Shown here piece by piece: positions 1-44,511 of a stretch of DNA of 44,511 nucleotides (position 1 is its first letter; the number at the start of each line of letters is the position of its first letter). The DNA comes from Opitutales bacterium (GTDB lineage: Bacteria > Verrucomicrobiota > Verrucomicrobiia > Opitutales > T3Sed10-336), in assembly GCA_007130045.1 (NCBI GenBank), contig SLTG01000089.1:1-44511 (forward strand). The letters run 5' to 3'. The notes under the pieces are model-generated. The model was not told where the DNA came from. It ran no database searches and worked only from the letters and a program-made list of their open reading frames with translations. The position numbers and the translations under genes were made by a program.

Positions 1-66
1 GAGATTCACGGCGGCGGCGGTTTTGCCGACTCCGCCCTTGATGCTGTAAAGGGCGATGACTTTCAT
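1..66 (-). CDS. ParA/MinD-type P-loop ATPase, 5' end only
   Basis: Only the first 22 codons lie in the window; the gene runs off the left edge. They read MKVIALYSIKGGVGKTAAAV followed by NL. KGGVGKT is the deviant Walker A of the ParA/MinD/SIMIBI class, and the surrounding beta strand fits the very N-terminus of such proteins. The ATG overlaps the stop of the upstream CHAD gene (ATGA, 63-66), and a GGAAAGGA ribosome site lies just inside the end of that gene, so translation is probably coupled. ParA-family ATPases position plasmids, chromosome origins, carboxysomes or other cargo on the nucleoid. Sitting last in a polyphosphate cluster, this one may act on polyP granules (inference). The family call is safe; the cargo is unknown. 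Confidence 0.85.
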   Translation of the reverse strand, partial: MKVIALYSIKGGVGKTAAAVNL

Positions 67-1622
67 GTTTGCCGGTCCTTTCCGGAGAACAGGATGTCCG
101 CCCGCTTTCGCACCGCGGGCGTATCCAGGGCGGCGAACGCCTTGCCGAACTTGGCGCGTTCGGCCCGGCGGGCGCGGGCGAGCTCGGACAGCAAGCCGCC
201 GAGCGACGCGGCCAAGCCGGCAGGCGTTCCCTTTTTGCCTTCAGCGACATCGAGGCGTCGCCGAGCCCAGTCCTCCTGGGTGGCGAGGTCGTTGAACCTG
301 CCGAGGATGGTTTGCAGCTTGCGAAACCGCCGAACCAGAAACGCCGTGTCCCCGGGCGGCAGCAGGCTGCCGAAGAACTCCAGCAAGTAGCGAAGTTTTT
401 TGAATTGGATACGCAGATTGTGCAGAGCTTTGTCCGGCGAAACCTTCCCGATCGCCCGGCCGTCGCGAAGAATCCGCTCAAAGCGCTTGCGCAGGAGTCG
501 CTTCCCCACCTTGATCGCCGGCTTGCCCGCCAGGGAACCGGCCCGGGCTGTTTCTTTTTCTAGAAAATGCCGCCATTGGGCCAGGGTGTTGCGGGTGGAT
601 GGGCGTTTCAGAAAGTCCCGGCACTTGACGAAGGCCCGCGCGCGCTCCTTCGAGATTTGCCGGAACAACCCGTTCAACCCGTTCTGCAACTCGGGCGGCA
701 GGAGTGCTTCGAGCGCGTCGCGCTCGATGAGGTGGACATCCAGATCGCGCAGCTTATTGGTGGATTTTTGGATTTTTATCAGTTCTCTGAGAAATTCTTT
801 TTCCACGGAAGACGGAAAAACCCCTTTCACCAATTGCAGTGCGGACCGGCTGCGCCGCAGCGCCACACGAAAGTCGTGCAGGAATTCCGTATCCAGATCC
901 GCGAGCGCTCCCGGAAGGTTGCGTTCCGCGATATCGAGCGAGGCCAGGTGAATGCGGCGGCAGGCGTCCGCCGCGGTGATGCCCGGGGGCAGTTTCAGGT
1001 CGCTTTTCGAGGAGTAGTCGAAGGGCTCGCGCCCGACCGAGGCGAAGGCGAGCGATGCGGGATGCGTCCACGATTCTCCCGCGCGACACCCGGCCTCCGC
1101 CAGGAGGGCCGCTACACGGGCGGCTTCGGATTCGTAGCCCTTCAACGGCGTGAGCCTAAAGCCGGTCGAGGAATCGTCTTTTGCCGAAACATTTTCCAGG
1201 GCAATCCGGCAGACGGTTTTGCCGTCCCGGTTGAGGAGATTGAAGCGTTTCCTGGTTTCGCGAAAGCGGCCCGAGGCCAGGAGTGCGCGTACGCCGCAAA
1301 CCGCCTGCAGCCGCTCCCGCAATTCACCGGTCGGCAGGTCTTGCCGGAAATTTGTTTGTGTGTTTCCGCCGAGGCGAATGCCGGCAACCACCGACCGGTC
1401 ATGAACCCGGGAGAGGATCAGGCGGCGCGGACGGAAAGTTTCCAACAAAACCAATCCTTCTTCGAGGAGCCGCCAGTCGAAAGTTTCCAGGCAATGGGCC
1501 GAAAGCGTTTCGCTTCCGTTCGGAGCAACGGTGAAAAGCCGCTCGATATCGGCGAGCACCCGGTCGGCGAGAGAATCGTCGATCAACCAACAGCGAGCCG
1601 CATCATTCATGGTCGGTTTCAA
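63..1622 (-). CDS. CHAD domain protein with degenerate CYTH-like N-terminus
   Basis: The protein has 519 residues. The C-terminal half is a CHAD domain (conserved histidine alpha-helical domain): FLHDFRVALRRSRSAL near residue 250 and ALHNLRIQFKKLRYLLEFF near 410 carry the conserved His plus Arg/Lys sets that form its basic, polyphosphate-binding surface. The first about 200 residues resemble a worn CYTH domain (the LETFDWRLLEEGLVLLE stretch matches the strand-rich part of CYTH-CHAD fusions) but lack a clear ExExK motif, so catalysis there is doubtful. CHAD proteins are known to locate to polyP granules. The gene follows the stand-alone CYTH gene by 40 bp and overlaps the ParA gene by 4 bp. 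A second ATG five codons in is an alternative start. Confidence 0.9.
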   Translation of the reverse strand: MKPTMNDAARCWLIDDSLADRVLADIERLFTVAPNGSETLSAHCLETFDWRLLEEGLVLLETFRPRRLILSRVHDRSVVAGIRLGGNTQTNFRQDLPTGELRERLQAVCGVRALLASGRFRETRKRFNLLNRDGKTVCRIALENVSAKDDSSTGFRLTPLKGYESEAARVAALLAEAGCRAGESWTHPASLAFASVGREPFDYSSKSDLKLPPGITAADACRRIHLASLDIAERNLPGALADLDTEFLHDFRVALRRSRSALQLVKGVFPSSVEKEFLRELIKIQKSTNKLRDLDVHLIERDALEALLPPELQNGLNGLFRQISKERARAFVKCRDFLKRPSTRNTLAQWRHFLEKETARAGSLAGKPAIKVGKRLLRKRFERILRDGRAIGKVSPDKALHNLRIQFKKLRYLLEFFGSLLPPGDTAFLVRRFRKLQTILGRFNDLATQEDWARRRLDVAEGKKGTPAGLAASLGGLLSELARARRAERAKFGKAFAALDTPAVRKRADILFSGKDRQT

Positions 1623-1662
1623 AGTTCGGGCGGGTCACGGAAAGAAAGAATGCGGAACCGGT

Positions 1663-2163
1663 TCATGGCGGGGGTCTCCGGGAATGATCGGCACTTTGGT
1701 GCTTCCATTCCGGATACGGATGGCGTGCCAGGTAGGCGTTGAAAAAACGCGGGTCCCCGCTGACCTCGCGCTGGACCCAGGGCGGCGTTTCGATCTGGTC
1801 GTCTTCCGCCGTCAACTCGACTTCGGCCATGACCAGGCCCTCGTTGGCGCCGGCGAACAGATCCACTTCCCATAGGCGGCCCCCGTACCGGTAGTGACGG
1901 CGGGTTTTTTCGATTCGGCCGGAGGTCGCTACGGATTTCAGGAGTTCGCGGGCGTCCTCGACCGGGATGGTGTACTCAAATTCCGTCCGCGTCAGGCCGG
2001 AACCGACTCCCTTGAGCGTGAGAAAGGCTTGATCGCCCGCGATGCGCACCCGCGCCTTGATCAGGTCGTGGTCGAGGTAAGCCTGTTCCACCGCGAAACT
2101 CGCTTCGGGCGCGGGCAGCTCGGCGGGATCCACCAAAAATTTGCGTTCGATTTCAACGCCCAT
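1663..2163 (-). CDS. CYTH domain protein (triphosphate tunnel metalloenzyme family)
   Basis: The 166-residue protein opens with MGVEIERKFLV. E4, E6 and K8 form the ExExK signature of CYTH/TTM enzymes, which bind a metal-triphosphate in an eight-strand tunnel. Later strands with alternating charged residues are visible: FLTLKG, RTEFEY, KTRRHY, WEVDLFAG and MAEVEL. Bacterial relatives include tripolyphosphatases, thiamine triphosphatases and class IV adenylate cyclases; this short form resembles the tripolyphosphatase-type members. Length is normal for a stand-alone CYTH protein. It starts 18 bp after the PPK2 stop and ends 40 bp before the CHAD gene, so it is very probably cotranscribed with both. 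The likely role is hydrolysis of short polyphosphates or nucleoside triphosphates; the exact substrate cannot be read from sequence. Confidence 0.9.
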   Translation of the reverse strand: MGVEIERKFLVDPAELPAPEASFAVEQAYLDHDLIKARVRIAGDQAFLTLKGVGSGLTRTEFEYTIPVEDARELLKSVATSGRIEKTRRHYRYGGRLWEVDLFAGANEGLVMAEVELTAEDDQIETPPWVQREVSGDPRFFNAYLARHPYPEWKHQSADHSRRPPP

Positions 2164-2181
2164 GGGCCGCCTCGCTTTCGT

Positions 2182-3084
2182 TCATAAAGCTTTACCCTCC
2201 GCAGTGAGGACTTTGCGGACACGTTCGACCTCCGCCAGTTGCGTCTTGTCGGGTTTCGGGTAGGCGATCGGGAGGGAGCGGAGGGTTTCAATGATAATGT
2301 GGGAAACGATCAAGCGCGCGTTGCGCTTGTCATCGGCCGGCACGGCATACCAGGGCGCCGCCGAGTGTGAGGTGCTTCGCAGGCACTCGGCGTAGACCGT
2401 TTGAAAGGCGTCCCATTGTTCGCGGCTCTCCAGGTCGGCCGGGCTGATCTTCCAGTGTTTCTCCGCTTCCTTCGCGCGGGCGAGGAGCCGTTGCCGCTGC
2501 TCCTCCTTGGAGAGGTGCAGGAAAAACTTCAGAACGCGGGTTCCATTCCGGTGGAGATAATCCTCGAACTGAACGATGTCGCGGTACCGATCGCGCCAGA
2601 AGTGTTTTTGTCCGACACATTCCTCCGGCAGAGGTTGTGCCGCCAGGACGGAGGGAACGGCTTTCACGATCAAAACCTCCTCGTAATAGGACCGGTTGAA
2701 AATCCCGATGTGACCGCGCATGGGAACCCGTTTGGTGGTCCGCCAGAGGAAATCGTGGGCCAATTCCTCCTGGCTGGGTTGTTTGAAGCTGTGAACCTGG
2801 CAGCCTTGCGGATTGACACCGCTCATCACGTGCCGGATTGCGCCGTCTTTGCCCGCCGTGTCCATTCCCTGGAAAACCAACAGGAGCGCGTATCGGCTGT
2901 GCGCGTACAGGACCCGCTGTAGGGCGTGCAACTCCTCGGTGGATCCCGCCAGCAAGCTCCGGTAGTCCTTCCCTGACTTATACAGCTTGTCGATTTTCGT
3001 CGGCTGCTTCGCCAGCTCCAGAGCCTTGGCTTTCGCCCGGGGAGCCGCCACACGGAAATCTTTGGGTTTAACGGAAAGCTTCAT
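2182..3084 (-). CDS. ppk2: Polyphosphate kinase 2 (PPK2) family phosphotransferase
   Basis: The 300-residue protein transfers phosphate between polyphosphate and nucleotides. Visible motifs are the Walker A GMDTAGKDG after LLVFQ, SGVNPQGCQVHSFKQPSQEE, the Walker B-like stretch IGIFNRSYYEEVLI, KFFLHLSKEEQRQRL, and the lid EKHWKISPADLESREQWDAF. The pattern and the length of about 300 residues fit the single-domain group that includes class III enzymes able to phosphorylate both NMPs and NDPs; the class is my reading from memory of family members. The start is set at MKLSVKPKDFRV, as in relatives; an ATG 15 codons upstream (3129) is in frame but adds an atypical tail. It is the first gene of a four-gene minus-strand cluster with CYTH, CHAD and ParA proteins. 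Confidence 0.93.
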   Translation of the reverse strand: MKLSVKPKDFRVAAPRAKAKALELAKQPTKIDKLYKSGKDYRSLLAGSTEELHALQRVLYAHSRYALLLVFQGMDTAGKDGAIRHVMSGVNPQGCQVHSFKQPSQEELAHDFLWRTTKRVPMRGHIGIFNRSYYEEVLIVKAVPSVLAAQPLPEECVGQKHFWRDRYRDIVQFEDYLHRNGTRVLKFFLHLSKEEQRQRLLARAKEAEKHWKISPADLESREQWDAFQTVYAECLRSTSHSAAPWYAVPADDKRNARLIVSHIIIETLRSLPIAYPKPDKTQLAEVERVRKVLTAEGKAL

Positions 3085-3289
3085 CCTGGTTTCACAGAGT
3101 AACCGCCAAAGCCGGAATGACAATCCCAATAATCGCGATGAGGATTGCGCGGCCGGGGAATTCCCCGAAGCATCTTAAAAGCCCGTTGCCGGAACGCGTT
3201 TGCAATATTTTACCTAAATCAACGTCGGGGATTGCCTGAAATATAAAGGAGGGTTTGCCTTGTTGGCTCGAGTTTGGGTATGAGGCGCT

Positions 3290-4330
3290 ATGCTTGACAT
3301 TACGTTTTGGATACAACCACGGAAATTGCGACGGTTTTCCTGGCCGAAGAAATCATTCGTTGGTTTGATGGCGGCGGGGCCAAGCGGTTTCCGCGTCCCC
3401 GGACGGTGTGGGTCCGAAGGATGCGTGATTCGCCATACCAACCGGAATCGTGCCTTCTCTCTCGTGCTCCGCATGCAGGTGCTCGCGCTCCTGGCCCCCG
3501 TGGCGTCGCAGCCGTTGCTGGCGGCCAACTGGGTTGGAACCGAGGATGACAACCTGGTATCGAGTACGAATTGGGACCCCCAGCCGCCCCGGCCAAACAG
3601 CGACGTATTCTTCGATCAGGCGGCCCGGTCGAAAACGGCGTACTTCGATTTCGCGTCCGGCGCCCAGCACCGGTTCGGGGATATTGTCTTTTTATCGAAT
3701 CCTTCCGACAGTCTGGACTCCTACCTGCTCATGGGCGACGAAACCCGGGAGCTTCACGTTCGAAATATCTTCAACCAAACCGATGTCGTTCACCGCTTCG
3801 ACCTCGACGTGCGGTTCGCAAATCGTGGAACTGTGGTCACGCGGGGTGCCGTATTGTTTGGCGGCAACATCGACACGCAGACGGGCAACAACCAGCTCAC
3901 GTTCGGCGGCGGCGGCCAGGTTGTGCTTGCCGCAACGGCAGTCGTCGATTCGAGCACCGAGCTGACCTTGACGGACGAAGTGACGCTGACTCTCGAAGGA
4001 TTTTCGCAATTCGCCTCTCTTAACGTTTCCAACGGAACGACCGTGGTGGATCTGGCCGGATCCGGGTCACTGATCCTGGACAACCTTTTGGTCGCGGAAG
4101 GCTCGTTTCTCGAGATTCTCAATTGGAACGAACCACAGCAGATCCGGGTGAAGAATGAGGTGGCTGATGTCTCCCTCGCCAACGTGCGAGTCAATGGCCT
4201 TCCAGCGGAGTGGAACACGAACACACCCGAGGCCATCACCCCCATTCCGGAACCCTCCAGCTCCTCCCTTGGCGCCGGGCTGGTCATCGGGCTGGCGCTC
4301 TATCTGAGGAGGCGTGTCCGTTCCGCTTGA
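3290..4330 (+). CDS. PEP-CTERM sorting domain protein, secreted, function unknown
   Basis: The C-terminus (PIPEPSSSS, then the hydrophobic run LGAGLVIGLALYL, then RRRVRSA) is a textbook PEP-CTERM signal. Exosortase systems recognise it and it anchors exported proteins in Gram-negative bacteria that make extracellular polysaccharide. The body after ANW is rich in beta-strand, Asn/Thr/Gly sequence (for example GGNIDTQTGNNQLTFGGGGQVVLAATAVVDSS), as in beta-solenoid-like surface proteins. The export signal is AFSLVLRMQVLALLAPVASQPLLA, about 60 residues into this reading frame, so the true start may be downstream (GTG 3425 or ATG 3473) rather than ATG 3290. It is divergent from ppk2 across about 200 bp. 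No exosortase gene is in the window. Confidence 0.8.
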   Translation: MLDITFWIQPRKLRRFSWPKKSFVGLMAAGPSGFRVPGRCGSEGCVIRHTNRNRAFSLVLRMQVLALLAPVASQPLLAANWVGTEDDNLVSSTNWDPQPPRPNSDVFFDQAARSKTAYFDFASGAQHRFGDIVFLSNPSDSLDSYLLMGDETRELHVRNIFNQTDVVHRFDLDVRFANRGTVVTRGAVLFGGNIDTQTGNNQLTFGGGGQVVLAATAVVDSSTELTLTDEVTLTLEGFSQFASLNVSNGTTVVDLAGSGSLILDNLLVAEGSFLEILNWNEPQQIRVKNEVADVSLANVRVNGLPAEWNTNTPEAITPIPEPSSSSLGAGLVIGLALYLRRRVRSA

Positions 4331-4595
4331 TTTTAAATGCCGGTTAAGGTGGAAAATTTACCCGGACACTGCAAAAATCACAGCACCGAGCACAATGTCC
4401 GGCAGACTGCCACGGATGAAATATCATTGCAGAATAAGGGCATGAGGCTCCTGAGAAGTGTCCGGTCCCGCCGGCAAGAAGGGAATTCGGTGGGTATTCG
4501 CCGGCCTTGACAAACTTGAAGCAGATAAACATCCTTCATCCGGGATTAAGCTCGCACAATGCCTGCGCCAAATCGGCTTTAAATATTCTACAACC

Positions 4596-5084
4596 ATGCA
4601 AACTTGGACAAAAATCAGTTGCGCTGCCGCAATCCTTGTACTGGCGGTTTCCGCCGGTTTATCTGCTCAACCGGCCGACCGGGGGCGGGAAGCTCCCGGC
4701 GGCGATACGCGGGAGCGCCCTGCGGATCGTCCGGACGCCGGCAGCCTTCCGGACAGGGCACAGGAAGCGGTGGAGACCGGCGTGGATGCCGCAGCCGGTG
4801 CGGTCGAACGCGCGCATCGGGGAGTCGCACGCAGAATGGAGGCTTTCGAGCGACAGATGGAACGGTTCGAACAAATTCATGCCCGCAGAACCGCCCAGTT
4901 GCAGCGGCTGCGCGATCTTGCGATTGAGAACGGCCGGGAGGACGTACTGGAGCGCGTGAATAAGCTGGTCGAGCGGGAATCCGAACGCTACGCCAATCAG
5001 ATCCGCCGCCTCCAGGAGCGAATCGAAAGAACCGCTTCGACTCCGGACGGCGAACAGGAAGACGAAGCCGGCAGCGAGGAATAA
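4596..5084 (+). CDS. Secreted coiled-coil protein, function unknown
   Basis: The 162-residue protein begins MQTWTKISCAAAILVLAVSA with a probable cleavage after GLSAQ. A Pro/Arg/Asp-rich linker (residues about 25-50) follows, then a long charged helix (QEAVETGVDAAAGAVERAHR through RRLQERIERTA) with heptad-like spacing of Leu, Met and Ile, and an acidic tail. This predicts a periplasmic coiled coil. I chose this ATG because the signal peptide starts here; the frame stays open upstream to 4458 but that part is not signal-like. The lipoprotein gene at 5133 follows by 48 bp in the same direction, so the pair is probably cotranscribed. No catalytic motif is visible. It is a hypothetical protein with clear envelope features. 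Confidence 0.7.
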   Translation: MQTWTKISCAAAILVLAVSAGLSAQPADRGREAPGGDTRERPADRPDAGSLPDRAQEAVETGVDAAAGAVERAHRGVARRMEAFERQMERFEQIHARRTAQLQRLRDLAIENGREDVLERVNKLVERESERYANQIRRLQERIERTASTPDGEQEDEAGSEE

Positions 5085-5132
5085 ACCGCTCCGCGCAGAA
5101 CGCGGAAAGCACCATTTAAGGAGGATGTAGCC

Positions 5133-5357
5133 ATGACACGAATTCTGACAATTATTGCCGTTGTTTCCGGACTGTTTCTAGCAGCCGGCTGCGGGCCGCA
5201 AAACGGGGCCGAAACTTATGGCAATGGGGCCGCGCCTGCGCCCGACTACGACGCTGAAGCCCGCGAAACCATTTCCGAAGAGAATATCGACGCCGTTCTC
5301 GACGAACTCGAAGCGGAGATCGCCGCTGACGAAGCTGCGGCGGAAGAGGAGGACTGA
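5133..5357 (+). CDS. Small acidic lipoprotein, function unknown
   Basis: The 74-residue product has a clear lipobox, LAAGC, with the acylated Cys at residue 19 after a hydrophobic run (ILTIIAVVSGLFLAA). The mature part is only about 55 residues and strongly acidic (DAVLDELEAEIAADEAAAEEED). A strong ribosome site, AAGGAGG, lies at about 5117-5124 ahead of the ATG. The residue after Cys is Gly, so sorting to the outer membrane is the default expectation. It follows the secreted coiled-coil gene and ends 20 bp before the convergent DUF2339 gene. Small lipoproteins of this kind are common and rarely characterised; no function is claimed. Confidence 0.8.
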   Translation: MTRILTIIAVVSGLFLAAGCGPQNGAETYGNGAAPAPDYDAEARETISEENIDAVLDELEAEIAADEAAAEEED

Positions 5358-5376
5358 AGCATCTCAGCGTCTACCC

Positions 5377-8300
5377 CTATTCCGGAGGGTCGGGTTTCTC
5401 CTCGAGCCGTTCCCGGAACCTGTGATAAAGGTAGCCGATTCCCAGCAGTACCGCGCCGAGCACCGCGAAGGCAATGATCCGGTAGAATGTGTCCTGGACG
5501 TCGTAGGCGAACACGCGGACCACACACAGGCCCAGCCCAACCAGGGCGGCCATGCGGAACGGCTTGATCCTGAAAACCACTCCCAGAACAAAGAGCACCA
5601 CTGCTGCCACGCCCCACACCGCCGTCGCGTAATCAGTTATCCGAAATACCGGGGTCATTGCCGCAATGTACACCAGCAAAAGCGCCGACCCGCCAGCCAA
5701 CGCGGCAAAGCCTGTTTGCCTTTCGCTCAATTCCCCCTTGTACGGAAGCATGATCAGGGCGAGCCCGAGCGTCGCAATCGCCGGAAGGATCCCGATCAGC
5801 AAAAAGGCTTCGCCGTAAACCATGCCCGGGATCTCTCCGCGATCGTGAAAATCCAGTATCCGAAAATGGGATTCGCGCTGGGCAAGTACCGCCAGCAATA
5901 AGGCGAACGTGCCCCATGAGAGCGAACTTCGCCATCGCCATGCCGCGCCGATGCCCATCGCCCCGACTCCGAGCAAAACCGGAATCCACTGAGGAAAGAC
6001 CGTCTCCCGGACCGCCGCCACATACACCGCGAACAATAACAGCCCTCCCCCGAAGTCGCTTCCCTCCCGATTCATCCCCGTCGCGTCGATCTGCTCGCGC
6101 AGGGGTTTCAGCGCGCCGCCCATCGCGAGCATGTATCCGATGCCCAATAACACGGCAATCCACAGGGCGGCCGGAGAGAACTCCGGCGGCCAGTCCCACA
6201 TCACGAAAACCAGGCCGTAGAAGAAGGGAAGCCCAGACAGGAACGCCAGCCGTGAAACCCGAAGAAGCAACACAGCACCCACGGCCATCCACACTCCAAG
6301 CACCGTCGCAGTCAGGAACCAGGCATCCGGGACGATTCGAAACAGCACGAGCGTCAATGTCAGCAGCCATACCGCGTGAAGAATCGCCTCCACTGCCGGC
6401 GCTCCTTTGTCACCGTTCTGCCAAACGGTCGCAACGGCGGTTGCCCCGCCCAACCCGACTGCAATCAATCCGATCCCGGAGGCAATCGTCGCGCAGGTAC
6501 CCACGTCGCCGTTCCACCCCAAGATGAACACACTCTGTCCGTAAATGAAGGCCAGGGCGGAGGCGGCAAACCACCGATGCTTCGATCCGGCAAGGAACTC
6601 CATTCCTCCGAATGAGGCGATTGCCGCCAGGCTGCAGAAGACGGCATTTAGCGGGCCAAAAAAGACATTGGCGTATGCGATCGCCGATACGCCCGCGCCC
6701 AGTTGCCCCAGGAGGGCGAGCATAATCGCCGGATCGTCATCCTTCGTATCCTCCGCGATGAACCTTCGCCTGACCGCCAGAACCGAGCCAAGGGCCAGGA
6801 TGAAAATGCCTGCCAGGATCACGTTCAATTCTTCACGGCCGCCCTCAAGCGACACATCATAAAGAAACAGTCCAATCGCGAGCGCGATCACACCGTAGAA
6901 AAAGACCTCCAGAGCGATTTCCCTGCGTTCCCGCAGCACCGCCAGCACACACGCCGCCTGCGCGAGAATCCCCAGCCAGCGGACCTCGCCCGCGAAGAAG
7001 GCCACCAGGAAGAGCGCGGCCAGGGCGCTGCCTTTGACAAAGAACCCGGTCGCCGGGGCAAACCCTTCCTTCCTGCGCCGGAACTCTTCGGACGCGCCGA
7101 GCGTCAGAACGGCGAACACGAGATAGAAGACATCGAGCGATTCCGGAAAGAGCCGCCAGGTGAAGAACCACCCGAGTAGCAGTGCCGCCGCGCTGTTTGT
7201 GTAATGGTAAAGCTGTGACGCGTTTCCGAGAAATCCGCGTCCGCCGCGCGCCGCCACGGAATCCACCAGAACAAAAAAGGCGAATGCTCCAGCAATGATC
7301 CCCATGCCAAAGAGGAATGAAGCCTCCTCGGCGCCCGGTATCCATAGATCACCGACAACAATCGCCATGACCGCCCAGGCACCGGCAAGCGCAACCCCCA
7401 ACGGCTGCCGCCATTCCCTCCAGATCAGAATAGCCGCGGCACCCGCCGCGAGGAGCGCAGCCCCGAACATCGCGAAGTTTGTGAGATCGCCCGCGAACGC
7501 GAAGATGCACGAGACGTACCCCAGAAAGATCGCCATCACGGCAACTCCCTGCCGCTGTTTCCACAGGCTGGCCGCGAGGATGATCCCGACCGCAATTGCC
7601 TGGAGTGCGCCTCCCGCCGTAGCGCTTCCGACGATCCGAACCGGCGCGATCCCGTACGCGGCAAACGCGCAGAAATAAATCAGCGCGAGTCCTCCCGCGA
7701 ATACAACCCGTCCAAAGCCCGCGATCTCGGCGTTTCGTTTTTCGAGCCAGGCGCCCGACCCGCAGACCCCGCACGAAACGGCGAACAGAGCAAGCCATCG
7801 CAGCCATGCGGGCGTATCCTGCGCGATATAAACACCGAAGAAAACCGCCGCGATCACCGCCATTACGGTCCCGATCCGGGTTGTCCACCACGCGCCCAAA
7901 CCCGCCTCGCCGCGATCCTCAGCGGCCGGAGGAAGAATGTTTGCTCGTCGAAGAATGTCGAGAAACGGCGTATCGCTTTCGGTATCGCCGGCATTTCCCG
8001 CGCTAAACGCGCGTGCCGGTATCTCGTGGTAGGTCTCCGGCCGCCCGGCGTCTTCCTCCGGTTCAGAAATGGATGGTGTCGGCTGTTTGGGACTCGCGGA
8101 ACGCCGCGCCGCGAGAAACGCTTCGGCCGGATCGGCCCGGGCAGCCGTTCCTTCGCCGTGTTCAAACTGCGGCTCGGGAGCTTTGGTATTCCCGGGTTCA
8201 GCGCCCGCATTCGACGCTTCCGGCTGCGGACCAGCGCTCGGAGCGCGGGAATCCGTTTCACGAACCGTCGATCGGAGCCGGATGAACTCACCTTTCAGCC

Positions 8301-8424
8301 CTTCGAGTTCCCGTTCGAGTTCTTTGGTCCGGTTCGCATTCCGGATTGCCGCGACAAGCGCCGTGATCGCGATCAATGGAACCGCGCCTGCGGCAACCAG
8401 AATCAAAATAAGCAACGCGTCCAT
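5377..8424 (-). CDS. DUF2339 polytopic membrane protein
   Basis: The 1015-residue protein has an N-terminal membrane segment (ALLILILVAAGAVPLIAITA), a short coiled coil (TKELERELEGLKGEFIRLRS), then a Pro/Ser/Glu-rich cytoplasmic linker to about residue 155. From WWTTRIGTVMAVIAAVFFGV onward there is an almost continuous series of some two dozen hydrophobic helices to the C-terminus. This architecture, including the WWTTRIG-like entry to the membrane part, is that of the DUF2339 family, whose function is not established. It is transcribed alone and converges with the lipoprotein gene. An eight-base-pair hairpin (8461-8482) lies just upstream. Length is usual for the family and no frameshift is seen. 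Confidence 0.88.
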   Translation of the reverse strand: MDALLILILVAAGAVPLIAITALVAAIRNANRTKELERELEGLKGEFIRLRSTVRETDSRAPSAGPQPEASNAGAEPGNTKAPEPQFEHGEGTAARADPAEAFLAARRSASPKQPTPSISEPEEDAGRPETYHEIPARAFSAGNAGDTESDTPFLDILRRANILPPAAEDRGEAGLGAWWTTRIGTVMAVIAAVFFGVYIAQDTPAWLRWLALFAVSCGVCGSGAWLEKRNAEIAGFGRVVFAGGLALIYFCAFAAYGIAPVRIVGSATAGGALQAIAVGIILAASLWKQRQGVAVMAIFLGYVSCIFAFAGDLTNFAMFGAALLAAGAAAILIWREWRQPLGVALAGAWAVMAIVVGDLWIPGAEEASFLFGMGIIAGAFAFFVLVDSVAARGGRGFLGNASQLYHYTNSAAALLLGWFFTWRLFPESLDVFYLVFAVLTLGASEEFRRRKEGFAPATGFFVKGSALAALFLVAFFAGEVRWLGILAQAACVLAVLRERREIALEVFFYGVIALAIGLFLYDVSLEGGREELNVILAGIFILALGSVLAVRRRFIAEDTKDDDPAIMLALLGQLGAGVSAIAYANVFFGPLNAVFCSLAAIASFGGMEFLAGSKHRWFAASALAFIYGQSVFILGWNGDVGTCATIASGIGLIAVGLGGATAVATVWQNGDKGAPAVEAILHAVWLLTLTLVLFRIVPDAWFLTATVLGVWMAVGAVLLLRVSRLAFLSGLPFFYGLVFVMWDWPPEFSPAALWIAVLLGIGYMLAMGGALKPLREQIDATGMNREGSDFGGGLLLFAVYVAAVRETVFPQWIPVLLGVGAMGIGAAWRWRSSLSWGTFALLLAVLAQRESHFRILDFHDRGEIPGMVYGEAFLLIGILPAIATLGLALIMLPYKGELSERQTGFAALAGGSALLLVYIAAMTPVFRITDYATAVWGVAAVVLFVLGVVFRIKPFRMAALVGLGLCVVRVFAYDVQDTFYRIIAFAVLGAVLLGIGYLYHRFRERLEEKPDPPE

Positions 8425-8751
8425 TCACTCGCTCCCGGTATCCATGATTGATGCTCGCAGCCTGCCGGAAGGAGCCGGCAGGATAGCTACGACACTGTGC
8501 ACCCTTACAGAATCGCTCACCAGGATGCGACGCCTAAATCCGACGCCCAGTCCCGACCGCAGGGCACCGGCGTCTCGACAGCACTGCTCGCCCGGCAAAA
8601 CGGTTGATATCCAGCTTCGGCTGACGCCGCGAAGCTCATTGTCAAGGACCTGCTCATTAAATGGAGCGGCGAGCTTTAGCCTGAATAATTCACCGGATTG
8701 CGCAAAAAACAACTTAAGGTATTTTCTATGAATTTGTTATGCTTAAGTCGG
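8425..8751. other. Intergenic stretch upstream of DUF2339 gene, with hairpin
   Basis: No credible gene is present. A hairpin with eight-base arms, CCTGCCGG (8461-8468) and CCGGCAGG (8475-8482), separated by six bases, sits about 40 bp upstream of the DUF2339 start. It could be a leader structure of that gene or a short dispersed repeat. The last 60 bases before 8752 are AT-rich and form the apparent left flank of the group II intron remnant. Confidence 0.4.
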
Positions 8752-9420
8752 GTGCGAAATTTATTGAGGGGAATCGGAAGGGGTCGGGCCGAAAGCGTCG
8801 ATTGAAATCGGCGGAAAGTAGAGAATGAAAGAGTCTTACAGTAAAGGTGTAGCGAGCCATGCTGGCCCTGAGTCATGCCTCGACAGCCCGCGAGGGCGTG
8901 GGGAAGCGTTGACAAGGGAAAGCGCAGGCGGGCTATTGAGCTCCGAAAACACCTTATTCCGGGAGCCGAGACGGTGGCCTGAAATCGAAGGCGACATGGA
9001 CAGCCGCGTTACGATGCGCGAGTGGTTGTTTGCCCGGCGGAGTCAGAGAACCTGGCATGCGTGGACACTTTCCGCACGAGAATCGAGAGACCTCGGAAAG
9101 GAGTCTGTACGGGGATGAAAGAAGCAACCCGCACAGGGGCGGCAGGTAAGGTTGGTAGCCGTAATCCTGCCGTTGGTTCCTCCGAGGATTCGGACGGCAA
9201 CATAGTACCGAAGAAGTCGGCGAACAACGGGTCGGCGGTTCCGGCGGAGTCGATGGAGGGAAGAACGCCGGCCGAAGCCGGCGCGCCGGGAGGTACACGA
9301 AGCCGCGAACCGGGTGCAAGACCGGGGTTTCGCATCGAACGGGTCGGCCCCGGTGCGTCAAAGAGCCCGTTCGCTTTGACGCCAAATACTCGACGGTAGG
9401 AGCCGTATGAGTTATGTTGC
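8752..9420 (+). mobile_element. Group II intron remnant, internally deleted
   Basis: The left end begins GTGCGAAATTT at 8752, matching the GUGYG 5' consensus of group II introns. The next 350 bases are structured and GC-rich, with phrases typical of bacterial intron domain I (GGCGGAGTCAGAGAACCTGG near 9037). An intron-encoded-protein start follows at 9115. Near the right end CTCGACGGTAGGAGCCGTATGAG (in part 9390-9412) is the usual lead into the 5' strand of domain V, but the complementary 3' strand (expected ACGUACGG-like) is missing. The element therefore lacks most of the RT gene and part of domain V, and should be immobile. The right boundary is approximate. Recognition is from memory of intron sequences, not from folding. 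Confidence 0.65.
9115..9399 (+). pseudogene. Group II intron reverse transcriptase, N-terminal remnant
   Basis: This 94-codon reading frame starts MKEATRTGAAGKVGSRNPAV and contains SDGNIVPKKSANNG followed by AESMEGR. The pattern SDxxxVPxKxANxG...AExxEGR is the recognisable N-terminal leader of group II intron reverse transcriptases. Everything expected afterwards, including the RT palm with YxDD and the maturase domain, is absent; the frame ends in unrelated Arg/Gly-rich sequence. An internal deletion has joined the leader to the end of the intron. Confidence 0.6.
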
Positions 9421-9476
9421 GAACCGAATTATGTTGTGAAGTGTGGGGAAGAGCCTGTCTTCCAAAGGCTTTACTT

Positions 9477-9581
9477 CTAGGCGATTTCCAATTGGGAGAG
9501 CCAGACGCCGCCATCCTCAACCCTGAGGCGCACGCTGGTGTCGCCGTCAGGTGATTGGTAAAGGATGATTTCGCCGCTCAT
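9477..9581 (-). pseudogene. RhuM-family protein, N-terminal stub
   Basis: The stub has 34 codons, MSGEIILYQSPDGDTSVRLR then VEDGGVWLSQLEIA, followed by TAG. RhuM/virulence-type proteins start this way: a YQ-DG-R beta hairpin, then VWLSQ-x-x-(I/M)A-ELF. The stop falls exactly where ELF is expected, so the remaining 300 or so residues are lost. It starts inside an ATGA overlap with a 17-codon reading frame (complement 9578-9631), which itself overlaps the stop of the AlbA_2-type pseudogene. RhuM genes often accompany AlbA_2-type ATP-binding proteins near type I restriction loci, which suggests a decayed defence-type operon. Confidence 0.55.
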
Positions 9582-9631
9582 GCTTCGACCTCCCTGTACG
9601 ATTTGGAGTGGTCATCTGCATTCTTGCTCAT
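9578..9631 (-). other. 17-codon reading frame between two pseudogenes
   Basis: The peptide is MSKNADDHSKSYREVEA. It is linked by ATGA overlaps to the AlbA_2-type pseudogene upstream and the RhuM stub downstream, with GGAGAGG ahead of its ATG. It may be the remnant start of the RhuM gene or a coupling peptide. Nothing else supports a function. Confidence 0.3.
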
Positions 9632-10759
9632 CGCGTCCTCTCCTTTCTCCGCGCGGCAAGGATGCTTGTGCCTTTCGCGGTAAGGCGGTATTTTTGAAGT
9701 CGGCTGTTGGGTTTGTCCGGGATGGTCCTTTCGATCACGTGGTCTGCGAGCAGTTCCCGGATGCGCAGGTTGAGCTTTCCGGAGACGGTCTTGTGTCCGA
9801 GGCCACTCGCGATTTCCGTCTTGGAAAGATCATGCGATTTAAGCAATTTCAAGATCCGTGAGGCGATTGACTCTGGCCCCGACTCTGGCCCGGGCTTTGG
9901 CTTCTCGGGCTCTGTGTTTGCTCCCTGGATGGTTTTCAAGTATTCCGGAGCGAACGGGAATTCCAGCCAAAGGTCGTTGGTCTCGTAACGGAGGCGTGGC
10001 TTCGGCGCGCCGGCTTCCTTGCAGGCCTGGAGGATCCGCCAGATGCCACGACCCCAGGCTTCGATCTCACCGGCCCGGAAAAAAGCGTTGGCGATGTCGG
10101 GGTTGAAGGGACTGGAGGAATGGTTGCCCAGGAGTTTTTTTACGGTCCAGCCGTCGGGGAGCACGGCAGGATTCCAGATTTTTAACTTGTCCTCATGCAC
10201 CCGGATTTGCACCGGTGCGCCGATCGCGTAGTCGCGATGCACGAGCGGCGTTCGATGCCCGCAGGTCCGATGGATCCACCCGACCGCTTGAGGCGGCGAG
10301 TTCGCGGAAGCGCCGGATGGCTGCTTTGGACAAGTCGGCAATCTTGACGCCGGGTACGGGCACGCCGTCCCAGGTGCGGCCGTGTCGCCGCAAGATGAAC
10401 CGGTCGAGGGCAGCGCCTTTGAGTTCCTGGAGCGTGCTGCCGCTGCGCATGAAATAGCGACCGCGATAGCTGATCGGATTGGGATAAGCATCGACGACGA
10501 TCTCCAGGAAGTCCTTCCCATCGGCGTGGCCAAGATTCACAGCAACAATGACGCCCAAAACGTCGCGAACTTTGTTGGGAAGATCCTCCAACGACTTGTG
10601 GGCATCTTTCAGACCGACAACTTTGCCGGTATCGTCTTTGCCGATGACGAGGCGCCCGCCGTCGGCGTTGGCATAGCCGCAGATCCATTTCAGGCAGTCG
10701 TCTTTCCACTCCCGCTTCCATTCAGCGGTCTGTTGCTCGGTTTGGGGCATATGCGTCAT
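9628..10759 (-). pseudogene. AlbA_2/Schlafen-like ATP-binding protein, frameshifted with internal deletion
   Basis: The N-terminal part (10759 to about 10290) reads MTHMPQTEQQTAEWKREWKD and contains CGYANADGGRLVIGKDDTGKVVG, the hallmark of the AlbA_2 (divergent AAA-4) nucleic-acid-binding domain. After ELAASSGRVDPSD the frame changes. The C-terminal part resumes at RDYAIGAPVQIRVHEDKLKIWNP in a second frame (about 10255 to 9628) with the HATPase_c_4 elements NPDIANAFFRAGEIEAWGRG and a winged-helix end (LSKTEIASGLGHKTVSGKLN). In intact relatives more than 100 residues separate these parts, so about 300 bp is deleted and the frame is shifted. Such proteins occur in restriction and phage-defence neighbourhoods. 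This copy cannot make a full product. Confidence 0.75.
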
Positions 10760-10886
10760 GGGTCAGGCAACCGAAAAGACGTCACGTCTGTACTCTTGAC
10801 AAAATTGGAATGAAATTCGGCAGTCCTCGGAACGGGCGTGGGCCGGGCGTCCTTTCGGGTTTAGCTAAACGGCAAATTGGAAAGTA

Positions 10887-10996
10887 TGGAGTGCGGCGGC
10901 ATGACGCCGCTTTCCGGCTGGGGGGGTGACCCCGGCAGGCCGGGACTCGGAAGCATGTCACCCCGATCCAAAGCGGCAACATGTTGCCGCACTCCA
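10887..10996. repeat. 110-bp nested inverted repeat (cruciform or hairpin element)
   Basis: The outer arms 10887-10913 and 10970-10996 (27 nt each) are inverted copies matching at 23 of 27 positions; both read TGGAGTGCGGC, then a variable CATG core, then GCCGCTTT. Inside them, GGGGTGAC (10923-10930) pairs with GTCACCCC (10957-10964), and inside that CCCGGC (10931-10936) pairs with GCCGGG (10939-10944). All pairs are nested, so the whole unit can form one long stem. The mismatches in the outer arms are paired changes around the CATG core. It could be a dispersed palindromic repeat or a small non-autonomous element. No gene overlaps it convincingly. Confidence 0.7.
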
Positions 10997-11149
10997 GGGT
11001 TTTCGCGAGGCGTTGTCCGAAGGGGCGAATTCACCGCGGCGTTGGACCCGACCGGGCGAGTCACGAATTCACTACGGGATTGCGGGTTCTTTCGGTTACA
11101 AATTCAATCTTGATACAGGATGGTTCACGCACCAGTCTTTATACCGTAA

Positions 11150-11425
11150 ATGAAGCTACCCCGATCCGAATCGGCAATTGTCGAGAAAGACAAACTCGTC
11201 GGCGATCTCCTGAACTCGGCCCATCGGTTTGGGAGAAGCAAGGCGAGATTCTTTGGGCGATTTGGATTTTCGGTTGGCGCCTGGAAGGAATTGGCCGAGG
11301 CGCTTCGAAGGCACGGACGCGAGAATCCGGTCACAGGCATTACTGAGACGCAATTCGGGGTACGTTTCCAGGTTGACGGACCATTGAATACTCCGGATGG
11401 TCGGCAACCAGAAACCCCGCGATAA
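11150..11425 (+). CDS. DUF6883-like small protein, possibly C-terminally shortened
   Basis: The 91-residue protein MKLPRSESAIVEKDKLVGDL continues with LLNSAHRFGRSKARFFGRFGF, then ETQFGVRFQVDGPLNTPDGR. The arrangement (MKLP, K-L-x-x-x-LLxxxHxxGRxKAxFFxxxGF, a helix, then FGxxFxVDGxLxTPDGR) matches the DUF6883 family, found in mobile and toxin-related loci and often beside DUF4926. Relatives usually continue for about 15 residues after TPxGR with a conserved TVW-like strand; here the frame ends at QPETPR, so the C-terminus may be lost. No DUF4926 partner is visible upstream. Function is unknown, and the family call is from memory. Confidence 0.5.
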   Translation: MKLPRSESAIVEKDKLVGDLLNSAHRFGRSKARFFGRFGFSVGAWKELAEALRRHGRENPVTGITETQFGVRFQVDGPLNTPDGRQPETPR

Positions 11426-11429
11426 ACCC

Positions 11430-11959
11430 AATGACGAGTATCACTCCCGAAAAATTCATATCGTTCCCAGTTTACCGATTCCTCGCTGGAATAAAACCTC
11501 GAAACCGGGCGACATAGAGATTGGAAATATTATCGAGTAGACCTGAATGTCGCCAGTGTAGCCCGCCGGAAATCATGAAACCTAACGGAAGTTCCTGATT
11601 CGCTTCGTCTCCCCCTGTGGCGTGCCTGCTTGCAAGCGCCCGGCCCGCGCAATCCGGAAAGCGTCTGCGCTCCCCGACATGTCGGGACAGGCAGAATACG
11701 CCACAGGAATTCCCCGTTCGCGGAGACAACGCCTCTTCCCCCTGTGACATAGGTTGCAATCCTTTTGGCGGGCTACACTAGTCCCAAAATGGCTCGGAAA
11801 GACTGAAGGCATTGTAGGATCCCCCATGATTGCCAAGCTCTTTGAGGCCTTCCGATAATGGGTCCTTAAAACTCGTCGGAGGCAGGGCTCGAAAAAGCTT
11901 CCGAGAGTGTTCATCTTCGGGAGTGCCAGGATCCGGCTGAGATCAAGTCAGGTCTGGAG
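11430..11959. other. Non-coding or decayed stretch
   Basis: No reading frame here has recognisable protein features. CATGTCGGGACAGG-like short palindromic bits occur near 11678-11692. The stretch separates the DUF6883-like gene from the IS110 remnant and is probably degraded accessory DNA. Confidence 0.35.
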
Positions 11960-12130
11960 CCGGCACGCCAAAGTCCGCCGTTGCCTCTTTATGGCGGCCC
12001 AAACCGCGGCGATCCACAACCCTGTCATCAAAGCCTATGTCCAGGGTCTCCGCGAAAGGGGAAAGCCACACAGATGCGCATTGGTGGCGGCTATGCGTAA
12101 ACTTTTTATCCACCTTCAAATTCGCTTGCG
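11960..12130 (+). pseudogene. IS110-family transposase, C-terminal fragment
   Basis: Residues encoded here read [20 protein letters not shown], then [20 protein letters not shown], then [15 protein letters not shown]. This is the conserved C-terminal (Transposase_20) block of IS110/IS116/IS902 transposases: (V/L)RRxLYMAAxxAxxxNPxxxxxYxxLxxRGKPxxxALxAxMRKLL. The DEDD catalytic domain and the rest of the element are missing on the left, and the sequence loses similarity after LQIRL. Only a scar of the element remains. Confidence 0.7.
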
Positions 12131-12219
12131 CCCCCATTCCCCTCCGGGCTACCTTTTGTGTCGGTGCCTCACGGTTGATGTTGAGGCCGCAACGAACATC
12201 TGCGAAACAGAATCAAGCG

Positions 12220-12408
12220 ATGCCAAAACACGCGTTCAAACTCAAATACGCCCCCCATTTTAATATGTTCGCCCACAGTGCGGGGGAGGATTATGTCGAT
12301 CAGCTCCGGTTTGCCGCCGAGGTCGGGTTCACCGCTTGGGAAGACAACGGGATGCCGAAGCGGGAGGTGGCGCTCATCGATGCCTATTTGTCGGTGGACG
12401 ATTTTTAA
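12220..12408 (+). pseudogene. Hydroxypyruvate isomerase-like TIM-barrel protein, N-terminal stub
   Basis: The 62-codon frame [20 protein letters not shown] continues AGEDYVDQLRFAAEVGFTAW then EDNGMPKREVALIDAYLSVD. This matches the first strand and helix of the sugar-phosphate isomerase/hydroxypyruvate isomerase family ([11 protein letters not shown]...D-QLxFAAxxGFTAxEDNGM). The family is about 270-300 residues long, so this is the first fifth only. The frame stops at 12406 and the following 100 bases do not continue the family. Confidence 0.6.
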
Positions 12409-12737
12409 ATCAGCCGGATGTTTGAACGGGTGAAGGAGGGGGGCGTCACCGGTAGTTTGTGGAAACAGAATTGGAGGAGGACGACCGGGAATATCAGGAG
12501 GCGATGAAGGTATCCGGTATTGCGATCGGGGGAGAGGCGAGTTGACTTTTAATTTGATGACTGCGCCCCCGTCTATGTTAGCATTCAATGAATATTTTAT
12601 TAATGTATAAACTCAGTATTATAATATACTCCCCGTCATCAAGTTTTCGGAAAACACACCCCACCATGCTTGCGCATGGTCCCCCCTCAAGAGGGGAATG
12701 ATCGAGTATTTGAAGGGGAGTAGAATCCGAAAACCTG
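12409..12737. other. Intergenic region before DUF1593 gene, with weak promoter-like sites
   Basis: There is no credible gene. An AT-rich patch around 12590-12630 contains TATAAT at 12620-12625, with a poor -35 match (TTATTA, 12597-12602) at 17-bp spacing. Further on, CCCCTC (12683-12688) and GAGGGG (12691-12696) form a tight hairpin 42 bp before the next start. These may be the promoter and leader of the DUF1593 gene at 12738. Confidence 0.3.
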
Positions 12738-14246
12738 ATGACGGGAAGTATAGTGTTTATCTCTATGCCATTGATCCTTCAATCACTCCCGGCTGTTGCG
12801 TCCGACTCGCCGTCCGGTGTCCGGCACAGACTCATCGTCTTGGCCGACATGGGCAACGAGCCCGACGAGGAGCAGCAAATGGTGCATCTGCTGATGTGTC
12901 ACAACGAGTTCGACCTCGAAGGTTTGATCGCGGTGAGCGGCATCCACTTGCGGCCGTCGAACCGGGACCCCTATCGGCGGGTACTGCACCCGGAGCTCTT
13001 TCACCGCCTGATCGACGGCTACGAGAAAGTCTATCCCAACCTGCACCTCCACGCCGGCGGCTGGCTCTCACCCTTCAACCTGCGGATGAAGGTCGTCTCC
13101 GGTCAGCCCGATTACGGCATGGACGGCGTGGGTGAGGGTAAATCGACCACAGGCTCGGAGCTGATCATCCGTCACGTGACCGTCGCCGACCCGCGACCCG
13201 TGTTCATCGTTATCAACGCCGGGTCGAACACGCTTGCCCAAGCCTTGATCGACTACCGGGCGAGCCACAGCCCAGAAGAAGTCGACGCCTTTGTCGCGAA
13301 ACTGCGCGTCTTCGAGAACGGCGCACAGGACGATGCCGGCGCGTGGATCACTCACACCTTTCCGCAGATCCATTGGATTCGCGGGAAGGCCCAGTCGAAG
13401 TGCTATGGCGGACCTGCCCAAGACGTGGCCGGACCCCACGTGTGGAAGCCCTACGCTTATTCCGCCAAGGGGCAGGATGACTGGGCCCACGAGCACATTC
13501 GCACCGGCCACGGCCCCCTCGGCGAGCTGTACCCTATGCGGCTCTATTTCCATCTCACTTTCGATAATCCCACTTTCATCGAGGGCGGCGGAACCATTCC
13601 CTGGATGAGCCTCGTCTCCCGCGGCCTGACCGATCCGTCCGAACAGACGTGGGGCGGGTGGAGCGGGCGATATACGGCGGAGCGGGTTCTCAACGTCCCC
13701 GCCGATTCCTCGCGTGTGAGGCCCGACGAAGAACGATTCAAGCCCTGGGCGGTCTACACAGACGCAGTCGGCCGGTGGACCGATCCCGACACCGGCGTGA
13801 CATATCACGACGAGTACACTCCCATCTGGCGTTGGCGACAGGCGATGTGGAACGACTTCCGGGCGCGCATGGACTGGTGCTTGAAACCCTTCGCCGAGGC
13901 CAATCATCATCCGCGCGCCGTCGTAAACGGTGATGCCGCCACCGACATTTTGCATCATTCGGCGCGCCCCGGGGAGACGCTGGTCTTCGACGCGTCCGAA
14001 TCCAGCGATCCCGACGGCGACGAGCTCACGTTCTCGTGGTGGAATTATCCCGAGGCCGGGCGCGCTCCCTATGGAAAAGCGCTGCCGCTCGCCGACGCCA
14101 CTTCCCCGCGCGTCACCCTCACGGTCCCGGCGGACGCCGAGGGAAAGGAGCTGCACCTCATTCTCGAGGTCACCGACCGGTCCCCGATAGTCCCCTTGAC
14201 CGCATATCGGCGGGTGGTTATCGAAGTGGGGGCGCACGCACGGTGA
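12738..14246 (+). CDS. DUF1593/Sde182-type nucleoside hydrolase-like protein, secreted
   Basis: The 502-residue protein starts MTGSIVFISMPLILQSLPAV, a signal peptide with probable cleavage after AVA. The mature part begins with a nucleoside hydrolase-like fold: RHRLIVLADMGNEPDEEQQM replaces the classic DxDxGxDxDD metal motif, followed by EGLIAVSGIHLRP. VFIVINAGSNTLAQAL and DDAGAWITHTFPQIHWIRG are further family blocks. The last about 90 residues (VVNGDAATDILHHSARPGET onward) form an Ig-like C-terminal domain with SSDPDGDELTFSW. Relatives are often annotated cellulose-binding Sde182-like. It probably acts on glycans outside the cell, but the substrate is unknown. It is GC-rich like the host, unlike its homolog at 27878-29317. 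Confidence 0.88.
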   Translation: MTGSIVFISMPLILQSLPAVASDSPSGVRHRLIVLADMGNEPDEEQQMVHLLMCHNEFDLEGLIAVSGIHLRPSNRDPYRRVLHPELFHRLIDGYEKVYPNLHLHAGGWLSPFNLRMKVVSGQPDYGMDGVGEGKSTTGSELIIRHVTVADPRPVFIVINAGSNTLAQALIDYRASHSPEEVDAFVAKLRVFENGAQDDAGAWITHTFPQIHWIRGKAQSKCYGGPAQDVAGPHVWKPYAYSAKGQDDWAHEHIRTGHGPLGELYPMRLYFHLTFDNPTFIEGGGTIPWMSLVSRGLTDPSEQTWGGWSGRYTAERVLNVPADSSRVRPDEERFKPWAVYTDAVGRWTDPDTGVTYHDEYTPIWRWRQAMWNDFRARMDWCLKPFAEANHHPRAVVNGDAATDILHHSARPGETLVFDASESSDPDGDELTFSWWNYPEAGRAPYGKALPLADATSPRVTLTVPADAEGKELHLILEVTDRSPIVPLTAYRRVVIEVGAHAR

Positions 14247-14342
14247 TGCTCCGACGAACCTATCATTGGCCGCAAGCAATCATGTTTCTTAAGGTTTGTT
14301 ATCTATAAAGTCTGGTAATTAAACGAACAGCGGGGTTTATAT

Positions 14343-15509
14343 ATGTCGAAAAAATTGAGAGCATTGGTTCATGGCTCAGGTTTTGCCGGGCAAGGTCACA
14401 CTGAAGCTTTCAGAAACGCTGGTGTTGAAATATCAGGCATGGTGAGCCGTACGAAGTCGGTAGTTGAGAATATTGCAAATCAGATGAATATTGAATATGC
14501 ATCAACGGATTGGGACAAGGCTTTAGCTGAGATTAAGCCTGATATTGCCATTATCGGCACGCCTGGCGGTGCACACTTTAATCCGATTCTTTCAGCGATC
14601 GAATATGGGTGCCATATCTTTTGTGACAAACCGCTTGCAACTACATCAGAGAAGGCCAAGCAACTTTACAAAGAGGCTAAGAAAAAAGGCGTCAAGACAG
14701 CTTTTGGCGCATCCTTCAGGTATCAACCTCATGCATTGCTGGCTAAAGAGATGGTTGCCAAAGGTGATATAGGTGTTCCGTATGAGGTGGAGTGCATCTC
14801 GCATTATAATCTTGAATTACTTATTCCCTGGGGATGGTCGCACAAGATTGATCTTGGCGGAGGTCGCCTGAGCAATAACTTTACGCATAAGCTCTCAATC
14901 GTTGAGAATGTTCTGAACGGGCGAGTTCGAAGGATTAATGGTGAAACCCGAAATGACATGCATGTTGCACCTGTTGTTGAAGGTGTACATGACTTTAGGA
15001 AACGAAAAGAGTTTGCGCCAACAAGACGGGAAGCGCTCAAAAATCCTGAGCGATGGGAATGGCGCGATGTTGATTCCGAGTGGACATACACTGTGATGGG
15101 ACGTTTGCAGTCGGAAGTTTCCAATAATACCAAGGATACGGTCTCATTACTTTTTAAGCATTGCGGTATACAGCCAAGGTTTAACAATGATTATATCGCA
15201 TTTTTCGGGAGTGAGGGCGCTATACATATAGAGGGCGCATATGCCCAAGGGCCATTATATCTTCACACTCGCGATTCCCAAAAATGGGAGAAGATACCAC
15301 TCCCTGAGAATATCAGAAAATCCGTTCCTGAGATTGCAGGTGACACACAGCGCAATTGGACCTACCTTGTACAAGAGTTTGTAAATGACATTCTTGGCAA
15401 GGGATATACAGGATATCAAACGTTTCGTGAGGGCTGGATTTACCAGGAAATCGTTGATTCGATAAGGCGAGCTGATGGGTGGTTTCTTGTTCCCGAAGAT
15501 ATTTCATGA
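14343..15509 (+). CDS. Gfo/Idh/MocA family NAD(P)-dependent oxidoreductase
   Basis: The 388-residue protein has an N-terminal Rossmann fold: KLRALVHGSGFAGQGHTEAF (GxGxxG-like GSGFAG), IKPDIAIIGTPGGAHFNPIL, and the family signature HIFCDKPLATTSEKAKQLYK with the E/D-K-P catalytic Lys. The C-terminal alpha/beta domain includes GWSHKIDLGGGRLSNNFTHK. Family members oxidise or reduce sugars, inositols and sugar acids. The substrate is not readable. It follows the DUF1593 gene by about 100 bp on the same strand. Codon use is clearly more AT-rich (many ATT, AAA and GAT codons) than in neighbours, pointing to transfer. There is no signal peptide, so it is cytoplasmic. Confidence 0.9.
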   Translation: MSKKLRALVHGSGFAGQGHTEAFRNAGVEISGMVSRTKSVVENIANQMNIEYASTDWDKALAEIKPDIAIIGTPGGAHFNPILSAIEYGCHIFCDKPLATTSEKAKQLYKEAKKKGVKTAFGASFRYQPHALLAKEMVAKGDIGVPYEVECISHYNLELLIPWGWSHKIDLGGGRLSNNFTHKLSIVENVLNGRVRRINGETRNDMHVAPVVEGVHDFRKRKEFAPTRREALKNPERWEWRDVDSEWTYTVMGRLQSEVSNNTKDTVSLLFKHCGIQPRFNNDYIAFFGSEGAIHIEGAYAQGPLYLHTRDSQKWEKIPLPENIRKSVPEIAGDTQRNWTYLVQEFVNDILGKGYTGYQTFREGWIYQEIVDSIRRADGWFLVPEDIS

Positions 15510-15836
15510 TCTTGAGGGACGGGTATCATCTTTTTCAGATTGCGGAGGATAGTTAATAAAAGTAAAGAAATCGGGTCCGGTTTCGATTTTCCGTATGAGC
15601 TGCTCGCACACATCCCTTCCGTCTGTTGTTTCCGATTGCGCGGAATGCCAACGTAGTGGCTCACGTTCTTTCCCGTTCCATCAGGAGCTTGTTGGCTATC
15701 CCCCAATTCGCTCCCGACCCGTGGCGATCGGACGAACGGCGATGGCGCTGGAAAGCGCTGTATAAGCGGAATCGGTGCGGTAGAGAAGACGGCCTCATAG
15801 GTATCGGAGGAATGAGAGTTTATGCTTGATTAAGAC
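15510..15836. other. Intergenic stretch before feoA
   Basis: No convincing gene. Base composition changes here from AT-rich (oxidoreductase side) to GC-rich (Feo side), consistent with a junction between acquired and host DNA. Short frames present have no family features. Confidence 0.35.
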
Positions 15837-15851
15837 TGAGATTCGTTCTCA
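15837..15851. promoter_or_regulatory. Fur-box-like 7-1-7 dyad upstream of feoA
   Basis: TGAGATTCGTTCTCA is a 7-1-7 imperfect inverted repeat. It matches the TGATAATNATTATCA Fur consensus at 10 of the 14 defined positions, ending 10 bp before the proposed feoA ATG. Its place directly before a ferrous iron transport operon makes iron-dependent repression plausible. It would lie inside the coding region if a TTG at 15826 were the start, which favours the ATG at 15862. Confidence 0.45.
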
Positions 15852-15861
15852 ATTAAAGGGA

Positions 15862-16113
15862 ATGAAGGGGATTTTATCACTCGACTGCCTGCCGTGCGGC
15901 CGTGTCGCGCGGGTGCTCGACGTGGATGCGAATCATGCCGCGGGCGAGCGCTTCCTGGCACTCGGCTTATTGCCGGGTGGCGAGGTGACTGTTGACCGGG
16001 TTGCACCGCTGGGGGATCCGATCGCCATCCGGGTGGGATCGCTGCGGTTGGCGATTCGGCGCCGTGACGCCGCGTGTATTCGTTTGACCTTCGAGAAGCG
16101 TGATGAACCGTGA
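15862..16113 (+). CDS. feoA: FeoA, ferrous iron transport accessory protein
   Basis: The 83-residue protein MKGILSLDCLPCGRVARVLD has an SH3-like FeoA fold: AGERFLALGLLPGGEVTVDR is the (R/x)L-x-x-(L/M)GL-x-PG-x-x(V/I) core, followed by GDPIAIRVGSLRLAIRRRDA, the strand pair found in every FeoA. It supports FeoB in cytoplasmic Fe(II) uptake. An upstream TTG (15826) would add 12 residues, but it would place a Fur-like dyad within the gene and no ribosome site is well spaced for it. The stop overlaps the feoB start by four bases (GTGA), so translation is coupled. Confidence 0.9.
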   Translation: MKGILSLDCLPCGRVARVLDVDANHAAGERFLALGLLPGGEVTVDRVAPLGDPIAIRVGSLRLAIRRRDAACIRLTFEKRDEP

Positions 16114-18239
16114 GCGTCGCGACTCCTGAGCCGGCGCCACCGGGATCGCGGAATCCGGTCATCGCCCTGGTCGGCCCGCCAAACAGCGGGAAGAGTTCGC
16201 TTTTTAACCGGCTGACCGGGATGCGGCAGGAGGTGGGCAACTATCCCGGCGTCACGGTCGAACGGAAGGTCGGAAGGATTCGGAACCGCACGGGTGCGCA
16301 TTCCCTGTACGATCTTCCCGGATGCTACAGCCTGCGTTCGAGATCGCCGGATGAACGGATCGCGTCCGATTTTGTGTACGGTCGGCTTGGGGGCGAGGCG
16401 CCGCCCGACGCCATCGTGTGCCTGGTGAACGCCTGCCAACTCGACCGTCACCTTTACCTCGTTCTCCAGATGGCGGATCTCGGGAGACCGCTCGTCGTGG
16501 CGGTGAATTTTCTCGATGAAGCGGAGCGACAGGGCTTGTGCATCGACTTCGCCCTCCTTTCGGAGCGGCTCGGAGCGGCCGTTGTCGGAGTTTCCGCCCG
16601 TTCCGGGCACGGTATCGATCGGCTGAAAACGGCGATTGACGACTGCCTGCGAAACGAGCGGGCGCCCCGGCCGCAGCCCTGGCCGGCTGCGGTGGAGGAG
16701 GGCCTGGGACACCTGGAGTCGCGGCTGCCGTATTCGGAACGCCGCCGGGCGCGAGGCGAACTTCTGCGGCTGCTCTTCGATCCTTCGGGGCCGCCGGAAA
16801 CGGCCGGTGTGATCGAGGAGGCCCGGACGATTCTTCGCGGCCACGGCACACCGTCGGGGTCGGCGGAGGCGATCCACCTGCACCGCATCGCCGGGGAACT
16901 CGCACGCGAGGCCGTCCGGCGCCGGGGAGCGCTGTCCCGGGATCGAACCCGCGCGTTCGATCGTATCCTGGCGCACCGCATCGCCGGACCAGGCATATTC
17001 GCCCTCCTCATCCTGTTTGTTTTTCAGGCCGTTTACGCGGGCGCCGCACCGTTGATGGAGGGGATCGAAGAGGGCAAGTCGGTCGCGCAGGGACTGGTTG
17101 CTCCGCTGTTCGAAGGATTCCCGCTGCTGCAAAGTCTGACGGTGAACGGGGTAATGGAGGGCGTCGGGGCGTTCGTGGTATTTCTCCCGCAGATTCTCAT
17201 TCTTTTCTTCTTCATCAGTCTTCTCGAAGAAACGGGCTACCTGGCGCGGGCCGCGTTTCTGATGGATCGCCTGTTTGCCTGGTGCGGGCTCAGCGGGAAG
17301 AGCTTCGTTCCGCTTCTCTCCAGTTACGCCTGCGCCGTTCCCGGAATCCTTGCCACGCGGACCATCGAAGACTCGCGCGCGCGGCTGGGGACTATCCTTG
17401 TCGCTCCGCTGATGAGCTGCTCGGCGCGCCTGCCGGTTTACGTTCTTCTGATCGGCGCGTTTGTCGCCCCTGTTTACGGGCCGTGGATAAGCGGACTCGT
17501 TCTGTTTGGCATGCACGCGGTCGGGCTCGCCGTGGCGGTTCCGGTTGCCTGGGCGATCAACCGCTGGATTCTGCGCACGCCGGCGCAGACGTTCGTGCTG
17601 GAACTGCCTCCCCTCCGCCTGCCCCAGTGGCGCAATGTCGGCTGGCGGGTGTGGGAGAGCGGCCGCGAGTTTGTGATGAAAGCCGGCACGATCATTCTCG
17701 CGGCGACGATTGTCGTTTGGGGATTGCTCTCGTTTCCCCGGCAGGCGATCGAGGCGGCGGACGGCGAGGGGGAAGCCGTATTCGCGGAATTGGTACACGC
17801 GCCGATCGAGGAGAGTTGGCTCGGACAGGCGGGGCGATTCGTGCAGCCGGTTTTTGCTCCCGCCGGCTTCGACTGGCGGGTCACCGTCGGCATCCTGGCG
17901 AGTTTTCCCGCGCGCGAGGTGATCATTCCGACACTCGGGGTTTTGTACCGCGTGGGCGATGACGTGAATGAGGAGTCGCCGGGTTTGCGTCAGGCGTTGC
18001 GGGAACAGCGCTGGGATTCCGGGCCCCGCGCGGGGGAACCGGTTTTCACCCTGCCGGTTGCGCTGGCGCTGATGGTCTTTTTCGCCCTGTGCAGCCAATG
18101 CGCGCCCACCCTTGCCGTCATCGCGAAGGAGAGCGGCTGGCGCTGGGCGATATTCGCCTTCGCCTACCTCACTGCTCTCGCCTGGGTCGGGGCGACGGCC
18201 ACCTTTCAAACGGGGACGTGGTTCCTGGAGCGATTATGA
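16110..18239 (+). CDS. feoB: FeoB, ferrous iron transporter with N-terminal G domain
   Basis: The 709-residue protein has an N-terminal GTPase domain: G1 GPPNSGKSS (residues 22-30), switch region NYPGVTVE, G3 DLPG, G4 NFLD and G5 SARSG. The membrane part starts at about residue 285 (IAGPGIFALLILFVFQAVYA) with the two FeoB gate repeats, including FVPLLSSYACAVPGILATRT with the conserved Cys, and LVAPLMSCSARLPVYVLLIG. The C-terminal region ends in ALMVFFALCSQCAPTLAVIA. Length is slightly below the usual 700-780. The start is GTG, overlapping feoA. The G4 motif is NxxD, as expected. The protein imports Fe2+ across the inner membrane. Confidence 0.96.
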   Translation: MSVATPEPAPPGSRNPVIALVGPPNSGKSSLFNRLTGMRQEVGNYPGVTVERKVGRIRNRTGAHSLYDLPGCYSLRSRSPDERIASDFVYGRLGGEAPPDAIVCLVNACQLDRHLYLVLQMADLGRPLVVAVNFLDEAERQGLCIDFALLSERLGAAVVGVSARSGHGIDRLKTAIDDCLRNERAPRPQPWPAAVEEGLGHLESRLPYSERRRARGELLRLLFDPSGPPETAGVIEEARTILRGHGTPSGSAEAIHLHRIAGELAREAVRRRGALSRDRTRAFDRILAHRIAGPGIFALLILFVFQAVYAGAAPLMEGIEEGKSVAQGLVAPLFEGFPLLQSLTVNGVMEGVGAFVVFLPQILILFFFISLLEETGYLARAAFLMDRLFAWCGLSGKSFVPLLSSYACAVPGILATRTIEDSRARLGTILVAPLMSCSARLPVYVLLIGAFVAPVYGPWISGLVLFGMHAVGLAVAVPVAWAINRWILRTPAQTFVLELPPLRLPQWRNVGWRVWESGREFVMKAGTIILAATIVVWGLLSFPRQAIEAADGEGEAVFAELVHAPIEESWLGQAGRFVQPVFAPAGFDWRVTVGILASFPAREVIIPTLGVLYRVGDDVNEESPGLRQALREQRWDSGPRAGEPVFTLPVALALMVFFALCSQCAPTLAVIAKESGWRWAIFAFAYLTALAWVGATATFQTGTWFLERL

Positions 18240-18445
18240 ATCCCGTCGCCTCAATGGATTTTGTCCTGACCGCGATAATACTCGCGTTCGCCTGCGGCTG
18301 GCTCCTGAAACACGTCCTCGGCAGCCTGCAACCCGCCAGCCCCCTTTGCTCCCGGTCGTGTGCGCGCATGCCGGGCGTGAGCCGGGATTCCGCAAATAGC
18401 CTCCCGGCGCGCTGTGAACGCTTCGGGCCTGTGAGAGACGCTTAA
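18236..18445 (+). CDS. FeoB-associated small Cys-containing membrane protein
   Basis: The 69-residue product MNPVASMDFVLTAIILAFAC continues GWLLKHVLGSLQPASPLCSR then SCARMPG. One N-terminal membrane helix is followed by a basic tail with several Cys (C20 in the helix, then CSRSC and RCER). Small proteins with one helix and Cys clusters commonly close feoAB operons (FeoB-associated Cys-rich membrane protein). The ATG overlaps the feoB stop by four bases (ATGA), so it is coupled. Its stop overlaps the convergent cardiolipin synthase stop (18442-18445). The function is inferred from position only; the Cys pattern is sparser than in classic members. Confidence 0.65.
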   Translation: MNPVASMDFVLTAIILAFACGWLLKHVLGSLQPASPLCSRSCARMPGVSRDSANSLPARCERFGPVRDA

Positions 18446-19971
18446 AGGTACGGGGAGAATAACCAGCAAAACGAATCCCTCAGGCGGGCCGGAAGCCTGC
18501 GCCCGTCCACCTCCTCCAGGGTCACCTCCCTCCCCGACGATGCGGCTTTATCGATATAGTCGATCAGCGGGGCGGCAAAGTCTTCGCCGTACACTTCGAC
18601 CTGCAACTCAAAATTCAGGCGCAGGCTGCGCGGGTCCCAATTGGCCGAACCGATAAGGGTGTAGTATCCATCGACAATAAACAGCTTGGCGTGATTGAAC
18701 GGCGGGGGCTGGTAATAGACCTTCACCCCCCGATAAAGGATCTCCCAGAGCATATTGCGCGTGGCCCAGTGCATATAGGGGAGATTGTTTTTCCCGGGCA
18801 GCACGACAACCACCTCCACACCCCGCACCGTTGCGGCCTGGATGGCCCCGATCAGTTCTCTCGGCGGGAGAAAGTACGGAGTCATGATGCGCACGGAATG
18901 ATGGGCTTCGGCGATGGCTGCGCCCAGCAGCATGTTCAGTCGATCGAGATCCTCGTCCGGTCCGTCGGTGACGGTGCGGCACATGAATGGCCCGTCCGGC
19001 GCGCTTTCCGCGGGGGAGGGGACGTCGCGACTGCGGGTTGCGAATCGCCACATGCGCAGAAACTCTTCGCGCAACTGGGCAACCACCGGTCCGGTCAAAC
19101 GGAAATGCAGGTCGGCCGTCGGGGATCGATTGCTGGGATCCTCCACCAGGTGCCGGTCGCTCAGGTTCATTCCGCCGGTGAATCCGACCCGGTCGTCGAC
19201 GACCAGGATCTTCTGGTGATTGCGCACATTAAGGGAGAGCGAGGGCGGCAGCAGGCGCGGAGGAAGGAAGCGGGCGATACGAATGCCCGCGCGGCTGAGC
19301 GAACGGGTGGCGCGGGGAAATGAATACCACTCCCCGATGCCGTCGATGAGAACGCGGATATCCACCCCCCTCGCCGAGGCGCTCTGCAGCGCTTCGCAGA
19401 AGCGTTTGCCGGTCGAATCGCGGTCGAAGATGTAGGTTGTCAACAAGACATGACTTTCAGCCTGTTGTATGGCCTCGATCATGGCCGGATACACATTCTC
19501 GCCATTGACCAGTGCCTCGACCCCGTTCCCTGCCGTCAGCGGGTGGCGGCTGAGCGCCTGACCGATTCGCGCCAGCTTAACGTATTCACCCCGGACGGAA
19601 TCCGGCATGGGATGGATCTTTTCCAGGACACGGCCGCGCTCATAACCCATGCTGATCCCGCCAAGGCCCAGGCGCTGAGCCCGTCCCCGGGCGCGATTCA
19701 ACCCCAAAAACAGGTAGAGAACGGGGCCGCCGAGTGGTAGCAGGAAACACAAGGCAATCCATCCAAAGGCCGCCCGCGAGTCCCGCTTGTAGAGCAGCGC
19801 GTGAATCGCCGTCAGCGGCGCGAGGATGGCGTGGAAAATAAGAGCTATGAATACGTCGTATGGCAAAGGGGACCGGGCTCTGACGCTCAGCGTAAGTGGC
19901 CTGGCGAGGAAATGCAAGGCTTTCCGATGCCGTCCCCGGGGCGCGGGTTGGCAGGTTGCGATTACTGACAA
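18442..19971 (-). CDS. cls: Cardiolipin synthase, phospholipase D family
   Basis: The 509-residue protein has two N-terminal membrane helices (VFIALIFHAILAPLTAIHAL and FGWIALCFLLPLGGPVLYLF) typical of bacterial Cls, then two PLD domains. HKD motif 1 is HQKILVVDDRVGFTGGMN (His 252) and HKD motif 2 is HAKLFIVDGYYTLIGSANWD (His 427). The enzyme makes cardiolipin from phosphatidylglycerol at the inner membrane. The N-terminal 35 or so residues (SVIATCQPAPRGRHRKALHF) look atypical, so the real start may be downstream, near the first helix. The gene stands alone, converging with the Feo operon with overlapping stops. Confidence 0.92.
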   Translation of the reverse strand: MSVIATCQPAPRGRHRKALHFLARPLTLSVRARSPLPYDVFIALIFHAILAPLTAIHALLYKRDSRAAFGWIALCFLLPLGGPVLYLFLGLNRARGRAQRLGLGGISMGYERGRVLEKIHPMPDSVRGEYVKLARIGQALSRHPLTAGNGVEALVNGENVYPAMIEAIQQAESHVLLTTYIFDRDSTGKRFCEALQSASARGVDIRVLIDGIGEWYSFPRATRSLSRAGIRIARFLPPRLLPPSLSLNVRNHQKILVVDDRVGFTGGMNLSDRHLVEDPSNRSPTADLHFRLTGPVVAQLREEFLRMWRFATRSRDVPSPAESAPDGPFMCRTVTDGPDEDLDRLNMLLGAAIAEAHHSVRIMTPYFLPPRELIGAIQAATVRGVEVVVVLPGKNNLPYMHWATRNMLWEILYRGVKVYYQPPPFNHAKLFIVDGYYTLIGSANWDPRSLRLNFELQVEVYGEDFAAPLIDYIDKAASSGREVTLEEVDGRRLPARLRDSFCWLFSPYL

Positions 19972-20062
19972 AGGACGCGATTTTGGCGGGCGGAAGGTTG
20001 ATCGACGGATGGGATGAAGCGGCAGGGCGCCCGGGATTGATTCTTAATTTCCCCTTTCTCCT

Positions 20063-21847
20063 TCAGGTCACCGTTTCCGGGATGATGTCCTGCTGAATTC
20101 TCCACATTTTCGCGTATTGGCCGCCGAGGGTAATCAGATCACGGTGGGAGCCCTTTTCGATAATTTCTCCATGCTGCAGGACGACGATCTGGTCGGCTTG
20201 TTGAACGGTCGAGAGGCGGTGGGCGATCACCAGGACCGTGCGGTCCTTCATCAGTCGATTGAGAGCGGCCTGGATCCTGTTCTCGGTCAGGGTGTCGACG
20301 CTGGAAGTCGCCTCGTCGAGCACAACGATCGCCGGATTTTTGAGGAGGACACGCGCGATCGTGAGCCGTTGTTTTTCGCCCTGGCTCAAACGGATTCCGC
20401 GCTCGCCGATCTGGGTATGGATCCCGTCGGGCAGGCGGTCGACGAAAGCGTCCGCGTGCGCGGCGGAAAGCGCCTCCCACATCTCCTCCTCGGTCGCGTC
20501 CTCCCGGGCGAGGACAAGATTGTCCATCACCGTCCCTTCAAAGAGAAACGGCTCCTGGGCGACGTAGCCGATGTGGCTTCGGAGCTGTTCGAGCTCGATG
20601 CGGCGAACGTCGGCGCCGTTGAGTAGAAGCTCTCCGCCGGTGACGTCGTAATATCGCAAAAGGAGGTTCGCCAGGGTGCTTTTGCCCGCGCCGGTGTGGC
20701 CGACCAAAGCGGTAACCTTTCCGGCGTGGAGAGTGAGATTGATTCCTTCAACGACGGGCGCCCGTTCCTGGTACGCGAACGAGACGTTGCGGAATTCGGC
20801 TTCGACCAGCCCCTCTGGAAAGGTAATGGGGTTGGGATCGTTCTTCACCGCGACGGGATGGTCGAGGATCTCGAAGACCCGGTCGCCCGAGGCTTTTCCC
20901 GCGCTGATAAGCTGGTTCACTTGGTTCAGCCTATTGATCGGCTCGTAAAACATCGCGCAATAAAGGAAGAACCCGACGAGTTCACCGTGGGTCATCCGTC
21001 CTTCCATGAGCAGGTAACCGCCGAATCCAAGTACCATGACCGCGCCCATGCTTCCGATGAAGTTGCTGCACGAAATGTAAAGCGAATAGCGGTACATGGC
21101 GCGAAGCGTCGTATCCCTGAGTTTCCGGGCTCGGCCGCCAAATCGTCTCCTTTCCCTGCGATGGAGGGCAAACGCGTTGATCAGACGGTTTCCCTGCAGG
21201 TGTTCGACCAGGAGGCTGTTGAGGCTCCCGGCGCTCTCGCGGACGAGCTTCCAGTTGCGGCGGGTCATCCGCGCGTGGTTGTACCCGAAAAGTATGAGAA
21301 CCGGCAGCGGGATCATCACAAGGAGAGCGAGGCCGGGCTGGCGGAAGAGTAAAATGGTGGCGACGCCAAAAATCGTCAGAACGGCAATCAGCCCCTGCTC
21401 CGTTCCGTCGAGGATCGCCCGTTCGACGTTTTGAACGTCCTCGATGACCCGGGACGCGATTTCGCCGCTCGGCCGGTTGTCGTAATAGGAGATCGGCAGA
21501 TCGAGGAGTTTGTTGTGGACGTCGTGCCGCAGATCCAACAGCACCTTCTGTTCGAGCGTGTTGTTGATGCGGATGCGCGCGAAGTTGAAAACGTCCCTTC
21601 CCAGGTAGCACAAAACGACGACGAGCACCCCCCACATCAGCGCCGCGGGTTCCTGGCGGGGAATGACGTCGTCGATCACGAAGGAGATGATCCACGGGAT
21701 GGCGATCAGGCAAAGCGTGCTGCCGACCGCGAGCGACAGGGTCAGTGCGAATAGGCCGCGGTAGCGCAGCACGTAGGCGGCCACCCGGTAAATCGTGTTT
21801 GTTTTTGGCTGTTGCTGCTCGTTTGTTGACGTCCCCATGCGTTCCAT
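20063..21847 (-). CDS. MsbA-like ABC exporter, fused permease and ATPase
   Basis: The half-transporter has six predicted membrane helices in its first 320 residues, with the coupling segment LPISYYDNRPSGEIASRVIE. The nucleotide-binding domain has Walker A GHTGAGKST, Q-loop VAQEPFLFEGTVMDNL, signature RLSQGEKQR (LSQGE instead of LSGGQ), Walker B IVVLDEATSSVD and the switch His in IAHRLSTVQQAD. It should work as a homodimer exporting a lipid, lipid-linked or hydrophobic compound. I start it at MERMGTS because the 16 in-frame codons above (to 21895) are unlike the family. It is divergent from the DUF5069 gene across about 80 bp. Confidence 0.93.
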   Translation of the reverse strand: MERMGTSTNEQQQPKTNTIYRVAAYVLRYRGLFALTLSLAVGSTLCLIAIPWIISFVIDDVIPRQEPAALMWGVLVVVLCYLGRDVFNFARIRINNTLEQKVLLDLRHDVHNKLLDLPISYYDNRPSGEIASRVIEDVQNVERAILDGTEQGLIAVLTIFGVATILLFRQPGLALLVMIPLPVLILFGYNHARMTRRNWKLVRESAGSLNSLLVEHLQGNRLINAFALHRRERRRFGGRARKLRDTTLRAMYRYSLYISCSNFIGSMGAVMVLGFGGYLLMEGRMTHGELVGFFLYCAMFYEPINRLNQVNQLISAGKASGDRVFEILDHPVAVKNDPNPITFPEGLVEAEFRNVSFAYQERAPVVEGINLTLHAGKVTALVGHTGAGKSTLANLLLRYYDVTGGELLLNGADVRRIELEQLRSHIGYVAQEPFLFEGTVMDNLVLAREDATEEEMWEALSAAHADAFVDRLPDGIHTQIGERGIRLSQGEKQRLTIARVLLKNPAIVVLDEATSSVDTLTENRIQAALNRLMKDRTVLVIAHRLSTVQQADQIVVLQHGEIIEKGSHRDLITLGGQYAKMWRIQQDIIPETVT

Positions 21848-21930
21848 CACCGTTAAACGAATCGGACGAAAGGGCAAGATTTTGATCGTTGCCATCCCCC
21901 CTGCCTCTCGTTTACGGCTTGGAACTGGTT

Positions 21931-22353
21931 ATGTCCGAATCCGAGTTTCTTCCATCACCTTACATCCCGCATGCGTGCGGCCTGATGCACCTGCCGCGGA
22001 TGGTCGAAAAAATCCGTCGGCATTGGGCGGGCGAACTCTCACCGGCCTACCAACGCACCCTCGGCCGGGGGTTCGACGACTTGCTCTGCAGTTACATTGA
22101 CGTCCCGTTCGAGGCGTTTCTCGATGTGCTGAAGGATTGCCGGACCGAAGTCGAGATCGAGGACGCCGTGCTCAGCCTGCTGCCCGGCGAACCCGACGCT
22201 CCAGGCTGGAACAGGAAGCTCGTTCAGCGTGGATTGCACGGCGTCTCTCGCGAGCGGCTGCAGGCGAGAAAGGAGGAGCTTGGATTCTCCGATCGTGAAG
22301 ATATCATCACCATGTGCGACTTGATCGAGGTCAACGAAGGCCGAATGCCGTGA
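21931..22353 (+). CDS. DUF5069 family protein
   Basis: The 140-residue protein MSESEFLPSPYIPHACGLMH continues LPRMVEKIRRHWAGELSPAY then QRTLGRGFDDLLCSYIDVPF. The pattern SPY...G...LPRMxxKIRxHxxGxLxxxYxxxLGxGFDxxxC, ending in ITMCDLIEVNEGR, matches DUF5069, a soluble family of unknown function that I associate with Verrucomicrobiota and Planctomycetota. The ATG at 21931 gives the family N-terminus; 14 further in-frame codons upstream are not family-like. The aminotransferase gene follows 74 bp later on the same strand. Confidence 0.8.
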   Translation: MSESEFLPSPYIPHACGLMHLPRMVEKIRRHWAGELSPAYQRTLGRGFDDLLCSYIDVPFEAFLDVLKDCRTEVEIEDAVLSLLPGEPDAPGWNRKLVQRGLHGVSRERLQARKEELGFSDREDIITMCDLIEVNEGRMP

Positions 22354-22427
22354 CCGCTGAGCGGCTCGTCCTGATCTGCGCCACTTCACACTCGACACCC
22401 GACTCACTCCACCCAACCACTGGACTC

Positions 22428-23342
22428 ATGTCCGAGTACATTCAGGCAAACACGAACGGAAAGCTGCACGACGCGAACGAGCCGTCGATCTCGCCGCTCG
22501 ATCGCGGTTTTCTTTACGGGGATTCGGTTTATGAGGTTCTTCGCACCTACGATGGAGTGCTCTTCGCGTTTGAGGAGCATTTCGATCGGCTCAACCGTTC
22601 CGCCGCCGCGCTTGGGATCGAAATACCGTTCGACGGTGGGGTGCTGATAACCGAAATGCGGCGTACGATTTCGGCGTTCTTTGAAAAAACCCGAGAAAGG
22701 ACCGAGATCTACATCCGCCTGCAGATTTCGCGAGGGGCGGGAACGATCGGGTTGGACACAGCCTTGGCCGACCGGCCGCTTTACGTCCTTATCGTGCAGC
22801 GGCTTCCGCGTTGGTCCGACGACAAACTCAAGAAGGGCATCAAGCTTTCGATAGCAAACAGGCTTTGCCGGAATTCACCACAGAACCTTAACCCGGCTTG
22901 GAAGACCGGCAATTACCTGAACAACCTCATGTGTCTGCGCGAAGCCCGCCTCAGGCTTGCGGATGAAGTGGTCATTCTTAACATGGAGGGTGCCATTGCC
23001 GAGGCTTCCGTCTGTAATCTTTTCTTTGTAAAAGGCAGGAAACTGATGACTCCTCCCGCGGATACGGGTATCCTCGAAGGCATCACGAGGAAAATCGTTC
23101 TTCGCGAGGCGCTGCGATCATGGGATCTGGACATAGCGGAGCAGCGGATCTATCCCGATCAACTGGACGAATTCGACGAATGCTTCCTCACTTCGACCAC
23201 CAACGATGTCGTCCCGGTCGCCAGGATCGACGATATTGCATTCAAGGTCGGGAAGAAGACTCTTACCAGCACCGTGAAGAGGATGTTTGCCGAGTACGTC
23301 GAGAAACACAACGGGAGTGAGATCGAGATGAAGGTGTTCTGA
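22428..23342 (+). CDS. Class IV PLP-dependent aminotransferase (BCAT or D-amino acid type)
   Basis: The 304-residue protein begins MSEYIQANTNGKLHDANEPS, then SPLDRGFLYGDSVYEVLRTY, the fold-type IV N-terminal block. The PLP Lys is in NPAWKTGNYLNNLMCLREA. The pyridoxal-binding end is EASVCNLFFVKGRKLMTPPA, DTGILEGITRKIVLREA and FLTSTTNDVVPVARID. The family includes branched-chain aminotransferase, D-alanine aminotransferase and aminodeoxychorismate lyase. The YEVLRTY block fits aminotransferases rather than the lyase, but the substrate stays open. The pyruvate carboxylase gene follows 78 bp downstream on the same strand. Confidence 0.88.
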   Translation: MSEYIQANTNGKLHDANEPSISPLDRGFLYGDSVYEVLRTYDGVLFAFEEHFDRLNRSAAALGIEIPFDGGVLITEMRRTISAFFEKTRERTEIYIRLQISRGAGTIGLDTALADRPLYVLIVQRLPRWSDDKLKKGIKLSIANRLCRNSPQNLNPAWKTGNYLNNLMCLREARLRLADEVVILNMEGAIAEASVCNLFFVKGRKLMTPPADTGILEGITRKIVLREALRSWDLDIAEQRIYPDQLDEFDECFLTSTTNDVVPVARIDDIAFKVGKKTLTSTVKRMFAEYVEKHNGSEIEMKVF

Positions 23343-23420
23343 ATCGGAGAACCTCCGAAATGCCCCGTCGTAAGAACTTCAGAAATATCGAATAAACAGC
23401 GAAAAATCAGTAATGAATGC

Positions 23421-26400
23421 ATGAAAAAACTCCTTGTCGCCAATCGCAGTGAAATCGCTATCCGGGTATTCCGCGCCGCTAATGAACTTGGGTTGAGAAC
23501 CGTTGCCGTTTACGCCGAAGAGGATCGGTTCGGCGATCATCGGTTCAAGGCGGACGAAGCCTACCTCATCGGCAGGGGCAAGGGGCCGGTCGGCGCCTAT
23601 CTTGACATCGAGGGAATCATCGACCTCGCCAGGGAAAAAGAGGTCGATATGATTCACCCGGGGTACGGGTTTCTCGCCGAGAACGCGGAGTTCGCGCGGG
23701 CATGCGAGGACGCGGGGATCACCTTCATCGGGCCGCGTTCCGAGCTGTTGGCGCGGATGGGCGACAAGACGATAGCCCGCGAGGTGGCGGCGAAGGCCGG
23801 CGTACCGGTCCTGCCCGGAACCAGGAACGCGATCAAGGATCCCGGAGTCGCCGCCCGGACAGCTCGCAAAATAGGGTTTCCCCTCATCGTCAAGGCCGCC
23901 TTCGGCGGCGGAGGCCGTGGCATGCGCGTGGTGGATCGCGAGAAGGATCTCATGAAACTCCTCGGTGAGGCGCAGGGGGAAGCCGAGCGGGCGTTCGGGA
24001 ATCCGGCCGTATTTCTGGAGCGCTATATTCGGCGAGCCAAACACCTCGAGGTCCAGATCGTGGGCGACAAAAAGGGAAACCTCGTCCACCTGCACGAGCG
24101 CGATTGTTCGGTACAGCGCCGTCACCAGAAGGTCGTGGAGATCGCCCCGTCGGTCGCTGTGCCCGACGACATTCGCCGGGAAATGTGCGAGGCCGCCGTC
24201 CGGGTCGGGCGCGAGGTCGGCTACGACAACGCGGGAACGGTGGAATTCCTTCTCGACTGCGACACCGGCGAGTGGTTCTTCATCGAAATGAATCCGCGTA
24301 TCCAGGTTGAACATACGGTTACCGAGATGATCACCGACCTCGATATCGTCCGCGCCCAGATCGAGGTGGCCCAGGGATTCTCGCTCCACGGTTCCCGGGT
24401 GGGATTGCCCCGGCAGGAGGAAATTCCGCGAATCGGCTTCGCCGTCCAGTGCCGGATCACCACGGAGGATCCCGAAAACAAGTTTGTGCCGGATTACGGA
24501 AAGATCCTCAACTACCGATCGGCCGCCGGTTTCGGAATCCGGCTCGACGGCGCCATGGGGCACACGGGTTCGGTAATCACTCCTTTTTACGATTCGCTGC
24601 TCGTCAAGGTCACGGCATTCGGGCCGAACTTCGAGGTGGCGCTGCAGCGGATGGACAGGGCGCTGCGCGAGTTCAGGATTCGGGGCGTGAAGACGAATAT
24701 ACCGTTCCTGGAAAACGTCATCCACGACAAGGTGTTTCGATCGGGACAGGCGACCACAACGCTGATCGATTATACTCCCGAACTCTTTCGGTTCAGTCCG
24801 CGACGAGACCGGGCGACCCGGATCCTGAATTTTCTCGGCGACCGGATCGTAAACGGGAATCCCCACGTCAAAGGCTATAAACCGAAGGAACCGATTGCCG
24901 GGCCTGTTCCGCCGGCGTGTGACCGGAAGGTGAAGCCACCCTCCGGTACTCGGAATTACCTCAAAAAACACGGGCCGAAGAAGTTCGCCGAGTGGACGGC
25001 GCAGCAGAAGCGATTGTTGTTGACCGATACCTCTCTTCGGGACGCGCACCAGTCGCTTTTTGCCGCGCGTATGCGCACGTTTGATATGCTGGCCGCCGCG
25101 GATGCCATCGCGCGGAGGGTGCCGGGCCTGTACAGCCTGGAAATGTGGGGCGGAGCGACCTTCGACACGTCGATGCGGTTTCTGCGGGAGGATCCCTACG
25201 AACGTCTGCGCCTTCTACGTGAGAAGATTCCCAATATCTGTTTCCAGATGCTGCTGCGCGGCGCGAACGGTGTCGGGTACACGAACTATCCCGACAACGT
25301 TGTGACAGGCTTCGTCAAGCACGCCGCCGAGGCGGGAATGGATATTTTCAGGATCTTTGATTCCTTGAACTACCTCCCGAACCTGAAGGTGGCGATGGAC
25401 GCCGTGCTCAATAAAACCGACTCGGTCTGCGAGGCGGCGATCTGTTACTCCGGCGATATCCTCGACCCGGATCGCCAGAAGTATTCACTGAAGTATTACG
25501 TCAATCTTGGGAAGGAACTTGAAAAGAGGGGAGCGCACGTCCTCGCGATTAAGGACATGGCCGGATTGTGCAAGCCGTACGCGGCCACGAAACTCGTCAA
25601 TACTCTCAAGCAGGAGATTGGAATCCCAATCCATTTTCATACCCATGACAGCAGCGGCATCGCGGCTGCCTCCGTGCTTCGGGCCTGCGATGCGGGTGTC
25701 GATATCGCGGACGCCGCGATCGCTTCATTGTCCGGCTCGACGAGCCAGCCGAACCTCAATTCCATTGTCGCGGCCCTCAAAAACACCCCCCGCGATACCG
25801 GGATCGACCTGCCGGGTTTGAATGAATTCACCTACTACTGGGAGGACGTGCGGGAAATCTATGCTCCGTTCGACACCAGCCCTCCCTTTGGAAGCGCCGA
25901 GGTGTACTACCACGAAATGCCGGGCGGCCAGTACACCAACCTCCGCGAACAGGCGGAGTCCATGGGCCTTGGAAAGCGTTGGCACGAGATCGTTCGTTAT
26001 TACCGCGAGGTCAACGACCTCTTTGGCGATATCGTCAAGGTCACTCCGAGCAGCAAGGTCGTCGGGGACATGGCGATGTTCCTGATCACCCGCGGCATCG
26101 AACCCGGTGACGTGATTAACCTTGAGCCGGGAACTTCCTTTCCCGAATCGGTTGTCGATATGTTTTCCGGCGGTCTGGGTCAGTCTCCGGGCGGCTGGCC
26201 CAAGAAACTCCGGAAGGTGATTCTCGGAAAACGGAAGGCCGTCAAAGGGCGTCCGGGCGCCGGCAAACCTGCGCTCAATTTCAAAAAAGAACAGGAGTCG
26301 CTGGAGAAAAAACTGAAACGAAAGGTGACCGAGGACGAGTTTTTCTGCCACCTCATGTATCCCCGGGTATTCGAGGAGTTCGACGCCTTCAGGCAGGAAT

Positions 26401-26870
26401 ACTCCGATGTCAGCGTCCTGCCCACGGCGTCATTCTTCTACGGGCTGCAGCCGGGCGAGGAGATTTCCGTCGATATCCAGGAGGGGAAGACGCTTTTCAT
26501 CAAGCTCCTGCACGTGGGAGACGTGAACGACAAGGGTTTCCGGATTATCACATTCGAACTTAACGGAAAGCCGCGGGAAACAGCTATTCAGGACAAGTCG
26601 GTCAAGGCGGCGGAGCAACCCCGCGACACAGCCGATCCCGCCGATCCCGCCCAAGTGGGCGCTCCGATCCCGGGAATGGTCACCAGCATTTCCGTATCCG
26701 TCGGCCAAAAGGTTTCGAAGGGGGACAAACTGCTTGCACTCGAAGCGATGAAAATGCAGACGACCGTCTACGCTCTGTGCGATGGTGTCGTTGGCGAGCT
26801 GCTGGTCGGCGTTGGCGATTCGGTTGACAGCAAGGATCTTCTTGTCCGGCTTCGTACAAAAACTGGGTAA
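23421..26870 (+). CDS. pyc: Pyruvate carboxylase, single-chain
   Basis: The 1149-residue biotin enzyme converts pyruvate, bicarbonate and ATP to oxaloacetate. Domains in order: biotin carboxylase (residues about 1-450; HPGYGFLAENAEF, GGGGRGMRVV, HERDCSVQRRHQK, FFIEMNPRIQVEHTVTE); carboxyltransferase (about 530-810; TDTSLRDAHQSLFAARMRT, the metal site HFHTHDSSGI, and AIKDMAGLCKP with the carbamylated-type Lys); PYC_OADA linker (VTPSSKVVGDMAMFL); and C-terminal biotinyl carrier with EAMKMQ, biotin Lys 1111. Length is typical of the alpha4 form. It supplies the TCA cycle and gluconeogenesis. The start ATG agrees with the family N-terminus MKKLLVANRSEIAIRVFRAA. No defects are seen. Confidence 0.97.
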   Translation: MKKLLVANRSEIAIRVFRAANELGLRTVAVYAEEDRFGDHRFKADEAYLIGRGKGPVGAYLDIEGIIDLAREKEVDMIHPGYGFLAENAEFARACEDAGITFIGPRSELLARMGDKTIAREVAAKAGVPVLPGTRNAIKDPGVAARTARKIGFPLIVKAAFGGGGRGMRVVDREKDLMKLLGEAQGEAERAFGNPAVFLERYIRRAKHLEVQIVGDKKGNLVHLHERDCSVQRRHQKVVEIAPSVAVPDDIRREMCEAAVRVGREVGYDNAGTVEFLLDCDTGEWFFIEMNPRIQVEHTVTEMITDLDIVRAQIEVAQGFSLHGSRVGLPRQEEIPRIGFAVQCRITTEDPENKFVPDYGKILNYRSAAGFGIRLDGAMGHTGSVITPFYDSLLVKVTAFGPNFEVALQRMDRALREFRIRGVKTNIPFLENVIHDKVFRSGQATTTLIDYTPELFRFSPRRDRATRILNFLGDRIVNGNPHVKGYKPKEPIAGPVPPACDRKVKPPSGTRNYLKKHGPKKFAEWTAQQKRLLLTDTSLRDAHQSLFAARMRTFDMLAAADAIARRVPGLYSLEMWGGATFDTSMRFLREDPYERLRLLREKIPNICFQMLLRGANGVGYTNYPDNVVTGFVKHAAEAGMDIFRIFDSLNYLPNLKVAMDAVLNKTDSVCEAAICYSGDILDPDRQKYSLKYYVNLGKELEKRGAHVLAIKDMAGLCKPYAATKLVNTLKQEIGIPIHFHTHDSSGIAAASVLRACDAGVDIADAAIASLSGSTSQPNLNSIVAALKNTPRDTGIDLPGLNEFTYYWEDVREIYAPFDTSPPFGSAEVYYHEMPGGQYTNLREQAESMGLGKRWHEIVRYYREVNDLFGDIVKVTPSSKVVGDMAMFLITRGIEPGDVINLEPGTSFPESVVDMFSGGLGQSPGGWPKKLRKVILGKRKAVKGRPGAGKPALNFKKEQESLEKKLKRKVTEDEFFCHLMYPRVFEEFDAFRQEYSDVSVLPTASFFYGLQPGEEISVDIQEGKTLFIKLLHVGDVNDKGFRIITFELNGKPRETAIQDKSVKAAEQPRDTADPADPAQVGAPIPGMVTSISVSVGQKVSKGDKLLALEAMKMQTTVYALCDGVVGELLVGVGDSVDSKDLLVRLRTKTG

Positions 26871-27002
26871 TTTTCTCCAATAGGAGGAAAGTTCGGGTAA
26901 AACAGGGGGAATTTCATGGTTGGCATGAAACTAGCTCATACTCGTCGTCGTGCTCTACCGCACAACACAGTCATGATTACAAAACCTACTGTAACAAACA
27001 CT

Positions 27003-27710
27003 ATGAACAAACGTATATTGAAAACGATGGCGGCTTTGATTGCTTTGAGCGGAAGCTCCGCCGCTTACGCTCAAGTAACCCCCGAAGACATTTCGGTGGA
27101 AACGGACTTCGCCTTTGAGTCGGAGTATTCATTCCGCGGTGCGAAACTCGGTGGACCGAGTCTTCAGCCGGGGATGGAAATCGGGATTCTCGATGGTTAC
27201 ATCGGAACCTGGATGTCCATGCCGCTGAACAGGACTCGGACACCGCCTGAAGGCAACGAGGTGGACTTTTACGGCGGCTGGGCGTTTCCGCTCGGAGAAA
27301 TGGTCGAACTGGATGTCGGGTATACCTACTACTGGTTTCCGGAGGACGGAGGCAGTGAACGGGAGCCGTACATCGGGGTCGCGTTTGATGTCGACTTCGA
27401 CCCGGCATTTTACGTGTTCTACGAGACTGAGGGAGAGATCCTGACCTTCGAAGGTTCGGTCGGATACGGTTACGATCTCGGTGAGGTTGGTTTCGATGGG
27501 TACGGTCTGGATCTCGGCGCTTATGCCGGGTATGTCACCAACGGCGACGATTATTTCTACTACGGGTTGACCGCCGACGTCGTTTACGACTTGAATGAAG
27601 CCGCGTCGTTCTCATTCGGGGTTCGTTTCGCTGGAAACAGTGATGACGGTGTGGTCGATGGGCCGCAGCAACAGCTCTGGTGGGGAACCGCGGTCAGTTT
27701 GGCTTACTGA
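27003..27710 (+). CDS. TorF-like putative porin / outer membrane beta-barrel
   Basis: The 235-residue protein starts MNKRILKTMAALIALSGSSA with cleavage after AYAQ. The mature protein alternates aromatic and polar residues in about ten amphipathic strands (FAFESEYSFRGAKLGG, VDFYGGWAFPLGEMVELDVG, YTYYWFPEDGG, YFYYGLTADVVYDL) and ends LWWGTAVSLAY with a C-terminal aromatic. The SEYSFRG start fits the TorF (Gcw_chp) family of small outer membrane proteins. The frame is open from ATG 26916, which has a well-placed AGGGGGA site, so the start could be 29 codons earlier, giving an unusual long leader. A strong palindrome lies 36 bp after the stop. Confidence 0.75.
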   Translation: MNKRILKTMAALIALSGSSAAYAQVTPEDISVETDFAFESEYSFRGAKLGGPSLQPGMEIGILDGYIGTWMSMPLNRTRTPPEGNEVDFYGGWAFPLGEMVELDVGYTYYWFPEDGGSEREPYIGVAFDVDFDPAFYVFYETEGEILTFEGSVGYGYDLGEVGFDGYGLDLGAYAGYVTNGDDYFYYGLTADVVYDLNEAASFSFGVRFAGNSDDGVVDGPQQQLWWGTAVSLAY

Positions 27711-27745
27711 TATTCCGTCCGTCTTCCCATATCAAAATGCGAGAA

Positions 27746-27777
27746 CGCCATCATGCCTTGGCCAAGGCATGATGGCG
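27746..27777. terminator. 32-bp perfect palindrome, likely transcription terminator
   Basis: The two 16-nt halves, CGCCATCATGCCTTGG and its exact complement, are joined without a spacer; as RNA this gives a 14-bp stem with a GGCC loop. It follows the porin-like gene by 36 bp. There is no T-run on the right, so if it terminates transcription it is not the classic type. It could also be a protein-binding site or a bidirectional end shared with the convergent DUF1593 gene at 27878. Confidence 0.6.
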
Positions 27778-27877
27778 ACTCCATTCATGGGACCATGCAC
27801 ATTCGGAGCAGATCGGAATTTGCGCGGTGCATGAGGTTTTTAGAAAAATAGCCTGTTATCCAATTCTCATACCCCGA

Positions 27878-29317
27878 TTAATAATTTGTTACAATTACCA
27901 CCATTCGCCGATAAGTAACCAACGGCACAATTTTACTGTCATCCATAACCTCCAGGATGATATGCAGATCTTTACACGCAGCGTCTTTTGGAATTTTCAA
28001 CGAGGTTTTTACCGATGTTGGGTTATCGATCGACAACGGTTTGTTATATGGCCTTACACCTGCTTCTGAATATACCCACCAATAATATGACAAGTTATCA
28101 TCATCCGGGTCATTCGACCCTGTGGCATCCAAGTAGATGGACTCGTCGTAATTGGATTTAACTTTGACGATATTATTCGTAGTGTCTCCATTCAACACCG
28201 CTATTGGGTGGTGATTTGCATTCTGGTAAGGTTCAACGCACCAATCCATTCTGGCTTTAAAGTCGTTCCACATGGCATTTCGCCATCTCCAAACCGGCGT
28301 ATAAACATCCTCATAGGTTTTTCCATCGGCGGCGTTAACCCACTTGTCAATAATATCATCTCCATCGGTGTAAGCATGAAAAGGGGAATACTGCTTTTCG
28401 TCTGCATGAATTATCGAAAATCCAGAAAGGGGGTTGAGAGCTTTCCTCGCAGTATAGCGTCCACTCCAGCCTCCCCAAGAAGGTTGGGAAATGTCTGACA
28501 ACCCCGGATTGATTAAACCCGCCCACGGTATTTCGCCGCCACCGCCAATAAAATGGAACTCTCCGGCGACTTTTCTATCTGGATAAAGTTCGCCCAAAGC
28601 ACCATGATTGGTTTGAATATTTTCTTTCGCCCACTGATGCTGCCCCAAAGGACTGTATTCGTATGGCTTCCAGCAATGAGGCCCAAGGTTGTCGTTCGTG
28701 GGACCGCCATAAGCGCGATTCTGATACCTGCCGCGTATATAAAATATATCGGGAAACTCATGACATATCCATGCACCGCACTCGTCTTGACCGGAATTGT
28801 CATACACCCTGATTTTCGAAAGGAAAGCATCCATTTGTGCTTTTGTATGATTTTCTCTGTAGTCGAAAAGAGTTTGCGCAAGCGTGTTCATGCCTCCGTT
28901 GGACAGTATATACAATGGACGATGATCGTCTTTCAATACAGCATCAATCATTAGCTTTGATCCTTGGGAAGATCGTCCAACGCCAACATCCTTCATGCCA
29001 TTATCCTCTTGTCCGCTTGCGACAATGCTTCGCAAGTATTCCGGCTGCTTCCATCCGGTTGCGTGTTTCATCAAATTCGGATATACTTTTTCGTAAGCAT
29101 CGATAATCAAATGAAACAATTCCGGCATCAACACCTTAACCGTATCCGGTGGGTCAGGTCTGAAATATCGACCTGAAACCGCAATTAATCCTTCTAAATC
29201 GAATTCGTTCGAGCACATAAGCAAATGTACGATTTGCTGCTCGTCATCGGGGTCGTGGCCGATATCGGCCATAACAATAAGTCGGACTTTATTCGTTTGT
29301 CTGGTTGTTTGTTGCAT
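27878..29317 (-). CDS. DUF1593/Sde182-type nucleoside hydrolase-like protein, no signal peptide
   Basis: The 479-residue protein is homologous along its whole length to the one at 12738-14246. Shared blocks are VRLIVMADIGHDPDDEQQIV, MCSNEFDLEGLIAVSGRYFR, PELFHLIIDAYEKVYPNL, SQPSWGGWSGRYTARKALNP and VWRWRNAMWNDFKARMDWC, plus the Ig-like end GSNDPDDDNLSYYWWVYSEA. It starts MQQTTRQTNKVRLIV without a signal peptide, so it should be cytoplasmic or lack its leader. Base composition is AT-rich compared with most of the window, suggesting transfer. It lies 160 bp downstream of the glycoside-hydrolase-like gene on the same strand; the pair is probably a unit for glycan breakdown. Confidence 0.88.
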   Translation of the reverse strand: MQQTTRQTNKVRLIVMADIGHDPDDEQQIVHLLMCSNEFDLEGLIAVSGRYFRPDPPDTVKVLMPELFHLIIDAYEKVYPNLMKHATGWKQPEYLRSIVASGQEDNGMKDVGVGRSSQGSKLMIDAVLKDDHRPLYILSNGGMNTLAQTLFDYRENHTKAQMDAFLSKIRVYDNSGQDECGAWICHEFPDIFYIRGRYQNRAYGGPTNDNLGPHCWKPYEYSPLGQHQWAKENIQTNHGALGELYPDRKVAGEFHFIGGGGEIPWAGLINPGLSDISQPSWGGWSGRYTARKALNPLSGFSIIHADEKQYSPFHAYTDGDDIIDKWVNAADGKTYEDVYTPVWRWRNAMWNDFKARMDWCVEPYQNANHHPIAVLNGDTTNNIVKVKSNYDESIYLDATGSNDPDDDNLSYYWWVYSEAGVRPYNKPLSIDNPTSVKTSLKIPKDAACKDLHIILEVMDDSKIVPLVTYRRMVVIVTNY

Positions 29318-29476
29318 AAATACGGAACGTAAAAAGAATGAATAAGGAATTCAGCTCTATATTTTGAAATAAATTTATTTATGATTGTAAACTGCAAAAT
29401 ATGAGACGCTATAAATATTCAAAACATCGTGGAAACAAAAAACCTGAAAGCACTTTAGAAGGACGCCTTTGCGATT

Positions 29477-31660
29477 TCAGGGTTCCATCTGATCATTCGT
29501 GACATCGTCAATTGAAGCCGACTGTCCGCCAAGTCTTACATACTCATCCAGCACGTCTGCGTCCAGCATTCTCCAGTCGGTGATGGGCCTGGTCCGTTGT
29601 AAATCCTGGCCGGTGTACATTTCGTTCATCAGCGAACGGTATTTAGCCCAATAAACACAGGCTTTAGCCAGTGCGTTTCTTGCCGGATCAATCCGGGACG
29701 CGGCTTTATAGGTTGCTCCTCTGGTCTTTTCGGCAAAGTATAAGCCTAAATACAGCATGGCGAGAATGTTCCCGATATTTGTCCCGGACTCCGTATTTAA
29801 ATCCGGGTTTTGATTGGCCATTATATTCAAGGCTTGTTTGGCGTGTGATTCAATTTCATCGGCAATCCGATAGGAGGATTTTTTGTCCCCGCAATTATTC
29901 TTCGCACTGTGAGCAATGCTGCACAAATCGGATCCGGGAGGCGGGACTGCCTCCGCCATCCTGCCAATAGTTATGAAACCATACCTTCTGGACATACAGG
30001 CTTCCGGATACCACAGGTAGTCGGATATAAAAGTTCCCTGAATCAGCTCGGTAAATAACGGAATTCCCTTAGAGGCATAACTCCATGCTTCAAACAGGGA
30101 TTTCGAGTCACATTCCGGATAGCGGTCTTGCAGGATATCCTGGAAATAATCATTCCGTAGTTGCGGGTTATAGGCAAGCCGGCCCCACAACATCCAGGTG
30201 TACCAGGTGCGCTGCATATCCAATTTTTTTTGCCCCCAATCCGCCTTACTGGAAAAAACATAGGTTGGTGTGTAGCCATCAGAACCAATGACAAATCCCC
30301 GGATGGCACGTTCTTTCTCTGGCAATGCGGCCAAATAACGCTTAACAAAGCCGGGATCACCCCAATGAAGATAATAAAACGAATCATTCCGCAGCTCAAC
30401 CCATGTTTTTAGATTCAGCTCCAGAAGTTGTGCCGGGACATCTCCTTGACGGGTCCGAATCCAATCGGGGGTCGTGGTTGAATAAATATGTGCGACGGCA
30501 TATTTAAACGAAAAATCGAAACGAACATTAGGCAAGTCGCGGAGCGGGCGAAAATCAGCAGCTACCTCGGCACCGCCGGCGGCGTGATAACGGTGTACAA
30601 ATACAATTTGCCGCTCCGGATGCATCTTGGCATAATCGAAAAGACCCCGGCCGTAGGTTGACCAGGTCCATCGCGCCTTTTCTTCGTCGCTGATGTCTCC
30701 CATGTTTTCTCCGGCTCCAACGCCAAAACCGCTCAAGTCCGGATATGTCTCAAACAAACGGGTCATACACTTACGCATGTATGCGATCGTATTCGGGTTG
30801 TGCGGATCATTATCGATCCCGTATTTGCCTGCGGCACCGTAAGTGTATATGTTCCAGGTATAGATGTGGAATTCGAACCCCCGGTTTTTGGCCATGACCA
30901 TGACTTTTTTCCAGAATTCGATTTTTTCATTTATCGACAGGCTTTTGGAAAAGCCATTGAATCCTTCCACATTTTCAATCGCAACATCCGGATATTCGGG
31001 CATTGTGATCATGGAGGTAAACGGATGAAGTGTCCATATTGAGAAGACATTGTACCTGTGCCACGCCAGTTCATCAAACATGGTGCGCCAGAAATCGATA
31101 TCCCAAATATGTTGAATGGCATTTCTTGTCGATTTACCGCGATAGTCGTCGGTACTAAACCCACTGCCATAATATGTCGGGCTGCGTTTATCAAACGGGA
31201 GGTTGAATTTAACGCCCCGGTGCGGGATATCGGGTGATTGTTCTTCATCGATGGAGTTTGTCGTGCCATACAGGTTAATGCTTTCAGCCAGTTGCAATCC
31301 GCCATACATTGCCCCGTTGACATCGCCACCTATAACAAAGTATGAAGTTCTTTTATGATTGGTCGTACGTATTGCAAACGATTGTTCAACCGAATCATTT
31401 ACAGGCTGGCCTCCTTCTTCCCTCAAACGATCAAGCGATTCTTGATCGGTCTTTAGAGTGATCACGACTTTTTTGTTGGGATAATCACGCGATAATTCGT
31501 TAATATCATAAAGTTCAACGCGGCATCCTTTTGATTCAAACGCCGTTTTATTTTCGTTGGCGGCAAATTCATGCTGACTGATTTTTGTATCTCGGAATAT
31601 TCCTATTGTCTCTGTATTTGGTGATTTGAGGGACATAATGGAGGATGCGCGGTAAATCAT
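29477..31660 (-). CDS. Glycoside-hydrolase-like protein (GH20/GH67-type N-terminal domain, TIM barrel)
   Basis: The protein has about 727 residues. Residues 10-150 look like the alpha/beta domain preceding GH20, GH67 and GH84 barrels (KRTSYFVIGGDVNGAMYGGL then QLAESI, the typical switch into the barrel). DIPHRGVKFNLPFDKRSPTY opens the barrel. WRTMFDELAWHRYNVFSIWT and FEFHIYTWNIYTYGAAGKYG follow, and ETYPDLSGFGVGAGENMG carries a Glu where alpha-glucuronidase-like barrels have a catalytic acid. The C-terminal 200 residues are helical. The substrate is unknown; alpha-glucuronidase or hexosaminidase activity is possible. The GTG at 31786 would add 42 unlikely residues; ATG 31660 or 31636 seems better. 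The DNA is AT-rich. There is no clear signal peptide. Confidence 0.65.
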   Translation of the reverse strand: MIYRASSIMSLKSPNTETIGIFRDTKISQHEFAANENKTAFESKGCRVELYDINELSRDYPNKKVVITLKTDQESLDRLREEGGQPVNDSVEQSFAIRTTNHKRTSYFVIGGDVNGAMYGGLQLAESINLYGTTNSIDEEQSPDIPHRGVKFNLPFDKRSPTYYGSGFSTDDYRGKSTRNAIQHIWDIDFWRTMFDELAWHRYNVFSIWTLHPFTSMITMPEYPDVAIENVEGFNGFSKSLSINEKIEFWKKVMVMAKNRGFEFHIYTWNIYTYGAAGKYGIDNDPHNPNTIAYMRKCMTRLFETYPDLSGFGVGAGENMGDISDEEKARWTWSTYGRGLFDYAKMHPERQIVFVHRYHAAGGAEVAADFRPLRDLPNVRFDFSFKYAVAHIYSTTTPDWIRTRQGDVPAQLLELNLKTWVELRNDSFYYLHWGDPGFVKRYLAALPEKERAIRGFVIGSDGYTPTYVFSSKADWGQKKLDMQRTWYTWMLWGRLAYNPQLRNDYFQDILQDRYPECDSKSLFEAWSYASKGIPLFTELIQGTFISDYLWYPEACMSRRYGFITIGRMAEAVPPPGSDLCSIAHSAKNNCGDKKSSYRIADEIESHAKQALNIMANQNPDLNTESGTNIGNILAMLYLGLYFAEKTRGATYKAASRIDPARNALAKACVYWAKYRSLMNEMYTGQDLQRTRPITDWRMLDADVLDEYVRLGGQSASIDDVTNDQMEP

Positions 31661-31786
31661 AGCCCAAAATAATTGCTTATCCAGAAAGTTGATCAGTTGA
31701 GTAACATTAATGTGCTCACTCCAAGGCTTCACAAGCGTGTACCGGATCTTGCGGATATTGCAAATTATTACCGTAAAACGGGCCAC

Positions 31787-32088
31787 TGCCTTGATTGGAG
31801 GGCGCTGGACTGAATGGTATTCCTCCGTCGTGGTGTGACCGGCGAGTCACCGGGAAAACAGGGGGTTCCCGAATTTCCCAAGGAGTGGATCGTTCTTCAC
31901 GTCGGGGCTGATCCCCAGGACCGATTGAGGTGATAACGGGGGCGTGGGCGATGTGCGGTATATAATCGGGAAGCCTTTCGGAAACCGTAGGAACACCGAA
32001 GGAACATCCCTGTCAGCACCGAAGGAACATCCCTGTCAGAGGACGGAATGCGCAAAAAGGCGGGAATCGGCAAGAGAGAGGTGATGAT
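31787..32088. other. Intergenic region with tandem 23-bp repeat
   Basis: No gene is seen. The notable feature is a perfect tandem duplication: CACCGAAGGAACATCCCTGT plus CAG at 31994-32016 is repeated without a gap at 32017-32039, 50 bp before the next start. A ribosome-site-like GAGAGAGG at 32073-32080 precedes the ATG at 32089. Confidence 0.5.
31994..32039. repeat. Perfect tandem direct repeat, 2 x 23 bp
   Basis: Copies 31994-32016 and 32017-32039 are identical. They may reflect a recent slip duplication or a pair of binding sites in the leader of the following gene. A partial third copy (GTAGGAACA at about 31987-31995) precedes them. Confidence 0.8.
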
Positions 32089-32739
32089 ATGACGTATGGA
32101 GATGTGAACGGAAACTTACCCCGGTTGGATATTGAAAAAGTCAAAGGTATCGAGCGGAAGACCGGTTTTGGGTCTGGACGCCGCTTTACTTCCGGAATGC
32201 TGGGAGCAGCGCTTTTTTCGGTTGCTTTCCTGGCGGGCGCGGTTCTTGCCGGTAAAGAAGGTTTGGTGAATAATTCGCCGTTCATTCCCGCGGACTTTGA
32301 AGACGCGGACGAGAACGTACAGGAAGAGGAACCCGAACCCGAGCCGGTACCGCAGGACGACTCCCTGGACGATCTTGAGTTGAGGGGAATAACGGTCGTT
32401 GACGGCGAACCCCGGTTCAGCCTGTACGACCCGGAGCAGGAGTTCAGCTTGTGGTTAGGCGAAGATGAAGCTGACGGGGAGTACACTGTTGTCGGCTACG
32501 AGAATTTGGAGGAGAGCGTTCGGGTCAGGCGTGGGGACAGGGAGCGGTCGATCGTTCTGAACGAAGTCGGCGTCGGCGAGTTTTCGGCGGACGAGATTGA
32601 ACGCCAGGCGGAGGCTCGGCAGGCGCAGGTGCAGGGCGATGCCGAAAGCGAAGAGGCGGAATCCGCCGAACGCCTCCGGGAGGCGGCGGAGGAACTCCGG
32701 CGGCGTCGCGCTATACGCCGTGCCGAAGACGACGAGTGA
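32089..32739 (+). CDS. Acidic bitopic membrane protein, weakly GspC/PilP-like
   Basis: The 216-residue protein has a short cytoplasmic N-terminus, one membrane helix (MLGAALFSVAFLAGAVLAG, about residues 37-55) and an acidic linker (ENVQEEEPEPEPVPQDD). A small beta-rich segment follows: LELRGITVVDGEPRFSLYDP, FSLWLGEDEADGEYTVVGY and VRVRRGDRERSIVLNEVGVG. The C-terminal charged helix is ERQAEARQAQVQGDAESEEA. The beta segment (L-x-GI-x-V-x-G-x-P...G-x-x-x-x-x-Y-x-V) recalls the homology-region domain of type II secretion/pilus inner membrane proteins GspC/PilP. No secretion genes are nearby, so I treat this as a resemblance only. It stands alone ahead of dprA. Confidence 0.6.
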   Translation: MTYGDVNGNLPRLDIEKVKGIERKTGFGSGRRFTSGMLGAALFSVAFLAGAVLAGKEGLVNNSPFIPADFEDADENVQEEEPEPEPVPQDDSLDDLELRGITVVDGEPRFSLYDPEQEFSLWLGEDEADGEYTVVGYENLEESVRVRRGDRERSIVLNEVGVGEFSADEIERQAEARQAQVQGDAESEEAESAERLREAAEELRRRRAIRRAEDDE

Positions 32740-32869
32740 CCGCGCGCGTCGGTTCCGGACGGTGGATGATTGTCCCCGAACCGGGCGGAGTGCGGGATGA
32801 ATATTTTGTTCCGGCCGTATCGACGCTTGCATTTCCTCACTACCGTCACATTCTGCGGGGAAGTTGTTT

Positions 32870-33997
32870 ATGTCCCGAACTTCCCAGGTTACCGAGCGCC
32901 AGGCCCTTTTGATCCTCAATGCCCTTCCCGAGGTCGGGCCGGTGACGTTGCGTCGCCTGATGGATGCGTTTGAAGGCGATCCGCGGCGAATCCTTGCCGC
33001 TCCGGCCTCGGAATTGAAACGGGTTCAAGGGGTGGGCGACACGGTGGCGAATGTCCTGAAGAACTGGTGCGATCTCGTTTCGCCCGAGAAGGAGGAGTCG
33101 CAGTTGAAGAAAGCGGGCGCGCGCTTCGTCACGTTCAAGGACGAGGACTATCCGCCGCTGCTGAAGGAGATCTACGACCCGCCTATCGGGTTGTACTGGA
33201 AGGGAGGCCGGATCGCCGAGCGGTGTATTGCGATGGTGGGGACGCGTCGTCCCACGTTGTACGGTCAGACGATTGCCCGAAAGCTCGCGGCGAATCTTAC
33301 CCGGTGCGGATTTTGCGTGGTGAGCGGGCTCGCCCGGGGAATCGATACGGCGGCGCACGAAGGGGCTCTGTCAGCGGGTGGAAAGACGATCGCGGTCCTC
33401 GGCTGCGGCCTCGATATTATTTATCCGGCGGAGAACCTCGACCTGTACCGTCGGATTGCGGGCGAAGGGGCGGTGGTTAGCGAGTTTCCATTTGGGCGAC
33501 GGGCGGACCGGCAGAGTTTTCCGATGCGGAACCGGGTCGTTGCCGGCATTTGCGACGGATTGATCGTCGTGGAGTCGGCTGTGAACGGGGGCTCGATGAT
33601 CACCGCCCGTTTCGCGGCCGAACAGGGACGCACGGTGCTCGCGGTTCCGGGGCGGGTGGACCAGGCATCGAGTCACGGGTGCCATCAGTTGATTCGTGAT
33701 GGAGCGGTGCTCGTGCAGGACGTCGATGAGGTGATGGAGGAATTCGCCTACCTCAAGGGCCTTCGACCTTCGGAAACGGAGGAGGGTAATGCCGGGGCTC
33801 AGGAGACTGTCGGGCCGGCATTATCGGACTTGGAATCCGCCGTGATGGATGTGCTTAAAGACGGAAGCATTCTGAACGCCGACGAAATTGCCCGGCAAAC
33901 GGGTCTGCCGGGCTCCACGCTCGCTTCCGCGCTGATGATGCTGGAGTTGAAGCGACTTCTCGCCAAGCGTGCGGATGGAACGTTCGAGGTGCGTTGA
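32870..33997 (+). CDS. dprA: DprA, DNA-processing protein
   Basis: The 375-residue protein loads RecA on incoming single-stranded DNA in natural transformation. An N-terminal helix-hairpin-helix/SAM-like region (residues 10-70; LNALPEVGPVTLRRLMDAF) is followed by the DprA Rossmann fold: AMVGTRRPTLYGQTIARKLA, VVSGLARGIDTAAHEGALSA, GKTIAVLGCGLDIIYPAEN, FPMRNRVVAGICDGLIVVES and GSMITARFAAEQGRTVLAVP. A winged-helix domain ends the protein (ILNADEIARQTGLPGSTLAS). The ATG is preceded by GGGGAAG; a TTG two codons earlier is not needed. DprA is widespread, so competence is not proven by it alone. Confidence 0.95.
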   Translation: MSRTSQVTERQALLILNALPEVGPVTLRRLMDAFEGDPRRILAAPASELKRVQGVGDTVANVLKNWCDLVSPEKEESQLKKAGARFVTFKDEDYPPLLKEIYDPPIGLYWKGGRIAERCIAMVGTRRPTLYGQTIARKLAANLTRCGFCVVSGLARGIDTAAHEGALSAGGKTIAVLGCGLDIIYPAENLDLYRRIAGEGAVVSEFPFGRRADRQSFPMRNRVVAGICDGLIVVESAVNGGSMITARFAAEQGRTVLAVPGRVDQASSHGCHQLIRDGAVLVQDVDEVMEEFAYLKGLRPSETEEGNAGAQETVGPALSDLESAVMDVLKDGSILNADEIARQTGLPGSTLASALMMLELKRLLAKRADGTFEVR

Positions 33998-34126
33998 ATC
34001 AGTGCGGGTTCCAACTCCGAGTCACAATTCGCGGCGACAATGGAGAATCAAAGATAGGTTTACGAGCGGTCATATCGGTTGCTGTTGCGTATGAGGGGAT
34101 TTTCGTCGAGAGTGCGTGCAACGCTT

Positions 34127-34582
34127 ATGGAGCAGCAAACGCCGACATTCCGCCATCCTGTCGTTCGACTTTTTCAGTCCTGGGCGCTCCTGGCGGTCGG
34201 AGTCCTGATCGGGGCCGCCGTGGTTCCGGGAATTTCCTACGACAGCGCGGGGACGTTGATCCTGGTCGTCGTCCTGCTGAGTCTGCTCAACGCATTCCTC
34301 AAGCCCCTGCTTCTGTTGTTCACCCTGCCCTTCATCATGCTGACGATGGGCCTGGGCATTCTCCTGATCAATGCCGTCCTCTTCCTGCTGGCCGGGCAAC
34401 TCGTTCCGGGATTCGAAGTGGCGGGATTCTGGGCGGCGTTCTTCGGCGCGCTCATAATCAGTTTTGTGGGGTTCCTGCTGAACGTGTTGCTACCGATCGA
34501 GACTTCCTACCGGGCGACCATCAGGCGAAACCGGAGAACCGGAGGCACCGGGAGAAAGGACGACGACGTCATCGACATCTGA
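34127..34582 (+). CDS. PF04020-type four-helix membrane protein ('phage holin family')
   Basis: The 151-residue protein MEQQTPTFRHPVVRLFQSWA has four hydrophobic helices: ALLAVGVLIGAAVVPGISY, GTLILVVVLLSLLNAFLKPL, LFTLPFIMLTMGLGILLINA and FFGALIISFVGFLLNVLLPI. The NAFLKPLLLLFTLPF and GLxxLxINAxxFxLAxxLVPGF blocks are the signature of this family. Databases often call it 'phage holin family', but it is a chromosomal protein in many phyla and its role is unknown. Basic and acidic C-terminal residues are cytoplasmic. The start could also be ATG 34091. There is no prophage nearby. Confidence 0.82.
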   Translation: MEQQTPTFRHPVVRLFQSWALLAVGVLIGAAVVPGISYDSAGTLILVVVLLSLLNAFLKPLLLLFTLPFIMLTMGLGILLINAVLFLLAGQLVPGFEVAGFWAAFFGALIISFVGFLLNVLLPIETSYRATIRRNRRTGGTGRKDDDVIDI

Positions 34583-34676
34583 AGCCGTCCTCCCGCGGGG
34601 AAAGTAAAGGGTTGTGCTTTTTTGCGGGGAAACTCAGGATGATCCGCCCAATCGGAGTGAATTCTTTTCAATTATC

Positions 34677-36080
34677 ATGGCTGAAAACAACAAATACGAT
34701 CTTGTAGTGCTTGGCGGAGGTCCCGCCGGATATGCCGCGGCGATTCGCGCCGGACAACTTGGCAAAAAGGTTGTCTGTATCGAAAGCGAACGCGCCGGGG
34801 GCACTTGTCTTAATTGGGGATGCATTCCCAGCAAAGCGTTGCTGAAGACCGCCGAACTTTACAGCAAACTCAAGCACCTGGAGGACTTCGGCCTTTCGTG
34901 CCAGAAACCTTCGTTCGATTTCGAGAAGGTAATCGCGCGTTCGCGCACGGTGTCCGACAAGATGGCCAAGGGCATCGAATTCCTTTTCAAGAAGAACAAC
35001 GTCGAATACGTCGTGGGAAGCGGACGGATCAGCGTCCCCGGAATGGTGGAAGTCATCGACGGTCCCGACAAGGGGAAGTTCTTCAAGACAGCGAACACGA
35101 TGATCGCCACCGGGTGCCGCGCCAGGTGCCTCCCCGGTGTCGAAGTCGATGGCGAGCGGGTAATGACGTCGCGTGAAGCCCTCGTTGCGAAAAAACTCCC
35201 TAAATCAATCGTTATTCTGGGCGCCGGCGCGATCGGCGCGGAGTTCGCTTATTTCTTCAACTCGCTTGGCAGCGAGGTGACCCTTGTCGAAATGCTTCCG
35301 CAGGTCCTGCCGCAGGAAGACCAGGAGGTGGCGCGCACGGTTGAGCGCAGCTTCAAGAAGCAGGGCATGAAAGTGCGCACGTCCACCAAGCTGGACGATG
35401 TGGAGGTCCAGAAGCGCGGCGTTAAATTCACGTTCAATCCTGAGAAAGGAAAGGCGGAAAAGGGGCAGGCCGAAGCGCTTCTCGTCGCGATCGGCGTTGT
35501 CCCCAACCTTGAGAAGGCCCTGTCGCCGAAGGTTCGGATAGATCTGGACGACCGCGGCTACGTGAAGGTCGGCGACAATTATGAAACGAATCTGAAGGGC
35601 GTTTACGCCGCCGGCGATATTATCGGACCTCCCTGGCTTGCCCATACGGCGACCTACGAAGCGGTCCAGGCCGTCAACGGCATGTTTGGCGCGGGCAAAC
35701 CGAAACGAGTCACACTTTTCCCCGCCTGCACCTATTGCCAGCCTCAGGTCGCGAGCCAGGGCATGACCGAGCAGGCGCTGAAGGAGAAGGGAATCGGCTA
35801 CAAGCTCGGCAAATTCCCGTTCACCGCATCCGGCAAAGCGGTTGCCTCCGGAGAATCCGACGGTTTCATCAAGATGCTCATCTCCGAGGAGGACGGCGAA
35901 ATTCTCGGCGTCCACATTGTCGGAGCGGAGGCGACCGAGCTGATCGCCGAGTACGGCCTGGCAATGAGCCTTGAAGCGACCGCGGAGGAAATTCACGGGA
36001 CAATCCACGCCCACCCGACCCTGTCGGAGGGACTGGGCGAGGCCGCGGCGGCAGTCTCGGGCGAGGCGATTCACATTTGA
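34677..36080 (+). CDS. lpdA: Dihydrolipoyl dehydrogenase (E3)
   Basis: The 467-residue flavoprotein reoxidises dihydrolipoamide in pyruvate or 2-oxoglutarate dehydrogenase and the glycine cleavage system. FAD site GGGPAGYAAAIRAGQLG is near residue 13; the redox disulfide is GGTCLNWGCIPSKALL (Cys about 43 and 48). NAD site is GAGAIGAEFAYFFNSLGSE; the second FAD motif is GVYAAGDIIGPPWLAHTA; the C-terminal His-Glu pair is HAHPTLSEGLGEA. Length is normal. No E1 or E2 genes lie next to it in this window, so the partner complex cannot be named. The start MAENNKYDLVVLG fits relatives. Confidence 0.96.
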   Translation: MAENNKYDLVVLGGGPAGYAAAIRAGQLGKKVVCIESERAGGTCLNWGCIPSKALLKTAELYSKLKHLEDFGLSCQKPSFDFEKVIARSRTVSDKMAKGIEFLFKKNNVEYVVGSGRISVPGMVEVIDGPDKGKFFKTANTMIATGCRARCLPGVEVDGERVMTSREALVAKKLPKSIVILGAGAIGAEFAYFFNSLGSEVTLVEMLPQVLPQEDQEVARTVERSFKKQGMKVRTSTKLDDVEVQKRGVKFTFNPEKGKAEKGQAEALLVAIGVVPNLEKALSPKVRIDLDDRGYVKVGDNYETNLKGVYAAGDIIGPPWLAHTATYEAVQAVNGMFGAGKPKRVTLFPACTYCQPQVASQGMTEQALKEKGIGYKLGKFPFTASGKAVASGESDGFIKMLISEEDGEILGVHIVGAEATELIAEYGLAMSLEATAEEIHGTIHAHPTLSEGLGEAAAAVSGEAIHI

Positions 36081-36354
36081 GGCGGTCCGTCGGAAGAGAC
36101 CTCGGAATCGGAGGCGGCAACCGCCGTCTCCACCGGAATGTTTGTGCCCGGCGGAAGGCCTTCGCTCACAGGTGTCACCCGGATTGCGTGCCTGCCCTGA
36201 GACGGCGGGTCGGGTCGAACTCGGCGCGATTTCAGTTGACCGGAATCGGCGTTCCAAATATGATACTTTCTATTAGGAACCATAATTCCCGCGGCGCGGG
36301 CCTTTTCACGGTTATCCGACCGCGAGCATTTGTCAGGCAATCGATTTTGAGGAC

Positions 36355-39300
36355 ATGAAACCGCCGCTCACACCCGCGAATGAGAAGCGCCGCCTGGAGG
36401 TTCTGGGTGAGTACGGAATTCTGGATACGCCTCCCGAAGAAGTTTTCGATGAGATCGTTCGGCTGGTTGCCCGCCTCTGTGACGCGCCCATGGCCGCAAT
36501 GGCGATGGTGGATGACAGGCGGCTCTGGTTAAAGGCCCGAACAGGGATCGACCTGCCGGAAGTTCCTCGTGAGTTTTCGTTTTGCGGGCACGCGATTCGG
36601 CAGCAGAATCTATTTGAGATTTGCAATGCGACCGAGGATGAACGGTTTGTTAAGAACCCGTTTGTCGCCGAATCGCCCCGCATTCGGTTCTACGCGGGGG
36701 TTCCCCTTGTTTCGCCGGAAGGGTTCCCGATCGGGACGTTGCACGTGCTCGACCAAAAACCACGCGAGCTTACGGAGGACCATCGTGAAGTTCTGCAGGT
36801 GTTTGCGCGCGATATCATGGCTCACCTCAATCTGAGACGACTTTCGCCGGGAGATGATCAAAGCGAGGCGAAAAGTTTCAGGGATGGAGCGTCGATGCGG
36901 ACGGATTTCGACACGCTTGTTGAAGCGGTGCCCCACATGATCTGGGGGGCGCTTCCCGATGGCGCTCTCAACTTCTTCAACCAGCAGTGCCTGGACTACC
37001 TCGGGCGGTCCTACGAGGAGATGAAGGGGTGGGGCTGGGAGGAGGTAATTCACGTGGACGACCTTCCCCGGACTCATGAGCTTTGGAGCAGGTCGCTACG
37101 GACGGGTGAACCGTATGACACCATGTTTCGAATCAGGCGTGCCGAAGACGCGGAATACCGGTGGCATCTTACCCGTGCGCTTCCCGTTCGCGACCGGCGG
37201 GGAAAGATTGTCCGGTGGTACGGGACATGTACTGAAGTCCATGATCGGAAGGACGCTGAGCAAAGGCTGGAAGAGAAAGCGAGGGAACGCACGCTTGAAC
37301 TGGAGTCGTCGAATAAGAGGCTGAGCGAGGAGATTGCCCTGCGGCGGGAAACGGAGGAATCCTTGCGGCAAAGCGAAACACAGTTTCGCGAGCTGGCGGA
37401 GAATATAAATGAGGTGTTCTGGCTTTCGAGTTCCGACAAACAGGAAACGGTGTACGTGAGTTCGGCGTATGAAACGATCTGGGGGAGAAGCCGCAACGAG
37501 CTGTGCTCGGATCCGGAAGCCTGGCTTGCGGGCGTCCATCCCGACGATGTCGAATGGGTGCGCGAGGCGGCGAAGAAGATTCCGGATACGCTCGAGTACG
37601 ACGTTCGGTACCGGATTGTTCGCCCCGATGGCTCGATCCGGTGGATCCGGGATCGGGCGTTTCCGGTGCGTGACCAGTCGGGCAAAGTCCGGCGGATTGC
37701 CGGGTTGGCGGAGGATGTCACGTGTCATTATGAAGTCGAGCGGCTGCTGCGCGACGAAATCGGGCGCAGGGAGGCGATTTTCGACGCCCTTCCCGCGAAC
37801 ATCGCTTTGGTCGATCGGAACGGCACTATTCTGGCGGTGAACGAATCATGGAGACGGTTCGCCGTGGCGAATGTCTTCCCGGACGGCGCATCAGGCGTGG
37901 GAGTAAATTACCTGAAGGTGTGCGACAGCGCGATCGGGGACTGGTCGGAGGAGGCGGGCGAGGCTGCGGCCGGCATTCGACAGGTGCTGGATGGCAGGCG
38001 GGGCTCGTTCAGTCTGGAGTACCCATGCCATTCACCGGACGAGAAACGGTGGTTCCGCCTGATGGCGACTCCACTGCATGAAGGAAGACAGGATGGCGCT
38101 GTGATTATGCACATCGACATCAGCGAGCGCAGAATCTACGAGGAGCAGTTGCGACTCAAAAGCGGGGCGCTCGCCGCAGCCGCCAATGCGATTTTCATCA
38201 CCGACCGCGGTGGTCGTATCGAGTGGGTGAATGCAGCGTTCGTTGAATCGAGCGGATACAGCGAATCCGAGGCGATCGGACGGCGCCCGGAAGAATTGCT
38301 CAAGTCGAATCAACAGGATAAGGAGTTCTACGAGACCATGTGGAACACTATTCTTTCCGGGGAAACCTGGCGAGGCGAGATCATCAACCGGCGCAAGGAC
38401 GGGAGCTTGTATACGGAGGAAATGACGATTACCCCGATGCTCGACGACCTGGGAGCGATCACGCATTTCATTGCGGTGAAGCAGGATATTACCGAGCGCA
38501 AGCGTATCGGCGAGCAGCTGCAGGTGTCGGAACAGCGCTACCGAAGTCTGGTGGACGGCGCGCGGGACTTGATTTTCACTCTATCTCCATCCGGGGAGCT
38601 GCTTTCGATGAACCCCGCTTTCGAGTCGATCGGCGGGTTGGTAACGGAGGAATGGATCGGAAGATCTTATTTACACCTGGTGCATCCCGAAGACGCGGAA
38701 CGTGCGAATGGCGTGTTTGCACGGGTTACTCAAGGCGAAATCCCGCCTGTATTCGAGTTGAGAATCCTCGCTGCTGACGGAAAACACATCCCGATGGAAT
38801 TCACGGTGACCCCGCAATGGCGGGGGGATGAATTGATCGGAGTACTCGGAATCGGGCGTGACATCCGCGAGAGGAAACACCTTGAGGAGCAGGTAAGGCA
38901 GGCTCAGAAGCTCGATTCGATCGGCCAACTGGCCGCCGGGATCGCGCATGATTTCAACAATCTTTTGACGATTCAGCAGGGGTACCTGTCCCTGATCGCT
39001 GAAGACGGCAATCTCGAACCGGAGTTTGCGAATCCGTTGAAGGAAGTTTCGGCCGCCGCCGAGCGCGCCGCGCAGTTGACCCGGCAACTCCTGCTTTTCA
39101 GCCGCAAGCAAGAGACGAGGTTTGAACTTCTTGACGTCGGAGATGTTGTCGAAGGAATGACGAAGATGTTGGGACGGATTGTCGGAGAGGACATCGGCTT
39201 GGAGGTCGAGCGCCATCCGGAATTGCCGGACGTTGAGGCGGACCGGGGAATGCTGGAGCAGGTTGTAATGAATCTTGCCGTCAATGCGAGGGACGCGATG

Positions 39301-40023
39301 CCGGAGGGCGGGTCGTTGTCGATTCGAGCGGAAATGGCCGAGTCAGCGGCGCCCCCGGAAGCGGCCTTGAACGAACGTTCGGTGAGGTGCGTGTGTATCA
39401 AAGTGGAAGATACGGGAACCGGGATCACCCCCGGCGATCTCGAGCGGATTTACGAACCGTTTTTTACCACGAAGGAAACGGGCAAAGGCGTCGGACTCGG
39501 GCTTTCGACGGTGTACGGAATCGTACGGCGGCACCATGGCTGGATCAAAGTGAAAAGTAAGCCTCGAACAGGGACGAGTTTTTGCGTGTTCCTCCCGGTT
39601 GCGGAGGATAAAGCCGGGATGCTGGAATCCGAGACGACGCTCGGAACCTTGGAGCGGGGGAGTGAAACCATACTCGTGGTCGAGGACGAACCCGCGGTTC
39701 GGGGAATGTTGGATGCGACGCTTAGGCAACTGGGCTATAAAGTTCTCTGCGCCGGTTCGGGTCCGGACGCGATCGAACTCTGGAAAGCGGAGGGCGAGCC
39801 AGTGGACCTCTTGATTACCGACCTGGTTATGCCGGGAGGAATGACAGGGTACGAACTTGCCGACGTACTCAAGGCGCGTTCTCCGGACATGAAGATTATT
39901 TGCACAAGCGGATACGCTCCCGAGACAACCGAGTCGAGGAAGGTTGGGCGAAGACATTTTCTTCAGAAGCCCTACGCCATGCGGGATCTTGCCGCGGTGG
40001 TTCGACGTTGCCTTGACGATTAG
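36355..40023 (+). CDS. Hybrid sensor histidine kinase: GAF, five PAS, HisKA, HATPase, receiver
   Basis: This is a 1222-residue soluble kinase. The GAF domain covers about residues 20-165 (LARLCDAPMAAMAMVDD...). PAS-like domains begin near 181, 344, 474, 606 and 729, separated by PAC ends and a coiled-coil linker after the first. HisKA motif GIAHDFNNLL has the phospho-acceptor His 865. The ATPase domain has the N box NLAVNARDAMPEGG (Asn 977), G1 DTGTGI and G2 GKGVGLGLSTVYGI. The C-terminal receiver starts ETILVVEDEPAVRGML, with phospho-acceptor Asp 1156 in ITDLVMPGG and Lys in LQKPY. No membrane helix is present, so it senses cytoplasmic signals. No response regulator or target gene adjoins it. 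Confidence 0.93.
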   Translation: MKPPLTPANEKRRLEVLGEYGILDTPPEEVFDEIVRLVARLCDAPMAAMAMVDDRRLWLKARTGIDLPEVPREFSFCGHAIRQQNLFEICNATEDERFVKNPFVAESPRIRFYAGVPLVSPEGFPIGTLHVLDQKPRELTEDHREVLQVFARDIMAHLNLRRLSPGDDQSEAKSFRDGASMRTDFDTLVEAVPHMIWGALPDGALNFFNQQCLDYLGRSYEEMKGWGWEEVIHVDDLPRTHELWSRSLRTGEPYDTMFRIRRAEDAEYRWHLTRALPVRDRRGKIVRWYGTCTEVHDRKDAEQRLEEKARERTLELESSNKRLSEEIALRRETEESLRQSETQFRELAENINEVFWLSSSDKQETVYVSSAYETIWGRSRNELCSDPEAWLAGVHPDDVEWVREAAKKIPDTLEYDVRYRIVRPDGSIRWIRDRAFPVRDQSGKVRRIAGLAEDVTCHYEVERLLRDEIGRREAIFDALPANIALVDRNGTILAVNESWRRFAVANVFPDGASGVGVNYLKVCDSAIGDWSEEAGEAAAGIRQVLDGRRGSFSLEYPCHSPDEKRWFRLMATPLHEGRQDGAVIMHIDISERRIYEEQLRLKSGALAAAANAIFITDRGGRIEWVNAAFVESSGYSESEAIGRRPEELLKSNQQDKEFYETMWNTILSGETWRGEIINRRKDGSLYTEEMTITPMLDDLGAITHFIAVKQDITERKRIGEQLQVSEQRYRSLVDGARDLIFTLSPSGELLSMNPAFESIGGLVTEEWIGRSYLHLVHPEDAERANGVFARVTQGEIPPVFELRILAADGKHIPMEFTVTPQWRGDELIGVLGIGRDIRERKHLEEQVRQAQKLDSIGQLAAGIAHDFNNLLTIQQGYLSLIAEDGNLEPEFANPLKEVSAAAERAAQLTRQLLLFSRKQETRFELLDVGDVVEGMTKMLGRIVGEDIGLEVERHPELPDVEADRGMLEQVVMNLAVNARDAMPEGGSLSIRAEMAESAAPPEAALNERSVRCVCIKVEDTGTGITPGDLERIYEPFFTTKETGKGVGLGLSTVYGIVRRHHGWIKVKSKPRTGTSFCVFLPVAEDKAGMLESETTLGTLERGSETILVVEDEPAVRGMLDATLRQLGYKVLCAGSGPDAIELWKAEGEPVDLLITDLVMPGGMTGYELADVLKARSPDMKIICTSGYAPETTESRKVGRRHFLQKPYAMRDLAAVVRRCLDD

Positions 40024-40276
40024 ATGGGAGGATCGCGATCGGGGGGTGCGGCGACGGCGGAATCCGTGCGACGAACAGTTCCGACCTGGAATTGTGGGCC
40101 GGCTCGTCGCGCTTTGCCGCCGAGATCTGTTTCCTGACGGTGGAAGTTGCCGAAAACGTTCGGGTGGAAAGGGTAGCACATCCAAATGCTGCGTCGAATC
40201 AACACGATTCCTGATACCGATATTTTTTGCTAGCCAAACCCCCGGTTTCCACCTACCGTGCAGGGTCTGGTTTAAA

Positions 40277-40348
40277 GCACCCATAGTTCAATGGATAGAA
40301 CATCGGCCTCCGGAGCCGAAGATTTGGGTTCGACTCCCGATGGGTGTA
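40277..40348 (+). tRNA. tRNA-Arg(CCG)
   Basis: A cloverleaf can be folded by eye. The acceptor stem is GCACCCA with TGGGTGT (one G-U pair). The D stem is GTTC/GAAC around AATGGATA. The anticodon stem TCGGC/GCCGA encloses the loop CTCCGGA with anticodon CCG (40310-40312). The T arm has TTCGACT in its loop, and the discriminator base is A. The CCA end is not encoded (ACCG follows). CCG reads CGG codons, frequent in this GC-rich genome. Confidence 0.93.
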
Positions 40349-40374
40349 CCGTGAGATAGTTCAGTGCGGACATT

Positions 40375-40396
40375 TCTCCGAGTGGGCAATCGGAGA
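40375..40396 (+). promoter_or_regulatory. Hairpin downstream of tRNA, just ahead of a ribosome-site-like sequence
   Basis: TCTCCGA (40375-40381) and TCGGAGA (40390-40396) form a perfect seven-base stem with an eight-base loop, 26 bp after the tRNA. There is no T-run. TAGGAGGAG follows at once, then GTG at 40411. It may be a tRNA-processing or termination structure, or a leader for the short frame behind it. Confidence 0.4.
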
Positions 40397-40410
40397 TAGG
40401 AGGAGTTTCG

Positions 40411-40608
40411 GTGGGATCGAGCCCGCTTGACAGAGACGGCGCCCTGGTGGTGAGGGTGAATGGACATGTTACCCGGAAAACGAAGCTCGTTGGGGCACCG
40501 GCCCCGCGGTTTGATCCGGGAATGCTGTCTATCGGTCAACAAACAGGGGAAGGCGCGGCGCGGGCGAGGCGGGCGCCGTTTGACCCGGGCGCAAGTTTTT
40601 TCAGATAG
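40411..40608 (+). CDS. Possible small protein, 65 residues, unknown
   Basis: The frame opens with GTG, with AGGAGGAG about 5-6 bases upstream, and encodes MGSSPLDRDGALVVRVNGHV then TRKTKLVGAPAPRFDPGMLS. The product is basic with no membrane segment or known motif. The good ribosome site is the main support. The third-position bias seems compatible with coding, but the stretch is short. It may equally be chance in GC-rich DNA. Confidence 0.3.
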   Translation: MGSSPLDRDGALVVRVNGHVTRKTKLVGAPAPRFDPGMLSIGQQTGEGAARARRAPFDPGASFFR

Positions 40609-40946
40609 GAGTATCCACGTGAAATCTTTACTGGAATGAACGATGAGGTGTATAAAAGTTTAAACATCAGATACAAAAAACACCGACTTCGACTCTATTC
40701 AATTGTTTCTGTAAAACGGGAGTTGGATTCCCGAGGTTTGGTCCCCAAATTTTTGTTGCTATTACCTTCCGGACATATCTAGCGTCCGGCCCCGAATGTT
40801 TGTGGCCCAACGTCAGCCGTGCTTTTTGGTTCCGCTCTTTTGCAGAGCACATTTGCTGAATTATAATATGGATACGGCGATTGGAGCATCCCGGCGTTGA
40901 ATTGGCCGGAACCGTTCTCTTCTTTGGTCATTTATCCGTTTTTCTT
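40609..40946. other. Intergenic stretch before autotransporter gene
   Basis: Apart from AT-rich patches (40640-40700, 40850-40875) nothing is recognisable. TTGCTGAATTATAATATGGAT at about 40850-40871 contains a TATAAT-like box some 80 bp before the next start and may belong to its promoter. Confidence 0.3.
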
Positions 40947-42170
40947 ATGTTCACAATCCTTCCAAATGTTCCCCGTCCGCGAGTTGTACTGCTTGCGGTT
41001 GGTTTTTGTTTGTTGATCTCGTTGAATGCGTCCGTTGCCTGGACGAGCGGTCCGCCTGCGGATCCGCCCCCTGCCGTCCCTCCCGATGAGGACGTGGGAG
41101 AACCCCCGTTGCCACCCGGTGATTCGCCCCCCGTCGTCGGTGAATTCGCTGCACCGGGTTCGCTTCAGGACTTGAACATCCAATCCTCGGCCACGTTTTC
41201 CGGTGTTTTAACCGACAACCTCGTTCTCAATGACTACCTTCACCGCGTTCGCGAAGCGGACCGCCGGGATGACCGGCAAGCCCGTACCAGCGCCGCCTCG
41301 CGCGCCGATCCGGCGTCCTCCGCGGATCGGAGCATAACGGATATGGGAGGGATGTTCGGAATTTCGGGCGATTCGGTCTTCGGTCGCATGCAATATTCGC
41401 GTGGCGGACGCGACACGCGGGACGACCAGACCGGTTATCGGTATGATGCTTCCGGATTGTTTTTGGGCATCGATTCCCGGGAGCGGGACAACCTCCGGGT
41501 CGGAGGAATGGCGGGGGCTCGCCGCATGAATGCGGAATTTCGCGGGGACCGGGGCGAGACGGAAATCGATTCGTTTCGACTGGGCACCTACGCAGCCTGG
41601 GAATTCGTGGAAAACGCCTATATCCACGGAGGCGTGAGCGGCGGCGCCCATCGCTACCGGACCGAGCGGGGCGACGAACCCGTCGAAAGCAAGCATTGGG
41701 GGCACGACATTTCCGGTTTCGCCGCGTCGGGATACGGCTTCGCATTGACCGAATCCTGGACGCTTACCCCGGAGGGTTCAGTTCAATATATTTACCTTCG
41801 CGAACGCGCGTATCGGGATTCCGATGACACGAAAGTATCGCGGCGAACGGAGGATGTCCTGCGAGCGGGAACGGACCTGCGCCTAAGTTACTGGAGTCCG
41901 GGAGTCGCGGTACTGGCCTACACCGGTGAACTGCTCGGCGGGGTCGCCTACGATGTCAGCGCCGATCACGGCGAGATCTGGGGACGCACGGCAAACGGAG
42001 ACCCTTTTCGTGCACGGGGGCCCTCGCCCCGGCGTGTGACCGGTGTTTTTGGCGGATCGCTCGGGCTCGTCTTTGATGAGGATTGGAGCATGGATACGCG
42101 ATATCGGGGGAGGGTCGGCAGCGACGCGTACGATCACACCGTCTCGGTCGAGTTTCGCCGCCGGTTTTAG
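40947..42170 (+). CDS. Autotransporter-type outer membrane beta-barrel protein with short passenger
   Basis: The 407-residue protein starts MFTILPNVPRPRVVLLAVGF with a signal peptide ending at about SVAW. A Pro-rich stretch of some 45 residues (PPADPPPAVPPDEDVGEPPL) and a short linker lead into a beta-barrel of about 280 residues: GMFGISGDSVFGRMQYSRGG, GLFLGIDSRERDNLRVGGMA, DSFRLGTYAAWEFVENAYIH, and so on, ending VSVEFRRRF with the C-terminal Phe recognised by BAM. This fits the PF03797-type autotransporter barrel. No normal-sized passenger precedes it. The frame is open from a TTG at 40881, but the signal peptide dictates the ATG at 40947. The beta-helix gene follows 181 bp downstream. Confidence 0.85.
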   Translation: MFTILPNVPRPRVVLLAVGFCLLISLNASVAWTSGPPADPPPAVPPDEDVGEPPLPPGDSPPVVGEFAAPGSLQDLNIQSSATFSGVLTDNLVLNDYLHRVREADRRDDRQARTSAASRADPASSADRSITDMGGMFGISGDSVFGRMQYSRGGRDTRDDQTGYRYDASGLFLGIDSRERDNLRVGGMAGARRMNAEFRGDRGETEIDSFRLGTYAAWEFVENAYIHGGVSGGAHRYRTERGDEPVESKHWGHDISGFAASGYGFALTESWTLTPEGSVQYIYLRERAYRDSDDTKVSRRTEDVLRAGTDLRLSYWSPGVAVLAYTGELLGGVAYDVSADHGEIWGRTANGDPFRARGPSPRRVTGVFGGSLGLVFDEDWSMDTRYRGRVGSDAYDHTVSVEFRRRF

Positions 42171-42351
42171 CAATCGTTCTCAGCGAGAGATCCAAAATTT
42201 AAATTCAACAAAAGTCGTTATGCCTTTATCGAAATCGGAATGGCCGTGTGCCTATTCATCTTACAACTCCGCTCGTCGCAGGTGTATGGTGCGAGCGCTG
42301 CCGATCGGCTCACGGCCCGGGTCGGTCGTGCGATCCGGGCGGCGATCGGCG

Positions 42352-44511
42352 ATGCGCAAGCTCGGTGGTATCGGAGTGGCGCTCTTCTGGTTGGCCGGGG
42401 GCGGTGTGGCTTTCAGTCAGAACACAATCGAGGTGCCGGGGGGTTTTTCCTCCATTCAGGAGGCGGTGGACGCGGCGGAGCCCGGGGATACCATCGAGGT
42501 CGGGCCGGGAACCTATCCCGAGGAGGTCGTCATCGAAACCGAGGGGATCCAGCTCGTCGCGGCCGATTCCGAGGACCCTCCCGTGCTCGAGGGCGACGGG
42601 AGCGGCAACGCGATCGAAATCGACGGAGCGGAGAACGTGACCATCCGCGGATTCGAGATTCGGGATTACAACGCCGGCATCCGCGACCAAAACACGCGGT
42701 CCGACGGATTGGTCATCGAGGACAACCACATCGAGCAAGCCGGTTTCCGGGCGATTTACATCCAGGGAAGCGATGACGTGCGGATCCGGAACAATCACTT
42801 GGCGGACAACTCGAATGGGATTCAGTTCGGGTCCGCCTCAGCCCAGGGAGGGGACAACGCGCTCATTGAGGGCAATACAATGGTCAACAGCGGCGACATC
42901 AGCGTGTGGATGGAAGCACCGGTGATCCGCGCAAATACCATTTCCGATACGGATTCCCGCGGAATCCACCTTCGGCGATCCGGCGCTGGCCGCGCCGACG
43001 ACGCCGTAGTGGAAGACAACACGGTGGAGACGAGCGGGATCGGGATCTCCGTCTCCCAGGTTGCCAATACCGTGATCAGCGGGAACACGGTTTCCGGAGG
43101 TGGTATCGATATTGAGTTGAGTTCCGTGGTGGAAGCATCCGTTTCGGAGAACGAGCTCGAATCCGGAATCGCCATTGAGGGCTCGAGCGACAATTTCGGC
43201 CATTTCGATCATGAGATGGAGGACAACACCGTCGGGGGGGATCCGCTCGTTTTCGTCAAGGGCGAGGACAACCCTTCGCTACCCGCGGAGGCCGGACAGA
43301 TCATCGTGGTGGACTCGACGAACGTCGTCATCTCCGGCTTTACCTTCGAGGAAACGGCGGCCGGAATCCAGGTGGCTTTCGTTGACGGGGTAACCGTTGA
43401 GGAGAACACGATTTCCCACGGTTTTTCCACCGGAATCAGTATTTGGTCCACCGAAAACGCCGTCGTCCACGACAACGAAATCACTCATGCGGGGGATCTG
43501 GGAATGCTCATTGCCTCTTCCGAGGCCGCCGCAATCACAAACAACACCATTTCGGAGGGGTTTGGAAACGCGTTCGAAGTCACCGGATCGCCGGAGATCC
43601 TGATCGAAGGCAACCACTTCACCGATAACCGTGATGGCCTGCGAATATTCAGAGGGTCCCACAATGCTCATTTGAAGGACAATGTCATCAGCGGCACGCA
43701 TCACGGGGGAGGTTTCGTCTCTTCCACTCGCTCCGCGATCCTGGTTATAGGCAGCGAGGAAGTCGAACTCACTGGTAATGAAATCACGGAAAATGCCGGC
43801 AACGGGATCCATGACAACCGGGGATCGGGTTCGCCCAACCTCGTGCTGACGGGAAATATCATCTCCGAGAACGGCAATAACGGTGCCCGCTGGAGCAGTA
43901 GTCGGGACGCGACGTTCCACAACAACACCATCACGGACAACGGATCAACGGGCCTCGATGGGCCCAGCGGCGCCACCGTAACGAACAACACAGTCACCGG
44001 AAATGGAAGCGGCATCGATGTTTCCCACAATTCCGTGGTCGAGAACAATGAGGTCCGCGACAACAGGGGAAACGGGATCGAGGTGAACGCCGATTCGACG
44101 GTGAGCAACAACATGATCGAGGATAACGACGGGATCGGGATCTTCCTCGACCGATTCAGTGGCCAAACCATCGAAAACAATACCCTGGGCGGCCATGAAG
44201 TCGATATGGTTATCCGGCAAACGAGCGAAACCACGGTGACCGGAAACAGCTTCGAGTCCGGAGTGGTCCTCGATAGCTGGAGTATCGACTTCGACGAATT
44301 GGCGAGCCACACGTTCGCCAACAACACCGTTGGCGGGGCCCCTCTTGTCTACGTGAAAGACGTCGATTCCCCGGTCATTCCCTCCAATGCCGGCCAGGTC
44401 ATCGTGGCCAACGCCACCAACGTCTCCATCTCGGGACATCATTTCGAGGGCGTTATTGCGCCCATTCAAATCGCTTTCAGCGAAAACGTGGAGATTGAAG
44501 ACAACACCCTC
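42352..44511 (+). CDS. Secreted right-handed beta-helix repeat protein, 3' end outside window
   Basis: The frame is open from ATG 42352 to the window end (720 codons). The start MRKLGGIGVALFWLAGGGVA is a signal peptide cleaved at about FSQ. FSSIQEAVDAAEPGDTIEVG then PGTYPEE is the typical first coil of NosD/pectate-lyase-like beta-helices. Dozens of short turns follow, of the type NNTISxNxxxGIxV (for example VEENTISHGFSTGISIWSTE and VSNNMIEDNDGIGIFLDRFS). A 63-residue unit (residues 292-354, 43225-43413) recurs at residues 658-720 (44323-44511) with 35 of 63 identities by my count. It has no catalytic motif that I can name; surface or polysaccharide binding is likely. Confidence 0.88.
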   Translation, partial: MRKLGGIGVALFWLAGGGVAFSQNTIEVPGGFSSIQEAVDAAEPGDTIEVGPGTYPEEVVIETEGIQLVAADSEDPPVLEGDGSGNAIEIDGAENVTIRGFEIRDYNAGIRDQNTRSDGLVIEDNHIEQAGFRAIYIQGSDDVRIRNNHLADNSNGIQFGSASAQGGDNALIEGNTMVNSGDISVWMEAPVIRANTISDTDSRGIHLRRSGAGRADDAVVEDNTVETSGIGISVSQVANTVISGNTVSGGGIDIELSSVVEASVSENELESGIAIEGSSDNFGHFDHEMEDNTVGGDPLVFVKGEDNPSLPAEAGQIIVVDSTNVVISGFTFEETAAGIQVAFVDGVTVEENTISHGFSTGISIWSTENAVVHDNEITHAGDLGMLIASSEAAAITNNTISEGFGNAFEVTGSPEILIEGNHFTDNRDGLRIFRGSHNAHLKDNVISGTHHGGGFVSSTRSAILVIGSEEVELTGNEITENAGNGIHDNRGSGSPNLVLTGNIISENGNNGARWSSSRDATFHNNTITDNGSTGLDGPSGATVTNNTVTGNGSGIDVSHNSVVENNEVRDNRGNGIEVNADSTVSNNMIEDNDGIGIFLDRFSGQTIENNTLGGHEVDMVIRQTSETTVTGNSFESGVVLDSWSIDFDELASHTFANNTVGGAPLVYVKDVDSPVIPSNAGQVIVANATNVSISGHHFEGVIAPIQIAFSENVEIEDNTL

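Follow-up and report, generated by a model that had tools for sequence, protein, structure and literature searches.

A ParA-type ATPase gene that begins at the end of a run of polyphosphate (polyP) genes in an Opitutales bacterium raises the question of whether the ATPase serves to position polyP granules in the cell. In the window, the whole stretch of DNA analyzed (44,511 nucleotides), all four genes of the original prediction were found on the minus strand: (i) PPK2, a class I polyphosphate kinase of 300 aa (3084..2182), assigned by Pfam (220 bits) and NCBIfam (TIGR03709, 352.8 bits vs a cut-off of 247.2); (ii) a CYTH (triphosphate tunnel) protein of 166 aa (2163..1663; Pfam, 59 bits), which keeps the catalytic EXEXK motif as EIERK; (iii) a CHAD protein of 515 aa (63..1610), identified by Pfam (PF05235, 162 bits vs a cut-off of 25.6), a structure model and alignment to relatives; and (iv) the first 22 codons of the ParA-type ATPase (MKVIALYSIKGGVGKTAAAVNL..., 1..66). 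This arrangement is far beyond chance. Remeasurement returned the 18 bp between PPK2 and CYTH and the 4-bp ATGA overlap, in which the CHAD stop codon overlaps the ParA start at 66. The reported CYTH-CHAD gap of 40 bp requires a TTG start at 1622; the start was instead taken as the ATG at 1610 because relatives begin at that point, and the gap is then 52 bp. The window is an entire contig (G000:C136), so that just 22 residues of the ATPase fall within it. The first 116 bp of the window are an exact match to the terminal 116 bp of C32, another contig of this genome; through this overlap the leftward extension that had been called for was completed and the full ATPase of 247 aa was read (L098 11985-12728, minus strand, including the stop codon).

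A search for conserved CHAD-ParA adjacency, also proposed at the outset, found the ParA gene directly after CHAD in 75 of 80 relatives, which span about 15 phyla, archaea among them; of the five CHAD relatives with no following ParA, four sit at contig ends. The spacing of the two genes was tight, with a median of 18 bp (61 of 72 pairs at 50 bp or less), and a 4-bp overlap identical to that of the window was detected in 25 of the 72 pairs. When 60 genomes were searched whole, the CHAD-linked ParA type scored 314-394 bits vs 136 or less for all other ParAs, occurred at most once per genome and adjoining CHAD, and was never present in genomes whose CHAD is without a ParA neighbor. None of 25 generic CHAD proteins had a ParA neighbor of this type. 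Chance or simple operon drift is excluded by this bimodal one-to-one co-occurrence together with the generic CHAD result. The evolutionary distances of CHAD and ParA were correlated (r = 0.81; shuffle maximum 0.22), and in a relative of the same family (L005) both genes have decayed jointly. A few sister ParAs were found with no CHAD neighbor (L145, Halomonas, L190, and L191), and Thiodictyon carries a CHAD free of ParA. On these genome comparisons, it is nearly certain that CHAD and ParA are dedicated partners.

Genes for PPK1, PPK2, CYTH or SixA were found near 59 of the 80 CHAD-ParA pairs, with CYTH near 31. PPK2 was in reach of only 16 of the 80, and in the Opitutales relatives CYTH has no PPK2 upstream of it, so PPK2 was dismissed as a core member, and the four-gene module implied by the original prediction contracts to CHAD-ParA, usually joined by CYTH, PPK1 or SixA. 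The genome of the window also encodes PPK1. In Paracoccus marcusii (NZ_CP157012), the gene order is CHAD-ParA-CYTH-NUDIX.

The CHAD protein (model pLDDT 90.6) was found to consist of an N-terminal TTM/CYTH-like domain (approximately residues 1-195) followed by a long C-terminal CHAD domain (264..941, minus strand), in which the polyP-binding positions were aligned to CtCHAD. Compared with the structure of polyP-bound CtCHAD (6qva; Chlorobium tepidum, Q8KE09), the CHAD part gave a TMt of 0.93 and 36% identity, and residues H245, R248, R252, R288, R407, and Y408 correspond to CtCHAD H253, R256, R260, R296, R418, and Y419, which were identified as polyP-binding residues by mutation (PMC6537752). 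All six positions were invariant (n = 36 members). At the level of sequence, the neighboring genes and these invariant residues tie the CHAD-ParA pair to polyP. The EXEXK motif is absent from the N-terminal domain of the window protein, and only 3 of 65 CHAD members had it in the 60 aa that precede the TFDW motif; the domain is predicted to be a non-catalytic pseudo-enzyme. A basic disordered N-terminal activator peptide was sought in the CHAD protein and not found, the first 20 residues of its N-terminus (MNDAARCWLIDDSLADRVLA) being net acidic and mostly folded as judged by sequence and model.

Within the same N-terminal domain, two residues were found to follow the presence of ParA: K131 (codon 1218..1220, minus strand), placed by the structure model in the hairpin loop LNRDGKTV, and Y159 (codon 1134..1136, minus strand) of an (R/K)GY motif. 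Lysine was detected at the first position in 84 of 84 ParA-linked CHADs vs one of eight without ParA, and tyrosine at the second in 84 of 84 vs none of eight. The two columns were chosen post hoc; 10 of 10 mainstream pairs examined later were concordant. An independent-pairs test of their co-loss was concordant in four of four cases on supported branches (p = 0.125), and at this p-value the co-loss is no more than suggestive. In a divergent clade of Chloroflexota (L210-L214), the pair is present with arginine at the K131 position and the Y159 tyrosine missing. As read from the alignments, the signature tells most ParA-coupled CHADs from uncoupled ones, and K131 and Y159 are candidate contacts through which CHAD would probably bind ParA.

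The ATPase carries a KGGVGKT motif, and in the family alignment K10, G11, G12, G14, K15, T16, and D123 were invariant, with D37 and D39 in at least 99% of members; it thus presents the KGGxGKT/S motif, signature lysine, and switch and Walker B aspartates predicted for a ParA/MinD (deviant Walker A) ATPase. Its structure model (pLDDT 89.5) compared with Soj at a TM of 0.88-0.90 (0.88 with 30% identity for Thermus thermophilus Soj), with McdA at 0.84-0.86, and with BcsQ and FleN, regulatory members of the ParA/MinD class, at 0.77-0.79. Soj/ParA proteins were the nearest matches by both fold and sequence. The CHAD-linked ParAs have a median net charge of +12 vs -6.5 for Soj, and none has a C-terminal extension able to serve as a membrane anchor; the charge and the missing extension hint indirectly at a nucleoid-type ParA. 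A Soj-like fold and a KGGVGKT motif would also suit a ParA of the ordinary chromosomal or plasmid kind whose place beside CHAD is coincidental. Against this reading, the ATPase gene has no ParB beside it: the sole ParB domain of the genome is on contig C133, and the parAB locus with its own ParB that the original prediction had set as its refutation was not what we found. The downstream neighbor on contig C32 is a VapB-type antitoxin gene. A distinct Soj in the same genome scores 132-135 bits vs 346-352 for the CHAD-linked ParA; in a tree, the CHAD-linked ParAs and four orphans split from 18 chromosomal Soj rows with a support of 100/100; and family-specific residues set them apart from Soj (e.g., Y47, R49, R90, K184, H187, E213, M215, R219, and W239). 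An ordinary parAB locus was ruled out by the absent neighboring ParB, the low Soj scores and the separate clade. With CHAD adjacency kept across phyla as well, a coincidental neighbor is extremely improbable, a reading that the genome comparisons have refuted already.

We propose, at a probability of roughly 0.6, that CHAD and ParA are a dedicated two-protein system for the positioning or partitioning of polyP granules. The CHAD domain would hold polyP and, since it binds polyP, the CHAD protein is proposed to be located on polyP granules, an association suggested by the CHAD residues. The N-terminal pseudo-enzyme domain would touch the ATP-bound ParA dimer, probably by Lys131 and Tyr159. ParA is strongly basic, Soj-like and lacks a membrane anchor; it would bind the nucleoid, from which granule-bound CHAD would release it by stimulating its ATPase activity; CHAD may thus act as the cargo adaptor and ParA as the motor. 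Granules would as a result be spaced and then divided between daughters, comparable to McdA/McdB with carboxysomes. The more specific version, a widespread ATP-driven positioning or partition system whose adaptor is a folded pseudo-TTM domain fused to CHAD that contacts ParA via an invariant hairpin lysine, has in our estimate an even chance of being right. Counterpoints to positioning are that (i) known ParA/MinD partners stimulate via a basic disordered N-terminus (PMC10241942), which the CHAD protein does not have; (ii) ParA, being strongly basic, might have polyP and not DNA as its ligand; (iii) the Chloroflexota clade keeps the pair without the K131/Y159 signature; (iv) the sister ParAs named above are not next to a CHAD gene; and (v) the independent-pairs test reached p = 0.125.

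The ParA could instead be an ATP-dependent switch acting on the CHAD/TTM protein or on nearby PPK/CYTH enzymes, a function related to polyP other than positioning. Such a role would fit with the genes for polyP synthesis and hydrolysis around the pair, with the fold resemblance to BcsQ and FleN, and with a partner that lacks the usual N-terminus; however, the best fold and sequence matches are to Soj/ParA (TM 0.88-0.90), and the enzyme neighbors change while CHAD-ParA stays, so that the fixed partner of ParA is the polyP binder and not any single enzyme. We consider the switch unlikely. Less likely still is a passive link between chromosome and polyP, in which granules are held on the nucleoid by ParA, or serve it as an anchor for DNA organization, with no active spacing. 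The very basic ParA is consistent with such a tether, as is AlgP of Pseudomonas aeruginosa, whose tethering keeps polyP granules spaced within the nucleoid region (PMC9239181), yet the catalytic set of an active ParA (K10, K15, D37, D39, and D123), superfluous in a passive tether, is invariant or nearly so.

Granule positioning by CHAD-ParA would share features with several known systems. As in McdA/McdB, a ParA-type ATPase gene adjoins that of its partner, the partner of McdA is cargo-bound, the ATPase folds are similar, and a lysine of the partner is critical (McdB K7; PMC12204374) or a candidate (CHAD K131); the differences are the putative cargo, polyP granules, a folded TTM-like and CHAD adaptor in place of a basic McdB N-terminus, and a ParA nearer to Soj than to McdA. 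ParABS (Soj/Spo0J) has the same ParA sequence motifs and fold, whereas the CHAD-ParA pair is without ParB and its ParA forms its own clade with family-specific residues. The CHAD phosins (CtCHAD, the granule-bound CHAD proteins of Ralstonia eutropha, and Escherichia coli YgiF) share the CHAD domain and all tested polyP-binding residues; the ParA-coupled subfamily differs in its non-catalytic TTM-like N-terminal domain, and generic CHADs are uncoupled. AlgP provides the granule spacing at the nucleoid proposed here for CHAD-ParA, but it works with no ATPase, as a DNA-binding tether resembling histone H1. The same gene pair, adjoining ppk, occurs in the folD-ppk-parA-CHAD cluster of Acidithiobacillus, where it was described as a conserved context within that one genus and the ParA was labeled a plasmid or chromosome partition protein with no granule role suggested (PMC10892726; PMC6416229). 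The statement that no such system had been described thus stands for the positioning idea and falls for the adjacency, whose earlier record is limited to Acidithiobacillus.

In a 2025 review on how bacteria position their organelles, polyP granules are treated as an emerging case, AlgP is the sole protein named, and it is left to future work whether granule positioning costs energy (PMC13052382). The CHAD-ParA pair adds two candidate positioning proteins in many phyla, with first residues for mutation. If the proposal is true, ParA-type ATPases would gain a storage polymer as a cargo, and CHAD proteins a cellular job past polyP binding. Because the K131/Y159 signature splits most coupled CHADs from the others, the genomes with uncoupled CHADs provide natural controls.

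The original prediction placed PPK2, CYTH, CHAD and a ParA-type start on one strand, and all four were found on the minus strand in the first 3.1 kb of the window. Profile searches matched PPK2 (3084..2182), CYTH (2163..1663) and CHAD (1610..63), followed by the first 22 codons of the ATPase (start at 66), with the deviant Walker A motif KGGVGKT present in this 22-aa piece. The CYTH-CHAD gap, earlier put at 40 bp, was corrected to 52 bp using the ATG start common to relatives. The ATPase is truncated because the window spans the entire contig C136 (genome size, 3.4 Mb); as had been proposed, the gene could be read beyond this edge, on contig C32, whose terminal 116 bp are exactly identical to the window's first 116 bp and which carries the entire 247-aa ParA in frame (75-77% identity to Opitutales relatives). 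A ParB gene downstream, named at the outset as evidence against a positioning role, was not found beside parA on C32, and the sole ParB domain of the genome is on contig C133. A separate Soj-type ParA on contig C26 scored 132-135 bits against the CHAD-linked ParA family profiles, compared with 346-352 bits for the CHAD-linked ParA. The genome also has a PPK1 gene and is therefore able to make polyP. Directly 3′ of parA on C32 (L098) is a VapB-type antitoxin gene (11566-11928, minus strand, same as parA); a 101-aa ORF without Pfam match (10556-10861, minus strand) also lies 3′ of parA.

Conservation of the CHAD-ParA adjacency was examined by a scan of species genomes, mostly metagenome assemblies, in which the proteins best matching that of the window were 80 CHAD relatives spread over about 15 phyla, with archaea among them; the phylum samples were not selected for ParA. 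The adjacency was upheld: 75 of the 80 had ParA as the next gene downstream, in the same orientation. Four of the five misses lie 5-291 bp from a contig end, which leaves L078 (Ardenticatenaceae) as the sole genuine absence. The gap was a median of 18 bp (≤50 bp in 61/72), and the 4-bp overlap of the window recurred in 25/72. Even in L004, a locus from the window's order, the CHAD is just 29% identical, yet ParA adjoins. At least one of four polyP-related genes was detected near 59/80 pairs, including (i) CYTH, near 31; (ii) PPK1, near 26; (iii) SixA-type phosphatase, near 26; and (iv) PPK2, near 16. The grouping of PPK2 with CYTH, CHAD and ParA stood for the window itself and did not extend to the Opitutales relatives, where PPK2 is absent upstream of CYTH; thus, PPK2 counts as a local addition in the window. 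In the family relative L005 (G003:C211), CYTH is intact; CHAD, of which 51 aa survive, and ParA are both remnants in broken frames, a pair that appears to have decayed together. A CHAD-ParA-CYTH-NUDIX-CYTH cluster was also present in a cultured bacterium, Paracoccus marcusii, on a plasmid (NZ_CP157012, L144, 6001-9777), and as its ParA and CHAD are closest to Verrucomicrobiota ones, transfer of the entire unit is suggested.

As negative controls, CHADs without ParA were sought. A CHAD match was found in 44 of 388 genomes of the phylum, and 13 of these CHADs had ParA, all in the window's subfamily (363 bits at the lowest among complete ones; that of G214 is truncated by the start of its record). 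ParA was missing beside another six CHADs of the subfamily (357-417 bits), and none of 25 generic CHADs in the phylum sample had an adjacent ParA. When the 44 genomes were searched whole with the ParA profile, 13 genomes each had one match scoring 314-364 bits, always beside CHAD (in the window's genome via the C32 join), with all other matches ≤136 bits; the six genomes with an uncoupled subfamily CHAD had no ParA of this type anywhere. Exactly one match (342-394 bits) was found in 15 of 16 genomes from other phyla, the Ardenticatenaceae genome having none, and six additional genomes had one each (345-389 bits; remainder ≤151). In a further 247-genome sample, the type occurred in 11 genomes, beside CHAD in 9. 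The ParAs without a CHAD neighbor, comprising these exceptions and two plasmid cases, were sister sequences (264-311 bits) at or near the tree base: L190, near a GH3-like gene; L191, near a PAS-like gene; L145 of Marinobacter nauticus VT8 pMAQU02 (5001-5747), with neighbors including phbB (PHB synthesis) and pyruvate kinase; and one on a Halomonas sp. PA16-9 plasmid (NZ_CP040452, about 101-823). These may serve other cargos. Support for the split between CHAD-linked ParAs and 18 chromosomal Soj proteins was 100/100, and CHAD and ParA tree distances were correlated (r = 0.81, shuffle maximum 0.22), to which the genomes' shared descent contributes.

The ParA model (pLDDT 89.5) matched Soj best (TM 0.88-0.90), followed by McdA (TM 0.84-0.86) and then BcsQ, FleN and MinD. 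Catalytic residues were invariant or nearly so across the family, and no C-terminal extension suggestive of a membrane anchor was found in it. The family's members are strongly basic, with a median net charge of +12 versus -6.5 for Soj, from which the family differs at many fixed positions, including R49 and D76, both mostly lost in orphan ParAs.

The CHAD model (pLDDT 90.6) superimposed on the Chlorobium CHAD-polyP complex 6qva (TMt 0.93, 36% identity). Mutation of H253, R256, R260, R296 and R418/Y419 lowered polyP binding in the Chlorobium protein (PMC6537752); the counterparts H245, R248, R252, R288, R407 and Y408 are all invariant. By structure match the N-terminal domain has a TTM/CYTH fold; the EXEXK catalytic motif was detected by pattern in 3/65 proteins and is absent from the window's, such that this domain looks like a pseudo-enzyme. 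When 84 ParA-linked CHADs were compared with eight ParA-free members of the subfamily, the polyP residues were retained in both groups, whereas two N-terminal domain residues, in columns picked after the fact, separated them: K131, which the model places in a hairpin loop (84/84 versus 1/8), and Y159 (84/84 versus 0/8). Both residues were present in 7/7 CHADs whose ParA was lost to contig ends or split in frame and in 10/10 mainstream pairs added later. The CHAD tree holds four supported independent contrasts, all concordant, a number too small to reach significance (p = 0.125). A natural uncoupled control is provided by L143 (Candidatus Thiodictyon syntrophicum pTs417): its CHAD belongs to the ParA-coupled subfamily (472 bits), is encoded close to a pst operon for phosphate uptake and has Gln in place of K131 and His in place of Y159, and no ParA adjoins it or occurs elsewhere on the plasmid. 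A divergent Chloroflexota CHAD-ParA clade (L210-L214) has Arg at the K131 position, keeping a basic residue, and lacks Tyr159; its contact surface is possibly changed. From these alignments, K131 and Y159 are leading candidates for ParA contact rather than proof of it.

By analogy with ParA/MinD systems (PMC10241942, PMC12204374), granule-bound CHAD would trigger the release of ATP-ParA from the nucleoid, and this release would space polyP granules and share them out. CHAD lacks the basic disordered N-terminus of the McdAB system, which counts against a simple McdAB copy; if the model is right, ParA would be activated by a folded domain of the CHAD protein. Rival explanations are that ParA is an enzymatic regulator, that it is a passive tether, or that ParA itself binds polyP. 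In Acidithiobacillus, parA has been noted in a ppk-CHAD cluster and taken for a partition gene (PMC10892726, PMC6416229), and a 2025 review counts polyP positioning among the open questions (PMC13052382). No proposal of CHAD-ParA as a positioning system was found in the literature searched; novelty is not proven, as subscription papers and preprints were mostly outside its scope.

Elsewhere in the window, a 346-aa protein without Pfam match (3290-4330, plus strand), divergent from the PPK2 operon, has a C-terminus, PIPEPSSSSLGAGLVIGLALYLRRRVRSA, that resembles a PEP-CTERM sorting signal. The nucleoside-hydrolase-like, cellulose-binding Sde182 family is represented by two paralogues on opposite strands within 17 kb (12738-14243, plus; 27881-29317, minus). 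A 1,222-aa hybrid histidine kinase (36355-40020, plus) carries GAF, four PAS stretches and a receiver domain; an autotransporter beta-domain protein lies downstream of it (40917-42167, plus).
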